A stretch of DNA of 64,000 nucleotides, taken from positions 62,001 through 126,000 of the forward strand of contig JASBVG010000031.1 of NCBI GenBank assembly GCA_030147505.1, written 5' to 3'. Positions 1 through 64,000 of the stretch are shown here, piece by piece. Position numbers and translations under genes: made by a program. Positions within the stretch are counted from its first letter, which is position 1. The number at the start of each line of letters is the position of its first letter. The DNA comes from Tardiphaga sp. (lineage in GTDB: Bacteria; Pseudomonadota; Alphaproteobacteria; Rhizobiales; Xanthobacteraceae). The notes under the pieces were generated by a model. It was not told the DNA's origin and did not search any database. It saw nothing but the letters and a program-made list of their open reading frames with translations.

Positions 1-8
1 CGGGAGCT

Positions 9-539
9 ATGAGGACGACGGCTGCTGGCCATCGTTCTCATAAGCCCGGTTTTCCCCGGTCTGCGTCGTATCGGAACTTGGATGCCCGGATGGCGCCGAA
101 GTATCACCCCATTCCTCTCTCCGGAGGCGACCGCAAGGCTCTCCGCAAGGAGCTCGGCCAAGCTCGCGCCATGACGACCGTGTTCGCGCAGCAGGCCGAA
201 GAATTCCGGGTCAAGGGCGAGGCGCTGATCCGGAAGGCTGACCAGTTGTCCTGCGAAAGCTGGAACGAGCGGATGTGGGCGGACGGCGAGCCGATAGATC
301 CGTCCCCCACCATCGACCAAGCCATCAACGGCGGCTTTCAGTGGCTCCAAATCGAGTGCTCGCGCTGCAGGACACCGAACGAGATCGACCTCGCCGCCCT
401 GCCTCATCCACCCACGACGTTCGTCCACGACCTCGCCAGCCGACTCCGATGCCGAAAATGTGCCAAACTCGGCAGGCGCCCAGCAGCGACGCTGCTGCAA
501 CTCGCGCCGCGCCCCCGCCACGCAGTGACGGATTCTTGA
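9..539 (+). CDS. Hypothetical protein with C-terminal Cys pairs
   Basis: Unrecognised 176-residue protein. The C-terminal half carries two CxxC pairs (CSRC near residue 118 and CRKC near 149), which suggests a small zinc-binding knuckle; the rest is hydrophilic with a basic tail. The frame is open to the left edge of the window, so the true start could lie outside it; ATG at 90 (residue 28) is another candidate. The stop codon directly precedes the ATG of the SRAP gene, so the two may be co-transcribed. Function is unknown. Confidence 0.6.
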   Translation: MRTTAAGHRSHKPGFPRSASYRNLDARMAPKYHPIPLSGGDRKALRKELGQARAMTTVFAQQAEEFRVKGEALIRKADQLSCESWNERMWADGEPIDPSPTIDQAINGGFQWLQIECSRCRTPNEIDLAALPHPPTTFVHDLASRLRCRKCAKLGRRPAATLLQLAPRPRHAVTDS

Positions 540-998
540 ATGTGCAATTTGTACTCGATGACGAAGAACCAGGCGGCGATCCGGCAGCTCTTCGCTGTCA
601 CGAAAGATACCGCCGGCAACCTGCCCTCCATGCCGGGCATCTTTCCGTACAAAATGGCCCCGATCGTCCGGAACGCCGACGGCGGTCGTGAACTCGCGAT
701 GCTGCGCTGGGGAATGCCCTCGTCGTCGCAGGCGATCTTCAAAAAGGCGACCACACGTGCCGAGAAGCTGACGGCCAAGGGCAAGCAGTACGACTTCAAG
801 GAGCTGTTGCGGGTGGAGCCCGACAAGGGCACGACCAACATTCGCAACACGACAAGCAAGCACTGGAAGCGCTGGTTCGGCGTCGAGCACCGGTGCATCG
901 TGCCGTTCTCATCGTTCAGCGAATTCAACAAGGACACCGGCAAATTTCCGGTGCGTCCATGTTTGTCCATTGAGCCAGGAACGCGAGGCGAACGATAA
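540..998 (+). pseudogene. Truncated SOS response-associated peptidase (SRAP/YedK-like)
   Basis: SRAP proteins (YedK/HMCES) crosslink to abasic sites in single-stranded DNA through Cys2, exposed after Met removal. Here the N-terminus begins MCNLYS, and family-like segments follow, including LRWGMPSS and RCIVPFSSFSEF. Full-length members are about 220-260 residues, but this frame stops at 152 and loses similarity just after SEFNK (around base 935). The C-terminal part, with the catalytic His region, is absent and I did not find it in any other frame downstream. It is therefore probably a broken gene, with the break marking an insertion or deletion boundary next to the Druantia region. Confidence 0.75.
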
Positions 999-1077
999 AA
1001 ACGCTATCCACGAGAAACGGTGAAAACCACACTCGTGGGTTGTGCTGAGACCCGATACGAGCGAGCAAGGGAGCGCA

Positions 1078-1734
1078 ATGACCCTGGAGCTCTTCATGCG
1101 CATCCCCGTCACCGTCCCTTATTCACACTGGCACGACCAAGCATTCAGAGCGGAAATCGAGTCTTCCTTCGATCGCGAAAGCGAACGGATGGCCATGGAC
1201 GACGAGGCTGAGTTTGGCGAGCGCTCGCTTGACGCCCAAGAATTCGAGGAGATCCTGCGCGACCTGGTCTACGAAGAAGCCGTCCTCGATGCTGCGACCG
1301 AAGATTACATCGAGGGTTTCGCTCGCGCGATGTCCGCCCGGGCGAGTTTCGTGGTCGCGCTCAAGAGGCGTAAAGGCGACGCCGACGGTGCGCCCACACG
1401 CTTGATCGACCGGGACGTCGCGATCCGCCTCGTCGGTGGCGTAGCAGCCAACGACGACGAACTCGCGTCCGCGATCGAGGATCTCTTCGCAGAACGGATC
1501 GAAGAGGAAGACTTCAAAATGGAGATTCTCGAGTACGTGGCGTGTTTCACCGACGCACTCATATGCGATCGGCTCATCAAGGAGCGGACCTTCAATAGGC
1601 ACGCAAACCGGATGCGCCGCGAAAAACACGGCCCTGCCCCTCGCACTCCGAAGCGCAAGCAGCCGCGCAAACGCCGCCCCATCCCCGGCCAGGGAGAACT
1701 GATCTTCGCAAGACCTCAAGGCAAGTCGCACTGA
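1078..1734 (+). CDS. Hypothetical acidic protein with basic tail
   Basis: A 218-residue protein of unknown function. The first two thirds are rich in Asp/Glu and predicted helical; the last about 40 residues are strongly basic (Arg/Lys/Pro). ATG at 1078 is preferred over 1042 because AAGGGAG lies a suitable distance upstream. No signal peptide or membrane segment is visible. It sits between the broken SRAP gene and a convergent MarR gene. The basic tail might contact nucleic acid, but that is a guess. Confidence 0.6.
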   Translation: MTLELFMRIPVTVPYSHWHDQAFRAEIESSFDRESERMAMDDEAEFGERSLDAQEFEEILRDLVYEEAVLDAATEDYIEGFARAMSARASFVVALKRRKGDADGAPTRLIDRDVAIRLVGGVAANDDELASAIEDLFAERIEEEDFKMEILEYVACFTDALICDRLIKERTFNRHANRMRREKHGPAPRTPKRKQPRKRRPIPGQGELIFARPQGKSH

Positions 1735-1755
1735 CAGGGCTTACAAGAAAGATGG

Positions 1756-2319
1756 CTACTGGCCATCGTTCGGATCATCGGGACCACTTGCCCGTCGGCA
1801 ATTCTCGCGCATGACGTCCATGACCTTGCGGAGGTGCGCGATCTCTTCCGCTGTCGCCCCCTCGAAGATACTTTCGTCCGCCTCACGGCGCGCCGGGCCG
1901 GTCCTTCGCAATAGCTCCATGCCTCGCCGACTCAGCTCGATCATGCTTCCGCGCTTGTCATTCTCTTTCGGATGTCTCCGGACGACGCCCGCCGCTTCGA
2001 GCTTCGCGATTTCGGAACTGATGAACTGGCTGGATACCGACAGCGACGCCGCCAAGGCACCGACGGTCACCAATCGCAGGTCCGCGATCTTCAGCATGGC
2101 ACCGTACTGAAAAGCGGTCACCCCGGCATCACGCGCGACGTGCAAACGCGCTCTCGCGACGAGTTGCGATACTTCGATGAAATCGCTGACGAGCTTCGCC
2201 GACATGCTGTAGTCCTCGCTCTCCGAGCGCGTTTCGTCCGAGGTGCGCGCTGAAGACCTGGTCTTCGCTCCGCTTGCCTCGATGTTTGCCGCCACCCGGC
2301 GTTTGCGCGTTCTTGGCAT
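1756..2319 (-). CDS. MarR-family transcriptional regulator
   Basis: A winged-helix DNA-binding repressor of the MarR type. Residues about 40-170 show the family layout: a helical dimerisation arm, a wHTH in which the recognition-helix segment reads SVSSQFISSEIAKLEAAG, then the wing with the typical D/R pair (NDKRGS) and a C-terminal dimerisation helix. The first 38 residues are Arg/Ser-rich and low-complexity. ATG at 2205 (residue 39) has a better ribosome-binding site (GAGG), so the real protein may begin there. It lies just downstream of, and on the same strand as, the Druantia operon and could regulate it, but no direct evidence is visible. The 337 bases between it and druE hold only the hairpin annotated separately. 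Confidence 0.85.
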   Translation of the reverse strand: MPRTRKRRVAANIEASGAKTRSSARTSDETRSESEDYSMSAKLVSDFIEVSQLVARARLHVARDAGVTAFQYGAMLKIADLRLVTVGALAASLSVSSQFISSEIAKLEAAGVVRRHPKENDKRGSMIELSRRGMELLRRTGPARREADESIFEGATAEEIAHLRKVMDVMRENCRRASGPDDPNDGQ

Positions 2320-2603
2320 CGGTTTCTCGTTCGCTCAGATTGCGGGCCGCGATCCAAACGACCACCGGCCTGATGGCCCGCCGCCGATTCAGTTCAAGGT
2401 CGTGAACTGAGCGGGCGGGCGCCGCAGTGCGCCCGCCCGAAACGACTGTCAATCCCACGACAAGGGCGAACGCCTCACGAATGCGCCTACCATGGGCGAC
2501 GTCGGACTCGGACGTCCAACGCGCATCTCCTTGGAGAAGCGGATGCGCAGAACGGCGCGAACGGCCGAGTGGTGAGTCGCGTTCAATGCAATAGACACCA
2601 CCG

Positions 2604-2649
2604 ATAGCAGACCGGCCCGACGGCAATCGCATAGGGCCCGGTCTGCTAT
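2604..2649 (-). terminator. Long hairpin just downstream of druE
   Basis: Inverted repeat with arms at 2604-2618 and 2634-2649 (ATAGCAGACCGG against CCGGTCTGCTAT, extended by CCC/GGG with one bulge). It begins 8 bases after the druE stop on the minus strand. There is no T-run, so it may be a weak terminator or an mRNA 3' stabiliser. Nothing else is visible between 2320 and 2656. Confidence 0.55.
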
Positions 2650-2656
2650 GATACCT

Positions 2657-5600
2657 TCAGTCGGACGGCGGAGCCGGATCCCTCCCGTCCGCCATTTCCA
2701 ACGCGCGGAGCGGGCGCCGCTCCAGATCGAAGGTGTCGATCGTGATCGCGCGGACGCCCGGCGAGTTAGCCCCCAACAGCTCCAAAAGGGACGTGTCGGC
2801 CCGCCAAAGGGGATGAATGACCACCAGCCGACGGTTCACGTGCCCGTGCCCATCGGTCTCGACCAGACACGGCAGACCCAATTCACCTGCAGGCTCCACA
2901 TGCCAGAACTGGGAGCGCATGGAGGCCACCGAGTCGGCAAGCGCGCGGGCCTTCGCGAGCCAGCCCTTCAGCTCCGGATGGGTATCGAAGTCGCCGTCCA
3001 GACCGCATTGATATTCCGGATCGGTCATCGCACGCAGGTAGGCCAGGCCAAGCCGCCAATCCAGCAGCGGGTGGTACCGGCGGTTCTGGTACTGCTGAAC
3101 GCAGATGTAGCATGACGTCGAGCACTGCGCGTCGTGATCCGGCTGCATGAAATCGACAAGCGGCCATTCATCCGGTGCATTCAGGATGTCGTCGACCATG
3201 CGCGCGATGTCCGGACGCCCGTCGGACCCGATCTGGCAGAGACGTCTGCACAGGCCGGAGCCGTTTATGAGCGTATCGGCGATCTGCAGAAGCGGCCGGC
3301 CGCGCCGAAGCCGCGGCTCCAACGCCTCGAACTCTTCGGGCGCAACGTCCAATTCCAGGGCTGCCTTCTGCACCATCAGATGCGTGGCGCTTATCGCAGC
3401 CGCCCGCGAGGCGATGTTCGTGCGAACACCGGCCTTCGCCACCAGGTCGATGTTGAGCCGCGGGTTGCATCGCATCGCCTCGACGAAGACGGCGTCGGTG
3501 GCTTTGCGTGCGAATAGACCGAATTGCCCGATTCCGTCGTCGGTCCTCAGGAATCGTCGGTTGCGAGCATCGATCGACACCTCCGTATCGATGGCCTGCG
3601 TTTCCAGACGGACGCCCCGCGGATACGTGGCGACCTCCTGATCCGTCATGATCTCGACCTGGAAAAGCTGCTGTTCGCCGAGTTCGTTCGGGCGCCCGTC
3701 GTTGAGTTGCATGATCGTGGTGCCGGCACCCGCATGAATGCGGATGCTGCCGACATCCTGCGGCGTTCCCTCGCGGGCCACCGTCGCGACGGTACGTGTC
3801 GACATCACGCCGACCTCGTCGACATCTCCTTCCTCCGGCCGGAAATCGGTCCTGAAGGCCGACGGGGAGATGTAGTGGCGGAAGTCGCCCGGCGGGACTT
3901 CGCCGTGACAATCGTCGCACCGGACGGTGGCACCGGGCCGCTCTCGTTCGTGCGTGGCGGATCCGCAGTCGGTACACCAGCCCACAAACCCGTATTCGCT
4001 GATCCAGTTCGTCATCGGCGGCTGGACAAGGATGTTTCTGCCCCGCCGCTCCGGATCGAGCAGGCTGCCGGTGAATCCGATCGCCCTGTGCTTCTGCTTG
4101 TCCTTGACGAGCATGCTGCCGGGCGCGAACTCGAAGATCGCCATATCGAGATCGCGGTCCATAGACAGCCAGGAATGCTCCTCGGTGGACCCCTTCCCCT
4201 TCGTCCGCATTCCCAGATAGAGGTTTCGGACACGGGTCGGCATGCCGTACATGGGCAGCAGCCCTTGTTCGGCGAGGAACTGTGCCAGGCCTGCGCTGTC
4301 CCTTGGAGCCGCGTCTCTCCGGTCCATGATCTCCTTGACCAAAGCCTCGGGCTCCGATTGCGCGAGAAGACGGTCCCGCTGGCTTTGGCTCAGGACCGCT
4401 GAATTCACGAATCCGTCCCGGACGGCCGTCGTCGAACGCAACGCTTCCAACAGGCGATCCGGCCAGGGTGACCCGGTTTCGTAGAAAGGTCCGGTCGGAA
4501 CGTACTCGCCGTGCACGTCCGGAGGCGTCAGATCGTCACCCGGGAACGGCTCGCCTCTCGAACGGCAACCGTCCCGCACCATGGAGAATGCCGCCCGCAG
4601 CCACACCTTGCGAAGCAGTCTACGGGGTATCGGATCGTGATCGACCGCGAGGAAGGGCGGAGGCGGCGCGTCGCCGGTGATGTTCTCCGGATGGCGGAAG
4701 TAGAACGCGTCGTGGCTTCGGCCGCGGCAGAAGGTCGTCACGAACGAGAAGGCCTGACCGCGGCGCCCGGCCCGGCCGACGCGCTGCTGATAGTTGAAGC
4801 GCTGCGGCGGCATGTTCGCCTGGTAGACCGTCTGCAACGACCCGATGTCGATTCCGACCTCCATCGTCGTCGTCACGGACAGCATGTCGATCTCCTCCGC
4901 GAGCCGCCCGACCTCGTTGTCCTGGCCGACGAAGATGTCCTTGAAGCGCCGCAGACGATCCGAGAAGTCTTCGGTCTGGCCACTGAGCTCCTCGCACCGC
5001 AGCCGGAAGCGCTTGATGTCCTGATCGTGTCCGCGGACGATGCGCCTGCCGAGGAAGTTGGAGTCCCACAGGGCGTCGACCACGCCGCTCGGGACGTCCG
5101 GCAGCGGCGCATAGCAACGCGTGCAGATCTGCTCGCCCCGATGAAGATGTACGCGCTCGCAGGATCCGCAACGCCAGAACGGGTCGCCGGACTGGGCGAC
5201 GCGCAGATGCAGTTTGCCGACCTCGATGACGCCGCCGAGGTGTCCGATCGTGGCAAGGTCGTCGAGAACGTCCTTCAAGCCGCTATCGGCCACCGCACCG
5301 AACACCTTGTCGGCGAACCTGCGGACGCGGTTCTTGGGCGGTACCACGTGCGGCTTGTCCCAGGTGATGAAATCGCGCTCGTCGAAGAACTTGCCTTCCC
5401 GGACCCTCGACGCGCTCGCGAACACCCGCAGCCATGCATCGAGCTTCCTGGTCTTCTCCGTCTCATCGGATGCGAGCGACGGATAGGCCAGACCGGTCTC
5501 CTCGAGCGCGAAGAACGTGTTGGCGAAGATGACGTCCTCGACCAACTCGTACTGGTTCACCATGATCTTCTTCTCGAGCTCCAGGCGGCGATCCGCCGGG

Positions 5601-8506
5601 AGATTGGGCGAAAACTGGCTGACCCCGTCCGAGCGGACGAACGCCTCCCACCAAGGCTTGTTGTCGAAGTCCTCCCGACCGACCTCGTCGAACGGGTGGA
5701 TGCCGAGTCCGACGAACTCCGCGGTGATGCGTGAAAGCGCGTGACCGCGGCTTCCGTACTGGAGAAGGAAGTCGAGCCGGATCTTCTTGGACCTCAGGTC
5801 TACATCCTTCAGTTCCTCGTCGATCCGGGTCCATTCGGCCACCTGGGCGACCATCGCCTTCATGTCACCCTTCAGCTCATCGTATATTCTTTCCCTTTCC
5901 TCCTGGCTCACATGCTTCGCCGTGGCCTCCTTGAGGCACTCCCGTGCGGCCGTCACCAGGATCTCGCGACGCAGATCTCTCAGATGAAGACGCTCGATCT
6001 CCAGCGACTGGTTCGCGGCATCCTGACGACTATCCGAGAACACGATGCTCTTGGCCTGCGCGCCGGTCGCATGCAGCAGTTCGAACAGCTCGGTGGCGAC
6101 CATCTGGGAGGCCTTTCCGACGCCGGTGCGGAATGCCCTGATCGGCGAATTGGCCCGACCGGTACGCCGCCGGAACGAGTAGTCCGTACCGCATTTCGGG
6201 CAGCAGAAGGGTTGCGCCATCCGCGGACGCACCTCCTGCCCCTTCGCGTTCCGTATCGCGTCATCCGTCTGGAAATACACGTGGCCGCCGATGTGCCCGG
6301 CAGGCACGTCGTCGCGTTCGGTCACGGCACCGGACGTCGGGTCGAGCGCCGCCTTCGTCCAGTGATCGTAGCCGCGCTCAGAAATCCGCGGCTCGGCACC
6401 CTTCGGCCAGAACACCGCGAACTGCGCCCAGGTCATCTTGTCGTAGTATTCCGAGCCAGCCTTCTCCGGAATGCCTTCCAGGTCGGCCGCTGACGGCAGC
6501 AGTTCGATGACCCGCGTGTTTCCAGCCGCCGATCCGCGCTGCCCACCGAGCAGAAGCTCCCCGCACGCTTCGCAGTACAGAAGCTCGAAGAGACGCCTGC
6601 CGCGCGCGGCGTCCGGAGCGGGCCTGCCGTGAGAGACGCCCCGCTCGATCGTCAGGTCGTCCACCCTGATGCCGGCATTGCCGAGCGCTACCGAGCCGAA
6701 GAGACCCTCGACGTTCCGGATGAAACCATGAAAGCGGAACGAAGGCAGGCCTTGCGGCGTATCGGCCCGATGTCCGTCGCTTTCCGGGAGTGCCCGGGTC
6801 AGCATCAAACCTCGCAGGGCCTTCGTCGACGCACCGTCTCCGAAGATCCGTCGGGCGACTTCGTGCACCGATGTCGCTCTGAGATTGCCTTCCACCGTGC
6901 AGGCGCTCGTCAGTATCTCCGCTGCCCGGCCTGACAGGCTCGGGACGAAATCTCCGTCCGAACGCTTCAGGCCGAAGGCCCCCGCAATCGCGTCCAACGA
7001 GCTGTCGACCGAGGCCGACAACGGCACGTCCCTGACGAGACGCTCATCCTCCGGATCGGACGCGTCGATGAGGGCTTCGAAAGGCTCCCGGGGAAGTCTC
7101 GGTACCGCGAGGTGCTCGAGGTGCGGCTCGCCGGGAACGACGCAATCCAGCCAGAAACCGGGATCCGTCGAACCGGCCTTTCCGGGACTGCTGCTGGTCC
7201 CGTATGGCGCGAAGAGATCGCGGAGATAGCGGAGGCTCTGCTCCTCGTTATCACCGTCTAGCGGCAGAGATGCGCTGGAAGCCAGAATCCGCAGCTTGTG
7301 AAGCCGCCGGGGATCGTCGAGGCCCAGGCGGTGCAGCAGCGACTTGATCAGGAAGGAAACCTCGGTTCCCGCCGATCCGCGCACCAGATGCAGCTCGTCG
7401 ACGACGAAGAACAGGTAGGCATCCGGATCGTTGGCGAGCCACTCGCGCGTGAACTCGAAGACATCGTCCTCGACCTCGCGGGACAGCATCGTTCCGAGCA
7501 TCGATGCGTTCGTGACCAGGATGTCCGGCGGTGCCCTGTGCATGTCCCAGCGGCTGACCATCTCTCCGCCGTCGATCGACGGGAAAATGAACCTGGTGGG
7601 GTCCGGCGGCCTCCTGCCGGCGGCCTCAGCCTTCCGACGCTCCTCGCGATCGTGCTCGCGTGCCGCGTCCTGATCGCCGGCGAAACGTCGCATCTCTTCA
7701 CGGAGCTCCTCGCCCCGCCGCGCTCTCCGTGCCTTTTCGCTCTTCTCCTGCGATTTTCGCGGATGCCTCTCATAACCGGTGACCGGCGTCGCACTTGTGT
7801 ACTGACCGAAGAATATTCGGTTGCCAGCGAACCGCTCGTCCATGACGGCGCGAGCCGCTTCGGAGTCCAGCGTGCGGCGGAGGCGCACCATCTGGTCATC
7901 GACTAGAGCATTCATCGGATAGAGGATGATCGCGCGCAGCGCCTTCGGCCTCTTCTGACTTTCATTGCGGCGCATGTGGACGAACGCATCGCCGCCGGCC
8001 CACCACCTTTCCTGCAGGAACCCGGCATTCGGCGCCGGCCATTTCACGGCCTCGTTGGCGATCGTCGCGAGGATCGGGAGCATGAAGCTCTCGGTCTTGC
8101 CCGAACCGGTGCCCGACGTCACGATCCCAGGGCTGCCAGGTCTCGATCCGCGGAAGAGCATCTCGACCTGATGGATGTACGGATTGTACGTCGATGCGCG
8201 CTTCACCGGTCCATCGGCGTCCTTGCCTTCGAACAGTCCGGACAGCGCAAGCTCGACGAAGGCCTCGCGTCCCTCCTGCGAAAGATGCCCCAGACGCTTG
8301 TCCGATATGACCTTCTCCAACGGATCGTCGTACTGCCGATACCGCGGGACCGGCTCGATGAACGGCGCCGTGGCGAGCGCGCCGTCCGATTCCAGGAGTT
8401 GTCGGCGCCGCTGCGCGGTGTCAGGGTCCGAAATGCGGAACGCCGTCTCCACGTATGAAATGAAGAAATCCTTGATGCGTTCGAAGCCGCCAATCGGATC
8501 AAGCAC
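2657..8506 (-). CDS. druE: Druantia type II helicase DruE
   Basis: Large SF2 helicase of 1949 residues, the conserved component of all Druantia anti-phage systems. Visible motifs are Walker A SGTGSGKTES near residue 135, a DEAD/DEAH-type box VVDELHLV near 370, the C-terminal helicase motifs with TTTMEVGIDIG and QQRVGRAGRRG, and a DUF1998-like Cys-rich end (SCYICVQQYQNRRYH). Additional CxxC pairs (CCPKC, CGSC/CTRC, CTDC/CDDC) suggest zinc-binding inserts. The start is GTG at 8506 with GGAGG at 8515-8519, overlapping the druG stop by 8 bases, so the two are translationally coupled. DISARM helicases also carry DUF1998, but no DISARM partner gene is present. Its exact biochemical role in Druantia is not established. 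Confidence 0.88.
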   Translation of the reverse strand: MLDPIGGFERIKDFFISYVETAFRISDPDTAQRRRQLLESDGALATAPFIEPVPRYRQYDDPLEKVISDKRLGHLSQEGREAFVELALSGLFEGKDADGPVKRASTYNPYIHQVEMLFRGSRPGSPGIVTSGTGSGKTESFMLPILATIANEAVKWPAPNAGFLQERWWAGGDAFVHMRRNESQKRPKALRAIILYPMNALVDDQMVRLRRTLDSEAARAVMDERFAGNRIFFGQYTSATPVTGYERHPRKSQEKSEKARRARRGEELREEMRRFAGDQDAAREHDREERRKAEAAGRRPPDPTRFIFPSIDGGEMVSRWDMHRAPPDILVTNASMLGTMLSREVEDDVFEFTREWLANDPDAYLFFVVDELHLVRGSAGTEVSFLIKSLLHRLGLDDPRRLHKLRILASSASLPLDGDNEEQSLRYLRDLFAPYGTSSSPGKAGSTDPGFWLDCVVPGEPHLEHLAVPRLPREPFEALIDASDPEDERLVRDVPLSASVDSSLDAIAGAFGLKRSDGDFVPSLSGRAAEILTSACTVEGNLRATSVHEVARRIFGDGASTKALRGLMLTRALPESDGHRADTPQGLPSFRFHGFIRNVEGLFGSVALGNAGIRVDDLTIERGVSHGRPAPDAARGRRLFELLYCEACGELLLGGQRGSAAGNTRVIELLPSAADLEGIPEKAGSEYYDKMTWAQFAVFWPKGAEPRISERGYDHWTKAALDPTSGAVTERDDVPAGHIGGHVYFQTDDAIRNAKGQEVRPRMAQPFCCPKCGTDYSFRRRTGRANSPIRAFRTGVGKASQMVATELFELLHATGAQAKSIVFSDSRQDAANQSLEIERLHLRDLRREILVTAARECLKEATAKHVSQEERERIYDELKGDMKAMVAQVAEWTRIDEELKDVDLRSKKIRLDFLLQYGSRGHALSRITAEFVGLGIHPFDEVGREDFDNKPWWEAFVRSDGVSQFSPNLPADRRLELEKKIMVNQYELVEDVIFANTFFALEETGLAYPSLASDETEKTRKLDAWLRVFASASRVREGKFFDERDFITWDKPHVVPPKNRVRRFADKVFGAVADSGLKDVLDDLATIGHLGGVIEVGKLHLRVAQSGDPFWRCGSCERVHLHRGEQICTRCYAPLPDVPSGVVDALWDSNFLGRRIVRGHDQDIKRFRLRCEELSGQTEDFSDRLRRFKDIFVGQDNEVGRLAEEIDMLSVTTTMEVGIDIGSLQTVYQANMPPQRFNYQQRVGRAGRRGQAFSFVTTFCRGRSHDAFYFRHPENITGDAPPPPFLAVDHDPIPRRLLRKVWLRAAFSMVRDGCRSRGEPFPGDDLTPPDVHGEYVPTGPFYETGSPWPDRLLEALRSTTAVRDGFVNSAVLSQSQRDRLLAQSEPEALVKEIMDRRDAAPRDSAGLAQFLAEQGLLPMYGMPTRVRNLYLGMRTKGKGSTEEHSWLSMDRDLDMAIFEFAPGSMLVKDKQKHRAIGFTGSLLDPERRGRNILVQPPMTNWISEYGFVGWCTDCGSATHERERPGATVRCDDCHGEVPPGDFRHYISPSAFRTDFRPEEGDVDEVGVMSTRTVATVAREGTPQDVGSIRIHAGAGTTIMQLNDGRPNELGEQQLFQVEIMTDQEVATYPRGVRLETQAIDTEVSIDARNRRFLRTDDGIGQFGLFARKATDAVFVEAMRCNPRLNIDLVAKAGVRTNIASRAAAISATHLMVQKAALELDVAPEEFEALEPRLRRGRPLLQIADTLINGSGLCRRLCQIGSDGRPDIARMVDDILNAPDEWPLVDFMQPDHDAQCSTSCYICVQQYQNRRYHPLLDWRLGLAYLRAMTDPEYQCGLDGDFDTHPELKGWLAKARALADSVASMRSQFWHVEPAGELGLPCLVETDGHGHVNRRLVVIHPLWRADTSLLELLGANSPGVRAITIDTFDLERRPLRALEMADGRDPAPPSD

Positions 8507-10595
8507 GTGACGATCCTCCGTTGTCGATCAGTTTGAGCGTGGGCTTCGGATCGCCCGAAGCGCCGTCGATGACTTCCCGCACGAACGCGACGGATTCGCC
8601 CTTCAAGATCGCCTTGGCGACCGGGACGAACCGGGCCAGCCAGCGTGCTTCCGAAATCGAGAACCTCATCTGAGATGATCCCATCGCCCGCAACGCTGCC
8701 GCAGGGTCGAACGGCAGGTCGGAAACGTCCGCCACGCGCTCGAAAGTCTCGTCCACGATCGATGCCAGAGCGTAGCTGCCCGCGTTCCGGTCGATCCATC
8801 CCTCGGCACGGAATGCCGATGTCTCCTTCGGTGCGTCACCGTCGTCTCCGGAGCGCGTCACGCAGATCAAGAATTCCTCCGGAATGGCGCGCTGCTTGCC
8901 GGCTCGGCGAAGCCCGTCGAGCCAGAAGCCGGATGGAGACAGCTCCGCGCGCCGGATCGCGCACAGCCTGACCTGCGGTTTGCCTCGCGTCGCCGAGAGC
9001 GCCTGCCCAAGCACAGTAGGCGTTCCGCCGGCACCCGGCCTGTGCCAGAGATCGTCAAGAGTGATGACGGTCGGATCGCAGTCGAACGCGATCATGGCAC
9101 CGCCTGCGAGCATCGACGACAGGATGTCCAGAACTTCGTCCGATTCCGGGCCCTCGATGACCGGGACCGCTCCGCTCAACACCAGCGCAGCGAGCTTGGC
9201 AACGTTCCACCGTCCCGGCTCGGTCAGGAGGTGGGATGCCTTGAGCCAATCCTGGATGTCGCCCAGCGCCAACGGCGCGGCGGTCGGAGCCGCTTCGACG
9301 AGCGGAAACAGCGGCGTCTCGTCAGCATCTGCCGAGGTGTCGCGTTTGCCCTGCAGCGCCTGATCCATGCGCAGAAGACGGTCGATGTCGGACTTGCGAT
9401 CAGCTACCTCGGCGGCGAGGCGTGCCGCGTCGGTCTCCAGAGCCTCGATCTCGTCCTGCTTGCCGCGATGCGCCGCATCCAGCGCATCGCGTGACCGTTC
9501 CAGATCGCCCACGGCCCGCTCGAGCGCCGTTTTCCGAACCTCGATCGCCGCCAGTGCGGCATTTCGCTCGGTATCGATCTTCTCCTGAAGATCCTGAAGT
9601 CCGGATGCCTCGAGGTCGTCCAGCTCGGCCTTGAGCTTCTCGCGGCGCTCGCGTCTCACGACGTCGAACTCGGTCTCCAATGCGGCGGTCATATCAGCCG
9701 TGAGAGCGGCACGCCTCTCTTCGACGGCGTCCGAAGTCAACCGGGAAATCTCCCCCTCGATCCTCGAGGCAATCACGGGATCGCGCCGTAGCGCGGTCAT
9801 GAAGTCCGCGACCATGGAGGGATTCGAAGTCATGACCTCTCCGAGGCGTTTCGACCTGGAGATCTCGTCGACAATCACGGGATCCGGGTTGCCCGCTCCG
9901 GACAGCAGAGTTTCAAGCCTTCCCGCGTGTCCGACGAGCGTAGCGGCGATGGCCGCCCTCGCCTTCTCCTCCTCGTCGCCATCGGACAACGCGGCACGGA
10001 TGATCTGACCGACATATTCGGCATCGCTCATCCAATTGGCCACCCGGACTTCGGGCAACTGATGGTTTTTCTCGATGAGCGAGATCGAGCCGCCCGGCGT
10101 CGGGATTCCCAGTATCTTGCCGGACTCGAACTTGAACACCGGAAGACGCGCCATGTCGGCGGACGTCGCGCGGCTCCTGCCGTCGTCCGCCTTGACCATC
10201 TTCACGACGATCATCTCGTCGACACCGATCCGGTAGACCTTTTCCCCAACGAAGCCATCCTGCAGTCCGGTCTCGACCAGCAGCCTCCGGGCAGCCGCCT
10301 GCCCGGAAAGCCCGCTCAGATCCTCGAACGGGAGCAGCTTTTTCGATGTCGGCGAGATCCACCGCCTCCGGCGCGGAGGCCCGTCCAAAACCGGTTTCGC
10401 GATCACCCAGTCGTCCGGCTTCAGGAACGCGCGTGCGCCCCGGAGCTCGATCTCGCCGTCCGGCGGGAAATCGGTCTGCGACGTGTGGGTGAGATCGCGC
10501 ATCACTCCGTCGACCGATTGCGCGCGCGCCTTCATGAACACGGAGTCGCGCATGCGCGTGCACTGACCGACTACGAATGTGTTGCTCGCGCTCAT
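8499..10595 (-). CDS. druG: Druantia type II protein DruG
   Basis: A 698-residue protein assigned by position between druF and druE. No catalytic motif is recognisable. A long charged coiled coil occupies roughly residues 300-425 (repeated Leu/Glu/Arg/Ala heptads), flanked by globular regions. The start is ATG at 10595, which overlaps the druF TGA as ATGA; this fits the operon better than the longer open frame that runs back to 10721 inside druF. The druE GTG lies within its last codons. It probably acts as a structural or adaptor subunit, which is inference only. Confidence 0.8.
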   Translation of the reverse strand: MSASNTFVVGQCTRMRDSVFMKARAQSVDGVMRDLTHTSQTDFPPDGEIELRGARAFLKPDDWVIAKPVLDGPPRRRRWISPTSKKLLPFEDLSGLSGQAAARRLLVETGLQDGFVGEKVYRIGVDEMIVVKMVKADDGRSRATSADMARLPVFKFESGKILGIPTPGGSISLIEKNHQLPEVRVANWMSDAEYVGQIIRAALSDGDEEEKARAAIAATLVGHAGRLETLLSGAGNPDPVIVDEISRSKRLGEVMTSNPSMVADFMTALRRDPVIASRIEGEISRLTSDAVEERRAALTADMTAALETEFDVVRRERREKLKAELDDLEASGLQDLQEKIDTERNAALAAIEVRKTALERAVGDLERSRDALDAAHRGKQDEIEALETDAARLAAEVADRKSDIDRLLRMDQALQGKRDTSADADETPLFPLVEAAPTAAPLALGDIQDWLKASHLLTEPGRWNVAKLAALVLSGAVPVIEGPESDEVLDILSSMLAGGAMIAFDCDPTVITLDDLWHRPGAGGTPTVLGQALSATRGKPQVRLCAIRRAELSPSGFWLDGLRRAGKQRAIPEEFLICVTRSGDDGDAPKETSAFRAEGWIDRNAGSYALASIVDETFERVADVSDLPFDPAAALRAMGSSQMRFSISEARWLARFVPVAKAILKGESVAFVREVIDGASGDPKPTLKLIDNGGSSRA

Positions 10596-13150
10596 GGATT
10601 GCTCCGCTGCGTCGTTTCGAACGGTGTTCGCCCGGATATCAGGCGTCCATCGGTGAAGATCAGTCGTTCCGCGTAGCCGCTGCGCCTGCTCGACGCGACG
10701 GCGTCCCAGGACGGTCGACACGTCTTCTCCACGGCGACCGCGCCGGGCATCAATCTCGCTATGGAAGCCGCCTGGCCCGCGCCCGACGCATAAGCGTAGC
10801 CGCCGGACGGGAGCACTTCGGCATTCCTCAGATTTTCATAGCGAAGCCATTTGGCGATCCGGTCGGGCAGAAAACCGTCACGCCCCAGCCGCACCAGTCT
10901 GTCGGCTTCGAACCGGTACATCGCCTTTCCCGCCGCCAGATGAGCGTGCACGATGGCGCCGCAGCGGGACACGAACCTTCGCTCGGGACACGCCCCTGCT
11001 ACGACGTAGACGTCGTGGTCTCGCTCTCCCAGATGGACCCAACGCGTGAGGGTCACGGACGATGCGGCCCCGTCGAACGTGAAGCGCCCAGCGTCCCACG
11101 ACCATGCAGACTGCTTCCGGTAGGCGTCCAGACGACGCTGCGGATCATCGTCGAACGCGGCCGGACGACGCCCCGGCATCTTCGCGGTCGTCGAAGGCCA
11201 TCCAAGCCGCGCCTTGAGATCTTCGATCGGTGCTCCGACGGCACCGACAAGCGGCACGCTCCACGGCGACGTCATACGTCGGAACGGCTTTCCGCCGAGC
11301 GACTTCACGGCCCGCTCGAAATCACGGCGTTGCAACGTGGCAAGGCTCCCGTCTAGCAGCACGACATCCTCGCTTCGGGAACGCAGCGGCACCAGCGTCG
11401 CGGGCAACAGGCCCCACATCCGCCCCCTGAAGCGGGCCCGCAGGAAGGGCGTCAGGAACGCTGCGTCCTGCAAGCTTCGTAGGAAGTCCCAGGGACCGAT
11501 GTCGTCCGGAAGGGTCCTTTCGAGCAGCTCGATCAGTTCGGCCTCGCCCCACCCCCTGCGGCCACCGGCATAGATCGCCTCCAGAAGGTCGTCCAACGGC
11601 TCGGACACCGCATCCCAATCCCGGGGAGCCTCGACAACCTGCGATGCCAACTCCGCTACGTCCGTCCATTCCGGCAATGCCACCGTGCCGGATGGCATCT
11701 GCGGCTCGTGGACGAAGGCGTCCGCGACGAAGCGCAACCGCGCCGCGGTAGTAGATGAACAGCGGAGTTCGAAGGTGCCTGCGAGCGGGCGTCGCGACCT
11801 GATCGCATAGAGACCAGTCTCCATCTCCTTGCAGACGACGTTCGGGGATGAGTCCCCTCCCTCGGCGACGACCGTCGGCATGCCGAGGTCGGTCGATACC
11901 CGGGGAAGTACGGTGCGCCTTCCGAGCCAATGATGGTCGGTCCGCACGCCGCCCGACACGGTCACGCCGGTGATGAGCTGCGGCGGCTCCTCCTTCGCGA
12001 GAAGACGGCGCAGGGCGTCCTCGGCCTTCGCGATCGACACGGGATCTTCGGTGAGGCTCCAGTCTCCGCTCGGGCGCATCCTGCCCAGCTTCGCACCGAC
12101 CATCGCTGCGACGCGCGAACTCACCCCTACCTTGACTTCGCCCCGGCAGTCCGAAAACCGGGGCACCGCGGACCATCGGGCGGAGCCGACGCGCTTGAAC
12201 ACGACATATCCGGCCTCCGAGACCATGCGGAGATTCGAGTGGCCGAGGCCGCTCACGGCCTGGACCGCCCCCTGCAGCGTGGCATGCACGCTCGCGCGAT
12301 CCGGATCGCCGGCGACGTCGATCTTGAAATGCGGCAGACCGTCCTCGTCCGGATACACCTCCAGCAGGACATCCATCGGCATGTCGACGTTCCGACCCGC
12401 GGCCACCGCAAGAACGAACTTCCAGAAGCGATGGTCGGCAAGCGTGCGCTGGTCGGCAAGATACGCCGAATAGAACTCATCGAAGGCGTCGTGAAGCCCT
12501 TTGGACGCGCTCGATCGATCGACGAAATTACGGAGCGCCGCAAGCATCGCGCGCTCGTTCGAAGCTATCTCGGGGTTCTGCTCGAAGAAATGTCCGAGAA
12601 GAGTGTGGTCGCGACGCGACGGGAAGGACAGGCGCGCGGTGTGACCGATTTGAACCCAACCGTTGTCGTCCGGGAGGACGAGCTTCCGGAAAGGCCGGCC
12701 CTCCTTCGCCTGGCGCGCGAGCCAGGCCCGGAGCGCCTTCCACATGACCGCGACGCCCGACAGCTTCGAGAACGTCCTGTCGACGCCGAGGAAGGCCGCC
12801 AGCTTCGGTCTGAACTGGTCGGAGACGCCGTCGCCGTCCCTCTGGCTGTCGACGAAGATGGTCAGCGCAAGATAGGCGAAGCAGCCCGGACAGTCGGACG
12901 CGAGCTTGCGGTCGAATCGCCCCTCCTCCAGCGCGTCGTAGAGCGCCCATCGTTTCGTGAGAAGCGCCTTCCGGAACGACGAGACTGCTTCAGCGCCCGC
13001 CGAAGCGTCGAAGCCGGCCGCGATGGCCAACGTCTCGGGACTGATGTCGAAGGATTTGATCGGACCGACGCCCTCGCCCGCGGATGTCAGGAAGCGCCGC
13101 GTCAGCGCTCCTTCCCAATCTGCCAGGCTGCGCGGCAGGTCGGCGGCCAT
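10592..13150 (-). CDS. druF: Druantia type II protein DruF
   Basis: An 852-residue protein, second gene of the operon. I see no Walker, nuclease or methylase motif. It is predicted soluble with mixed alpha/beta character, and its role is unknown. The start is ATG at 13150, two bases after the druM TGA (TGAGATG). The frame is open further upstream into druM, but that extension would overlap it by 160 bases and is not used. The stop overlaps the druG start by ATGA, so druM-druF-druG-druE reads as one coupled transcript. Confidence 0.8.
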   Translation of the reverse strand: MAADLPRSLADWEGALTRRFLTSAGEGVGPIKSFDISPETLAIAAGFDASAGAEAVSSFRKALLTKRWALYDALEEGRFDRKLASDCPGCFAYLALTIFVDSQRDGDGVSDQFRPKLAAFLGVDRTFSKLSGVAVMWKALRAWLARQAKEGRPFRKLVLPDDNGWVQIGHTARLSFPSRRDHTLLGHFFEQNPEIASNERAMLAALRNFVDRSSASKGLHDAFDEFYSAYLADQRTLADHRFWKFVLAVAAGRNVDMPMDVLLEVYPDEDGLPHFKIDVAGDPDRASVHATLQGAVQAVSGLGHSNLRMVSEAGYVVFKRVGSARWSAVPRFSDCRGEVKVGVSSRVAAMVGAKLGRMRPSGDWSLTEDPVSIAKAEDALRRLLAKEEPPQLITGVTVSGGVRTDHHWLGRRTVLPRVSTDLGMPTVVAEGGDSSPNVVCKEMETGLYAIRSRRPLAGTFELRCSSTTAARLRFVADAFVHEPQMPSGTVALPEWTDVAELASQVVEAPRDWDAVSEPLDDLLEAIYAGGRRGWGEAELIELLERTLPDDIGPWDFLRSLQDAAFLTPFLRARFRGRMWGLLPATLVPLRSRSEDVVLLDGSLATLQRRDFERAVKSLGGKPFRRMTSPWSVPLVGAVGAPIEDLKARLGWPSTTAKMPGRRPAAFDDDPQRRLDAYRKQSAWSWDAGRFTFDGAASSVTLTRWVHLGERDHDVYVVAGACPERRFVSRCGAIVHAHLAAGKAMYRFEADRLVRLGRDGFLPDRIAKWLRYENLRNAEVLPSGGYAYASGAGQAASIARLMPGAVAVEKTCRPSWDAVASSRRSGYAERLIFTDGRLISGRTPFETTQRSNP

Positions 13151-13151
13151 C

Positions 13152-14375
13152 TCACACCCGAAGCTCGAGTTGATCGCGCCGGCGCCCTTGGGACGGAAGC
13201 TGGGTAAGCCCGACCGCCTCGCCGCCCTTGCCCGCGCCGCGGACCGAGCGCAACAGCGGATTGAAGAGCTTCGAGCGAAGGAATGCGACGACGGGCACGG
13301 CGACGCCGTCACCGATCACCTTGAACGCGAAGTCGTACATCTCCGGAAGCTTGTAGTCGCCCTTGAGCCCCATCAGAGATGCTGCTTCCGCGGGCGAGAG
13401 AAGACGTGTCCGGACGTTGGAGCCGTTCACGACGATCACCCGGGGTCTCGATCCGCCGCCCTTTGGGGTCCGCAGGCAGCCGGCGAGTCCCCGGAAGCAG
13501 ATCTCGGTCCTTTGAACCGTCTTCCCGTCCAGAGGCCGCATGCGCAGGGATAGCGTGCCGACCACACGCTTGCCGGACTTCTTTGCCTCCGACAACTTCT
13601 GCCTATGGATATCGGACATCATCCCGATGAGACGTCTGGTCTCCGCGGGCGTATGCCATTCCACGCCGACCGGCTTCTCCTTCACGACCCTGTTGAGCGT
13701 CTTGGCAAGCTGCGGAGGTGTGCCGAGATTGAACCAGATCCATTGTTCGCGGCACTGCGGCGACAGCTTCTCGACCGCTGCGACGAGCGGGTCCGGATGC
13801 CAGGTCGGATGCGGGCCCGCACGGACGAGTTCGGGCGCGATCCTCGCGGACTTCGACACGGCCACGATGAACACCCGCTGCCGCGATTGCGGAAGGAAAT
13901 GTCTGGCGTCGACCATGACGGCACCGGTCCGCATGCCGAGGCGGTCCAGAGCGGCAACGACGGTCTTGAATTCCTCGCCACCGTTGGTCGTCAGCAGTCC
14001 GACGACGTTCTCCAGAACGACGAGGCGCGGCAGCCGGCCGTTCGCCTTGAGACGCTTCATCAGGTCGATGAAGGCCCAAAATGTCCCTGAGCGGGTGCGG
14101 TTGGCCCCTCCGGCCTGGCCGATGCCGAGGCCGTTGCCGGCGGTCGACAGGTCCTGGCAAGGAAAGGACGCCCATGCGAGGTCGGCGCGACGGCCAAGGC
14201 TCTCCGGTTCGACGTTGGCGATGTCCTCATAAAGGATCTCGGCATCGCCCCAGTTGTCCGCATACACCCGAGCCTTCAGCGCATCGAAATCGTTCGCGAA
14301 CTGGCATTTCCACCGGCCACCCAGACCGGCGCGCACCATTCCTCCACCAGCGAAGAATTCCAGGTAGCTCGGCAC
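13152..14375 (-). CDS. druM: C5-cytosine DNA methyltransferase DruM (Druantia type II)
   Basis: Transfers a methyl group from SAM to C5 of cytosine. Conserved C5-MTase motifs appear in order: motif I EFFAGGGM at the N-terminus, motif IV with catalytic Cys (SFPCQDLS), motif VI ENV (LVVLENVVG), motif VIII QSRQRVF, and motif X GDGVAVPVV near the C-terminus. The region between VIII and X would be the target-recognition domain. GTG at 14375 gives a start right before motif I, as is usual for this family; ATG at 14444 would add 23 residues unlike the family. A methylase at the head of a druF/druG/druE cluster is the signature of Druantia type II, where it presumably marks self DNA. Confidence 0.88.
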   Translation of the reverse strand: MPSYLEFFAGGGMVRAGLGGRWKCQFANDFDALKARVYADNWGDAEILYEDIANVEPESLGRRADLAWASFPCQDLSTAGNGLGIGQAGGANRTRSGTFWAFIDLMKRLKANGRLPRLVVLENVVGLLTTNGGEEFKTVVAALDRLGMRTGAVMVDARHFLPQSRQRVFIVAVSKSARIAPELVRAGPHPTWHPDPLVAAVEKLSPQCREQWIWFNLGTPPQLAKTLNRVVKEKPVGVEWHTPAETRRLIGMMSDIHRQKLSEAKKSGKRVVGTLSLRMRPLDGKTVQRTEICFRGLAGCLRTPKGGGSRPRVIVVNGSNVRTRLLSPAEAASLMGLKGDYKLPEMYDFAFKVIGDGVAVPVVAFLRSKLFNPLLRSVRGAGKGGEAVGLTQLPSQGRRRDQLELRV

Positions 14376-14520
14376 GTCAGACGCCCTTTCCGCTCTTCGC
14401 GGACACTGTCGGTGCCAGCGCAGCAAAAGACCAGACGCGCGCATGCGGCCTCGATGCGTCGAGTGCTTGAAATATCTCCATCTCCAGCCCCAGCTTCAAA
14501 ATCGGGAGAGCCCCGAGCTC

Positions 14521-14584
14521 CGTGCCCACGAAAGCAGCAGAATCGTGGCACGGGTTACTTTATACCGCAACTACAATCAGTTGC
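14521..14584 (-). promoter_or_regulatory. druM promoter with dyad operator and leader hairpin
   Basis: On the minus strand a TATAAA -10-like box lies at 14564-14559. Directly upstream is a perfect dyad, GCAACT-N6-AGTTGC, at 14567-14584, well placed for a repressor or activator. About where transcription would start, a hairpin forms between 14521-14531 and 14543-14552 (CGTGCCCACGA with TCGTGGCACG), i.e. in the 5' leader of the Druantia mRNA. No good -35 hexamer is visible. Confidence 0.45.
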
Positions 14585-14903
14585 GTCTTTAGTCGACAAA
14601 TCCAAATCCGCGCCGATGCCCGGCCCTTAGGTCGATTTAAGTCGTCACAAAAGACGGTGGCCGGAATTAAGTGCTCATATGAGACATAGCTGGACGCTTG
14701 GAAGGCCGTATATCGCCAGCTTGCGCAGCGCGGCCGCAAGAGCAAAGCGAGCATCGAAGGATTGCCTTGGCGGCGGTTTTTTCTAAATGTAGCCAGTTCG
14801 CCGCACGTCCACCAGGATCGGAGGACGGCTTTTTGACCCAGTAGAGTCGCCGATCTTCCCGTCGGCCGGTGCCAACAAGAATGCGCTACGAACATCACCA
14901 CCT
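14585..14903. other. Intergenic stretch without a recognisable gene
   Basis: About 320 bases between the Druantia promoter and the outer-membrane gene. Short open frames exist on both strands, but none has a good start, signal or family resemblance. I see no RNA gene or repeat. Confidence 0.4.
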
Positions 14904-15752
14904 TTAAAACCGCGCCGACACCCCGATGAAGGGATTGTAGCGTGCAGAAGCTGCGGTCACGCCGAAGTTCACGCCGCCATCGATCTGCACGTTCGGGGTG
15001 ATCCGATAGGCCAGCCCTCCACCGACCAAGCCGATGTCTCCCATCCCTTCGCGAAGCCCAGTCCTCGCGGCGATCTCGCCATAGGTCGAGAACTTGTCGG
15101 TCCATGCGTAACCGATCGTCATCGAAGCGGTCGTCTCCATGTGACGGCCGACCACATCGAGGTTCTGCACAGAGTGAAGGCCTGCGTTGATTCCGAGCGA
15201 GAAGTTGCCCCCAAGGTCGGCAGCAAAGAATGTCTGCAGGCCTCCGTCGAGGGCTTCCGGACTGATGCCGTTGTGGCTCTCGGTCGGAAGAGAGACATAG
15301 GGCAGTACGGCGAACGCGGTCGTGCTCGTCTTTCCAAAAGTATCGTTGCCCCAGAGATTCCACTTTGCTCGTAGGACGACGGCGCCCGATCCGGACGCTG
15401 TCCGTGCCGCCTTCGGACCGGCGATCCGTTGCCTGGCATAGGGAGCCACGATGATCGTGGCCTCCAGATCGCTGGTGAGGCCGATCCGGATATTGCTGCC
15501 AAAGAGCTCGTAGCCCTGACCAACGGCCCCTTCCGCGTCCGGGCGCGACCGCGCGAAACCGAACGCCGTCGTCTCGACCTGAACGCGCCCGGCATCCACG
15601 GTGAACGGCACTTCCGTTATGTCCGGCCGATCCGTGGTCATGTCGCGCAGCAGCCGGTCCGGAGTGGGATTGGCCAGCGAATAGCCGGTCTTGTCGTCGG
15701 CAGCGGAGGTCCGCAGGTCTCCGAAGACGAAAAACGCGCAGCAGGCCGCCAT
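14904..15752 (-). CDS. Outer-membrane beta-barrel protein (MetA phenol-degradation/transporter family)
   Basis: Predicted outer-membrane barrel of about 282 residues. After a short hydrophobic leader (MAACCAFFVF...SAA) the mature part is rich in alternating hydrophobic strands with many Gly and aromatic residues, and it ends in Phe (GVSARF), the usual barrel C-terminus. It resembles the family annotated as putative MetA-pathway phenol-degradation outer-membrane proteins, whose substrates are poorly known. Start choice is uncertain: ATG 15752 gives a signal peptide, whereas 15860 adds 36 residues. Neither has a strong ribosome-binding site. It is not obviously linked to the Druantia operon. 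Confidence 0.65.
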   Translation of the reverse strand: MAACCAFFVFGDLRTSAADDKTGYSLANPTPDRLLRDMTTDRPDITEVPFTVDAGRVQVETTAFGFARSRPDAEGAVGQGYELFGSNIRIGLTSDLEATIIVAPYARQRIAGPKAARTASGSGAVVLRAKWNLWGNDTFGKTSTTAFAVLPYVSLPTESHNGISPEALDGGLQTFFAADLGGNFSLGINAGLHSVQNLDVVGRHMETTASMTIGYAWTDKFSTYGEIAARTGLREGMGDIGLVGGGLAYRITPNVQIDGGVNFGVTAASARYNPFIGVSARF

Positions 15753-15968
15753 GAAGGTGCAGCGCCGCCCTGCGCGGTTCGCCTCCGACGGCGTCGTCCC
15801 CAACCACGCTTCGCCAACAAAGTGCCGGCAGCACAATCTGCTAATGCAAGTCATTCGCAAATAGAGACGGCACTGCGATCACGTGTCAAGCTGTTGCGAA
15901 TGACTTGCAAAAAGAAACAGGCGCCCTCAGGCGCCTGTCGAGTTCGATCCAGTCGGATTGGTCACCAG

Positions 15969-16442
15969 TCAGTGGTGGCCGCCTCCGCCGTGGCCAAACC
16001 CGCCGTGCCCAAAGCCACCATGCCCGAAGCCGCCATGATGCCCATACCCGGCGTGTCCGAACCCGCCGCCGTGATGTCTGAACCCATGACCGAAGCCGAA
16101 GCCGCCGAAACCGAACGGTCGGCCATAGCCACCGTAGTAGCCGCCACCGTAGTAGGCCGGCTGCCAACCGCCGTAGTCGTATCCGGAATAGGCCGGCTGG
16201 AGGTACTGCGACCGATAGTGCCGGGCGTAGCCGGACCCATACATGCGATGATGACCGCGATGCGCGTGGTGTCGATGCGAACGATGATGACGTCGGCTTG
16301 CTCCGACGTCCGTCGCCTTGCTCTTCGCCGAAGTCGAAGCCTTCTGCGAATGCTGCGACGCTGCGATCGCGCCGGTGCTCATGAGCGTGCCCGAGAAGGC
16401 GATGGTAGCCGTCAACGCAGCAGCGCTTATCCAACTCTTCAT
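15969..16442 (-). CDS. Exported His/Gly/Tyr-rich protein
   Basis: A 157-residue secreted protein of unknown function. The signal peptide is MKSWISAAALTATIAF followed by SGTLMSTGAIAA. A His/Arg-rich stretch (HHRSHRHHAHRGHH) follows, then a Tyr/Gly-rich middle, then tandem FGHGG units ending HGGGGHH. Such sequences bind metal ions or are disordered cell-surface proteins. The start at 16442 is supported by AAGGAT upstream. The low-complexity composition makes homology assignment unreliable. Confidence 0.75.
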   Translation of the reverse strand: MKSWISAAALTATIAFSGTLMSTGAIAASQHSQKASTSAKSKATDVGASRRHHRSHRHHAHRGHHRMYGSGYARHYRSQYLQPAYSGYDYGGWQPAYYGGGYYGGYGRPFGFGGFGFGHGFRHHGGGFGHAGYGHHGGFGHGGFGHGGFGHGGGGHH

Positions 16443-16694
16443 TTCGTATCCTTGTGTTTTCCCAGCGCAGACCAATGCCCAAGACACGCGCTGTTTCCAG
16501 CGAAACGTCCGAAACGCCATCACGATCGCGCGAAGCGTCGAGTGTTGCAAAAACACAGCGGATAAATCCGATGATTTCATCATGCAATTCGATTGCTCTT
16601 CCGGCTCCGCTACTACACTTCGGAATTTCAATTTGTTCGACGACATTGACCATCCGCTCTGGCGTCCATCGATCAAGGTTGCTATCTCCGCCGC

Positions 16695-18203
16695 ATGCGA
16701 CGAATTGCAGCGAACGAAACCAACGAAGACGACGCTGCGAAAGCGACAAGCTCCGCCGGGCAAGACGAAGTTTCAGCCGCTTCGAACGAACGGATCATCG
16801 GCCCCCTGCTCTACCTGCAAGGCCATCACGACGGGCATCTACACCTCGTAGCGATCGTCGTGGCACCGAGCAGGAATGATCTGCCCGTCCTTCGGACGGT
16901 GAAGGGATTCGCAACGGCATCGTGCATCCTCGAATGCGATGGCCACCGCGTGCTCCGCTACGAATTCGACCTCGCGGCGTCCGCCGGCGACTTCTACGAA
17001 ATCGACGGCAAGCGATACGACATCCGGACTTCTTTCGATGGCGACATCCGCGTGGCGTTCGTTTCCTGCAATGGCCAGGAAGCGGGAGACCGAGGCCGCG
17101 ACCCGGCCGAAAGAAACGCGATGTGGCGTCGCCTGGCGCGTGAACATGCCGACGCGCCCTTCAACCTCCTCTTGCACGGCGGCGACCAGATCTACGCCGA
17201 CGAGGTACTCGATGCGCATCCACTCATCCGTCGATGGGCCGATGGAGAGACCGTACGCCCGACGCAGGCCGAACTCGACGAGCTCGCCGGCGCGCTTCGC
17301 CGCGCCTTCTTCGCTCGGTACATTGGCGTCCTCGGCGAAGAGGAGAGCTCCTCGCTGATGTCGCGCATCCCGTCCCTCGCCGTCTGGGACGACCACGACA
17401 TCTGCGACGGATGGGGATCGATGCCCGCGGCGAAGCTCGACGCCCCGATAGGACAACTGCTGTTCGAGATCGCTCGCGAATTCTACCTGGTCTTCCAGTT
17501 CGGCAGCGCGCCGGACGACCTCCCCGAATGCATGATCGATCAGACCGGTACCAGCCTGACTTGGCACGTAAAGTTGCCCGGCCTCCATCTGATCGCTCCG
17601 GACCTTCGCTCGGAACGTCGCTGGGATCGCGTGATGGGCGAAGAGGGATGGCGCGCTTTCGACTTGGCCATGGCGCAAGTGGACACCGGACGGGTGCTGC
17701 TGCTCTCCAGCGTACCCGGTCTCGGTCCCCGCCTCTCATGGGTCGAAACGGCGCTCAATCTTCTGCCCAATATGCACAAGTACGAAGACGACCTCCGCGA
17801 CCAGTGGCAGAGCCGCGCGCACCGTATCGAATGGAAGCGTTTCTTGGAGCGCCTCGCGCAGGTCCACGACAATCCGGAGACCCCTGTCACCCTGCTCTCC
17901 GGCGAGATCCATCTAGCCACGCGCGCAACGTTCGACACGGCACCCGCGCCGATGCACCAACTGGTCGCCTCAGGCATTTCGCACCCCGCCCCCACCATCG
18001 CATACGCACTGGCCCTCGATCTTTTGGCGCGCTTCGGAGAAACGCCGGTGCCCGGCAAGCCAATTCGTCTCCACCCTTTGCCGAGCAAAACTTCGATCTA
18101 CACCTCGCAGCGCAACTATCTGGTGCTTGAGCGCAGGTCAGATGAATGGAAGGCCTGCTGGGAGCTCGAACGCGACGGACGTACGCCACCGCTGCGGCTC
18201 TGA
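16695..18203 (+). CDS. PhoD-like metallophosphatase
   Basis: Alkaline phosphatase D family phosphodiesterase/monoesterase, using a binuclear Fe/Ca-type centre in characterised members. Motifs seen are GGDQIYAD (162-169), WDDHD (231-235), DLRSER (304-309) and the C-terminal metal-binding LSGEIH (401-406). The length of 502 fits the family. The N-terminus has no signal peptide or Tat motif, unlike classical secreted PhoD, so a cytoplasmic enzyme is more likely. It stands alone between convergent small genes, and no PHO box is obvious upstream. Confidence 0.82.
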   Translation: MRRIAANETNEDDAAKATSSAGQDEVSAASNERIIGPLLYLQGHHDGHLHLVAIVVAPSRNDLPVLRTVKGFATASCILECDGHRVLRYEFDLAASAGDFYEIDGKRYDIRTSFDGDIRVAFVSCNGQEAGDRGRDPAERNAMWRRLAREHADAPFNLLLHGGDQIYADEVLDAHPLIRRWADGETVRPTQAELDELAGALRRAFFARYIGVLGEEESSSLMSRIPSLAVWDDHDICDGWGSMPAAKLDAPIGQLLFEIAREFYLVFQFGSAPDDLPECMIDQTGTSLTWHVKLPGLHLIAPDLRSERRWDRVMGEEGWRAFDLAMAQVDTGRVLLLSSVPGLGPRLSWVETALNLLPNMHKYEDDLRDQWQSRAHRIEWKRFLERLAQVHDNPETPVTLLSGEIHLATRATFDTAPAPMHQLVASGISHPAPTIAYALALDLLARFGETPVPGKPIRLHPLPSKTSIYTSQRNYLVLERRSDEWKACWELERDGRTPPLRL

Positions 18204-18296
18204 TCGTCTCTACGAAAACAAATCCGCCGCTAGAGGCAACTCCGGAACGATGCCGACAACGCGCTGTTCTAACGCCATCCAACAGGAGGCTTGAAC

Positions 18297-18653
18297 ATGA
18301 ACGAGCGTGAAACAGGCACACTGATCGGCAGCGACAAGGTCGAAGGCACGGCCGTCTACGGCGCAGACCGCGAGAAGATCGGGACGATCGAGCGGGTGAT
18401 GATCGAGAAGACTTCCGGCAAGGCTTCCTATGCCGTTCTCAGCTTCGGCGGCTTCCTCGGGATCGGCGACGATCACTATCCGTTGCCTTGGCAGAGCTTG
18501 AGATACGACACCGAACTCGGCGGCTACACCACAAACGTGACGAAGGATCAGCTTCAGGGCGCGCCGAAGTACAGCAACGAAGCCGATTGGGACTGGCGGG
18601 ACACCGGACGGGCCCGTACCGTCAACGACTATTACGGAACGCCGTATATCTGA
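18297..18653 (+). CDS. PRC-barrel domain protein
   Basis: A 118-residue cytosolic protein. Residues about 8-70 form a PRC-barrel (LIGSDKVEGTAVYG, then KIGTIERVMIEK, then YAVLSFGGFLGIGDDHYPLPW). The C-terminal part carries D/W-rich and Tyr-rich segments common in stress-associated rhizobial members. ATG 18297 is chosen because AGGAGG lies 7 bases upstream; TTG 18291 is in frame but too close. The family is often linked to RNA binding or stress, but its role here is unknown. It may be co-transcribed with the small genes that follow. Confidence 0.85.
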   Translation: MNERETGTLIGSDKVEGTAVYGADREKIGTIERVMIEKTSGKASYAVLSFGGFLGIGDDHYPLPWQSLRYDTELGGYTTNVTKDQLQGAPKYSNEADWDWRDTGRARTVNDYYGTPYI

Positions 18654-18732
18654 GACCGAGAACCTCGCCGCCGCGAGAATCCGACGGATCCAGAGGCGCG
18701 TCATCGCGGCCTTCCGACTCGAGGAAGGCCGC

Positions 18733-18903
18733 ATGCTTGAGCAATCCATCACCGATGCGGTCAAGGTCAAGCTCGAAAGACAGGCCGCCGACGGTCCCTC
18801 CAATCTGTCGATCGACACAATCAACGGCTTTCGCGTGAACGGGTCCATCGACCTTGTTGCTCACGCAATGGCGGCAGCAGGGAGTGTAGCCGATGGCCCG
18901 TGA
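18733..18903 (+). CDS. Small hypothetical protein (56 aa)
   Basis: Reads MLEQSITDAVKVKLERQAAD and continues to residue 56. GAGGAAGG just upstream is a good ribosome-binding site, and the end overlaps the next small gene by 11 bases, which suggests coupling. No domain is recognised. Confidence 0.5.
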   Translation: MLEQSITDAVKVKLERQAADGPSNLSIDTINGFRVNGSIDLVAHAMAAAGSVADGP

Positions 18904-19066
18904 AGTGGAGACTAACCCTGCGAGACTTCGGCAGTTGGCCATCCGCGCTCAGCGCCTCGCCGACGGGACAAACGACGCCGTCACGCGCGACCGGCTTCGG
19001 GCCGCTGCAGACGAATATGAGCAACGCGCCGTCGAAATCGAGATGGATAACGGGACTGGACAATGA
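18893..19066 (+). CDS. Small helical hypothetical protein (57 aa)
   Basis: Begins MAREVETNPARLRQLAIRAQ and is mostly a charged amphipathic helix (RLRAAADEYEQRA). It resembles the product at 19446-19643: both have a run of the form LR-(x)-A-RL followed by D/R-R-L-xx-A and A-E-xx-A, so the two are probably paralogues. This short family is common in Bradyrhizobium-like genomes; function is unknown. Confidence 0.6.
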   Translation: MAREVETNPARLRQLAIRAQRLADGTNDAVTRDRLRAAADEYEQRAVEIEMDNGTGQ

Positions 19067-19445
19067 GCGCGCCGATTGAGACCCCGAAACGTTGTGGGGC
19101 GGCTCGTTGGCTTCGCCGATCGGCAGTCGCCTCGATGCCGCTTGGGCGCATCCAAAGTCGATCATCCAATGTCGGATCGCGGATGCTGAAAAGCATACTC
19201 AAGGGTTCCAGAGGTTCCCTTTTTAGACGCGGGAGAGAGTTTCAACACGCAACCGATTTCAAGCGATCACTCTCACTCCGAATTGTTCCGTAAATATAAA
19301 CTTTCACTGTGTCGGGCAACGGACCGAAGAAAGCCATCGTTGGGTGGCATAGTCAGGTCGTCACCGCACAGATTTTGGCTTTCATCGGTGACGAGAACGC
19401 TCGTTCGCGCTCCCGCCCTCCTCCAGCATGGAAGGGAATGTGCGC
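19067..19445. other. Intergenic stretch
   Basis: About 380 bases. An in-frame ORF at 19063-19293 starts with an ATGA overlap on the preceding gene, but its product is basic, low in family-like features and not convincing. The right part is AT-richer and could hold the promoter of the genes at 19446-20088. No repeat or RNA gene is recognised. Confidence 0.35.
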
Positions 19446-19643
19446 ATGACAGGGCGTGTATTTTCAGCAAATCAAGATACCCGAGACATCCTCGTCGATC
19501 GAGCGAAGCTGCTGCGCGTAGAAGCGCAACGGATGCCTGCAGGCGTCGAACGCGATCGATTGATGAAGCAGGCACGGCAGATCGAAGCCGAAGCCCACGC
19601 CGAAGCCTGGGCGTTCTCGCCAGGCCTTCAACCTCCCACTTGA
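19446..19643 (+). CDS. Small helical hypothetical protein (65 aa)
   Basis: Charged helical protein (ILVDRAKLLRVEAQRMPAGV, then RDRLMKQARQIEAEAHAEAW), paralogous in pattern to the 18893 gene. ATG 19446 is preferred over 19428 because GGAAGGGA lies about 8 bases upstream. Function is unknown. Confidence 0.6.
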   Translation: MTGRVFSANQDTRDILVDRAKLLRVEAQRMPAGVERDRLMKQARQIEAEAHAEAWAFSPGLQPPT

Positions 19644-19654
19644 GGACATCAAGC

Positions 19655-19879
19655 ATGAGACAACTCAGCACACGCGCCTGGACGGACGAGGACATTGCAC
19701 GCCTGAAACGGCTATCCGACGAAGGCGCGACGGTTAACAGGGCGGCCGCAGCCTTGAACAGGAAGACGGAGGCGGTGAAGAAGGTTTGCCGCATTCAAGG
19801 CTTCACGTTAATCGGCACCCGCCAGGCGAAGGCGGCGATCCGGGCCCTCGATGAACGCTCTGCCTCGGTCGTCCCGTGA
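19655..19879 (+). CDS. Small protein with HTH/SANT-like helices
   Basis: A 74-residue protein. WTDEDIARLKRLSDEGATVN followed by RAAAALNRKTEAVKKVCR has the tri-helical layout of small Myb/SANT- or GcrA-like DNA-binding proteins, with a conserved W-x-DEDI-x-L start. It is 11 bases downstream of the previous gene and overlaps the next by GTGA, so the three probably form an operon. It may be a regulator; confidence in the DNA-binding role is moderate. Confidence 0.65.
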   Translation: MRQLSTRAWTDEDIARLKRLSDEGATVNRAAAALNRKTEAVKKVCRIQGFTLIGTRQAKAAIRALDERSASVVP

Positions 19880-20088
19880 TTCCGGAAGAACGTGACAAGA
19901 GGCTGCTTTTGAACGTTCGGCAGCGCGGGGACACTGTTCAAGCCCCCATGGGCGCAAACCTCGACCCATATCGCCGCCTTGAAGATCTCGGTTGGGTTTC
20001 GCGAGAACCTCTAAGGGTATTCCAACTGACCCACGAAGGCATAACGACGGTAGAACGGCTCCGCGCACAGAGGAGGATCGGCCAGTAG
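19876..20088 (+). CDS. Small hypothetical protein (70 aa), GTG start
   Basis: GTG at 19876 overlaps the previous stop (GTGA), implying translational coupling. The sequence ends with a wing-like motif (LEDLGWVSREPLRVFQLTHE then GITTVERL) resembling the C-terminal part of winged-helix domains, perhaps a minimal DNA-binding fold. No further assignment is possible. Confidence 0.55.
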   Translation: MIPEERDKRLLLNVRQRGDTVQAPMGANLDPYRRLEDLGWVSREPLRVFQLTHEGITTVERLRAQRRIGQ

Positions 20089-20122
20089 TCGGTCCCGGAA
20101 TCCGCTGGCATGGTTCGAAATG

Positions 20123-20152
20123 AAAAAGGCCCCGCATCAGCAAGGGCCTTTT
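20123..20152 (+). terminator. Rho-independent terminator
   Basis: Stem AAAGGCCC (20125-20132) with GGGCCTTTT (20144-20152), following the gene ending at 20088. It could act in both directions. Confidence 0.7.
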
Positions 20153-20230
20153 GAATGGAAGGGTACATCCGCCTTCCAGTCCCGCTGAGGGACACTAATC
20201 AACGCGACAAGACAGATAGGTTCCGGGTAG

Positions 20231-20614
20231 CTATGGCTTCTGGGGAAAGAGCTTGTCCCGGATATAACGCGAAGTCGGGGTTAGACGGACGCGCCTCGGC
20301 TTTCGCCACTCCGCTCTGTCGAGCTCCTTCTCATCGCCGATGTCCAATCTCCCACAAGCCTTCTTGGCAACGAAGATAGCATCGCTCATCCGCCGCCCGG
20401 AGAATTTGTTCTTCTGCGTCGCCTCCCTCCAAAGGACAAGGCGGCCAAGCTTGAGCTTCGGAAGCTCCTCCTTGATCTCGCGCCGAAGGCAATCCTTGTC
20501 GCCCTCGCCGCTCCGCCTCCTGCCTCCTGGGAACATCCACAAACCGTCGACCCGCCGTCTAACCAGGAGCACTTTCCCTCGCCGGGTGGCGACCAATTTC
20601 GAAGACGCAGCCAT
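20231..20614 (-). CDS. Nudix hydrolase
   Basis: A 127-residue Nudix-fold pyrophosphohydrolase acting on nucleoside diphosphates linked to another moiety. The Nudix box is present at residues 31-54 from this start: G31, E37, R45-E46, E49-E50, in GRRRSGE then REIKEELPKL. The usual Gly after EE-x is Pro here, a tolerated variation. ATG 20614 matches the normal family length. The frame is open back to 20770, with alternatives at 20677 and GTG 20620. Substrate cannot be predicted. Confidence 0.82.
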   Translation of the reverse strand: MAASSKLVATRRGKVLLVRRRVDGLWMFPGGRRRSGEGDKDCLRREIKEELPKLKLGRLVLWREATQKNKFSGRRMSDAIFVAKKACGRLDIGDEKELDRAEWRKPRRVRLTPTSRYIRDKLFPQKP

Positions 20615-20845
20615 GTCCACTCGCAAATTTCCAAGTTGTGACGGTAGCCGAGATTCGTTCTTCACCGCGATAGACATTGGTGGGAGCAAGCTGGTCGCGG
20701 TCCACACCAGACTACAATCAGGAAAGGTTCCGATCCTTCTACTCACAAAACCGTGTGCGCGATTGTACACATGTGTGGCAATCCGGTGACGTTAATGAGG
20801 CTCGAAGCTTTCTAAGGTCGCGGCGTGATTCAAACGGAGACCATC

Positions 20846-21499
20846 ATGAAAAAGTATCTTCTCGCCTCGGCCGCCATCGCGGTTCTCGGCACGACGGCGG
20901 CTTCGGCGGCTGACCTCGCCGCCCGCCCCTACACCAAGGCTCCAATGGCGGCGCCGGCGGTGGTCTACAACTGGACCGGCTTCTACCTCGGCGGTCACCT
21001 CGGCGGCGCCTTCCGCGGCAACTCCAACAACATCCTCGGCGGCAGCAGCGACGGCAGCTTCATGGGCGGCGGTCAGATCGGTTGGGACACTCAGTTCGCA
21101 CCGAACTGGGTCTTCGGTCTCGAAGCCAACTACAGCTTCCTCGACGCCCGCGGCGTGATCGCCAACCGCGGTCTCGGCTCGGTGACCGGTCGCCTCGGCT
21201 ACACTTGGGGTCCGACCATGCTCTACGTGAAGGGCGGCTACGCCTGGGCCGACTCGCGCTTCATCAACGGCTTCACCGGCGACTCCGGTCGTAACGGCTA
21301 CACCGTCGGCGGCGGTCTCGAATACCTGTTCACCCAGAACTGGTCGGGCAAGATCGAGTATCAGTATTACGACTTCGGCACGACCAACTTCGCGACGCCG
21401 GTCACGCTCATTCCGGGCAACTTCCGGAACGACGAACACACGATCAAGGTCGGCCTGAACTACCGCTTCAACTGGGGCAGCACCCTCGGCGGCTTCTAA
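20846..21499 (+). CDS. Outer-membrane beta-barrel protein, Omp25/RopB-like
   Basis: A 217-residue eight-stranded barrel of the Omp31/Omp25/RopB type. The signal peptide is MKKYLLASAAIAVLG, then TTAASAADLA. The typical YNWTGFYLGGHLGG segment follows, then Gly/aromatic-alternating strands (GGGQIGWD, GRLGYTW, YVKGGYAWAD, GGGLEYLF, KIEYQYYDFG). The C-terminal strand VGLNYRFNWG is followed by a short tail ending in Phe. ATG 20846 has GGAGA upstream, and a terminator follows. Likely structural in the envelope, as in relatives where it stabilises the outer membrane. Confidence 0.9.
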   Translation: MKKYLLASAAIAVLGTTAASAADLAARPYTKAPMAAPAVVYNWTGFYLGGHLGGAFRGNSNNILGGSSDGSFMGGGQIGWDTQFAPNWVFGLEANYSFLDARGVIANRGLGSVTGRLGYTWGPTMLYVKGGYAWADSRFINGFTGDSGRNGYTVGGGLEYLFTQNWSGKIEYQYYDFGTTNFATPVTLIPGNFRNDEHTIKVGLNYRFNWGSTLGGF

Positions 21500-21518
21500 G
21501 CCTTCACCCCCGACAACG

Positions 21519-21548
21519 AGCCCGGCCTAGTGCCGGGCTTTTTCTTTT
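21519..21548 (+). terminator. Rho-independent terminator of the Omp25-like gene
   Basis: AGCCCGGC / GCCGGGCT stem followed by TTTTTCTTTT. Confidence 0.85.
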
Positions 21549-21591
21549 GCAAACGACGCGCAGCATTGGACGAAGATCGCCTGCCCGCCAT

Positions 21592-21774
21592 CTACGTGCA
21601 TGTCACACCTAGATCGCGCGCTTCGCGCCGGATGACGTCCTGTATCTCCCGCAGCGGCGCCTGGAATGCGCCTTCGATGGCGTTGGCATAGGCGAACGTA
21701 TCAACGACCGCATTGCTCGGCGCACTGGCCAGATGGCGGCGCACTTCGTCGATCAGATCCTTGTTCTCAATCAT
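21592..21774 (-). CDS. Small hypothetical protein (60 aa)
   Basis: MIENKDLIDEVRRHLASAPS followed by an Ala-rich helix and EIQDVIRREARDLGV. ATG 21774 is chosen because GGAG precedes it at a suitable distance; GTG 21783 is too close to that site. Unknown function, convergent with the Omp25-like gene. Confidence 0.5.
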   Translation of the reverse strand: MIENKDLIDEVRRHLASAPSNAVVDTFAYANAIEGAFQAPLREIQDVIRREARDLGVTCT

Positions 21775-21940
21775 CGCGACCACCGCTCCAATCGTTCAGC
21801 GCCGATCGTAGGATGGGCCGCGACACCGAACCAGTGAGCAAAAGGTCTCGCATGACGGCGAAGCTCACATTCTCGCGGAGGAAGGAACGTTGCGGACGAC
21901 CTCCCGTTCGACTCCTGCAACGACAGCATGGAGACCTGAA

Positions 21941-22300
21941 ATGAACATGAAGAAGACAGCCTTCGTCGCAGCGGCGATCATCGCGCTCTCCGGATCGGCC
22001 TTCGCCCAAGGCGGAGGCGGTGGTGGTGGTGGTGGTGGTGGCGCCGGAGGCGGTGCGGGTGGTGGTGCTGGCGGAGGCGCAGCAGCATCCGGAACGTCGG
22101 GCGGTAGCTCCGGCGGCATGAGTGGTACTGGCGGCACGAACTCCGGCAGCAGCGGTGCCAACACCACGACCTCCGCGCCCTCCTCCACGACCGGCTCTTC
22201 CAGCACGGGCGGTCCAGCCGGCTCGCCGGCGACGAACTCGCTGGGCAACACGAACACCGGCGTCATGCCTTCGACCGGCGGCAACACCGGCAATCGCTGA
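21941..22300 (+). CDS. Exported Gly/Ser/Thr-rich low-complexity protein
   Basis: A 119-residue protein. The signal peptide is MNMKKTAFVAAAIIALS then GSAFAQ. The mature part starts with an 11-Gly run encoded by about seven tandem GGT triplets (22019-22040), followed by GGGA units and a Ser/Thr/Gly-rich tail. The mature protein is probably disordered. The triplet repeat can change length without breaking the frame. Function is unknown. Confidence 0.65.
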   Translation: MNMKKTAFVAAAIIALSGSAFAQGGGGGGGGGGGAGGGAGGGAGGGAAASGTSGGSSGGMSGTGGTNSGSSGANTTTSAPSSTTGSSSTGGPAGSPATNSLGNTNTGVMPSTGGNTGNR

Positions 22301-22321
22301 TCTCATTCGCCTCGCGCTTGA

Positions 22322-22349
22322 GGGCTCCGTCGCTCAGCGGAGCCCTTTT
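22322..22349 (+). terminator. Rho-independent terminator
   Basis: GGGCTCCG (22322-22329) pairs with CGGAGCCC (22338-22345), followed by TTTT, after the Gly-rich gene. Confidence 0.8.
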
Positions 22350-22459
22350 GCTTGAGCCCACAACGAAGTCCGTCGCCCTGTCCTAGAGACCTATGGCCGC
22401 GGGAACGACTCCAGACGGTGTCGATTGCCGAGATGCGAACCAACCATGGAGCACTCGCA

Positions 22460-22726
22460 ATGAAGAAAATCGCAATGGCCACCGCAATCGTGTCGCTCAT
22501 GTCTACGGCAGCATTCGCCCAGACCACCGGCGAAAACATGCGTCAGCCCAATGCCCCCGCCGGCGCGACGAACCACCCCGTGCAGGATCCGAACCGAACG
22601 GCGATAGAGAACGGCAAGACGAGCGGCTCGAACATGCGCTCGCCCGACAACTCGACCAACGTGAACCGTGGCGCGGCTACGAAGGACGGCGACGGCCAGA
22701 CCAAGGGCGGCATGAAGACCCACTAG
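22460..22726 (+). CDS. Small exported hydrophilic protein
   Basis: An 88-residue protein. The signal peptide is MKKIAMATAIVSLMSTAAFA. The mature region is Asn/Gly/Thr-rich with two NMRxP repeats (NMRQPNAPA and NMRSPDNST). ATG 22460 has GGAG upstream. No known domain; probably periplasmic. Confidence 0.6.
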   Translation: MKKIAMATAIVSLMSTAAFAQTTGENMRQPNAPAGATNHPVQDPNRTAIENGKTSGSNMRSPDNSTNVNRGAATKDGDGQTKGGMKTH

Positions 22727-22746
22727 CGCGCAGTAAGTCGTCGACA

Positions 22747-22786
22747 GCAGCGAGGGCCGGCATTGTTGCCGGCCCTCGCTGCGTTT
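22747..22786 (+). terminator. Very strong hairpin terminator
   Basis: Perfect 16-base arms at 22747-22762 and 22767-22782 around a TTGT loop, followed by a short T-rich stretch, just after the exported-protein gene. Confidence 0.75.
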
Positions 22787-22860
22787 GTGCACAAGTTGCC
22801 TGAGAAACTCTGACAAGTCGGACACACGATTTCATCGACCGTCTTCACTCATCCGGATCA

Positions 22861-22888
22861 AAAAGAAAAAGGCCCCGCGAGGGGCCTT
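22861..22888 (-). terminator. Rho-independent terminator (minus strand)
   Basis: AAGGCCCC-GCGA-GGGGCCTT hairpin. Read on the minus strand it is followed by TTTCTTTT. It lies 20 bases after the stop of the gene ending at 22908. Confidence 0.85.
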
Positions 22889-22907
22889 CCGTCTTTCGCG
22901 TCGACAA

Positions 22908-23177
22908 TCAGTAGCGACGGTGCATGCGAGGCGCGCCATGTCGGGCCGGCGCGCCGTGGCGTCCCATGCCCGGTGCCACCATCATGCGTGGCCCGCCATG
23001 ACCGCGACGAACGACGACGGGGCGGTTGCCCCGGTGGCCGCCGCGCCACGCGCCACCGCCGTGACCGCCTCCCTGCACTACGACGCCGCCATGCTGCGCC
23101 TGAGCCTGCGACGTGAACGACGGGACCGCGAAACCGAACGCCGCAACGGCAGCAACAGCAAGAATGAGTCTACGCAT
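22908..23177 (-). CDS. Exported Gly/His/Arg-rich small protein
   Basis: An 89-residue protein. The signal peptide is MRRLILAVAAVAAFGFAVPS. The mature part is dominated by GGHGGG, RGGHRG and MGRHGAPARHGAPRMHRRY, i.e. basic and His/Gly-rich like the 15969 protein. Start 23177 follows GGAGAAG. It is divergent from the porin gene at 23634, with a large palindrome between them. Function is unknown. Confidence 0.65.
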   Translation of the reverse strand: MRRLILAVAAVAAFGFAVPSFTSQAQAQHGGVVVQGGGHGGGAWRGGHRGNRPVVVRRGHGGPRMMVAPGMGRHGAPARHGAPRMHRRY

Positions 23178-23329
23178 CTTCTTCTCCTCCGATTGAAATG
23201 CACAGGACGAATTCGCAGCATGCCGGTGCGTTCCGCCAACTACCAACGAATCCTTGCGATGTCTCATTCGCGCATCACTTCATCCCTTCGAACTAACAAA
23301 ACGATGCAGACGTTCGCTCTTCACCCTGC

Positions 23330-23378
23330 GTTCGTCGATAAAAACCCATGATAAAATCATAGGTTTTCATCGACGAAC
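23330..23378. promoter_or_regulatory. 49-bp near-perfect palindrome between divergent genes
   Basis: Arms 23330-23352 and 23356-23378 match at 21 of 23 positions around a 3-base centre (GTTCGTCGAT ... ATCGACGAAC outside, CATGAT/ATCAT inside). It sits between the exported protein at 23177 (minus) and the porin at 23634 (plus), inside a 456-base intergenic region that is otherwise featureless. No T-run follows, so an operator or other protein-binding site is more likely than a terminator. Confidence 0.6.
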
Positions 23379-23633
23379 TACATCGACGGATTTCTTCATT
23401 GTGAAAGCGCGACACACGCACAGCTTCGCGCATGGAGCGATGCGGGTTTAGTTGAACTGTCGCAAACCGCGCCTACGGTGCCCGCGAGCTCGAAAGATGG
23501 CTCGCCCGAAGGTTCGGATCCGCAACTACACAAATCGGACACCAGGTCTTCGCCAACACATCACCGCAAACCTGCACACGCCCGCGAAGCGATTCACGGC
23601 GCGCGCGAGGCTTTGCCTATACAGGGGCACTAC

Positions 23634-25082
23634 ATGAATTTCGTCACCAAAGGTCTTCTCGCGACGGTCGCCGTCGTGGGCGCGCTCGGCGTCGGCCAGG
23701 CTCACGCGCAGTCCGCAGGCGACGGCGAGATCGCCGCGCTGAAGGCGCAGCTCCGCGCGCTGGAGAAGAAGCTCGACAACGTCCAGAAGCAGGCCAACCA
23801 CACGCAGAAGCAGGCCGACACCGTCCAGGCGAACTTTGCCAACGCCAACGCAGCCATGCACAAGAAGGCCGTGCCCTTCCTCGATGCCACGCTGAAGATG
23901 CCGGGCAATCGTCCGACCTTCTGCACCGCGGACGGTCTGAACTGCGTCGCCGTCACCAGCCGACTGCACTTCGACGCTGGCGCCTACTCCTACAGCCCGA
24001 ACTCGGCCGCAACGGCGCCTCAGTCGCTGAACGACGGCATCAACGCCCGTCGCGCCCGCCTCGGCGTCATCGGCGTCTTCAACAAGGATTGGGAATACGG
24101 CCTGATCTTCGACGCCGGCGGCACGACCGACGGTGCGGCCGTGCTGAACAACGCCTACGTCTCGTACAAGGGCGTCAAGGGTCTTGTGATCCAGGGCGGG
24201 TATATTGACGTTCCGTACACGCTCGACCAGGCAACGAGCTCGAACAACGGCCTGTTCATGGAACGCGCCGCTCCGCAGGCCATGGCAACCGGCATCGCCG
24301 CCGGCGACTTCCGCTCCGCGTTCGGTGGCTATACATACGGCGAGCGGCATTGGATCGGTGCCTACGTGACCGGCCCGACGACCGGCACCACCAGCGTCAA
24401 CCACGCGCAACCGCAGCCGCTCGGTGCCACCTTCCGCGCGATCGGCTTGCCGATGCGCAACGAGGTCGGCACGATCCTCGTCGGCTTCGACGCCCTGTAT
24501 CTCGCTCAGCCGGGCGGCCCGACCAACAGCACGCTCGGCCTGAGCGACCGCATCGAAGTCCGCATCGATCCCGCCTCCAATGCGCTGTTGAACACCGGCA
24601 CCATGCAGAATGTGAACAGCGCCCGTGTCCTCAGCGGCGAAGCCGCTGCACAGTTCGGCAGCTTCATGGCTCAGGGCGAATACTTCGACTTCGCCGTGCA
24701 GCGCACCAACGGTCTCGGCGACCTGAGCTTCAACGGCTACTACGGCCAGGCGAGCTATGTCCTCACCGGCGAGCAGCATAAGTACAGCACGACGTCGGGC
24801 TCGTTCGGCGGAATCAATCCGAAGCATCCGGTGAACTTCGCCATCGGCGACTACGGCGCGTGGGAGTTGGCGGTCCGCTACAGCTCGGCGAACCTCAACG
24901 ACCTGACCGTCCGCGGCGGCGAGCTCAAGAACACCACCGTCGGCCTGAACTGGTACGTCAATCAGAACATGCGGTTCATGTTCAACTGGATCCGCGGCAC
25001 CGTCGACAAGCGAGACGCCTTGGCACGCGATGTCGGCGCCAGCTACGACGTCTTCGCGATGCGTACGCAGGTCGCCTTCTGA
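23634..25082 (+). CDS. OprO/OprP-family porin with N-terminal coiled coil
   Basis: A 482-residue outer-membrane porin of the phosphate/polyphosphate-selective type (Porin_O_P). The signal peptide is MNFVTKGLLATVAVVGALGV ending in AHA. Residues about 33-75 form a trimerising coiled coil (EIAALKAQLRALEKKLDNVQ), then a 16-strand-like barrel follows, with NARRARLGVIGVFNKDWEYG, the conserved RRARLG start of this family. The C-terminus is TQVAF with terminal Phe. ATG 23634 is the only start consistent with the signal peptide, and a terminator follows. True selectivity cannot be read from sequence. Confidence 0.85.
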   Translation: MNFVTKGLLATVAVVGALGVGQAHAQSAGDGEIAALKAQLRALEKKLDNVQKQANHTQKQADTVQANFANANAAMHKKAVPFLDATLKMPGNRPTFCTADGLNCVAVTSRLHFDAGAYSYSPNSAATAPQSLNDGINARRARLGVIGVFNKDWEYGLIFDAGGTTDGAAVLNNAYVSYKGVKGLVIQGGYIDVPYTLDQATSSNNGLFMERAAPQAMATGIAAGDFRSAFGGYTYGERHWIGAYVTGPTTGTTSVNHAQPQPLGATFRAIGLPMRNEVGTILVGFDALYLAQPGGPTNSTLGLSDRIEVRIDPASNALLNTGTMQNVNSARVLSGEAAAQFGSFMAQGEYFDFAVQRTNGLGDLSFNGYYGQASYVLTGEQHKYSTTSGSFGGINPKHPVNFAIGDYGAWELAVRYSSANLNDLTVRGGELKNTTVGLNWYVNQNMRFMFNWIRGTVDKRDALARDVGASYDVFAMRTQVAF

Positions 25083-25089
25083 CGAACAA

Positions 25090-25134
25090 CACTGGGCTCG
25101 GCGTTTCGCAACCGAGCCCAGTGGCCTTCTTTTT
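25090..25134 (+). terminator. Rho-independent terminator of the porin gene
   Basis: Perfect 12-base arms CACTGGGCTCGG (25090-25101) and CCGAGCCCAGTG (25112-25123) followed by TTCTTTTT. Confidence 0.88.
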
Positions 25135-25380
25135 CTCAGAATAGTTGATGGCAGAGAGCCGCTGGGGCAATGCCATCACGCGAATTCGCTTGAGAGGTCA
25201 GCTGGCGCCATTCCTTCATCGGACCTCAGATAGCCTCACCTATGTGAGAGAGGTCTTTGGTTCCAGCCTGACCTCATCACCTTCGATTGCCTTGCCAGCA
25301 CGCAGGATCGGGTGGCAGAAGGCAATCCGAAGCGGACGCAGCCCCCAATTGGCGTGTAGGTTGACAAACTCCGCGGTCGC

Positions 25381-26205
25381 ATGATCGCATGGGCGACGCA
25401 AATGAGACGTTGGATATCACGGCTCTATCGCAAACGTGGGCCCAGATGCGGCTGCGTGCAAAGTTCAAACGGAGAGCCCTTGAGCCCACAGATCAGCAAC
25501 AACGTCGCCGACTTCGTCCTTCCCGTCTGCGACATCGGTCACGACAAGGATGGCAAGGTCGTCGCCGAAACAGCGAAGCTGGTTGGAACATGCTTCCTGA
25601 TCGGTTCGCGCGGATTCGCCCTTACCGCGGCACACGTTCTACACCAGGTCGAGAACGACATCGCGCGCGTACTCGTCCCGGATGGCGCGGGCTCCTGGGA
25701 CGCGTGTCTCATCCGGACAGGTCAGGTGCACCCCACGGAGGACGTCGGCATCCTGAAGATCGAACTTCCGAAGCCCATCGTCTCGCCCATTACGTTCGCG
25801 GAGGACGAGCCTCCTCCGAGCGCCGAGTACAACATGTGGGCCTACCCGGAAGTCATCGCTCAGGAGGTCCAGTATCACGGACTGCCCGCAGGCTCTCTCG
25901 ACTTCAATCCGTCGGCGGTTTACTTCCGCGGGTACCTCCGCAGGAAGCTGCCCTATTCACCAAATCCGAGCTTCGACATGTACGTCGGGAAGCACTTCTA
26001 CGAGGTGAGCGAGATCGCTGGCTCCTGCTGCTCCGGTGCTCCTCTGTCGACGATGGAAACGCCTCCGAGGGTCTTCGCGATCTATATCGGGGAGGAAGAC
26101 AAGACGAGGCGCTGCGGCTACGCGACCAATCTCCTCAAGGTCCGCGACTGGGTCCCGGAAATGCTGGGGAAGCGGATCTGCGACGAGGCCAATCCCCGCG
26201 CGTGA
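25381..26205 (+). CDS. Trypsin-like serine protease
   Basis: A 274-residue S1-fold protease. The catalytic triad is visible: His in ALTAAHVLH, Asp in TEDVGILKI, Ser in GSCCSGAPL (the GxSG motif reads CCSG). It lacks PDZ domains and a classical signal peptide. The first about 35 residues are basic and Cys-containing, and a TTG within AGCCC-TTG-AGC near 25480 could be an internal start. Substrate is unknown. It is followed by a DUF2171 gene on the same strand after about 130 bases. Confidence 0.75.
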   Translation: MIAWATQMRRWISRLYRKRGPRCGCVQSSNGEPLSPQISNNVADFVLPVCDIGHDKDGKVVAETAKLVGTCFLIGSRGFALTAAHVLHQVENDIARVLVPDGAGSWDACLIRTGQVHPTEDVGILKIELPKPIVSPITFAEDEPPPSAEYNMWAYPEVIAQEVQYHGLPAGSLDFNPSAVYFRGYLRRKLPYSPNPSFDMYVGKHFYEVSEIAGSCCSGAPLSTMETPPRVFAIYIGEEDKTRRCGYATNLLKVRDWVPEMLGKRICDEANPRA

Positions 26206-26333
26206 CGGATCTACAAGACAGATCCCGTCGCGACGCCAAATACCGCGGATTCTGTCGCACCATGGGCCGCACGACGGCAACCTTGCACGATCTCCAGCGT
26301 TGCCGAGATCTCAAGAAACGCATGGAGGAAACT

Positions 26334-26573
26334 ATGGTCGATACCACTCAGATCAAAGAGCATATGGACGTCATCTCGTCCGACAAGAAGGTCGTCGGAA
26401 AGGTCGACCACATGGACGGTCCCGACAAGATCAAGCTCACCAAAGCGAGCTCACCGGACGGCCAGCACCATCACTTCATCCCGACGGAATGGATCGACCA
26501 TGTCGATCAGCACGTTCATCTGAACAAGTCGGGCGACGATGTCACCGCGCACTGGCAGCACGGCAAGTCGTGA
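26334..26573 (+). CDS. DUF2171 protein
   Basis: A 79-residue PRC-barrel-like protein: MVDTTQIKEHMDVISSDKKV, GKVDHMDG, IKLTK, HHHFIPTEWIDHVDQHVHL. This layout matches DUF2171, found across alphaproteobacteria and of unknown function. The start is ATG 26334, with GGAGGAA immediately upstream (overlapping another ATG at 26322). Confidence 0.85.
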   Translation: MVDTTQIKEHMDVISSDKKVVGKVDHMDGPDKIKLTKASSPDGQHHHFIPTEWIDHVDQHVHLNKSGDDVTAHWQHGKS

Positions 26574-26625
26574 CCCATCGGTCCTGCGGCGCGGTCTAAG
26601 GTGAACGCGCCGCTGATCGCCGAGA

Positions 26626-26844
26626 TCAATCGGTATCCGGCATTCTCTTCCGGAAGTGACCGAGAACGAACACCCGTATTGCCGAAGAGAAATTCGGATT
26701 GTTCTGGGCGCTAAGCACCCGCGCAGCCAGCTCTGCCGCCGAACAGCTCTCCTTCGCAGCGATCTCCCGAAACGCTTCCCAGAACTCGTCTTCCAGCGTG
26801 ACGTTCGTCTTCCGGCCATGCACAGCGATCGACCGCTGCTTCAT
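26626..26844 (-). CDS. Ribbon-helix-helix protein (RHH_4 family)
   Basis: A 72-residue DNA-binding-like protein. RSIAVHGRKTNVTLEDEFWE gives the beta-ribbon and first helix, then EIAAKESCSAAELAARVLSA, then the family end NFSSAIRVFVLGHFRKR. ATG 26844 gives normal family length; GTG 26889 would extend it by 15 residues. Probably a transcriptional regulator; target unknown. Confidence 0.8.
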   Translation of the reverse strand: MKQRSIAVHGRKTNVTLEDEFWEAFREIAAKESCSAAELAARVLSAQNNPNFSSAIRVFVLGHFRKRMPDTD

Positions 26845-26902
26845 CTGCCCCGAGCTACGTTTCCTACTGCCGAATTGCGGTGCCTTCACTGCGAAATCAC
26901 GA

Positions 26903-27160
26903 TCATTGTTCGACTGCCGCGACGGTGCCGCCGAGAAGCTCCTCGTTCTCGGCGAGTTGGATCCAGGACAACGCGCTCTGGACGAACCGCATCGCGTCTT
27001 CCCCCTTTCCGTCCGCTTGCATGGCGTCCGCGATCCGAGCGAAATGGGCGGCCCGGCGCCGGTAGCGGACAGATAGCGGCGTCATGGTCGTCTCATGTCC
27101 CATTCCACTCTCCATGCGGCAGAGGAACCGGTGCAGGTCTTGCGCTCGATCCGAGATCAT
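26903..27160 (-). CDS. Small hypothetical protein at the end of the metal operon
   Basis: An 85-residue helical protein (RYRRRAAHFARIADAMQADG, WIQLAENEELL). ATG 27160 overlaps the ZntA stop as ATGA, which supports coupling to the metal-efflux operon. Internal Met codons (27103, 27085) are also possible starts. Related short proteins are common in Bradyrhizobium-like genomes, without known function. Confidence 0.6.
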   Translation of the reverse strand: MISDRAQDLHRFLCRMESGMGHETTMTPLSVRYRRRAAHFARIADAMQADGKGEDAMRFVQSALSWIQLAENEELLGGTVAAVEQ

Positions 27161-29349
27161 TTCGCCGGCAGCCTGAGGAGCCGCAGCGCGTTCATGGTGA
27201 CGATCACCGTGGCGCCCGTGTCGGCGAGGATCGCGGGCCAGAGGCCGGTGATCCCCGCGACCGTCGTGACGAGGAAGAGCGCCTTCAGACCGAGCGCGAC
27301 GCCGATGTTCTGTCTGATGTTGCCCATGGTCCGCCGGGAGAGATCGACCATCGCGGCGACGTCCGCGACCCGACCGTGCAGCACGGCGGCATCGGCCGTC
27401 TCAAGCGCGACGTCGGTCCCGCCGCCCATGGCGATGCCGACGTCGGCGGCGGCGAGCGCCGGCGCATCGTTGATGCCGTCGCCGATCTTGGCGATCTTTT
27501 TGCCGCCGTTCCGGTATCCGGAAACGATCTGCTGCTTGTCCTGCGGGAGCAGCCCGGCACGCACGCGGATTCCGATCGTTCGGCCGATGGCGGTGGCGGT
27601 TCGCTCGTTGTCGCCGGTGAGCATCATCGTTTCGATGCCCATGTCCCGCAGACGCTGGAGACCTTCCGCCGCGTCCGGACGCGGTTCGTCGCGCATGGCG
27701 ATCGCTGCGGCCGGAACGCCATCGATCAGGAGGACCGACGCCGTCTTGCCGACCTCGTTGAACGCGTAGATCAGCTCCTTCTGCTGTTCGGTCAGTGCGG
27801 CGAAGTCCTCGGCCGCCTGAGGCGAGCCGAGGAAAACGAGGCGCCCTTCCACCGTGCCTCGGACGCCCTTCCCGCCGATGGCGTTGGCGTCGGTCGCCGC
27901 GGGGACCGCGAGACTTCGGTCCGCCGCGGCCGCGAGGATGGCCGTGGCGAGCGGATGGCTCGAGCCGGCCTCCAGGGCTGCTGCGAGCCGCAGCACCTCC
28001 GCTTCCGGAACGCCGAAGGACGCGACGTCGGTCACCTGCGGCTTGCCGGCCGTCAGCGTGCCGGTCTTGTCGAAACAGGCCACCTGGATCCGGCCGATCT
28101 CCTCCAGAACCGCGCCGCCCTTGAGAAGCAGACCCCTACGAGCGCCCGCCGATAGGCTGGCCGCGATGGCCGCGGGCGTCGAGATCACCAGTGCGCACGG
28201 GCAGCCGATGAGCAGGATAGCAAGTCCCTTGTAGATCCATTCCCGCCATTCGCCACCGAACAGTAGTGGCGGGACGACGGCGACAAGCGCCGCCACCACG
28301 ACAACACCTGGCGTGTAGACTTTCGAGAAGCGGTCGATGAAGCGCTCGGTAGGTGCCTTGGACTCCTGCGCTTCCTCCACAAGGCGAACCACGCGTGCGA
28401 TGGTGTTGTCGGCGGCGGCCGCCGTCACTCGGACCCGCAGCACGCCATCGCCGTTGATCGTGCCCGCATAGACGGGCCCGTCAACGCCCTTTCGCACCGG
28501 CGTGCTCTCGCCCGTGACCGGCGCCTCGTCGATCGCGCTCTCGCCTGCGATGATGACGCCGTCGGCCGGGATACGATCGCCGGGACGCACCTGGATGATC
28601 GCCTGGACGTCCAGGCTCGCGGCCGGGACTTCCTCGACCTTGCCGTCCCTCTCGAGCCTGGCGGTCTCCGGAACGAGTTTGGTGAGGTCCTGGATGCTGG
28701 CGCGGGCACGGCTCGCCGCGACGCCCTCAAGGAGTTCGCCGATCAGGAACAGGAAGACGACCGTAGCCGCCTCTTCCGTCGCCCCGATGAAGACGGCACC
28801 GATCGCGGCGATCGTCATGAGCATCTCGATGGAGAACGGCGTTCCGGAGATCGCGGCGTTGAAGGCGCGCCCTCCGATCGGGACCAAGCCGATCAACATC
28901 GCGGCCAGGAATGCCGGGGTCTCGACGGCCGGGACGAGCTTGCCCACGACGAAGGCCACGGCGAGCGCCAATCCGACCGCGATGGTCATCGATGCCTTCC
29001 CGGTCCGCCACCATGGCGTCGGAGCCTTCGAGCCGGCGTCGGCACAGGCGCCTCCATGATCGTGGTGGTCGTGGGAATGGGAATGATGATGGTCAGAAGG
29101 CCCGGAGTGCGCGTGGCGGGCTTCCCCTCCGACGTCGAGGACCTTGTACCCCAACCCTTCCACCCGCTTCTGGAGCAAATGGACGTCGGAAGCTGCGTGC
29201 TGCACCGTCACGGTCCCGGCGGGAACAGACACCCTCACCTCGGAAACGCCTTCGACCCGCAGCAGGGCATTCTCGATCTTCGTGGCGCAGGAGGCGCAGT
29301 CCATGCCCTCCACACGCATCCGGGTCTTTTCGGCTGTCGCAACGTTCAT
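27157..29349 (-). CDS. zntA: Heavy-metal P1B-type ATPase (Zn/Cd/Pb exporter)
   Basis: A 730-residue inner-membrane pump. An N-terminal metal-binding domain carries GMDCASC (Cys18, Cys21). A His/Asp-rich loop (about 79-102) follows, then transmembrane helices with the CPC motif (383-385), phosphorylation motif DKTGT (427-431), the SHP motif near 466 and GDGIND near 637. CPC with an HMA domain and a His-rich linker fits the Zn2+/Cd2+/Pb2+ subclass (ZntA/CadA) rather than Cu+ pumps, but the subclass is inferred. It ends the metal operon and partners with the CDF exporter and Czc RND pump encoded upstream: cytosol to periplasm, then out. Confidence 0.93.
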   Translation of the reverse strand: MNVATAEKTRMRVEGMDCASCATKIENALLRVEGVSEVRVSVPAGTVTVQHAASDVHLLQKRVEGLGYKVLDVGGEARHAHSGPSDHHHSHSHDHHDHGGACADAGSKAPTPWWRTGKASMTIAVGLALAVAFVVGKLVPAVETPAFLAAMLIGLVPIGGRAFNAAISGTPFSIEMLMTIAAIGAVFIGATEEAATVVFLFLIGELLEGVAASRARASIQDLTKLVPETARLERDGKVEEVPAASLDVQAIIQVRPGDRIPADGVIIAGESAIDEAPVTGESTPVRKGVDGPVYAGTINGDGVLRVRVTAAAADNTIARVVRLVEEAQESKAPTERFIDRFSKVYTPGVVVVAALVAVVPPLLFGGEWREWIYKGLAILLIGCPCALVISTPAAIAASLSAGARRGLLLKGGAVLEEIGRIQVACFDKTGTLTAGKPQVTDVASFGVPEAEVLRLAAALEAGSSHPLATAILAAAADRSLAVPAATDANAIGGKGVRGTVEGRLVFLGSPQAAEDFAALTEQQKELIYAFNEVGKTASVLLIDGVPAAAIAMRDEPRPDAAEGLQRLRDMGIETMMLTGDNERTATAIGRTIGIRVRAGLLPQDKQQIVSGYRNGGKKIAKIGDGINDAPALAAADVGIAMGGGTDVALETADAAVLHGRVADVAAMVDLSRRTMGNIRQNIGVALGLKALFLVTTVAGITGLWPAILADTGATVIVTMNALRLLRLPAK

Positions 29350-29359
29350 GACCGGCCTT

Positions 29360-29563
29360 TCATGTATCCCGCCGCGCGCCGAGGCGACGCTGCAGCAATC
29401 GGTTCAACTGGTCGCGGAGGATCTCCGCCTCGATCCGGAACAGTCCGTTCGACGACGAGGTCGCGATCACCGCTCCACCCTTCAAGCGATCGCGCACGCA
29501 CCAACCGGCATCGCTTCGGTCGATCTCGAACCTCTCCCCGTCGTCGCCGGCGCGCTGTCCCAT
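29360..29563 (-). CDS. Small hypothetical protein between flgF and zntA
   Basis: A 67-residue charged protein; ATG overlaps the flgF stop (TGATG). Contains DRSDAGWCVRDRLKGGAVIA and an Arg-rich end. No domain is recognised. Tight packing suggests it is translated with the operon. Confidence 0.5.
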   Translation of the reverse strand: MGQRAGDDGERFEIDRSDAGWCVRDRLKGGAVIATSSSNGLFRIEAEILRDQLNRLLQRRLGARRDT

Positions 29564-30300
29564 CAGTCCTCTCCCGCTCCCGCCAGCTTCCGGAGCTCTT
29601 CGGCCGGCTCGCCCTTGAAGACCGTCTTTGCCAACACGTCGTAGGCGTGGGTGGCGGCCATCATCCGGCTCATCTCGTCGGCCTGCCTGACATTCGCCAT
29701 CTCGAGGACGCCCGTGGCCATCCGCCCCTTTCCGGACGGGATGTCGATCGGCGGCGTCGCCGACGAGAACAGTCCGCCGCCCTCCGGTGTCAGTTGTTGA
29801 CGGTCCGCGAACCGCACCATCCGCAGCCCGGCAACGCGTCCCTGCGACGTCGAAATGGAGCCGTCCCCGGAGATCGTGACGGGCCCGTCGCGCTGCTGCA
29901 CGACCAATTGGCCGTTGCTCGTCATGACCGGCGCCCCGTCCAGGGTCGTCAGTTTGCCCTTGCCGTCCAAAGTGAAGGCGCCGGACCGGGTGTAGCGAGG
30001 CCCCGAGGGCGTATCGACGACGAAGAAGGATGCGTCGTCGATCAGCGCGACGTCCAGGAAGTTGCCGGTCGCCCTCACGCTACCGACGCTGAAATCGGTG
30101 AACTGGGACGTCGTGACCATCGAGCGCTTGGCGAGATCCGGCGTCTCCGCCTCCTTCGCCTCGCTCAGGAATTCCCTGAACTGCACCCGTCCGGCCTTGA
30201 AGGCCGGTGTCGTCTGGTTCGCGACGTTGTTCGCGATCGAATCCAGGTTCTTCCTCATCGCGATGAGGCCGGACAGTCCGATCATCTGCTTGTCGCTCAT
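29563..30300 (-). CDS. flgF: Flagellar basal-body rod protein FlgF, isolated in a metal-efflux operon
   Basis: A 245-residue protein with the complete layout of FlgF. The N-terminal rod signature is LSGLIAMRKNLDSIANNVAN, followed by TPAFKA. The central beta domain includes GNFLDVALIDDASFFVVDTP then RYTRSGAFTLDGKG. The C-terminal conserved helix (VLEMANVRQADEMSRMMAAT) is near the end. FlgF normally lies in a flgF-flgG or flgB-C-G cluster and is assembled into the proximal rod. Here no other flagellar gene is visible, and both neighbours are metal exporters on the same strand with minimal gaps. It may be a duplicated, moonlighting or captured copy. Confidence 0.88.
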   Translation of the reverse strand: MSDKQMIGLSGLIAMRKNLDSIANNVANQTTPAFKAGRVQFREFLSEAKEAETPDLAKRSMVTTSQFTDFSVGSVRATGNFLDVALIDDASFFVVDTPSGPRYTRSGAFTLDGKGKLTTLDGAPVMTSNGQLVVQQRDGPVTISGDGSISTSQGRVAGLRMVRFADRQQLTPEGGGLFSSATPPIDIPSGKGRMATGVLEMANVRQADEMSRMMAATHAYDVLAKTVFKGEPAEELRKLAGAGED

Positions 30301-30327
30301 GACGACCTCCGATCTGCCATGCTTCCG

Positions 30328-31227
30328 TCAGAAGCCGAGCTGCGCTTCGGCGCTTCGCATCGCTTCGTCCTCGACCTGGATGGTGACGTGATCGATCTTG
30401 AAATCCCGCCTGACGCGCGTCTGCGCTTCCCGCAGCACCTCGCGCCAGACCGATGCATCCTCGACGACGAGATGACCGCTCATCGCGTCCGTGCCGGAGG
30501 TGATCGTCCAGACATGGAGATCGTGGACCGCGGTCACGCCCGGGATCGCACCAAGGCTTTCGGTCATCTTCTCGACATCGACGTTCGCCGGCGTCGCCTC
30601 CATCAGGATGTTGGTCGCCTGCTTCAGCAGTATCCACGTCCGCGGCACGATGAAGAGACCAATGCCGGCGCCGATAAGCGGATCCGCCAACTGCCAGCCC
30701 GTGAACATGATGACCAGCGACGCCACGATGACGCCCACGGAGCCCAGCATGTCGCCGAGCACCTCGAAATACGCGCCTTTGACGTTCAGGCTTTCCTTCG
30801 ATCCGCCGATCAGCAGCCACATACTGAGGAGGTTCACGGCGAGACCGATGAGAGCGACGATCAGCATCGGGCCGCTCAAGACCTCCGGAGGTGCCAGAAA
30901 GCGTTGATAGGCTTCGTAGATGATGTAGATCGTCAGCAGCAGCAGAATGACGGCGTTGGTGAGGGCCGAAAGCACTTCCATGCGGAGAAAGCCATAGGTC
31001 CGCTGCGGCGTCGCCGGTCTTGCCGCGAATCTGATCGCCAAGAGCGCAAGCCCGAGACCGACGACGTCGGTCATCATGTGCGCGGCGTCTGCCAGCAGCG
31101 CGAGACTTCCGGTGACCAGACCGCCGATGACCTCGGCGATCATGTAGGTCGCCGTCATCGCGAGCGCGATGGCGAGCCTCTTCGAATGCTTCGCCGCCGC
31201 CGTACCGTGTGAACCGCCACCGTGCAT
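30328..31227 (-). CDS. czcD: Cation diffusion facilitator (CzcD/ZitB-like)
   Basis: A 299-residue inner-membrane Zn2+/Cd2+/Co2+:H+ antiporter. Six transmembrane helices are predicted. The first metal-binding motif is AHMMTD (His50, Asp54) in TM2. The second site in TM5 reads FEVLGD, with Glu replacing the usual His as in CzcD-type proteins. The C-terminal cytoplasmic domain (HDLHVWTITSGTDAMSGHLV) is typical. Starts one base after the upstream gene's stop. Supplies metal to the periplasm for the RND pump in the same operon. Confidence 0.92.
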   Translation of the reverse strand: MHGGGSHGTAAAKHSKRLAIALAMTATYMIAEVIGGLVTGSLALLADAAHMMTDVVGLGLALLAIRFAARPATPQRTYGFLRMEVLSALTNAVILLLLTIYIIYEAYQRFLAPPEVLSGPMLIVALIGLAVNLLSMWLLIGGSKESLNVKGAYFEVLGDMLGSVGVIVASLVIMFTGWQLADPLIGAGIGLFIVPRTWILLKQATNILMEATPANVDVEKMTESLGAIPGVTAVHDLHVWTITSGTDAMSGHLVVEDASVWREVLREAQTRVRRDFKIDHVTIQVEDEAMRSAEAQLGF

Positions 31228-31228
31228 T

Positions 31229-32074
31229 TCAGGCCTCCTTGACTTTCTCGGCCGCCCCGAGCGCGGAGCGCAGCCGTTCTTCCAGTTCGTCGAGCAGGAA
31301 CAGGCTGACGTCGTCGACCGAGCCGTGTCCCTTCGCGAAGGGCTGCTCGAGCAGCCGGATGAGGTAGAGGACGTAGACGAACATGTAGGCCATGAAGCCG
31401 AACAGGATCGCGGACGCCGGATCCCCTTCGGTCTTCAGGAGCATCAGAAGGATGATGATCGACGAGACCAGCGTCTGGACCAGCACGCGCACCGACGGGA
31501 CGAACTCCACGCGCTGGATCGTGTAGATCCGAAGGAGCGCCCCGCGGAGCCTGTCCTGCGAGTTTCGGAGCCGGACGACGAAATTCGAGGCCATGCCCAG
31601 GCCTTCGAGCCGTCCGAGTATAGGCGTCAGCTTCGCCAATTCGTGCAGCGCCGGCGTGATGTCCTTATGATCCTTCGCATGGCCGAGACCGGTCCTCAGC
31701 TTCTGCAACAGCGCGACCATGATCCGCCGCGGCTCCGAGACGTCGAACGCGATCTCCTCCTCCGCGAACACTTCGAGGTCGCCCTCGATGGCCTCGATCT
31801 CCGTCCGGATAGCGGCCGGTATCCTTTCGGCCTCCTTGTAGTCCGCCAGGATGCTGGAGAGCATGAAGCCGATGATGAAGATCGCGCCCGCGATGCCGCT
31901 GGTGACGAGACGATTGAGATCCAGAAGTTCGAAGCCAAGGTAGTGGATCGCAAGCTTGATCGCGCTCAGGACGAGCACCACCGTCGCCACGATGAAGAAC
32001 AGCCTGAACTTCTTGCGGTAGCTGATGTTGGCCCCGCCGAAATGCAGGTGGCCGATAAGCGAATGTTCCATCAT
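31229..32074 (-). CDS. Integral membrane protein of unknown function
   Basis: A 281-residue protein. Two hydrophobic helices near the N-terminus (FRLFFIVATVVLVLSAIKLA and AGAIFIIGFMLSSILA) and two near the C-terminus (VSSIIILLMLLK and FGFMAYMFVYVLYLIRLL) flank a soluble helical middle. This 2+soluble+2 layout is bestrophin-like (DUF4239-type), i.e. possibly an anion channel, but the assignment is tentative. ATG 32074 overlaps the previous stop as ATGA. Confidence 0.65.
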   Translation of the reverse strand: MMEHSLIGHLHFGGANISYRKKFRLFFIVATVVLVLSAIKLAIHYLGFELLDLNRLVTSGIAGAIFIIGFMLSSILADYKEAERIPAAIRTEIEAIEGDLEVFAEEEIAFDVSEPRRIMVALLQKLRTGLGHAKDHKDITPALHELAKLTPILGRLEGLGMASNFVVRLRNSQDRLRGALLRIYTIQRVEFVPSVRVLVQTLVSSIIILLMLLKTEGDPASAILFGFMAYMFVYVLYLIRLLEQPFAKGHGSVDDVSLFLLDELEERLRSALGAAEKVKEA

Positions 32075-32550
32075 TGTCTCCCGCAGCCGATCACCGGCGA
32101 AAACCGATTGCGTGCCCAGGAATAGATTTCCGTGGTCCACCCCTTTCTGACTTCGAGGCAGACGCGGTCGCCGTCGTTGCTGAGAGTCGTCTCGTCGGCG
32201 TAGGTCTGGAAGACCGGCGACCAGCCGTTCCCGCTGCGAACGAAGACTTCATGAAGGCAGCCACCCGAGCGGCACACTGTCGCGCGGTTCGTGCAGGTGA
32301 ACTTGTCGTAGTGGAACGACAGAAACTCACGCCCGCCTCCCTCGATCGATACCGTGAAGAGGTGCTGCGCGGATGGTTCGTTCCCACACGCCGCGGCGCG
32401 GCTGCGAACGATCCTACGCAGCTCTGCCGGAAGGTTGTCGATGTGATACGGGGCGCGCGGCGGCTCGTCCGCGAAACCGGCACGTGCTGCGGCGCCTTCA
32501 GACGTCGTCAGAATGATCAAGAGAACGAGTGCCATCGCGCGCATCGGCAT
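32071..32550 (-). CDS. Exported hypothetical protein with Cys pairs
   Basis: A 159-residue protein. The signal peptide is MPMRAMALVLLIILTTSEGA. The mature part contains six Cys (including FTCTNRATVCRSGGC), consistent with periplasmic disulfides. ATG 32550 overlaps the opgC stop (TGATG). Unknown role; its place in the operon suggests envelope function. Confidence 0.65.
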   Translation of the reverse strand: MPMRAMALVLLIILTTSEGAAARAGFADEPPRAPYHIDNLPAELRRIVRSRAAACGNEPSAQHLFTVSIEGGGREFLSFHYDKFTCTNRATVCRSGGCLHEVFVRSGNGWSPVFQTYADETTLSNDGDRVCLEVRKGWTTEIYSWARNRFSPVIGCGRQ

Positions 32551-33689
32551 CACCCTGCTTTCCTCGGCTTGGACTTGCTGGCCTTCACCCATTGCCGGAA
32601 GTACGCGACGCCGATCATCGCGGCGATGCCGGCGATGCTGACGAGCAACTGGAACCAGAACGCCTCGGAAACGAGGTCGATGGCGAAATACGCCACGAAC
32701 GCGAGGAACACGCCGGCACAGAACACTTCCAGAGACTGCTGTCCGCACACGATGATCGGCCGCCAGACCGGCCACTGCAGCGCGGGGGCGTCCTTCGAGA
32801 TCAAGCGCGAGACGACGATCGCGAGCGCCAGGAAGTGGATGATGCGGTACGGCGCAAGATTGGTCTTGTCGTTGGGAACGAAGAACGACCTGACGGCATC
32901 GGGCAGCATCGCCTCGTTGCCCGTGTGGGCCGCCACGGTGACGACCGCGGAAAAGAGAAGAATGCCGACGCAGACGGGCATGACGATTGCCGATCGCAGT
33001 CTCTTCTGCAACATCTCGCGGTCGGCGACCGCGGTCCATGCGCCGATGACGAACAGTAGCTGCCAGGCGAACGGATTGAAGTACCACGTCCCCGACGGAT
33101 AACCCGTCAGATTCCAACCGAGCTGACGCGAAACTACGTACAGAGCGAGCGACGCCGCAAGCGTCAGGTTCGGCACCTTCGTAAGGAGCCAGAGCACGGG
33201 CGGGAACGGCGCCATCAGGACGATGTAGAGCGGCAGAACATCGAGATTGAGCGGCCGATACTCCAGCAGCAGGCCGTGCTTGATGAACTCGACCGGGTCC
33301 GCGATGAGACGGCGGATGTTGAATTCGTCGAGAAGGTGCGCATGCCCGTAGCGCTGCGCGACGTAGCCGATGGAAATCACGTAGAAGACGAAGAGTAGGA
33401 TGTAGGCGACGTAGATCTGCCAGACGCGCCCGAGGACACCGACCGAGGCTGTGAAGAATCCCTTCGCCCGCATCATCCTGGCGTAGACGAATGCGACCGT
33501 GAAACCGGACACGAAGACGAACAACTCGGCCGCGTCGCTGAAACCGTAGTTCCGCGCGGTGATCCAGGCCACCAGATTGTTGGGCACGTGATCCAGAAAG
33601 ATCGCCCAATTGGCGAGCCCTCGGAAGAGATCGAGCCTCAGATCCCTCCCGGAGCCCTTGTCGTTCGTTGCTTCGTTCATCTTGTCCAT
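32550..33689 (-). CDS. opgC: OpgC-family protein
   Basis: A 379-residue inner-membrane protein of the OpgC family, which adds succinyl groups to osmoregulated periplasmic glucans in characterised members. Begins with the family motif RDLRLDLFRGLANWAIFLDH and FVFVSGFTVAFVYARMMRAK, then about ten transmembrane helices and a basic cytoplasmic tail. Unusual inside a metal operon; glucan charge could influence periplasmic cation binding, but this is speculation. Spacing to the gene upstream is about 50 bases. Confidence 0.85.
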   Translation of the reverse strand: MDKMNEATNDKGSGRDLRLDLFRGLANWAIFLDHVPNNLVAWITARNYGFSDAAELFVFVSGFTVAFVYARMMRAKGFFTASVGVLGRVWQIYVAYILLFVFYVISIGYVAQRYGHAHLLDEFNIRRLIADPVEFIKHGLLLEYRPLNLDVLPLYIVLMAPFPPVLWLLTKVPNLTLAASLALYVVSRQLGWNLTGYPSGTWYFNPFAWQLLFVIGAWTAVADREMLQKRLRSAIVMPVCVGILLFSAVVTVAAHTGNEAMLPDAVRSFFVPNDKTNLAPYRIIHFLALAIVVSRLISKDAPALQWPVWRPIIVCGQQSLEVFCAGVFLAFVAYFAIDLVSEAFWFQLLVSIAGIAAMIGVAYFRQWVKASKSKPRKAG

Positions 33690-33742
33690 TCAGGAGCGCC
33701 GCCCATGGCGGCGCTCCGATCATCTCGACGGATGTTTCCGTC

Positions 33743-34110
33743 TCAGTTCTTGAACTTGGCCTGGCCGGACTTGCCGGCCGCGGTCTTCAGCGTCACCGCG
33801 ACCGAAGCGCCCTTGGCGATCTCGCCCTTGGCTTCGGCCTTGAGCGCGTTGCCCGAGGCGACGAGCGGCAGGGTCTCGCGATCGCTTCCGGAGGTCAGCA
33901 TGACCGACCCGGAATAGCCGTTCGTCGAAAGCGGCTTCTTCGCCTCGTCGAACACGTTGAACGTCAGCGTCTTGCCGGATGCGACCATCTCGACTTCCAC
34001 GCCTGCGACGTCCTCCATCTGGCCGCCGTTCGGCCCCTTCTCATGGGCGTGCTGGGCCAGCGCCGGGGTGGCGAGCAGCAGCGCGGATGCGACGAGCAGG
34101 ATCTTCTTCA

Positions 34111-34111
<1 letters not shown>
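33743..34111 (-). CDS. Periplasmic small protein of the czc operon
   Basis: A 122-residue protein. The signal peptide is MKKILLVASALLLATPALA, then HAHEKGPNGGQMEDVAGVEV. The H-x-KGPNGG-x-x-ED start is recurrent in small proteins encoded beside HME-RND pumps, where it may sense or chaperone metal. ATG 34111 shares a base with the czcA stop (TGATG), and AAGGAG precedes it. Assignment of function is inferred from context. Confidence 0.7.
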
Positions 34112-37413
<3,302 letters not shown>

Positions 37414-38421
37414 TTAGTGCTCATGGGACGCAGATCCCTTTCCGAGCTCCGCCTTCACGATGAAACTGTTCTTCGCGGCGTACTTGTCGCCTTCGAGGAG
37501 GCCGAAGAGGATCTCGACGTTCTCCGGATCGTGCGCTCCGACGTCGACGTCGCGCGCCTCGAACTTGTCGCCGTTCCGGACGAAGACGACCTTGCGGTTC
37601 TCGACGGTCTGGATGGCGGTCGCCCGCACGGCGATCGGGACCTTCTTGGCCGCAAGGATCAGCCGCGCGGAAACGAACAAACCGGTCCGCAGGCGCATGT
37701 TCGGGTTGGCAACGACGGCGCGCGCGAGGGCGCTCTGAGTATCGCTGCTGCCGACCGGAGAGATGTAGGACAACTCCGCCTCGACCGGCGCGCCGCCGTC
37801 GCCTACGTCGATCAGTATCTTGTCGCCGATCCTCACCCGCGGGAGATCGCGGCGATAGACCGAGAGGTCGACCCAGACCGTCGAGATGTCGGCAACGGTG
37901 AAGGCCGGTTTCTGCTCGGAGGCGTATTCACCGAGCGAGATCTGTCGATCGATCACGGTTCCCGAGATCGGAGCCCGGACCTCGTACACCGTCAGGCTCT
38001 GATTGCTCTCGATCTTCGCGAGCAGCTCGCCCTTTTCGACGGTATCGCCGATGCGCTTCTTGATCTCGCGGACGATGCCCGGAAACCGCGGCGTCACCTG
38101 GACAAGCGTCTCCTGATTGGGCTGCAGGATGCCGTTGAGGAGAAGCGAGTCGCGCAGGGTCTCCGTCCCGGCTGCCAGGATCTCTATGTTCGACGATGCC
38201 ACGCGGGCGTCGCTCATCTCCACCTTGCCCTCTTCGCCGTGCCCCTTCTCCTCCTCGCCGCCGGCCCCTTTCTTCTCGCCCTTGGCCTTCTCGCCCTTCT
38301 TCGCATCCTTGGGAGCGGCCGCGGTCTGCGTATCGGACTTGTTCGGTGCATAGGCGTAGACGGCTGCGCCGAGCGCGAAGACCGCGACGGCTCCCACCAC
38401 GAACATGATCGGCTTCTTCAT
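37414..38421 (-). CDS. czcB: RND periplasmic adaptor (membrane fusion protein, CzcB)
   Basis: A 335-residue adaptor. An N-terminal signal anchor (MFVVGAVAVFALGAAVYAYA) is followed by a Lys/Glu/Gly/His-rich linker (roughly residues 38-65) that could bind metal. The lipoyl/hairpin/beta-barrel order then appears: ETLVQVTPRFPGIVREI, GDTVEKGELLAKIESN, APISGTVIDRQISLGEYA, and a barrel ending with VPIAVRATAIQT. A C-terminal His (SASHEH) is present. The start ATGA overlaps the czcC stop. Confidence 0.92.
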   Translation of the reverse strand: MKKPIMFVVGAVAVFALGAAVYAYAPNKSDTQTAAAPKDAKKGEKAKGEKKGAGGEEEKGHGEEGKVEMSDARVASSNIEILAAGTETLRDSLLLNGILQPNQETLVQVTPRFPGIVREIKKRIGDTVEKGELLAKIESNQSLTVYEVRAPISGTVIDRQISLGEYASEQKPAFTVADISTVWVDLSVYRRDLPRVRIGDKILIDVGDGGAPVEAELSYISPVGSSDTQSALARAVVANPNMRLRTGLFVSARLILAAKKVPIAVRATAIQTVENRKVVFVRNGDKFEARDVDVGAHDPENVEILFGLLEGDKYAAKNSFIVKAELGKGSASHEH

Positions 38422-39686
38422 CGTGCGCTCCCCCGAGCCAGTGCAAACGGATTGCCGACAAGCCCCTCGATGGTGGCGACGGCGACATGGAAATTCTGTT
38501 GGGCTTCCTGTTCACGCAGACGGGCCTGCGCGACGCTCGCCTGCGCATCCAGCACTTCGAGCAGCGTGTAGCGGCCTTGGCCGTAGCCTTCGAAGATCGC
38601 GTCGGCGGCGTCCTTGGACTTCGGAATAGCGCTCTCGCGGAGGATCGCGAGCTCGCGCAGCGAGCCGGTCAGAGAGTCGTAGGCCCTGCCCGCGATCACG
38701 ATCAGCGTGTTGCGATTGCCCTGACGCTCGGCAGCGGTCTTGGCCAGGCTCTCCTGCGCCGAGAGAATGTTGCCCTGGTTCTGATCGAAGATCGGGATCG
38801 GCACCGACACCGACAGACGGACCGCGCTGTCGCCGGTCTCGTTGTAGCGGCGCATGCCGGCCGCGACCGTGACGTCCGGATACGGCTTGAGGCGTGCGAG
38901 GAGCAGTTCCGCATTCCGCTGCGCGTAGATCGCCTTCCAGCGGACGAGCTGCGGGTTCGCCTCGATGGCGGCGACGACCGACTGGAAGCTCGGCGGCCTG
39001 CCGACCGCATCGAGACGTCCGGATACCGAGCTGAACTTCGGAGCGGTATCGCCCATCAGGATCGCGAGTTCGCGCCGAGCAGTTGCGAGGGACGCCTTGG
39101 TGCGTTCGAGGTCCGCCTTCACAAGTGCCGAGGCGACTTCGGCACGGCCAGTTTCCGCTATCGACGATGCGCCGGCGTCCACGCGACGCTGCAGCAGCGG
39201 CGTGAGCTTGTTGATCGCCTCCACCTGTTCCTCGAGAATGTGGATCCGTCGCTGCAGACCAAGGACACTCACGAACGCGATGGCGGTTTCCGACAGCACT
39301 TCGAGACGGACGGCCTGTCGCCCGATGCCGGCGGCATCGAGACCGGCTTGGCCGGCCGAGATCCGCGCGTCGCGCTTGCCCCAGAGCTCGAACATCTGGC
39401 TGACCTGAAGCGTGGACTGCGCGGATCGGGTTCCGCGATATGCACCGGACCCGAACGAGTCGTCCTGTTCGTAGGAAATGTCCGGATTGATCAGAGCGCC
39501 GGCCTGGATGCGCTGACCTCGGGCGATTCCGACGTCACGCTCGGCTGCGGTCAGGCGTGGGCTGGCGGCGAGCGCGCGCTGCAGCGCCGCCCCCATGGTG
39601 AGGGTTTGCGAATGGGCCACCCCCGTCGGCAAAGCGACGAGCAGCACAGCCGCGCACGCGAGACGCGTGGCGTATTTCGAGAACAT
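38418..39686 (-). CDS. czcC: TolC-family outer-membrane channel (CzcC)
   Basis: A 422-residue outer-membrane efflux protein. The signal peptide starts MFSKYATRLACAAVLLVALP. Two OEP repeats of long helices follow, the first with ALAASPRLTAAERDVGIARG and the second from roughly residue 240, with the typical LARLKPYPDVTVAAGMRR strand and SVPIPIFDQNQGN segment. It completes the tripartite Czc pump. About 50 bases separate it from the small gene upstream. Confidence 0.92.
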   Translation of the reverse strand: MFSKYATRLACAAVLLVALPTGVAHSQTLTMGAALQRALAASPRLTAAERDVGIARGQRIQAGALINPDISYEQDDSFGSGAYRGTRSAQSTLQVSQMFELWGKRDARISAGQAGLDAAGIGRQAVRLEVLSETAIAFVSVLGLQRRIHILEEQVEAINKLTPLLQRRVDAGASSIAETGRAEVASALVKADLERTKASLATARRELAILMGDTAPKFSSVSGRLDAVGRPPSFQSVVAAIEANPQLVRWKAIYAQRNAELLLARLKPYPDVTVAAGMRRYNETGDSAVRLSVSVPIPIFDQNQGNILSAQESLAKTAAERQGNRNTLIVIAGRAYDSLTGSLRELAILRESAIPKSKDAADAIFEGYGQGRYTLLEVLDAQASVAQARLREQEAQQNFHVAVATIEGLVGNPFALARGSAR

Positions 39687-39740
39687 GATGAAAGCCTGAC
39701 GAACGACGGATTCTGGGCGCGATGCGCCCGGCGACTACGT

Positions 39741-40103
39741 TCAGGTCAGGGATTTGGGGGGCGGAGGATCGATGCCACGCGGAAGCGAGCGGCGTTCCAC
39801 GTCATGGGCGACCGCCGAGCGGCTAGAGATCTCGGCGGTGAGGACGGTGCCAACCAGCGGTGCTGGCATGGAGACCGTGAAGCAGCCGTGGCAGTGATGA
39901 TCCGCGACGATGCCCTTGTCGGAGTGACCAGGTTCCTGATCGACAAGCGAGACGATGGTCGCCCCGTTCGCGTTGGTCACATCCAGTTCGAACAGCCCGT
40001 GCATGGCACCGGCGAATAGATACGACGCCAGCACGACCATGACCAAAGCCTTGCGCGAGAAGCGCAGCGGGCCGTGGCGGAAGATGCGGGCGAAAAGGGT
40101 CAC
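39741..40103 (-). CDS. Small His/Cys membrane-anchored protein at the head of the czc operon
   Basis: About 120 residues: basic N-terminus, one hydrophobic helix (VMVVLASYLFAGAMHGLF), then DHHCHGCF (possible metal-binding His/Cys cluster) and a Pro-rich end, DPPPPKSLT. It shares this plan with the protein at 44680-45039. GTG 40103 is chosen as start; the frame is open to ATG 40169. Probably a DUF2946-like periplasmic metal-related protein; function unproven. Confidence 0.6.
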   Translation of the reverse strand: MTLFARIFRHGPLRFSRKALVMVVLASYLFAGAMHGLFELDVTNANGATIVSLVDQEPGHSDKGIVADHHCHGCFTVSMPAPLVGTVLTAEISSRSAVAHDVERRSLPRGIDPPPPKSLT

Positions 40104-40185
40104 TATCGATGTCTCTTTCGAATTATTCGAGTGAGGTAGCACGGTTCGATGAATCCTGTCGATCCGCAATACTATAACAATTTCA

Positions 40186-40229
40186 ATTATACGCAGGTAT
40201 GTATCGCCTGCGTGCAGGTATCTATCTGC
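40186..40229 (-). promoter_or_regulatory. czc operon promoter with tandem dyads
   Basis: A consensus TATAAT -10 box on the minus strand (40191-40186) is immediately preceded by two 13-base direct repeats, GCAGGTATGTATC at 40193 and GCAGGTATCTATC at 40214 (plus-strand reading), spaced 21 bases, i.e. two helical turns. Each is part of a dyad ending in CTGC. The layout suggests a metal-responsive activator or repressor bound over the -35 region. Confidence 0.6.
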
Positions 40230-40235
40230 GCGATG

Positions 40236-40712
40236 TTACTCGACGATGACCTCTCCGCGACTTTCGGTCTCCGCATGCCCCGGAACGAGACATGCATATT
40301 CGAATGTGCCGGTATTGATGAACTGCCATTGTAGTTCCACAGTCGATTTGGGCTTCATGACGCGACCATTCACTTCGTGGCGTTCCAGATCCGGAGCAAT
40401 TCTCATCGACTCGGCGTGCCCCAAGTTCTCCGTTGCCGTTCCCAGAACGAATTCATGCTTAACAGCGGTATCATTACGTACCGTGAACCTCACGACGTCT
40501 CCCTTCTTGAACCTCAACTGCCTGGGAGAGACGTCGAGCTTTCCGCCCTGCTCCGAGAAGACCACGGCGACGGTCTTCGCCTTCCACTTTCCCTTCACCG
40601 GCTGGCCTGCGGCATAGTTGTAGTGGGAATCGATGGCCGGCACGCGCGGACCCGCCTCAGCGAGCGTTGTCCCGGTGATCAAGGCAGCGGCGGCGATGCA
40701 AATGCGTAACAA
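40236..40712 (-). CDS. Cupredoxin-domain protein, TTG start
   Basis: A 158-residue periplasmic blue-copper-like fold. The signal peptide is LRICIAAAALITGTTLAEA. Conserved beta-barrel segments are LRFKKGDVVRFTVRNDT, the first ligand His in VKHEFVLG, and the C-terminal ligand loop FEYACLVPGHAETES (Cys and His). The axial Met normally following the His is missing (Glu/Ser there), so copper binding may differ. AGGAG 7 bases upstream of TTG 40712 supports this start. It ends only about 45 bases before the czc promoter box. Confidence 0.82.
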   Translation of the reverse strand: MLRICIAAAALITGTTLAEAGPRVPAIDSHYNYAAGQPVKGKWKAKTVAVVFSEQGGKLDVSPRQLRFKKGDVVRFTVRNDTAVKHEFVLGTATENLGHAESMRIAPDLERHEVNGRVMKPKSTVELQWQFINTGTFEYACLVPGHAETESRGEVIVE

Positions 40713-40753
40713 GTTTCAACTCCTGAGTCGTCGTGATCGGTGGCGACCGCACA

Positions 40754-41815
40754 TCATGCGGCCCTGCCCGATCTGTAGTTCAATGCGGGCCGTTCGATGA
40801 CGAACCACGAAATCGTCGCCAACGGCACCACGCAGACGAACGACCAGAGAGCGAAAGCCGGAAGCGAGATGCCGGGTGCGAACGTCAGCAACGCCTGCTG
40901 CACGGGCCACCCGTAGATGTAGGTCCCGTATGAAATATCGTTCTGTTGCGTCCATCGCGTGACGGCACCGAAATCCATCGCGCCTGCGACGACGGCGACA
41001 TGCGCCGTGAAAATGATGCAGGTGACCGCCGACAACGACGTTCCCGCGAACGCGATGACCGCGGAGAAGGATATCGGCAGCAGCCACGGCGTCACCGGCA
41101 GGACATCGCGCCCGCGATGCGCCAGGACGCCGAGCAGGAAGCAGAGCCCGTAGCGGCTCAGATGAAAGGGCCAGAGCTTGTCGACGGTACCGACGAGCGC
41201 CTGTGATCCCGGTTGAAGGGCGATGGTCCCGATCGCCGTCAGTAATATCGAGATCATCAGGAACGCCACGGACCTGCGCAGGCCCATCGCCTGGGCGATG
41301 CCGAGCCCCGCGTAGGCCGCGATCTCATACTTCAACGTCCAAAGCGGCTCGTTGACTGCGGAAGCGTATGGCAGATCGCCGAACAGACCGGGCGGCGCCG
41401 GTGCCTGCTGGAAGCGGGCAAGCACGGTCGCCGGATAGGTCCACGTCGTGATGTCGGTGAAATAGACCGTCAGTGCCGCCGTCGTCAAAACAGGGCCGGC
41501 GATCATCGCGAACCACAGTCCGTATGCGAACAACGCCGGCACGATGCGGAGAAGTCTCGCGAGCGCGAACCGTCGAAGGTCGGGATTTCGATCGAGCGAC
41601 CGCGAGAGCAACAGCCCCGACAGCACGAAAAACAAGTTCACGGCGTGCTGACCGAGCGTGAACGATGTCCAAGACGAAAGCGGCTCCGGGGTCCCTGGCC
41701 CATGTCTCAGAATGAACAGATGCGAGACGATGACCGAAGCCGCAGCGACGAGCCGGACAAGATTGAAGGAATTGCGATCGGACTGCAGTCTCTCCGAAAG
41801 AACCGCGCCGAACAT
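40754..41815 (-). CDS. Acyltransferase 3 family membrane protein
   Basis: A 353-residue integral membrane protein with about ten transmembrane helices. The acyltransferase-3 start is visible: FNLVRLVAAASVIVSHLFIL with the essential R-x10-H arrangement, then FTLGQHAVNLFFVLSGLLLS and RLLRIVPALFAYGLWF. Such enzymes O-acylate polysaccharides or lipids. ATG 41815 places the start just before the first motif; the open frame runs to 42004 but the extra residues are unlike the family. Confidence 0.85.
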   Translation of the reverse strand: MFGAVLSERLQSDRNSFNLVRLVAAASVIVSHLFILRHGPGTPEPLSSWTSFTLGQHAVNLFFVLSGLLLSRSLDRNPDLRRFALARLLRIVPALFAYGLWFAMIAGPVLTTAALTVYFTDITTWTYPATVLARFQQAPAPPGLFGDLPYASAVNEPLWTLKYEIAAYAGLGIAQAMGLRRSVAFLMISILLTAIGTIALQPGSQALVGTVDKLWPFHLSRYGLCFLLGVLAHRGRDVLPVTPWLLPISFSAVIAFAGTSLSAVTCIIFTAHVAVVAGAMDFGAVTRWTQQNDISYGTYIYGWPVQQALLTFAPGISLPAFALWSFVCVVPLATISWFVIERPALNYRSGRAA

Positions 41816-41961
41816 GGCAATCCAGTGCTCCCCAACGATCAATTTGGATGCGCCCTCCGAGCGGGGGTGTTCGCCGGAGAGCGCCTCCGCCCGGCGCACC
41901 GGGGCACGACGGACATTCCAACCGAAGTCACCACAACGACGGAGGGAAACTTGAAATGGGA

Positions 41962-41991
41962 GCGCCTCCAGCCGGGCATGGCCGGAGGCGC
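41962..41991 (-). terminator. Hairpin downstream of the major porin gene
   Basis: 12-base arms 41962-41973 and 41980-41991 (11 of 12 paired) about 90 bases after the porin stop, read on the minus strand. The following sequence is only weakly T-rich. Confidence 0.55.
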
Positions 41992-42078
41992 CTTGGAGGT
42001 TCACGAAGCCCTGACGAGGGGCCCAGCGAACATCTCACCCGCGAGGAAGGGAAATCCGGTGCGGATGAGAATTGGAGA

Positions 42079-43608
42079 TCAGAACGAGCGCAGGATCTGG
42101 ACGGCGCCGTTGTAGAGGTTCTGATCCTGCGTCTGCAGCACGGTGCCAGCCGGCTTGCCGAGCATACCGCCGGTATTGGTGGTGTAGGTACCGTTCAGGT
42201 TCTGATCGAGGCGGCTGTAGGTGAACTGCGCCGACAAGGTCAGGTTACGGACCGGCGTCCACGCGGTGCGCGTACCGATCTGCGCCAGTGCCAGGTCGAA
42301 GTTGCCGGTGCCCGCGAAGACGCCCGCACGCGCCGCTGCAGCCGACGACGAGTTGAAGCCCGGACCGCCCGCGCCACCGCCTTGGAAGGCAGCCAGCATC
42401 TGAGCGTTACCGTCGCCGTAGGAAATCTGGCTGTAGTTGCCAAACAGCGACGTGCGCCAGGCGGGGTTCCAATAGTGTTCGTAGAACGCGCTGACCTGCC
42501 AGGCTTCGCTCTGGATGATCTGGCCGCCCGGAGCGAACACGCCGTCGAGCACGTAACCGAAGCCCGCGGTGTTGCCGCTGACCCTGTTGTATCGGCCGCC
42601 GCCGATCACGTCGGTCGTGCCACCGAAGATGTACTTGGCGGCGCCCTTGCCATAGGAGGCTTCGAGCTTCAGGCTGTCGCCGGCACCCGTCGGCAGGTTC
42701 TTGAACTCGACGGCACCGGTGACGGCGAAGCCGAAGCTGTTGTCCGCGTGACCGGTGTTCTCGGTGCCCGCGTAGAAGCCCGGGGTGATCGTGTGCATCG
42801 CGGCACCGAAGTGCAGCGTGCCCCAGGCCTGATCGAGGCGAAGGTTGCCGACGACGTCAGGAATCTGATTGCCGCCGTACGAATTGCCGAGGAAGGAGTT
42901 CGAGCTCGAACCGTAGAACGTGCCCGTGAACGTGCTCGCACCGGGGCCGACGATGAAGGTGTTCGTGTTCCAGAGTCCGGCGTTGCGATAGGGCGACGCA
43001 TTCTCCAGCGAGATCGAAGCAGACACGCCGTTGCCGAACGAAGCAGTGTACGAAAGCTGCGGAATACCCGTGGCATTGAAGGAACCAGCATTGAAGCCCG
43101 ACGAAATCGTCGGACGCGACAACGTCCACTGCGGATCGAACTGCGAAACCGCCTTGCCGAAGGTGAAGCCCGCGAACTGGATGAACGCGTAGTCGACTTC
43201 AGTGTAGCCACCGGCGATCGATTCACGGTTCTGCAGGAAGTCGAACTGGATGTTGGCATAGGTACGGACGACGCCGTAGTCCGTGGCCGTGCGCGTGTCG
43301 GTCGTGAGGTTGATGCGCTCACGGGTAGTGTAGTTGTCCTTGGTCCAGAGATTGTTGCCGCCGGCACCGCCCTGCCAGAACGGCGTGTCGTAGGTACCGC
43401 CGTTGAACGCGGTGTCGAGGCGAATGGCGCCGCCGATCTTGATGCAGGTGTCGGTGCCCGGGATGTAGTAGAAGCCCGCGCCATACAGCGAGCAGACCTT
43501 CACATACTCGACCGCCTTCGCCTTCATCGGCAGATCGGCCGCCTGGGCCACACTCAGGACCGACAGGCTGGCCGCAGTCCCCAAGATAGTCGTCTTCAAG
43601 AAATTCAT
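42079..43608 (-). CDS. Major porin of the alphaproteobacterial Porin_2 family
   Basis: A 509-residue outer-membrane porin. Signal peptide MNFLKTTILGTAASLSVLSV ending AQA, then ADLPMKAKAVEYVKVCSLYG and the conserved FYYIPGTDTCIKIGGAIRLD: two Cys close to the N-terminus, a hallmark of Omp2-like alphaproteobacterial porins. Many repeated beta strands follow. The frame continues to NLYNGAVQILRSF with terminal Phe. AAGGAG at 43617-43622 is 8 bases from ATG 43608, better than ATG 43614. Carries small solutes across the outer membrane. Confidence 0.9.
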   Translation of the reverse strand: MNFLKTTILGTAASLSVLSVAQAADLPMKAKAVEYVKVCSLYGAGFYYIPGTDTCIKIGGAIRLDTAFNGGTYDTPFWQGGAGGNNLWTKDNYTTRERINLTTDTRTATDYGVVRTYANIQFDFLQNRESIAGGYTEVDYAFIQFAGFTFGKAVSQFDPQWTLSRPTISSGFNAGSFNATGIPQLSYTASFGNGVSASISLENASPYRNAGLWNTNTFIVGPGASTFTGTFYGSSSNSFLGNSYGGNQIPDVVGNLRLDQAWGTLHFGAAMHTITPGFYAGTENTGHADNSFGFAVTGAVEFKNLPTGAGDSLKLEASYGKGAAKYIFGGTTDVIGGGRYNRVSGNTAGFGYVLDGVFAPGGQIIQSEAWQVSAFYEHYWNPAWRTSLFGNYSQISYGDGNAQMLAAFQGGGAGGPGFNSSSAAAARAGVFAGTGNFDLALAQIGTRTAWTPVRNLTLSAQFTYSRLDQNLNGTYTTNTGGMLGKPAGTVLQTQDQNLYNGAVQILRSF

Positions 43609-43942
43609 TTTCATCTCTCCTTGTGCAGCGAGACTTTGCAGGTCGGCCCGCGAGCGAGCATTCCTGTTCAATCGATGCGTCCTACTCGAACGAGCGCTCA
43701 TCACGCTCAGGCACTCCGCGCATTCGATAAGGAGGTGTCCCCCAAAACTCCGCGACGAGATATGAATTCGCGCACACCGCGAGAGCAACCTCGTTTTGAT
43801 AGTTGAGCGCCCCCCGCACTCGCTTTCCAGATCGACGTGACAAAAGACCAGCGCAGAAAAAGCATGAGTTCTTCAGTCAATTTGATCAGACACCGACGGA
43901 AAATGTAGTTCGTCCCGCCGATATGTCCGCGCGATCGTTGCA
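43609..43942. other. Intergenic stretch upstream of the major porin
   Basis: About 330 bases, moderately AT-rich, presumably holding the porin promoter and leader. No ORF with family resemblance, repeat or RNA gene recognised. Confidence 0.4.
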
Positions 43943-44383
43943 CTATTCGCCAGCAGCGACGAGGAGCATTGCCCGCCCCAACCGTCGTCGCATCGTGATC
44001 AACCTGTCCGAGAGTTCCTGCAGTGGCTGATCTTCCAACTCGCCGCACACATGCTTTTCGATCGCGCTCTTCGCCGATTCGAGATCTCGAAGACGCTGTT
44101 TGGCGAGCTCCGTGACGGCGAGCAAAACCAGGCGTTTGTCTTCTGCGGACTGAGAGCGGCGCAAGATACCTTGCTCCTCGAGGATCTTCGACTGAGCCGA
44201 TACGAAGGATCCGTCCACGTTCAGCAGCGCGGCGACATCACGGACCGATACACCCTCTCCTTCGCCGAGCCCGTCGACCGCCATGATAAGAAGCCATTGC
44301 GATCCGGTCACGCCGATACGCCGCCCCAAAAGGTCGGCGATGCGGTTCACGTAGACGCCGATCGCCGTCAGGTCCCAGACCAT
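43943..44383 (-). CDS. MarR-family regulator, probably N-terminally disrupted
   Basis: A 146-residue winged-helix regulator: GVTGSQWLLIMAVDGLGEGE, recognition region VSVRDVAALLNVDGSFVSAQ, wing SQSAEDKRLVLLAVTELAK. The frame is open upstream of ATG 44383 to ATG 44467, which has a strong ribosome-binding site (AAGGGGGA), except for one in-frame TAG at 44410-44408 (codon 20). The ATG at 44383 itself has no good ribosome-binding site. So the natural gene was probably 44467-43943 and a single nonsense change may have inactivated it or lowered its expression. It lies upstream of the major porin on the same strand. Confidence 0.75.
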   Translation of the reverse strand: MVWDLTAIGVYVNRIADLLGRRIGVTGSQWLLIMAVDGLGEGEGVSVRDVAALLNVDGSFVSAQSKILEEQGILRRSQSAEDKRLVLLAVTELAKQRLRDLESAKSAIEKHVCGELEDQPLQELSDRLITMRRRLGRAMLLVAAGE

Positions 44384-44679
44384 GCGTCGACCGATATCGT
44401 CGTCGTTCTAGAGGGCATCCTGAAGGCTTTCCGACATCCCGTCGAATAGGGGCCTCGTCGTCTTCATGTGTTGTCCCCCTTCCGGAGATGCACGCGGCAC
44501 GCTGAAATCGCGCGCGCTCCGCCGCGGGGACGGCTCTGGCGGGAAATGGACGGCGAAATCGGAGCGTTGATCGCCGGGAGAAGACGCGCATGCGCAGTTG
44601 GCGCCGCAGCCTTGAGAAATGGCATGACAAATACCTGATGAAGTCGATCGGAGACGCCGAGGCGCCTGACGGCATTCGC

Positions 44680-45039
44680 TCAGATGAAGAATTTCGGAGG
44701 GGGACTATCCGGACCAGCCACGCGGACGACGCCCATGTGGGTCGTCGGAATGATCATCGGCGCAGGCGCCACGGCGTGCGATATCTTGGCAACGTCGGGG
44801 GCGAGTGCGTTGGCACAGGTGGGGCAGTGATCGCATGCTCCCAGCACCAACTTGCTCTTCTCGGCGCCCCCATCGGATACGGCTACGACGGTCGACTGAG
44901 ATACCGCCGAAGCGTGTGCGCAGTCGGAATGATGAAGGAGACCAGTGAAAAGATACGCGAATGCAACGAACATCAACACGACGCGACGCAAAACATGCTT
45001 CGCTCTCATCGGATTCGATCGTGTGATTTCACCTCGCAT
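44680..45039 (-). CDS. Small His/Cys membrane-anchored protein, paralogue of the 39741 gene
   Basis: A 119-residue protein: basic N-terminus, hydrophobic helix (VVLMFVAFAYLFTGLLHHSD), then ACDHCPTCANAL (CxxC flanked by His) and a Pro-rich end (DSPPPKFFI). The arrangement matches the protein at the head of the czc operon and suggests a periplasmic metal-related role (DUF2946-like). ATG 45009 is an alternative start. Divergent from dedA. Confidence 0.6.
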   Translation of the reverse strand: MRGEITRSNPMRAKHVLRRVVLMFVAFAYLFTGLLHHSDCAHASAVSQSTVVAVSDGGAEKSKLVLGACDHCPTCANALAPDVAKISHAVAPAPMIIPTTHMGVVRVAGPDSPPPKFFI

Positions 45040-45276
45040 GTGCTTCGCATAACAAAACGATCACGCGAGGCAAAGTATAAATCGAATCTCTCGACGTCGA
45101 GCGACCTGCAAATCAGCGCGATCGCATGCTGCGATCACGCGTCGTCTCATCTGAAATTTGATAGTTTGCGCGACATTCGATCATGGGCGGTATCCACGTC
45201 GATCTGTATCGTCGTGTTTGAAACAATATCGGATGACCTGCGTTCCCATGCGTCACATTGTCGAAGGAGTAGTTGA

Positions 45277-45879
45277 ATGACGGATTTCGTGACCGCAACG
45301 GTCGAGCGTGCCGGCGCGTTGGGAATCTTCCTTCTCATGCTGATCGAGAATCTGTTTCCGCCGATCCCATCCGAGCTCGTCATGCCGCTCGCCGGCTTCG
45401 TCGCATCTCGCGGACAACTCGGACTTCCGACAGTCATCGTCGCCGGAGTGGCTGGTTCCGTGATCGGCACGTTCTTCTGGTATGGTGTGGGACGCTGGCT
45501 GGGCGAGACGCGCCTCAAAGGATTCGCTGCTCGACACGGCAGGTGGCTCACTCTCAGCCCGGAAGACGTCGAGCGCGCAAATGCGTGGTTCGTCCGTCAT
45601 GGCGCCACCGCCCTGATCCTCGGACGCCTTGTACCGGGCGTGCGAACGCTGATCTCAGTCCCCGCCGGCATCTTTCGCGTCTCGCCCGCATGGTTTCTAC
45701 TACTTTCCACGATCGGCTCCGCGATCTGGACAGCCGCCCTCGCCTACGCTGGTTTCTTCTTCGGCTCGAACTACGGCACCGTCACCGGTGTCGTCGAGCC
45801 GATCGGCACCGGCATATTTGTCCTGGCCATCGCGATCTATCTCTACCGCGTCGCCACCTTCAACACGCAGGCCCGCTGA
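45277..45879 (+). CDS. DedA-family membrane protein
   Basis: A 200-residue inner-membrane protein of the DedA/VTT superfamily, proposed lipid scramblases. Characteristic elements: the N-terminal re-entrant segment with LIENLFPPIPSELVMPLAGF, GTFFWYGVGRWLG, then ALILGRLVPGVRTLISVPAG (conserved R-x2-P-x-R-T/G region) and three C-terminal helices. Starts 2 bases after a TAG with GAAGGAG upstream. No operon partner is evident. Confidence 0.92.
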   Translation: MTDFVTATVERAGALGIFLLMLIENLFPPIPSELVMPLAGFVASRGQLGLPTVIVAGVAGSVIGTFFWYGVGRWLGETRLKGFAARHGRWLTLSPEDVERANAWFVRHGATALILGRLVPGVRTLISVPAGIFRVSPAWFLLLSTIGSAIWTAALAYAGFFFGSNYGTVTGVVEPIGTGIFVLAIAIYLYRVATFNTQAR

Positions 45880-45919
45880 AGCGCGACGCCAACGTCTGCC
45901 CATGTGGCGAATACACCAT

Positions 45920-45941
45920 GATGAAATCCCATGATTTCATC
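45920..45941. repeat. Short perfect palindrome after dedA
   Basis: GATGAAATC-CCAT-GATTTCATC, 9-base arms. Its ATGATTTCATC core also occurs at 16571-16581, and the 23330 palindrome has a related centre. It may be an operator-like site; function unknown. Confidence 0.4.
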
Positions 45942-46087
45942 CGATAAGAATTCGTCGCGACAAGATTCGACAGCAGAGCAATGCATACCCTTCGCTCGCC
46001 ATCGACCTGGCCATCATCTACATATCGTCCGGCGTCCCGCACGCCTGTCGGTCAGTGAGCTCAACTTCAATCGATCCGGAGCCGGAC

Positions 46088-46249
46088 ATGGATTCTCCTC
46101 TTTGCGAGGCTTGCGATTCACCCATGGAGAAGGAAGGTGTCCGCCCGCTGCGGCCCGGGTTCGACGCCCACGTCTTCAGATGTCCGGATTGCGGCTTTCG
46201 TCGTGAACTCCCTCGCGACACGCGTTTCGCCAGCGACGAAGACCGATAG
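46088..46249 (+). CDS. Small zinc-ribbon protein (53 aa)
   Basis: Two Cys knuckles, CEACDSPME and FRCPDCGFRRE, separated by about 20 residues: a compact zinc ribbon as in rhizobial small regulators or chaperone-like proteins. ATG 46088 is supported by GGAGCC; GTG 46055 also open. Confidence 0.6.
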   Translation: MDSPLCEACDSPMEKEGVRPLRPGFDAHVFRCPDCGFRRELPRDTRFASDEDR

Positions 46250-46286
46250 AACCTAGTCCGACGTCCGAATTCGAACGTCGCCGGGT

Positions 46287-46442
46287 TCATTTCGTCTTTC
46301 CATCGGCGGCTGCGGTGCGCGCACCCTGCGCCTTGCAGTCGGTACATTGGGAACGCTGCACCTCGTAACCGGTGCGCCACGGATGCGGCCCCTTCCGATA
46401 GACGAGCATCTCGCCCCCGCATTTCTTGCAGACCTCCTTCAT
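46287..46442 (-). CDS. Small zinc-ribbon protein (51 aa)
   Basis: MKEVCKKCGGEMLVYRKGPH followed by QCTDCKAQ: two CxxC pairs about 30 residues apart, i.e. a treble-clef or ribbon fold. Convergent with the zinc-ribbon gene at 46088. Function unknown. Confidence 0.6.
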   Translation of the reverse strand: MKEVCKKCGGEMLVYRKGPHPWRTGYEVQRSQCTDCKAQGARTAAADGKTK

Positions 46443-46542
46443 CGCTCGCTCACCCGTCTCCGGCGTTCGATGATACGATCCCGCCATAGAACGCCCTCAC
46501 GCGGATGCCCTGCCGACATCGCCACGGACATCACCAAGCCTC

Positions 46543-47277
46543 TCACCGCTCGACCTCCGCCCGCAAGACTTCGACGAGCCGTGGCCGCTTCCGGCAGACA
46601 TAGGTCGTCCGACGCTGATTGTGGCCGATATTGCGCTTCATCCGTTCACAGTTGAAGCCGGCGCGGTCGAGCACCAGACGGATCTCCGCCTCGTCGTAGG
46701 TCGTCAGACCGAGCTCCTGCCTCAGCTTTCGGTACGGAGACACGGCCGTCTTCGCCAGACCGAGCACGGCGGCTCCGAGAAACCCTTCCTTCCTCGCAAG
46801 GCTCAACAAAGCGTAGGCGTCGGAAACGGCACCGCCTTCTCCGGAGACGATATCTCCGAGAACCAGCTTGCCGTCATCCTTCAGCAAGCGATCGAAGCTT
46901 GCCAAGGTCTTCCGCATGTCATCCGCGGTCATATACTGGGCGACGGAATGCATGACGACGACGTCGAACGAGGCGTCCGGAAAGACGTCAAGCTCCTTTG
47001 GAGCTACGACCATGATCTTCGGGTGGTTCGGAAAACGGACCTGAAGTTCCTCTCTCACCGAGGATGCGGCGTCGCAGAGGATGAGCTGGGCGGCCTTGTC
47101 CATCATTTCATGGACGGCGAAGTTCTTGCCGCACCCGAAATCCAGCACGGCGCTGCTATCGGGCAGATACGCAATGATGTCGCGGGTGACGAGCTGATCG
47201 TGCACGATCTTATGCTTCTGGTTCACGTAAATGTGGTGATCGGTATTCCAGAAACCGACCCAATCGAGCTTTTGCAC
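46543..47277 (-). CDS. Class I SAM-dependent methyltransferase
   Basis: A 244-residue Rossmann-fold methylase. Motif I reads AVLDFGCGKNFAVHEM, motif II LILCDAASSVREEL, motif IV ASFDVVVMHSVAQYM, then DRLLKDDGKLVLGDIVSGEG. Similar enzymes methylate small molecules or lipids. GTG 47277 with AAGGA upstream is the preferred start; the open frame to 47466 begins with unlikely basic sequence. Substrate unknown. Confidence 0.8.
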   Translation of the reverse strand: MQKLDWVGFWNTDHHIYVNQKHKIVHDQLVTRDIIAYLPDSSAVLDFGCGKNFAVHEMMDKAAQLILCDAASSVREELQVRFPNHPKIMVVAPKELDVFPDASFDVVVMHSVAQYMTADDMRKTLASFDRLLKDDGKLVLGDIVSGEGGAVSDAYALLSLARKEGFLGAAVLGLAKTAVSPYRKLRQELGLTTYDEAEIRLVLDRAGFNCERMKRNIGHNQRRTTYVCRKRPRLVEVLRAEVER

Positions 47278-47462
47278 GGGATATTCCTTCGAGCGACGGA
47301 TAGCCCCCGACACTGCAGGCAGGCCAATCCGTTTTGAATGACGAGACCTGAGCTTCGCCGTCACCGCGAAGCGCGCATCTTGCGCGTTCGCGGCTCCCGA
47401 ACGATCGGGACATGCGAAACTCCACGACGGGCGCTGAAAGCGCTGGGGATGCAGCGCCGACT

Positions 47463-47852
47463 TCACGCGCGGTCGGCAGGTCTCGGAGGGCGCTCGAAGG
47501 AAGACACGGTGCCGCTGGATGCTGCGCTCCCGACCGACATCGCTGTGGAGAGTGACGGTCCTGACGGAAGAGCGGGCGGCGTCGGGGGCAAGTGGGACGC
47601 AACGTGCGAATGGTCGGCAGGGTCGTGACGATCTGCCTCGCCGACATCGTGCTGGGCGAGAGACGCGCTCGTCACAACGGCCTCACGATCACCGTCCGGA
47701 GCGGCGGAGATATCGGACTGATGGACGTCCTGGGTTGCTACCAGGCCATGGTGCGAGTGGCTCTCGCTCCCGATCGGGGGCCGCTGCAGACCAACGATCA
47801 TCGAAAAGATGAGCACGATGCGGAGCCATGTCTGCAGGGATGAAAATGACAT
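47463..47852 (-). CDS. Small His-rich membrane-anchored protein
   Basis: A 129-residue protein: N-terminal helix (WLRIVLIFSMIVGLQ), then several His (ESHSHHG, DHSHVASHLPPTP) and a Pro/Arg-rich end. Overall plan is like the 39741 and 44680 proteins but without the CxxC. It may be a third, diverged member. An overlapping plus-strand ORF (47592-47843) is less convincing. Confidence 0.45.
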   Translation of the reverse strand: MSFSSLQTWLRIVLIFSMIVGLQRPPIGSESHSHHGLVATQDVHQSDISAAPDGDREAVVTSASLAQHDVGEADRHDPADHSHVASHLPPTPPALPSGPSLSTAMSVGSAASSGTVSSFERPPRPADRA

Positions 47853-47932
47853 CGAGTAGCGAAGCGTCCCGTTGGCCGTCGGTGACGAGTGGAGCAAGGG
47901 CGCGGCCAAATAATGGCGCCACGTCCCATATC

Positions 47933-48145
47933 TCATCTTTCGGCCTGTGGACGCGAGGCGATCTTGGCCGAGCGTTCACCCGATTTCGCTTCTCGCCGGC
48001 GACGATCGGCCAGGATCTCTCGGCGTCGATGATCGGTCATCTTCCACCAGGAGCGGACTTCTTCGGTGGTCCTGAAGCATCCAACACACATGTCCTTACG
48101 CCGATCGAACTTGCAGACGTCGACGCACGGGGATTCAACTGCCAT
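47933..48145 (-). CDS. DUF1289 protein
   Basis: A 70-residue protein. SPCVDVCKFD then MCVGCFRTTEEVRSWWKMTD matches the DUF1289 four-Cys signature (PCxxxC...CxGCxRTxxE...W). Probably a small Fe-S or Zn protein; role unknown. Confidence 0.85.
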   Translation of the reverse strand: MAVESPCVDVCKFDRRKDMCVGCFRTTEEVRSWWKMTDHRRREILADRRRREAKSGERSAKIASRPQAER

Positions 48146-48165
48146 CTTCGGAACCGATCATCGTG

Positions 48166-48471
48166 CTAGACCCGGTCGTTCAGATAGGAACGTGCCGCGT
48201 CCACCGCGGGACGGCACGCCGGCGCGGCGTCATCGGCGACCTGCTCCGGAGACCTGCGCTTGAGCCAGATGTCGAGCGCGACGCCGATCGCCCATTGAGG
48301 GTCACGCTGCACTCGGCCGACGACGACAGGTACCGACGAAGACACGCAGTCCTTCACTTGCGATAAGATCGCAGGCGGCACGCGTGCCTTCGTGAGGCGA
48401 TCCGAGATTTCGGCCTGCAGCGGATCCAGCAGGATTGATCTGACGAGAAGTTGGATGATTGTCTCAAGCAT
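48166..48471 (-). CDS. Hypothetical helical protein
   Basis: A 101-residue protein with an amphipathic N-terminal helix (MLETIIQLLVRSILLDPLQA) and a mixed second half. No signal peptide. Unrecognised. Confidence 0.5.
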   Translation of the reverse strand: MLETIIQLLVRSILLDPLQAEISDRLTKARVPPAILSQVKDCVSSSVPVVVGRVQRDPQWAIGVALDIWLKRRSPEQVADDAAPACRPAVDAARSYLNDRV

Positions 48472-48641
48472 TCTACACCGGCATCGCGCTCATATGATGC
48501 GATCCGACATCACGTAAGCTGCTAGTCGCTCACGCCAGAGGGGCCCGGACCATCCTCGAGCGCTAGATAGGAGCGCAAGCGGTCCGCGTCAAATGGCGAT
48601 CAGATGTCGTACCGAACGCAGATGGTCGAGACGCTCGGGCT

Positions 48642-48860
48642 TCAGTCGGGAAGCTCTGTCTTGCGAGAAGCTTTGGCACCGCGCTTCGGTGCCAGCGCCT
48701 TCTTCATCGCCAGTTCGATCCACTCCCACGATTTCATTCCGCGGGCCTCTGCCACTCGTTGCGCGGCATCCAGGATTTCAGGCTGCACATAGATGAGCGT
48801 CGGCACCCTGCCGTCACGACGGGTGGACGGCTTTCTCTCATCCTTCGCTGCCTTGGCCAT
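48642..48860 (-). CDS. Small basic hypothetical protein
   Basis: A 72-residue protein: basic N-terminus, TLIYVQPEILDAAQRVAEAR, GMKSWEWIELAMKKAL, basic C-terminus. The beta-strand plus two helices pattern is like a ribbon-helix-helix fold, so DNA binding is possible. It borders the mobile region to the right. Confidence 0.5.
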   Translation of the reverse strand: MAKAAKDERKPSTRRDGRVPTLIYVQPEILDAAQRVAEARGMKSWEWIELAMKKALAPKRGAKASRKTELPD

Positions 48861-49148
48861 CTTCGCTCAACGATCCGAAATCATGATCGATAGTAGCGTC
48901 GACGACCGGGCCTGCTAACAGGCATTTTCAACAAAGTTGTTGAATACTTCGTCGGAATAAAATAGATATCTGATTTTTGTATTTTTGATTGACATCGCTC
49001 GTATTTTCTGATCTAAATACGCTCGCCTTCGGGCATCCCCACCGATCCGCTTTCGCGACCCATGATGCTCCCTCCCCGGACGATCGAACGCGCATGAAAC
49101 GCGGTCGACGCGTCGCATCCCTATGTCTCTTTGACTTTGCGAGGACGA

Positions 49149-49754
49149 ATGCAGACGACGAGCGCCTTGTTCATCGGCCACAACACCGACCGCGCCATCC
49201 CCGTTAGAAGCTACCTTCATCGCGACTTCCTGATTCAGACAACCCTCGACGGCGCCGTGCGTCGCATCGAATTCCATCCCAGCCTCCGCGTCGACGACAC
49301 CATTCAGCGTGTCGATGCCGTGATCGTCGACAGCGATTTCGGCCGACATGCCATCGACCTCGTCGACGATCGTCCGCCCTGCGATCCGCAGGCGGAAGGA
49401 CTCATGCACCTCGCCTTCGCCGAAGGCTGCACGGGGATCATGACCGTCACCTCCGCCGATATCCGGCGCGAGCCGCGCTTCACCTCGGCGCGCACCGTCT
49501 GGCGTCGCCGCAGAGACACCCTGCACGTCGATGACCGCGAGGCCGTGATCGGTACGCTCGAATGCGAGGGGCCGCTGCAACTGCGCGCCCTGTCCGGCCT
49601 CATCCACACACGACGCGGGCTCGAGGCCGTCGTCCATGCCATGGCGTGCGAGGGGTCCGTGGTGATCGATATCACCGAGCCGCTCGACGACCGTGCAGTC
49701 GTGCGCGTCGGTCCGCGCGCCGTCGGTGCCGCCGTCCTCGCCTATGGTACGTAG
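49149..49754 (+). CDS. TnsA-like protein with degenerate nuclease site (copy 1)
   Basis: A 201-residue protein. The N-terminal half follows the TnsA endonuclease pattern (RSYLHRDFLIQ for the usual ES-x-LERDFL, a strand with D56, and AIDLV in place of I-E-V-K). The C-terminal half matches the TnsA winged helix (REPRFTSARTVWRRRRDTLH, then ECEGPLQLRALSGLIHTRRG). The catalytic Glu residues are replaced by Arg20/His24 and the Lys position by Val72, so cleavage is unlikely. ATG 49149 has GAGG upstream. It starts an operon with a second TnsA-like gene and an FtsH-like protease gene. Possibly a DNA- or transposase-binding factor; inference. Confidence 0.65.
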   Translation: MQTTSALFIGHNTDRAIPVRSYLHRDFLIQTTLDGAVRRIEFHPSLRVDDTIQRVDAVIVDSDFGRHAIDLVDDRPPCDPQAEGLMHLAFAEGCTGIMTVTSADIRREPRFTSARTVWRRRRDTLHVDDREAVIGTLECEGPLQLRALSGLIHTRRGLEAVVHAMACEGSVVIDITEPLDDRAVVRVGPRAVGAAVLAYGT

Positions 49755-49790
49755 CCGGCCACTCGCTCATTATTCATTCCTCACCAGGTG

Positions 49791-49809
49791 GCGCGTCCGC
49801 GGGACGCGC
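49791..49809 (+). terminator. GC-rich hairpin between the TnsA-like genes
   Basis: Perfect 8-base arms GCGCGTCC / GGACGCGC around GCG, without a T-run; may attenuate transcription between the two genes. Confidence 0.4.
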
Positions 49810-49944
49810 TGCCGAGGCTGATCATTTTCTCCGCATAGAGTCGGATTCCTCGCATATCCCGCGCGCTTTACTACAAGCGGATAGCGCGAACGATCGTCAG
49901 AGCTTCATCATCAATGTCCGCCGCAGGTCACGGGAGAATTTTGC

Positions 49945-50508
49945 ATGCGTTTTGCCCAGGCACAGTGCCGCCAGTTCTTCATTGCCAGCAAAGCTCAAGG
50001 CGTACCGCTTCCCGCCTCCGGTCTCGCGCGCGATTTGCTGATTCAGCAGTCGCTCGATCCCCGGACGCAATCGATCGGGATCGTACGCCTGACGAGCGAT
50101 GACATAACGCTCGACGCCTTCTCGGTCGAACGACCGGACGGCTTTTATCTGCTCGACTTCAGTCCATCCGGATCGCCTCAGGATTCGGGCTTCCTCAGGC
50201 TCGCGAATTCCCTCGGTCATCAAGTCCTGTGCGTCAGCCAGACAGAAATCACCGAAGAGCCCCGCTTCACCACAGCTCGTACGATCTGGTCCCATCGCTT
50301 CAACACGATTCCCGCCGCGATGCGCCTAGCGATCCTTCGCTGTCTCGACGATCAGGCAACACTGACCCTACACGATGTTTGCTCGGCGGTACCGGGTCCC
50401 AGTGATCCCGTCAGCGTGGTCATGGCGATGCTCTGCACCGCCGATCTCGAACTGGTCGAAGTTCTGTCCGAACTCCGCTCCAACACCCGCATCAGGAGTC
50501 GTGCATGA
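49945..50508 (+). CDS. TnsA-like protein with degenerate nuclease site (copy 2)
   Basis: A 187-residue protein paralogous to the 49149 product: SGLARDLLIQQSLDP for ES-x-LERDFL (Glu to Ala28), an acidic residue at D57, and YLLDFSPSG, where IEVKP is expected (Glu to Asp71, Lys to Ser73). The C-terminal winged helix is recognisable from ITEEPRFTTARTIWSHRFNT onwards. GGGAG is 8 bases upstream of ATG 49945. The stop overlaps the AAA+/protease gene by ATGA. Probably inactive as a nuclease but retaining a binding role. Confidence 0.65.
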   Translation: MRFAQAQCRQFFIASKAQGVPLPASGLARDLLIQQSLDPRTQSIGIVRLTSDDITLDAFSVERPDGFYLLDFSPSGSPQDSGFLRLANSLGHQVLCVSQTEITEEPRFTTARTIWSHRFNTIPAAMRLAILRCLDDQATLTLHDVCSAVPGPSDPVSVVMAMLCTADLELVEVLSELRSNTRIRSRA

Positions 50509-52448
50509 GCGAGAAAACCATTCACTCGCTGAAACACACTGAAGGTGATCTCGACCTTCCGAATGATGCGGAGACGGACGATCCCGTTTTCTCTTCTAAA
50601 CTATTCCAGAAATCCGGTTTGAAGTCGTTGATGACTGCCGCAATCGACACGGTGTTGCCGCAGGCGCTCGTCGAGCGCCCGGAAGGCACTGTGAGCATTG
50701 TCGTCATCGTCGTGCCGGATCCAACTTGGATCGGACCAGTCGTTTCGGCCTGGCGCAGCCGTTTCCCGGCTGGCTGGAAAGTCATCGACCGTGACGGATC
50801 ATCCAAGCTTCTGCATAGGGCCGACGTCGGTGGCCAAGACCTACTTTCTGCGCTCACGCTCGGTTTCTCAGTGGTGGGCGTTGCAACCGACGTGAGATTG
50901 CTTCCTACCGCGCTGACCGCTTGCGCGGATCACACGCTGTCCATCCGCATCGACGACTTAGTTCTGGCACGCGCAATTACCGCCTTCACAGGAGGTGCCA
51001 AGCCGGCGGTTCAGGCCCCGGACGTTTCGTCGATGGATCTTTTCACCGTGGCTGCCGGTTTTCGTCCCGGCTCGACGGCCGAGGAGATCGTCGAACGCGT
51101 TCGGTTCTACCGGAACAAGCTCTTGCCTCCCCCGCCGGCGGATGCAGTCGACTTGCGCGACGCCGTCGAGTTCGGTGCGGCGCAGGAGTGGGGCTTGCAG
51201 CTTGTCGACGACTTCGCGCGGTGGCAGCGCGGCGAGCTTCCATGGTCATCGGTCAATGCCGCTTCGATTTTTTTCGGCCCTCCCGGAACGGGCAAGACGA
51301 CGCTTGCCCGTTCGATCTATGACGCTATCGCCAGCGTTTCGCGGGTGCCAGTACGATTCGCCAGCGCATCGATGGCGGATTTATTCGCGAGTACGAACGG
51401 CTACCTCAACGAGGTCATTAAGGAAGCCAGACGCATCAATACAGCAGCCGCCCCAGCCGTAATTTTCTGGGATGAGGCGGATTCCTTAGGAAGCCGCCGC
51501 AACAGCGGCGATCATAACGAACAATATTTCGCAACCTTGTTGTCGGAGTTCCTTCTATCCATTTCGGCGGCCCGCCGGACTGAAGGCATTGTGTTGCTGG
51601 GCGCAACAAATTTCCTCGATCGGATAGATCCGGCGCTGCGGCGTCCTGGCCGTTTTGACCGCAGCATTTACGTCGGAACGCCCGACGCCGCCGGCACCGC
51701 AGGCATCGCACGCCGACATCTTCGGGGAGACCTTGCCACCATCGATTTGTCGGGGTTCGCTATCACTTGCTCCGGCCGTACCGCGGCGCAGATTGAGGCA
51801 GTGGTTCGCGACGCCCGCACCATCGCACGAAAGGCGGGCCGGAAGATCGAATTGACCGATCTGATGGACGCCGCTCTTCCGCCCTCCTCTCTTTCCGGAG
51901 ACGATCTTTGGCGTGTCTGCGTTCATGAGGCCGGGCACTGCGTTCTGGCGCTGGCGTTGGATCTCGGTGAGATCGTCACCGTCGTGGTCGGCATGTCGCC
52001 GGGCTCCCATGGCGAGACGATCAGCCGGCGACATGATGGCCTGACGACACGCGTCGATATGGAGCGACGAGGTTGCATGATCATCGGCGGACGATGCGCC
52101 GAATTGGTCTTGCTTGGCGAATGCGTCGCCGAAAGCGGAGGAAGCGACGACAGTGACTTGGCTTTGCTGACCGAACTGCTGTCATCCTTCGCCCACTCCA
52201 CCGGCCTCGGCTCCACCCTCGCCTATCTCGGTTCGCCTCAAGAAGCAGTTGAGATCGTCCGCCACAGTCCAGCACTCCGCGGCCAGGTCGAACGCCACAT
52301 GCGGGCGATCGAAACGCGGACCGTAGGCATCATCACCGAACATCGAAATGCCGTCGAGCGAATTGCAGCCGCGCTGCAAGCCCGCCGTTATCTCACCGGC
52401 GAGCAAATCCGCGAACTTTTTCATTCAGCCAATCAGGAGATTGCATGA
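50505..52448 (+). CDS. Soluble FtsH-like AAA+ / M41 metalloprotease
   Basis: A 647-residue fusion. Residues 1-220 are a non-membrane N-terminal region; FtsH normally has two transmembrane helices there, and none is visible. The AAA+ module is complete: Walker A GPPGTGKTT (258-266), Walker B FWDEAD (321-326), and RRPGRFDR (379-386), the second region of homology with the arginine finger. The M41 zinc protease follows: HEAGH (474-478), with the third ligand plausibly Asp in GGSDDSDL (about 546-551). Both stops/starts overlap neighbours (ATGA), so the four-gene set is one operon. An ATP-driven protease linked to TnsA-like proteins would be a new arrangement; substrate unknown. Confidence 0.85.
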   Translation: MSEKTIHSLKHTEGDLDLPNDAETDDPVFSSKLFQKSGLKSLMTAAIDTVLPQALVERPEGTVSIVVIVVPDPTWIGPVVSAWRSRFPAGWKVIDRDGSSKLLHRADVGGQDLLSALTLGFSVVGVATDVRLLPTALTACADHTLSIRIDDLVLARAITAFTGGAKPAVQAPDVSSMDLFTVAAGFRPGSTAEEIVERVRFYRNKLLPPPPADAVDLRDAVEFGAAQEWGLQLVDDFARWQRGELPWSSVNAASIFFGPPGTGKTTLARSIYDAIASVSRVPVRFASASMADLFASTNGYLNEVIKEARRINTAAAPAVIFWDEADSLGSRRNSGDHNEQYFATLLSEFLLSISAARRTEGIVLLGATNFLDRIDPALRRPGRFDRSIYVGTPDAAGTAGIARRHLRGDLATIDLSGFAITCSGRTAAQIEAVVRDARTIARKAGRKIELTDLMDAALPPSSLSGDDLWRVCVHEAGHCVLALALDLGEIVTVVVGMSPGSHGETISRRHDGLTTRVDMERRGCMIIGGRCAELVLLGECVAESGGSDDSDLALLTELLSSFAHSTGLGSTLAYLGSPQEAVEIVRHSPALRGQVERHMRAIETRTVGIITEHRNAVERIAAALQARRYLTGEQIRELFHSANQEIA

Positions 52449-52714
52449 TCCGGATCACGATCGAACTCCTTCCAGGTGGATATCAAGATCCAGCGCGTCG
52501 CCCGATCGGCATGATGCATATCGGCAATATCACTGATCTCGCCGATCGCAGCGACTACGACATCACGCTCATGGAGGCGGCAAATCCGTTGATTCAATCG
52601 CCACCGCGAATGACAAATTTCATTCTCAGGAATCACGATCGGAATTCTTCCGTTTGGATGCTTGTCCGGGCGGCGCTTGCCGATTTTGAAAGCGCCGATT
52701 GGGAGGTTCTGTGA
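52445..52714 (+). CDS. Small conserved-looking protein of the FtsH-like operon
   Basis: An 89-residue protein (MIRITIELLPGGYQDPARRP, MMHIGNITDLADRSDYDITL, HDRNSSVWMLVRAAL). Start ATGA overlaps the protease stop, so it belongs to the same operon. Predicted beta-rich compact domain; no family name known to me. May be a substrate adaptor of the protease (inference). Confidence 0.65.
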   Translation: MIRITIELLPGGYQDPARRPIGMMHIGNITDLADRSDYDITLMEAANPLIQSPPRMTNFILRNHDRNSSVWMLVRAALADFESADWEVL

Positions 52715-52870
52715 ACCAACTGCGGGATTTCGGGATGGCGACATACAAGTCTGCCGTTTCTCGCGAACATCGTTCTTGATCCGTACTATCGACGAATCGC
52801 GCAACCGGACTGCAGAACCGTTTGCGGATGGGCGCCTTGCTCAAACTTTTTCGAACGATCCTCTTTGTTC

Positions 52871-53112
52871 AAGGATTCGAATAAGGGCAGCAAAACGAGG
52901 ACATCAACCGAGTATCTTCTAAACGAAGAACTTGAGTCCTTAAAACATGCCAAGTTCTGAATCCTTTCGGCGCTCCCATCGCCTCGCCTGAATTTTCTAA
53001 TCCTCGGCCGCGGACCGCCCGACGCGGAATGTCTTGTCCGAACAAACATGAGTTTCCTTGGCTCGACTAAGCACCCTTTCAAGGACTCGACTATCTACTC
53101 GAGAAAGGACTT
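52871..53112. repeat. Cluster of AAGGAYTC repeats
   Basis: The octamer AAGGAYTC occurs four times in about 220 bases: plus strand at 52871 and 53081 (both extended as TTCAAGGAYTCGA), minus strand at 52934-52941 and 52959-52966, the latter two as 25-base-spaced direct repeats. A fifth partial copy (AAGGACTT) is at 53105. They lie in a 690-base gene-free stretch between the FtsH-like operon and the transposition operon. They could be transposase binding sites of a transposon end or operators; I found no copies near 49 kb or 60-63 kb. Confidence 0.5.
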
Positions 53113-53222
53113 TCATCCCACAAAACCATCAGAAATCAGCTTTCATCAAAACGCGGTTTGACCGTCTTGCGCCGAGCACCGCCCCGGTCCCTGATCGAGC
53201 GCTGGCTGCATGTCAGCAAAAA

Positions 53223-53334
53223 GGCGCCCCCCAGTGTGGACGGGGAAGCGCCTATCGAGCGGGGAATACCCATTCCGCCCCTGACCGCGCCAACGGTCTG
53301 GGCGACTGTTGCACGCGGTTTAGGCCGCGGCAAC
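53223..53334 (+). other. Three consecutive hairpins, possible structured leader or ncRNA
   Basis: Hairpins at 53223-53252 (GGCGC/GCGCC with an inner C4/G4 stem), 53259-53282 (GGGGAAT/ATTCC-type) and 53308-53334 (GTTGC-A-CGCGG / CCGCG-GCAAC, loop TTTAGG) follow one another ahead of the 53405 gene. This is denser than expected for plain intergenic DNA and may be a cis-regulatory RNA or small RNA. No T-run terminates it. Confidence 0.4.
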
Positions 53335-53404
53335 GGTCGATTTGCGAAATGGAAGTTCCCCACGTGCAATCGAGGCCTAAGGACCTCAAGTACAGGAATA
53401 CCCA

Positions 53405-53806
53405 ATGCGTAGTTATGACCGTGGGGCCGTCTACGGAGCGTTCATCATCGACTTCCTGAGGTCGGTCCATCCCACCCATGTCCTGCTCTCTATGGACGCG
53501 GATCACTTGGCCAATGAGATCGCCCGCGGCGACACCGCTCTCTTCAGTGCACGCAATCCGGAACGCCGCGCCATTAGCGCACTTTTCCGCGGGTGTCGCC
53601 AGTTGCCCTCCGTCAGCAGCGTCCGTCGGACCCTGTTGGCGCAGCACGATAGTCCTGAGAGCTACTGGACGCGCCGGCGGTCCCGCCTGGCCGACACTGC
53701 TCCCGACGATGAGTTCGGCGATGTCGCAGCCGCGCGCGACGAGCTCCCCGACCCCGACGAGCACTGGGACCACGTCGAGACCACCGCAGAGATGAACGCA
53801 CTCTAG
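53405..53806 (+). CDS. Hypothetical protein ahead of tnsA
   Basis: A 133-residue protein: an N-terminal fold with YGAFIIDFLRSVHPTHVLLS, a basic middle (VSSVRRTLLAQHD) and an acidic C-terminus (DDEFGDVAAARDELPDPDEH). AAGGACC lies upstream of ATG 53405. About 100 bases ahead of tnsA, same strand. No known domain; could be a transposition regulator or cargo. Confidence 0.6.
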   Translation: MRSYDRGAVYGAFIIDFLRSVHPTHVLLSMDADHLANEIARGDTALFSARNPERRAISALFRGCRQLPSVSSVRRTLLAQHDSPESYWTRRRSRLADTAPDDEFGDVAAARDELPDPDEHWDHVETTAEMNAL

Positions 53807-53908
53807 CGCAAACCTCCGACTGCCTCACCCCGGACTGTATCACCGAAGTGCAAAGCCTCGGGCGGCCTCCTCGGCCGCCCAACTGTCCTTCACGCCATGG
53901 GAGACTGG

Positions 53909-54562
53909 ATGGATTTTTCGCACCCCACTGCCCCAAGCATCGCATCGCGCTTTCCTGAACTGAAGAGTCGCGCCAGTTGCCGCGGCTTCGCGGTCTACCG
54001 AAACCGGACGACCGTGTTCGAAAGCCACATCGAACTGTGCGTCATCTGGATCTTGTCCACGATGCCGGACGTCGTCGAAATCATCGATCAGCCGCCTGCG
54101 GTTACCTATGTCGATGCCGCAGGTATTCTTCGAACGCACACGTTCGACTTCCTAGTCATCATGGCCGACGGTCGCAGGCTTTTCCTCATGGTGAAGCCGG
54201 CGGCGAAGGCCGATAAGGCGCGCGCTCTGGCGCGAACGATCGCTAATCAGCTCCCGCCGGGGATTGCAAACTCAATCCATGTGGTCACCGACGCCGACTT
54301 CAGCCGGATCGATCGTCACAACGCCCAACTGATGTTCGAATGCGCGCGCTTCCCTGTCCGCGCCCATGACGCAGTGATCGACAGTCTCACCATCGCCATG
54401 ACAGGCGCGGTCAAGGTCAGCGAGTTGGTCTCCGTTTCCCGTTTGGGCGGGGCCGGCTTTCGCGCGGTCATGCGCGCGCTGGCAGGCGGCATCCTATCCC
54501 CGGCAAATCCGGGCGCACGGATCACCACCGATAGCTACGTCGTCCGCAACAACGCCTCATAG
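53909..54562 (+). CDS. tnsA: TnsA-like transposon endonuclease
   Basis: A 217-residue TnsA-type PD-(D/E)xK endonuclease, which in Tn7-like elements cuts the 5' strand at transposon ends. Residues FESHIEL (Glu38/Glu42), THTFDFLV (Asp80) and FLMVKP (Lys96) fit the catalytic pattern; the residue two before Lys is Met94 rather than Glu/Gln. C-terminal winged helix (DAVIDSLTIAMTGAVKVSEL onward). ATG 53909 has GGGAG 5 bases upstream; ATG 53897 is the alternative. Contrasts with the two degenerate TnsA-like genes upstream. Confidence 0.75.
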   Translation: MDFSHPTAPSIASRFPELKSRASCRGFAVYRNRTTVFESHIELCVIWILSTMPDVVEIIDQPPAVTYVDAAGILRTHTFDFLVIMADGRRLFLMVKPAAKADKARALARTIANQLPPGIANSIHVVTDADFSRIDRHNAQLMFECARFPVRAHDAVIDSLTIAMTGAVKVSELVSVSRLGGAGFRAVMRALAGGILSPANPGARITTDSYVVRNNAS

Positions 54563-54674
54563 CGCAAGATCGCGTCGTAAAGAAGCGTCCGACCATCGCG
54601 GCAAACGTCGCCATGCCTGCGTCCGACAATCATCCGGAATACCTTTGACCCGCCCGCACTAAGGAGATCACCTA

Positions 54675-56792
54675 TTGAGCGATGACACCCCTGTAAACAT
54701 CGGCTGCCTCGCGAGAGTGGTGATCTATCCCAATCGCGTGTTGAGAGTTTCGTCCGGATCGCCCGCGGATCCCAATGGCTACGTGCTCGTTGACGTAAAC
54801 GTCCATACACCGCTTCATGAATCGTTCTCTCACTCGACCATCCGCTCGATGATCCGCGCGGGCGCGATGCGCGTCGACCACGGCTGGTATGACGAAGGTC
54901 GGTCTGCCGCTCGACTCTTTGCCGGCATCGACTCGTTGTCGCAATGCCTGCCGTCCGAGCGGAAGCAGATCGCTCGGCGAGAGATGTATGTGCGTGAGTT
55001 CCTGCGCCGCGAAGCCAACGATACTACGGTCACGCGGACAGATGCACGCATCAAGGAAGTTCTGATAGAGATACATGGCTCTCTCGTCAGTTCGGACACG
55101 CGATGCGACAAGCCAACCGTAGTCTTCGCCGCTCCGGCGGCGCGAACGTTTCGACGCTGGCTCGCCGCTTTTGAGAAAAACGGGTTCGAGACGATCGCAC
55201 TGCGCCCGCGTCGCCGCTTCTGCGGCAACACCATCAGCAACATGCACCCGGAGGCGGTGCGGCTATTGAAGAACCACGTTGTCGAATACTGCGATGAACG
55301 CCGCCCTTCGGTTAGCACCGTGTATCGGCATCTGACCGCTTCGATCAAGAATTTGAATGCTGAGCGCCTGCTGCGCGGCGCCGATCCGGTGACGTGTCCC
55401 GCAAAAGCGACCCTTTCCGATCAGATCAAGAAGCTGAACGCGTTCGAAGTATATGCGAGCAGAAACGGCTTGCCGGCCGCCCGCGCCAAGTTCGCGATCA
55501 ATAGCGGCGGTCTCGACGTCGATCGACCGATGCAGCATGTGCAGATCGACGATTGGTCCGTGCAACTGCACATGTTGGTCGATGATCTAGGCGTTGGCGA
55601 TCTGTTCTCGGAGAAAGACCGTCTCAAGCTGAAGAAGGTACGCCTGAAGTGTTGCGCCGTGATCGACATCGCGACGCGATGCATCCTGGGTTTGCGCCTG
55701 TCCACGAAAAGCGATTCCGAGAACTCCATCGCGACCCTGGCGCTGATGGTTTCGGACGACAAGACTGATATTGCGAAAGCTGCAGGCTGCCTCAGCGACT
55801 GGCCGATGGGCGGCCCAGCGGGCGTTCTCAGCGCGGACGCAGGTAGTCAATTCATCGACGAGGATTTTCGGTCGCGAGTAAGCGATCTGAAAATGGTCTA
55901 CGAAAATGCCCCGGCAGGCCTGTCGCACCTGCGTGGGCACATCGAGCGCGTCTTCGGCACCATGCACACAACTCTCATCGAAGAGTTTCCTGGACGGTCC
56001 TTCTCCCACGTCGTCGAGAAAGGCGACTACAAAGCCGAAGACCGTGCCTCCATCTTTATCGAGAGCGCGCCGCAAATCTTCGTGCGATGGGCCGTCGATT
56101 GGTATCATCACTCTCCCCATGCTGGCCTCGGCGGTGAGACACCATACCGTGCGTGGAAGCGGCTGACCGCCCAATACGGTGTCGATGCTTGCCCAAATCC
56201 CCACCAGAGACGCGAGATCTTTGGTGTCGAGATCGTACGCGCGCTCGACGCCAATGGCGTCAAAGTGTGCGGCTTGTTCTACCAGTCGCCCGTGATCCAG
56301 GAATGGCGACGCCGTGTCGGCGACGCGCGCGTCCGTGTTCGCTTCGATGAATGCGATATCGGTCACGTCTCCGTCTGGGTCGAGAATGCGTGGATCAGCG
56401 TGCCGTCGGTGAAAGAATTCGTCCGAGGCCGGCACCTGCACACATGGACGGAATGCGTACGCGACCTGCGGCGCCGGTTCGCCGCCGAGGCCCGCATCGA
56501 CGAGCATATCGTCGCGGAAGCGATCCAGGCAATTCAACGCATTTCGGACGAGGCCATGGCGCGTGTTGCGATCGATCGCACCCGTCCAACATCGGACGAG
56601 ATCGATCGAACGGAAACCTCGCTGATGCTCGGATTTCAGATTGTCGATGCGCCGACCGAGGATACGGGAATCGGCGGTGGAATCCTGGCGAACGAAATCC
56701 CGGTCGCCAGCGCTAAGCCGCCCCGACTTCCTCCAACGGAGCCTCGTCCCCCGAAGAATGAGGACGATGACAACTACGGCCTCGAGGACTGA
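54675..56792 (+). CDS. tnsB: TnsB/TniA-like DDE transposase
   Basis: A 705-residue retroviral-integrase-fold transposase. The catalytic core shows QIDDW (Asp292 or 293), SADAGSQF (Asp388) and GHIERVFG (Glu424), giving the D-x35-E spacing. N-terminal HTH-like DNA-binding regions precede it, and a Mu C-terminal-like beta barrel (about 500-590) follows. The start is TTG 54675, with AAGGAG 8 bases upstream. Catalyses 3' strand transfer in concert with TnsA. The C-terminal tail is Pro-rich and acidic, probably the TnsC contact. Confidence 0.9.
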   Translation: MSDDTPVNIGCLARVVIYPNRVLRVSSGSPADPNGYVLVDVNVHTPLHESFSHSTIRSMIRAGAMRVDHGWYDEGRSAARLFAGIDSLSQCLPSERKQIARREMYVREFLRREANDTTVTRTDARIKEVLIEIHGSLVSSDTRCDKPTVVFAAPAARTFRRWLAAFEKNGFETIALRPRRRFCGNTISNMHPEAVRLLKNHVVEYCDERRPSVSTVYRHLTASIKNLNAERLLRGADPVTCPAKATLSDQIKKLNAFEVYASRNGLPAARAKFAINSGGLDVDRPMQHVQIDDWSVQLHMLVDDLGVGDLFSEKDRLKLKKVRLKCCAVIDIATRCILGLRLSTKSDSENSIATLALMVSDDKTDIAKAAGCLSDWPMGGPAGVLSADAGSQFIDEDFRSRVSDLKMVYENAPAGLSHLRGHIERVFGTMHTTLIEEFPGRSFSHVVEKGDYKAEDRASIFIESAPQIFVRWAVDWYHHSPHAGLGGETPYRAWKRLTAQYGVDACPNPHQRREIFGVEIVRALDANGVKVCGLFYQSPVIQEWRRRVGDARVRVRFDECDIGHVSVWVENAWISVPSVKEFVRGRHLHTWTECVRDLRRRFAAEARIDEHIVAEAIQAIQRISDEAMARVAIDRTRPTSDEIDRTETSLMLGFQIVDAPTEDTGIGGGILANEIPVASAKPPRLPPTEPRPPKNEDDDNYGLED

Positions 56793-56833
56793 CGTTCGTT
56801 GGCCATTTCATTCTGATTTATCGGAGGTCGCAC

Positions 56834-57316
56834 ATGACGAATAATATCCCGCGTCGGACTCTCTTCGTGAAGGGCACCCGCTTGGAGGCGGACGATGCCG
56901 TGGTACGCGCCGTCGCTGCCTGTCCGGGCGTCAATCAGCCCATCATCACGGTCCCAAAATCACAACACGTTTCATCTTCATTGCGGGACGTCGTTATCTC
57001 CATCACGCGCAGCGCCGGCGGCCTGGTGCGAGGGAACCGTTCGCTTGTATTTGCGCTCGACGCCTGCGTCTATCAACTGGACCGAAAGGGTTGGCCGATC
57101 ATCCACCTGCGCGGCGAAACCGGACCTCAACCTGAAACCGCAAATGTTTTGAGCGTCCTGCTTCGCCAGGGGGCTCGCCTGATCATCAGCAATCAGAACC
57201 TACTCCCAATCTTCGTAGACGATCCGCAAATTCGTAGGCGCGCGCGGTTCGTGCTATCAGCCGAACTGACCCCAGGTGATATCGCATCGATCTGCGAGGT
57301 AGCCGATGAGCGGTAA
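56834..57316 (+). CDS. Extra 160-residue protein between tnsB and tnsC
   Basis: Not part of canonical tnsABCD. Its second half (KGWPIIHLRGETG, LSVLLRQGARLIISNQNLLP, RARFVLSAELTPGDIASI) aligns in order with residues 91-160 of the FtsH-like protein (GWKVIDRDG, LLSALTLGFSVVGVATDVRL, ADHTLSIRIDDLVLARAI). It therefore looks like a stand-alone version of that protease's N-terminal domain. ATG 56834 is about 40 bases after tnsB; the end overlaps tnsC by 11 bases. May link transposition to the protease operon. Confidence 0.65.
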   Translation: MTNNIPRRTLFVKGTRLEADDAVVRAVAACPGVNQPIITVPKSQHVSSSLRDVVISITRSAGGLVRGNRSLVFALDACVYQLDRKGWPIIHLRGETGPQPETANVLSVLLRQGARLIISNQNLLPIFVDDPQIRRRARFVLSAELTPGDIASICEVADER

Positions 57317-58346
57317 CCCAGCCGATATGGTCGCGCGCCTGCATGCCAGATCATCCCAGGCGCGCGAATTTTCCATCATGGAGCAACTGCGGTCAAAATA
57401 TGCGAAGAGCCCCCGGGATGCGATGTTGGCCGACGCCTTAGACCGTCTCGTCTCTGGAGCGGTCCAGCGGGCCGATCTCGCGTTGCCTGCAGGATTTGGG
57501 AACCGTGTTCATGGTACGGCTCTCGTTGTCATGGGGCCGACAGGCGTCGGTAAATCACGCGCTTTGGCCCGACTTTTCAAGCGGGACCCCGAGTTAGCGG
57601 GTTTCGAGGACCCGAAATCGGCGTCGCCGCTACTAAGCGTGTCAGCACCTGCGCACTGCACTCCCATGCAGCTCGCCCGCACGATCCTGCGCGCTTCAGG
57701 CTATCCGTTAAAGCGCGATCTCCCCACACACCAGTTGTGGGAGCTTGTCTGGGAACGGCTCGACGCGATGGAGAAGTTCCTGCTGCACATCGACGAACTG
57801 CAGCATGTGGTGCAGTACCTCACTGACAAAGACCGCCAAGAGATGGCGAACACGCTCAAACATTCGATGGAAGGTCGGCGGATCTCGCTCATCCTGTCGG
57901 GGGTGGATGCCATGGTCGACTTTCTGCAATTCGACGAACAGCTCTTTCGGCGCATGACGCTGAAACCACTCCCGCCAATGTCGCCTGACACCCTCCCCGA
58001 CCTCGAGAGAGCAGTCTTCGAATACGCGAGTGCGGCCAAGCTCGAATTCGCGGTGGATATGCGACACTCGGACTTCTTCGCTCGCCTCGCGCATGCAGGA
58101 CTGCGCGCATTCGGTTACGCGATCGTCCTCACTCATTCCGCGATCGAGCGGGCGCTGCTGCTTGGCGACACAACGTTGACGGTGGAGCACTTCGCCCAGA
58201 TTTTCGCGGCCAAGACTGCAGTGACAGCGGACCGCAATCCGTTCTTGGCTCCCAATTGGCATGCTATCGATTGCGCATCCTACTGGCAGAGGCCCGACGA
58301 GCCGACAGCGCCCACGCCTTCTGCACGACGAGGTCGCAAGAAATGA
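57306..58346 (+). CDS. tnsC: TnsC/TniB-like AAA+ ATPase
   Basis: A 346-residue AAA+ regulator that selects targets and activates the transposase. Walker A is GPTGVGKS (77-84), Walker B FLLHIDE (158-164), and a sensor-1-like Ser-Gly follows (LILSGVDAMVDFL). Length fits TniB/TnsC of Tn5053/Tn7-like elements. Starts within the end of the 160-residue gene and overlaps tniQ by ATGA, so the proteins are co-translated. Confidence 0.9.
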   Translation: MSGNPADMVARLHARSSQAREFSIMEQLRSKYAKSPRDAMLADALDRLVSGAVQRADLALPAGFGNRVHGTALVVMGPTGVGKSRALARLFKRDPELAGFEDPKSASPLLSVSAPAHCTPMQLARTILRASGYPLKRDLPTHQLWELVWERLDAMEKFLLHIDELQHVVQYLTDKDRQEMANTLKHSMEGRRISLILSGVDAMVDFLQFDEQLFRRMTLKPLPPMSPDTLPDLERAVFEYASAAKLEFAVDMRHSDFFARLAHAGLRAFGYAIVLTHSAIERALLLGDTTLTVEHFAQIFAAKTAVTADRNPFLAPNWHAIDCASYWQRPDEPTAPTPSARRGRKK

Positions 58347-60178
58347 AACTCGGGCAACTGGCGCTTACTGTTCGTCATGCGGATGATGAACCACCGCAAT
58401 GGTTCCTCGCCCGCTTGGCCTCGCGAAACTTCCGCGCCACGAAAATGTTCGCGGCCGACATGAACCTCGACGCCCGGCGGATCATTGACGGAGATCTTGG
58501 AGAGATCAGTAAGCTGGCCGAATTGAGCGGCGCAGATCCAGCGGTCCTTGCCTCGCAAGCTCAGGTCCGCATGAACGATGGTGTCTATCAATTCCGGTCG
58601 CAGGAACTCCGGGTCGCAAACCTTCGGAGATCTCGAATTCTTGTTTGTCCACGCTGTCTCAGAAACGACCTCGGTGCATCTGATCTTCCAGCTCACTTGG
58701 CCGTTTACGGGCGGACGATTTGGACACTTGCCCCTATCCGCACCTGTCTGCGACACGGCCTCGCCTTGGTCGAGATCGCTCGAAATGTCATCTCCCATGA
58801 TTGGCCCGATTTTACGGGAGCGATCACGCCCCTGCTGCCGATGCTGGATAAACTCGAGGATGGGGCGATCTCCCGCCCCGCCACTAAACTAGAACGACAT
58901 GTCCTGCAGCGGATCGCCGGCCAACAATTGGAGGCCTGGTTCGGATCATTTCCGCTCTTTGCCGCCGTCCAGATCGCCGAGCTTATCGGCGCTGTCGCCC
59001 TTTACGGCCCGAAGACGAACTTGCGGAAGCTCGGCGAAGATGAGTGGTACGCGGCAGGTGATGCTGGCGCAGAAATTGCTGACGGCGGTCCGGCGTCAGT
59101 GGTGGCGCTCTTAGAAACTTTACATGGCAACTATATCGCGAAGGCGTCCGGCAAGTCGGACACCGCACAAGGTATTTTCGGGCGGCTTTACACGGTTCCT
59201 GCTCAAGGCATGAGGGACGTCGTTTTCGACCCGTTCAGGGAAGCAATGACCGGGTTCATTACCGACAAACTGGCGCTCGGATCAGGCGATCGACTATTCG
59301 GCGCTCCCGTACCCGCCAGGCGCTTTCATTCCGTCCGGACGGCATCGCGAGAATTCAAGATCACGCCGAAACGGTTGCGCAAGATCCTGCTTGCCGAAGG
59401 CCTCATCGATCCTGCTCTCGCCGACAGAGATGCAACTTTTGAGGCTTGTAATGCCGAGCGCATTGCAAAACGCGAACACGATATCATCAGCATCACCAGA
59501 CTGCGAACCTATTTGACAGCCGATATCTCGCTCACTCTCGCCCTTGTCCGGGACGGGTTGATAGCAAAACATTGCGCGGGCGACGGAATGAACGATTTCG
59601 TTCTGAAATCAGAGGTTGATCGACTTCTCACGAACCTCTTCGAGCGCGCAAAGCCCGTCGACGTCGCCCCCCCTTCGTGTGCGCTTATACCGAAAGCCAG
59701 CAAAGTTGCATTCCGTCCAATGGCAAGAATCGTCCGGCTGATCCTCGACGACAAACTCAAGTGGGTCGGCAAAATCAAAGGAAAATCTGGCTTCTCAGCC
59801 ATTTTGGTGAATTGCGACGAAGTACGCATAATCACTAAAGCCGATCCGCTTCCGGGATTAGTGATAGCCGACGCTTGCAAAGCTATCGGCTTGCAGTCTC
59901 GAGTTCTGGAAAAGCTCATCGCCTGTCAGGCTGTGACCACTATCAAGGCGCTGCACCCGCTCAACCTTGCTCCGACAAGGGTGATCTCGGAAGACGAGAT
60001 CGAACGGTTCAAGAGGGAATTCGTCAGCCTGTACCAACTGTCAAAAGAGTTGGGAGCTCACATGAACGAGTTGAACCGCCGACTGAAGCGACAAGGTGTC
60101 CTGCCCTGCTTCGCCGATGTCGGCGCATCGTTCTTCAGGCGAAAACATGTTGCGGCGGCGTTGGGCAGGGACAGATAA
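58343..60178 (+). CDS. tniQ: TniQ/TnsD-like target selector
   Basis: A 611-residue protein. TniQ domain with N-terminal start KLGQLALTVRHADDEPPQWF and a zinc finger formed by Cys102, Cys105 (VCPRC), Cys135 and His138 (TCLRHG). C-terminal region has several HTH-like segments, consistent with a TnsD-type site-specific target binder rather than a minimal TniQ. ATG 58343 overlaps the tnsC stop. Chooses the insertion site; target unknown. Followed by a terminator. Confidence 0.85.
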   Translation: MKLGQLALTVRHADDEPPQWFLARLASRNFRATKMFAADMNLDARRIIDGDLGEISKLAELSGADPAVLASQAQVRMNDGVYQFRSQELRVANLRRSRILVCPRCLRNDLGASDLPAHLAVYGRTIWTLAPIRTCLRHGLALVEIARNVISHDWPDFTGAITPLLPMLDKLEDGAISRPATKLERHVLQRIAGQQLEAWFGSFPLFAAVQIAELIGAVALYGPKTNLRKLGEDEWYAAGDAGAEIADGGPASVVALLETLHGNYIAKASGKSDTAQGIFGRLYTVPAQGMRDVVFDPFREAMTGFITDKLALGSGDRLFGAPVPARRFHSVRTASREFKITPKRLRKILLAEGLIDPALADRDATFEACNAERIAKREHDIISITRLRTYLTADISLTLALVRDGLIAKHCAGDGMNDFVLKSEVDRLLTNLFERAKPVDVAPPSCALIPKASKVAFRPMARIVRLILDDKLKWVGKIKGKSGFSAILVNCDEVRIITKADPLPGLVIADACKAIGLQSRVLEKLIACQAVTTIKALHPLNLAPTRVISEDEIERFKREFVSLYQLSKELGAHMNELNRRLKRQGVLPCFADVGASFFRRKHVAAALGRDR

Positions 60179-60190
60179 ACCAAGCTGGTT

Positions 60191-60216
60191 GGGGACCTAC
60201 GGGTCCCCTTTTTTTT
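60191..60216 (+). terminator. Rho-independent terminator of the tns operon
   Basis: GGGGACC / GGTCCCC stem followed by eight T residues, 12 bases after the tniQ stop. Confidence 0.88.
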
Positions 60217-60293
60217 GTCACTGAGTAGCAGAGACGTATGCCGATGGACACTTATTACGGAATATCGCGGACATCGTAACAAGACGAATTTGC

Positions 60294-60309
60294 AAAACCG
60301 CGCGGTTTT
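60294..60309. repeat. 16-base perfect palindrome, candidate element-end site
   Basis: AAAACCGCGCGGTTTT in a 150-base AT-richer gap. Nearby are GGACA-containing imperfect repeats (60246-60275) and two related CGACGATTT/GGACGATTTT motifs (60313 and 60335), which could be transposase binding sites. Speculative. Confidence 0.35.
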
Positions 60310-60361
60310 CCCGACGATTTCGATGTGCCTACGGACGATTTTCACTGTGCGCGACAAAGAC

Positions 60362-60391
60362 AAGAAAGGCCGGATCCCCGGCCTTTCTTTC
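60362..60391. terminator. Bidirectional hairpin before the AT-rich cargo genes
   Basis: AAGAAAGGCCGG-ATCC-CCGGCCTTTCTTT, long symmetric stem; may insulate the tns operon from the downstream pair. Confidence 0.7.
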
Positions 60392-60470
60392 TGCTTAGTT
60401 AGATCTAGCGGCGCTGGCGGCAGCGCCTTAGCAACAGTGAGAAAATTGCAACGACCACCGGGGAGCTTAT

Positions 60471-61241
60471 ATGCCACGACAACGGTTACGCAATTTGATC
60501 AACGCACAATCTGTTGCTGCACCGATCCTACCACTAGTGCACACCACTGATGTCTATAGATTGACCAATGTTCTAGACGATGGACGTCTTGAACCTCGAC
60601 CGTGCCCGGTGTTCAACCAAGAGCCGCTACTTTATTTTTTCTACGGGCGCCCCTCCTATCGCATAAATTCAAAGGAGGCGGCGACTTCGCTCGATCACTA
60701 CCTCCCTGTTTGTTTGCTTTTCAACACGTCCACCGTAACTCCGATCAAACGTGTTTTCCCGTTCGACAGTGGCGGCTTCAACGAACAGCTTTACGCCGAT
60801 GCATTTCACCGTGACATGCACTTGGAGGACTTCGGCCTAGAACCAGATCCCAATACACCGGGCCGCGTAGTATCTCTGTTTTTTCGGGCACCAGAGTCCT
60901 ATTTGAAGGCAAAACCTACCGATTCGATCAGTCTAGACCCGGCTGAACTAGAGGCGCGAAGTTATCTGGCGCTGATCAATCAGCGCCTCAGCAACAACAT
61001 GGACAATCGCGTTTCTGGCGTAGAAATACAGTTTGAAGGGCCACTACCGATTGCTGACGGACTGGAAGCAATAATCCTTCCTGACACCTTGTACAGCAGC
61101 CCGAGCATCGCTGCGAAACTAAGCGCTTTGAAAGTGGAAGCTCTGCCATACGATCAAATAGATCGGCAAAGACCCTCAGAATACGTAACAAAGCTTTTTG
61201 ACCTCTGCACGGACTACTACCGAAAACGCGGCTTAATATAG
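60471..61241 (+). CDS. Cargo protein A, possible ART-like fold
   Basis: A 256-residue protein. LVHTTDVYRLTNVLDDGRLE, then LYFFYGRPSYRIN resembles the start of ADP-ribosyltransferase-like domains (H-x-T near the N-terminus, then a Y/F-rich second strand), with a later EIQFEG as a possible acidic element. This is a weak resemblance and could be coincidental. GGGGAG is upstream of ATG 60471. Base composition is AT-richer than neighbours, and it is 12 bases ahead of cargo gene B, so they form a pair. Confidence 0.5.
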   Translation: MPRQRLRNLINAQSVAAPILPLVHTTDVYRLTNVLDDGRLEPRPCPVFNQEPLLYFFYGRPSYRINSKEAATSLDHYLPVCLLFNTSTVTPIKRVFPFDSGGFNEQLYADAFHRDMHLEDFGLEPDPNTPGRVVSLFFRAPESYLKAKPTDSISLDPAELEARSYLALINQRLSNNMDNRVSGVEIQFEGPLPIADGLEAIILPDTLYSSPSIAAKLSALKVEALPYDQIDRQRPSEYVTKLFDLCTDYYRKRGLI

Positions 61242-61253
61242 CGGTGAACGAGA

Positions 61254-63050
61254 ATGCCTCAACTCGACGGTTTTCTCATTATAGCAAAAGATACGCCATC
61301 TTTCGTTACACCAGTCTTCAACGATCGCAGCGGCGGAAATGCGTCCATGATTCAAGAGATCAGCCGATCAGATACCGTTGAAGCGTTCCTCGAAATCGAT
61401 GTCGGCAACGACTACGAGAGATCACCTGAAAAGTGGACCGTCGAACTCGGCGATGATGCACTATGGGCTTTTCGTTCAACTAATGGAAAGGTCGTCGCGG
61501 GGACAAATTCAGAACTAATCGAGATACTCGCGAAACGGCTCCGACAAGATGAGTTCAGAAATTTTCCGCTTATAGAAAATCAAGTTGCAGAATTTTGTCG
61601 TGAGCAACGATTTTATCGTATGGCGCTAACGCGATCTTTTGAATCCATCGGAAAGCGTTCGAGTCTTATGGCGGAAATCTGGCGCGATTCCGTCGTACTT
61701 CTTCCTATTGCAAAACGCGAGCTTGCACTTGAGTATCAAAATCAACCTGATTTCGATCAAATAAATGACGCCAGACTAGCCAGCCGGGGGAAAACTATCG
61801 AACTCAGCCTACCGGCAACCATCTACGATCGAATCCAATCAAACAAGCAATCAATTGAATTCAAAAACACATCTTCTATCGGCCGCGCTTTCGGTCTTTC
61901 AAAAGTATCGATTGCCAGACAGACATCGTCGCAAAACAAACCAAAATCCTCTATCGATTCAACGCCATTTGGCATCATCAATAGTCTCAGTGGCATCGGC
62001 GATCTAGTAGTACGCGACATGCCCAGAACGCCCCGCGGCTACATGCTCCAAGCTCCCTGGAGCACGAGGACAAGACGATCAACGCCCTCCTCGCCTTTCG
62101 TGGCTTTCACGATCCTTAATGCCGATCGTTCAAAATTCGAACGCAGCAAAAAAATTGCTGAACAAACCACCGACGCAACGGTGAAGGTTGCGATAGTGAC
62201 CATGCCGATCAGCTTTGGCACTCAGAATGGCAGCAAAATTGACGTTACCGAGCTACAAAAACTAAAACCCCAATACGATTATATCTTCATAATTAGCAAC
62301 CATTTACTCTCAAATCCTATCGCGATCGCTCCGAGGCTTACGGCTTCTAGCCGAGCAGTTAAGTACGTCAGAGCGTGCATAGATGGATTCATGCAAATCG
62401 TTTGGGCCAGCGACGAGATTAGAACGTCGCAAGAATTTGTGCGAATTTTCCCACGTAATGGCTTTTGTTTAGTAGGTCGCGGTACTGACAACCGAGATCG
62501 TAAGACTACCGCGCTTTTCGAGGCTATCGCGAGCACGGCCAATGAGCGTCTACCTATTCACCATGGAAAACGCCTCGCGCTAATCGGGCCAAAATCGATC
62601 ACGCAATCTCGCCAAGCAACGGATTTTTTAGATCAAGCAGTGGCCTCAACTACAAACTCCGTTGCATCAATTGAAGTTACGTCATCCAAGCGCGGAGTGA
62701 CTATTTTGGGTTTTGGCATCGACGTTGCGAAGCCAAGCTCGCACCGGTTCCGCGAATTTTGCTTAGAGCTTCTTCGCATCAAAGGAATCACCATTAGCCG
62801 AGAGACCGAACAGGTCGCTCTTGGTCACCTAGTGAGGCACCGCGTAGCCTTTGCATTTGCGCGTTCAGAGAGAATGGTAGAAGACGCACTCGAAGCACTG
62901 AAATCTTTTCGCAACGCAGAACAGTGTATCCTGACTTCGTACAAGCCACACGCTGCACTTACCGATTACTTAAACGGTCGCCGGATCACAATTCTACACT
63001 ACTCGTCGCTTGATCGCTTCCTCAGCTCAAGACGTTTGAACGAGGGTTAG
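61254..63050 (+). CDS. Cargo protein B, degenerate FtsZ/tubulin-like
   Basis: A 598-residue protein; first 240 residues unrecognised. Residues 281-490 follow FtsZ in order and spacing: FVAFTILNADRSKFERSKKI (where FtsZ has the GGGTGTG loop), VKVAIVTMPISFG (FtsZ TVAVVTKPFSFEG), LKPQYDYIFIISNHLL (VDTLIVIPNDRLL), FVRIFPRNGFCLVGRGT (DVRTVMSxxGxALMGxG), ALFEAIA, GKRLALIGP, and GVTILGFGI (RVTVIATGI). The GTP-binding signature is missing. The C-terminal 108 residues are a separate unrecognised region. Base composition is AT-rich, so probably acquired. Likely partners with cargo protein A in a conflict or plasmid-like system; inference. Confidence 0.6.
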   Translation: MPQLDGFLIIAKDTPSFVTPVFNDRSGGNASMIQEISRSDTVEAFLEIDVGNDYERSPEKWTVELGDDALWAFRSTNGKVVAGTNSELIEILAKRLRQDEFRNFPLIENQVAEFCREQRFYRMALTRSFESIGKRSSLMAEIWRDSVVLLPIAKRELALEYQNQPDFDQINDARLASRGKTIELSLPATIYDRIQSNKQSIEFKNTSSIGRAFGLSKVSIARQTSSQNKPKSSIDSTPFGIINSLSGIGDLVVRDMPRTPRGYMLQAPWSTRTRRSTPSSPFVAFTILNADRSKFERSKKIAEQTTDATVKVAIVTMPISFGTQNGSKIDVTELQKLKPQYDYIFIISNHLLSNPIAIAPRLTASSRAVKYVRACIDGFMQIVWASDEIRTSQEFVRIFPRNGFCLVGRGTDNRDRKTTALFEAIASTANERLPIHHGKRLALIGPKSITQSRQATDFLDQAVASTTNSVASIEVTSSKRGVTILGFGIDVAKPSSHRFREFCLELLRIKGITISRETEQVALGHLVRHRVAFAFARSERMVEDALEALKSFRNAEQCILTSYKPHAALTDYLNGRRITILHYSSLDRFLSSRRLNEG

Positions 63051-63371
63051 ACACTTCGCGCCAGAATTGCATGGATAGATCCGACGGCAACAGGCAGGAC
63101 CGCTATCGGACCCGCCGTGGCTTCGGCGTGTACTCGTCCTGATAGCGGCCACAGGCCAGCCAGGGATTGCGCATGCAATCGCCGCCGACGCCGCTGATAG
63201 ACGCCTGAGCTACGGCGAACAGGTCGCATTTGCGTCGCAGGCGTTGAAGTCGGGCGTTCCGCTCCCTGGGCGGCGACCGCGCGGCGCGCCGCAATCATTG
63301 ACGTTTCATGCAATGCTCTATCTAGTTGCCGCAGCGCCGCCACGCGGCAGCCCGACGACCGGAACATCAAT
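63051..63371. other. Intergenic stretch, return to GC-rich DNA
   Basis: About 320 bases. GC content rises abruptly after 63050, marking the end of the AT-rich cargo. A minus-strand ORF (63103-63294, ending YQDEYTPKPRRVR) may be a gene remnant but has no reliable start or known family. No repeat recognised. Confidence 0.4.
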
Positions 63372-63818
63372 ATGCGCTTTCAAGTTGCTCGCTCCCTCAC
63401 ATATCTCGCAGTCGCAACTCTGCTATCCGTCGCACTGTCGCTGCCCGCTCACGCGGACACCGGCAAGGTCCGCTTCAAGTTCTTCAAGGCCGGATGGTTC
63501 ATCGGCGCGCAGGCAGGGACCGGAATCCTTAGTTACCGTGGTGAGATCTATCCGTTTCGCATCGGCGGCGTGAGCGCGGGCCTGACATTTGGGGGCTCCT
63601 CGACCGATCTGGTCGGCGTGGCGCAAAATATGCGTGAGCCTTCGGACATCGAAGGCGTTTATACGGCGATCGGTGCCGGTGTGGCGATCGTTGCAGGCAG
63701 GCGGGCCATCCAGATGCGCAACGCCAAGGGCGTCGTCCTGTCGCTGGAGGGCGAGCAACTGGGCCTCCAGTTCGATCTGGACCTGAGCGGCATGAGCGTC
63801 TCCATCCAGAACCAATAG
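63372..63818 (+). CDS. Exported protein of unknown function (lipid-binding-like)
   Basis: A 148-residue protein. Signal peptide MRFQVARSLTYLAVATLLSV ending AHA. The mature domain is Gly-rich beta (GWFIGAQAGTGILSYRGEIY, FRIGGVSAGLTFGGSSTDLV, GVYTAIGAGVAIVAG), recalling EipA/DUF1134- or SYLF-like envelope proteins; the match is only in style. Periplasmic; function unknown. Confidence 0.7.
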   Translation: MRFQVARSLTYLAVATLLSVALSLPAHADTGKVRFKFFKAGWFIGAQAGTGILSYRGEIYPFRIGGVSAGLTFGGSSTDLVGVAQNMREPSDIEGVYTAIGAGVAIVAGRRAIQMRNAKGVVLSLEGEQLGLQFDLDLSGMSVSIQNQ

Positions 63819-63825
63819 TCGTTGA

Positions 63826-63920
63826 ATGGGTAGAGCGCAGGCGCCAAGCGTCGGAGTTCAAACCCATCGGCAGAGATTGCCGCTATGCCGGAACGATGGG
63901 TTTCGCTGCGCTCTACCCAT
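63826..63920. repeat. Nested inverted-repeat element
   Basis: Outer perfect arms of 15 bases (63826-63840 and 63906-63920), an inner perfect pair of 10 bases (63860-63869 and 63894-63903) and a central CGGCA-N5-TGCCG. The GGGTAGAGCGCAG / CTGCGCTCTACCC composition is like dispersed short repeats of Bradyrhizobium-type genomes. Likely a small repetitive palindromic element. Confidence 0.6.
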
Positions 63921-64000
63921 CCTGCGACATCCGCTTCGAAGCGAGCTGACTGTAAATCAGCCGCCTTTATTTCGCTGGGCTGTTGTCTCCGCTCCCATGG

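What the first reader, a model, noticed from the sequence alone, without database searches (positions are those of the whole stretch)
49149..52714. Operon of two nuclease-dead TnsA-like proteins, a soluble FtsH-like AAA+/M41 protease and an 89-aa partner
Four genes are coupled (ATGA overlaps between genes 2-3 and 3-4). Both TnsA-like proteins keep the family layout and the C-terminal winged helix but have lost the catalytic Glu and Lys (His24/Val72; Ala28/Ser73). They are followed by a protease with complete Walker A/B, an arginine-finger region and HEAGH but no membrane anchor. I know of no described system with this content. One idea is ATP-driven remodelling or proteolysis of transposition complexes, or a defence module carried by the element.
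Basis: partly seen in the sequence, partly recalled or inferred. Interest (0 to 1): 0.92.

Follow-up and report, generated by a model that had tools for sequence, protein, structure and literature searches.

The report
Transposon-borne dead TnsA plus protease
A Tn7-like jumping gene carries, just ahead of its own transposase genes, an operon of two nuclease-dead cousins of the transposase subunit TnsA and a soluble FtsH-like protein-shredding machine, and the same pairing recurs in related bacteria, which suggests an undescribed way for a transposon to handle or police DNA-cutting complexes.

Summary
Genes g1 (49149-49754) and g2 (49945-50508) are paralogous TnsA-like proteins without the catalytic Glu and Lys; g3 (50505-52448) is an AAA+/M41 protease with complete motifs and no evident membrane anchor; g4 (52445-52714) is a small conserved partner. 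The predicted g1 structure matches Tn7 TnsA over 187 of 201 residues as the top PDB row. The operon lies between the left flank and tnsA of a TnsA-TnsB-TnsC-TniQ element and is not unique to this genome: in 27 of 27 loci holding both g3 and tnsB, the protease is on the tnsA side. In an order-wide sample, 20 of 56 TniQ genes lie within 15 kb of a g3-type protease (0.4 expected). The dead TnsA-like proteins group together in trees and diverge together with g3, but g3 does not co-diverge with TnsB, so the pair is a swappable module. Elsewhere the protease often has other partners (GIY-YIG-like proteins, phosphoesterases, exonucleases). My best reading is an adaptor-guided protease that remodels or degrades transposition complexes; a defence module is nearly as likely. 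I found no description of it, with limited searches. Function is inferred, not shown.

The parts
48642..48860 (-). 72-aa divergent small gene upstream of g1; no Pfam match
   Evidence: Conserved in 6 of 87 g3 loci (WIN, L006, L023, L024, L058, L059); no Pfam family at E up to 0.5.
49149..49754 (+). g1: nuclease-dead TnsA-like protein, 201 aa
49945..50508 (+). g2: second nuclease-dead TnsA-like protein, 187 aa, paralog of g1
   Evidence: blastp to g1 E 4e-15; only a below-cut-off Pfam match (PF08100, E 0.19); Ala28/Ser73 at catalytic positions; overlaps g3 by ATGA.
50505..52448 (+). g3: AAA+/M41 (FtsH-like) protease without evident membrane anchor, 647 aa, with an extra N-terminal domain (about 36-206)
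52445..52714 (+). g4: 89-aa partner, overlaps g3 by ATGA
   Evidence: 44-62% identical homologs directly behind g3 in L022, L023, L024; only a PHROGs match at E 0.09.
53405..53806 (+). 133-aa ORF in front of tnsA, likely part of the transposon core
   Evidence: 26% identical ORF in the matching stretch of L023, E 5e-11; none found there in L022 or L024.
53897..54562 (+). tnsA (active-type endonuclease subunit of the element)
   Evidence: Pfam Tn7_TnsA-like_N 9.7e-7; E/Q/D/K kept.
54675..56792 (+). tnsB (DDE transposase)
   Evidence: Pfam Mu-transpos_C 3.5e-5, over cut-off; tnsB profile made here.
56834..57316 (+). 160-aa gene between tnsB and tnsC, no family
   Evidence: 27% homolog behind tnsB in L023; no match.
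57306..58346 (+). tnsC/tniB AAA+ regulator
   Evidence: Pfam TniB 6e-20.
58340..60178 (+). tniQ
   Evidence: Pfam TniQ 9.7e-13.
60471..61241 (+). 256-aa cargo gene, no family
   Evidence: No match.
61254..63050 (+). 598-aa cargo gene, no family
   Evidence: Only a weak NCBIfam ftsZ hit, 16.4 bits against a 295.2 cut-off; none.

Best explanation
g1-g4 is a self-contained module of a Tn7-like transposon: one or two catalytically dead TnsA-like proteins act as adaptors for a soluble FtsH-like hexameric AAA+ zinc protease. The dead TnsA keeps both TnsA domains, so it can probably still dock where TnsA docks (TnsC tail, TnsB or strand-transfer complexes) without cutting DNA. It would hand these complexes to the protease, which unfolds or degrades them: to clear the post-transposition complex, as host ClpX does for Mu (recalled) and is thought to do for type I-F CASTs, to limit transposase activity, or to strip the transposition complexes of competing elements. 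Shown here: the genes, their families, the dead active sites, the conserved pairing and position. Inferred: hexamer, adaptor role, substrate, outcome.
For: Dead TnsA-like and g3 are a unit: the gap between profile ends is 0-140 bp in 13 of the 20 listed g12-g3 rows, and divergences correlate (Mantel rho 0.51, p 0.0005, 25 loci). The dead TnsA partner goes with Tn7-like elements: 15 of 25 g3 loci with tnsB/tnsC have it, 4 of 48 without (Fisher p 4e-6; one of the 15, L107, is by position the element's own TnsA; three of the 4 have TniQ pieces or a TniQ 25-28 kb away). g3 lies on the tnsA side in 27 of 27 loci, same strand in 22. 20 of 56 TniQ genes lie within 15 kb of a g3 gene, 0.4 expected. 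The g1 model matches TnsA and the TnsA/TnsC(504-555) complex entry over both domains. Precedent: ClpX is hypothesised to help disassemble the post-transposition complex of a Tn7-like CAST, and in a clpX deletion host the propagation of selection phage carrying one evolved TnsB fell about 200-fold (PMC12326709, passages).
Against: g3 divergence does not follow TnsB (rho 0.03, p 0.33, 23 loci; tnsC against tnsB 0.64, 21 loci), and g12 follows TnsB only weakly (0.19, p 0.07, 13 loci): no sign of tuning to one transposase. 10 of 25 Tns-linked g3 loci lack a recognisable dead TnsA. Dead TnsA plus g3 also occurs where no tns gene was found in the stretch read (L006, L008, L025, L057-L059, L061, and L071, L073 whose contigs have a TniQ 25-28 kb away). 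With short matches and hand-picked loci included, the g12 profile hits 21 of 30 Tns loci (some of these hits are the TnsA itself) but also 16 of 56 others. g3 relatives occur on plasmids and viral contigs with phosphoesterase, exonuclease or GIY-YIG-like partners. One element (L064) has the dead TnsA but no g3 within the stretch read.
Confidence: 0.4

Rival explanations
1. Defence module: the AAA+ protease, guided by sensor partners (dead TnsA, GIY-YIG-like, phosphoesterase, exonuclease), acts on phages or invading mobile DNA; Tn7-like elements carry it as cargo.
For: Same protease family with other nuclease-type partners on plasmids and viral contigs; independent exchange from the transposase core; Tn7-like elements often carry defence cargo (PMC8649781, title and start of abstract in the search listing); the best PADLOC match of the AAA part is IetA, an AAA ATPase.
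Against: No complete PADLOC system. One-sided place on the tnsA side (27 of 27), and the partner follows the element type, which ordinary cargo would not need.
Confidence: 0.35
2. Copy-number or activity control: g1/g2 are dominant-negative TnsA subunits that compete with TnsA for TnsB/TnsC; g3 clears the repressor or the transposase to set transposition rate.
For: Dead paralogs with the whole TnsA fold beside an intact TnsA; operon in front of tnsA with a small divergent gene upstream; L064 has dead TnsA without g3 beside tnsA-tnsB-tnsC-tniQ.
Against: g1/g2 are far from the element's own TnsA (no significant blastp match) and group with the other dead proteins, not with each element's TnsA; 9 of the 25 loci with g12 next to g3 have no tnsB, tnsC or tniQ match in the stretch read.
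Confidence: 0.15
3. The association is hitchhiking only: the operon has an unrelated housekeeping-like or toxin-antitoxin role and sits near tns genes because both collect in islands.
For: 48 of 73 sampled g3 loci have no tnsB/tnsC in the stretch read.
Against: 27 of 27 one-sided placement and about 50 times more TniQ genes near g3 than expected.
Confidence: 0.1

Closest known systems
TnsA endonuclease of Tn7 (PDB 1F1Z, 1T0F)
   Same: Both domains of the fold, in the same order, over 187 of 201 residues; profile similarity.
   Different: Catalytic Glu, Gln and Lys lost; separate from the element's own intact TnsA; paired with a protease.
FtsH / m-AAA and i-AAA zinc proteases (M41)
   Different: No evident N-terminal membrane anchor; extra N-terminal domain; far below NCBIfam's FtsH equivalog cut-off (133.8 against 600 bits).
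ClpX-assisted disassembly of transposition complexes (Mu, type I-F CAST)
   Same: Would be the working analogue: an AAA+ machine acting on a transposase complex (PMC12326709, passages; Mu recalled).
   Different: Here the machine is encoded by the element, carries its own protease and comes with a TnsA-like partner; action on Tns proteins is not shown.
IetAS (AAA ATPase plus S8 protease, recalled) defence system
   Same: AAA ATPase similarity (PADLOC IetA E 5e-13); protease theme.
   Different: M41 zinc protease fused to the AAA; no S8 protease in the operon; different partners.

Membership tests
TnsA endonucleases | TnsA fold, both domains | tested here: met
TnsA endonucleases | Catalytic Glu, Asp, Gln, Lys | tested here: not met
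   Glu->His24/Ala28, Lys->Val72/Ser73.
TnsA endonucleases | Sequence relatedness to TnsA | tested here: met
   hhalign 90.6%, E 1.3e-6 as a single comparison; highest of 30 shuffles 0.2%.
FtsH family | AAA+ then M41 with HEXXH and Asp zinc ligand | tested here: met
FtsH family | N-terminal membrane anchor | tested here: not met
   Hydropathy only: the highest N-terminal window is a borderline 1.64 at 62-80, modelled as strand, loop and helix.
Tn7-like transposon (host element) | tnsA, tnsB, tnsC, tniQ in one run | tested here: met
Tn7-like transposon (host element) | Defined ends with TnsB sites and target duplication | tested here: inconclusive
   No clear inverted ends found; flanks bound the insert to about 48.6-63.2 kb.
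Known anti-phage systems (PADLOC) | Complete system by model set | tested here: not met
   Ten window proteins scanned: only AAA-domain matches (IetA, TRIP13 and weaker) for g3 and TniQ models for tniQ; none for g1, g2, g4.
Adaptor-guided AAA+ protease acting on Tns proteins | Adaptor binds protease and substrate | not testable with these tools
   Needs binding and degradation assays.

The most novel reading that the evidence does not exclude
A Tn7-like transposon lineage has turned a dead TnsA into a protease adaptor and carries its own soluble FtsH-like machine to take apart or destroy transposition complexes, its own or those of rivals: an on-board, adaptor-guided replacement for ClpX.
Probability: 0.38. 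Interest if true: 0.9.

Novelty: categorically new. Interest (0 to 1): 0.76.

Why it matters
ClpX helps a Tn7-like CAST insertion tool but is toxic in human cells (PMC12326709, passages). An element that brings its own unfoldase-protease and a TnsA-shaped adaptor would be a new control layer on transposition and a candidate part for such tools. If it is defence instead, it is a new modular system in which one protease takes different nuclease-like partners. The dead TnsA lineage is also a clear case of an enzyme subunit becoming a partner protein.

Tried and rejected
Recent-pseudogene reading of g1/g2: rejected, since dN of g1 is far below dS and the dead proteins group together: 34 rows at 91/90, where the two labels as first given needed three changes because three g12-labelled rows (L115, L065_8016, L062_13345) fell among the TnsAs; 33 rows at 93/98, where I dropped four long rows and relabelled those three as TnsA by their place in front of tnsB (L115 also lacks the catalytic residues). 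Gene order unique to this genome: rejected. Tight co-evolution of g3 with the transposase: not found.

Searches that led nowhere: g3 as a single query in viral contigs; alignment A6 as a query (too little conservation); PDB sequence search with the g1/g2 profile, 0 hits, not informative, as the real TnsA profile reaches Tn7 TnsA only at E 1.8, below eight unrelated rows; inverted transposon ends; an empty site (the left flank is in the two other element-bearing loci; among 17 further genomes only a 150-bp match in one). The N-terminal domain of g3 gave only a weak match to its own AAA domain (6.1%, E 0.006); its strand-helix order resembles a shortened AAA domain (my reading), not tested further. 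The PDB rows shown for g3 cover residues 174-647 only. L026, the stretch around a weak match in G011, held no module gene.

Papers: ten searches. PMC8649781, PMC10293859 and PMC12326709 were seen as found passages only. The first has no FtsH, protease, peptidase or M41 in its main text. The second has no FtsH or peptidase; 'protease' occurs five times, and the occurrences I was shown are reagents (12 of 18 places shown). The library is open-access only.
Full report
What is there. The window lies in contig C73 of a 6.2 Mb genome. The named genome contigs with g1 relatives are Bradyrhizobiaceae bacterium PARB1, two Bradyrhizobium and one Rhodopseudomonas (five loci). Four ORFs sit head to tail at 49149-52714. 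g2/g3 and g3/g4 overlap by ATGA. Behind them come a 133-aa ORF and a Tn7-like core: TnsA, TnsB, a 160-aa protein, TnsC/TniB and TniQ, then two cargo genes without a convincing family. Left-flank homology to two other genomes ends at about 48.6 kb and right-flank homology to relatives starts at 63.21-63.25 kb, so the operon is inside the inserted stretch, between the left boundary and tnsA. The ends themselves were not found.

The pairing is conserved. g1-g2-g3-g4 in front of tnsA-tnsB recurs in L022, L023 and L024; L023 has an extra gene between g1 and g2. A search of 397 genomes of the order with the g3 N-terminal profile found it in 53 at E up to 1e-6, and in 14 of 385 of the class at E up to 1e-3. 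From I took 86 positions; 73 separate loci of these were read (11 weak places were not fetched, two lie in a stretch already counted). Of the 73, 25 have tnsB or tnsC and 19 a dead TnsA-like ORF of at least 90 aa; 15 have both (one, L107, is by position the element's own TnsA). Counting more loosely, with short matches and hand-picked plasmid and other loci included, the g12 profile hits 21 of 30 Tns loci (some hits are the TnsA itself) and 16 of 56 others. In 27 of 27 loci with g3 and tnsB, g3 lies on the 5' side of tnsB, same strand in 22; the stretches read, mostly about 10 kb on each side of g3, would have shown the other side too in most loci. In the same 397 genomes, 20 of 56 TniQ genes lie within 15 kb of a g3 gene and 18 of 86 g3 positions within 15 kb of a TniQ gene, 0.4 expected for either if genomes are 5 Mb.

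The module moves on its own. Distances of dead TnsA and g3 correlate (rho 0.51, p 0.0005, 25 loci), those of g3 and TnsB do not (rho 0.03, p 0.33, 23 loci), while tnsC and TnsB do (rho 0.64, 21 loci); g3 and tnsC correlate weakly (0.17, p 0.02), g12 and TnsB 0.19 (p 0.07, 13 loci). Some loci are close relatives, which inflates the correlations. In the genus, g1 of the window is 95% and 84% identical to relatives whose g2, g3 and TnsB are only 33-62% identical, with dS 0.28-0.66 for g1 and 1.9 for TnsB: the locus is a mosaic.

Other partners elsewhere. In 86 g3 loci, GIY-YIG-like, phosphoesterase or exonuclease profiles hit 30 of the 56 loci without tns genes and 4 of the 30 with them; 24 loci had none of the partners sought. 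The exonuclease is a Pfam PolB-type match; the GIY-YIG and phosphoesterase names rest on plasmid annotation, motifs that I recognised and weak matches. Some viral contigs carry g3 relatives beside phosphoesterases. So g3 is the constant part and the partner varies with the carrier; in the order-wide sample the TnsA-like partner goes with Tn7-like elements (Fisher p 4e-6).

How it may work. That partner choice, the one-sided place and the retained TnsA fold suggest that g1/g2 bind where TnsA binds and deliver complexes to g3. The precedent is ClpX, which is hypothesised to help take apart the post-transposition complex of a Tn7-like CAST (PMC12326709, passages). Against this stand the lack of co-divergence with TnsB, the 10 of 25 Tns-linked loci without the partner, and the occurrences without tns genes. 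Defence is nearly as likely. No function is shown.

Novelty. I found no paper describing the pairing in ten searches of an open-access library; subscription papers are missing, so this is not proof. The parts are of known families; the combination, its conservation and its position are what is new. I call it categorically new as a module, inside an otherwise recognisable Tn7-like element.

Noticed in passing
60471-61241 and 61254-63050: Two cargo genes behind tniQ without convincing family matches; a possible defence or toxin pair.
   Followed up: no
56834-57316: 160-aa gene between tnsB and tnsC, with a 27% homolog in L023; not a standard Tn7 gene as far as I recall.
   Followed up: partly
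53405-53806: 133-aa ORF in front of tnsA, with a 26% homolog in L023 (E 5e-11).
   Followed up: partly
46142-49755 and L243, L244: Three genomes have elements behind the same left flank. The 72-aa gene plus g1 is more alike between them (80-88% DNA) than the transposase core, and two of them share a stretch of about 2.9 kb (94.6% identical) that the window lacks.
   Followed up: partly
63097-63207 and 64007-64117 (second copy just outside the window): 110-bp direct repeat around the right boundary, also right of the G012 element; chromosomal homology in several relatives starts exactly at 63207.
   Followed up: partly
L151, L152, L155, L157, L159, L184 (viral contigs): g3-type proteases near metallophosphoesterases, in L152 also beside the gX family seen between g1 and g2 in L023.
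   Followed up: partly
L006, L025, L057, L058, L059: GIY-YIG-like proteins in the neighbourhood of g1/g3 that seem to have Asp where the catalytic Glu is expected (motif recalled).
   Followed up: partly
L115:15694-16455: The TnsA-like ORF in front of tnsB seems to lack the catalytic residues itself.
   Followed up: no
L064: Element with tnsA-tnsB-tnsC-tniQ and a dead TnsA-like gene but no g3 in the stretch read; the same genome has g3 genes on other contigs.
   Followed up: partly
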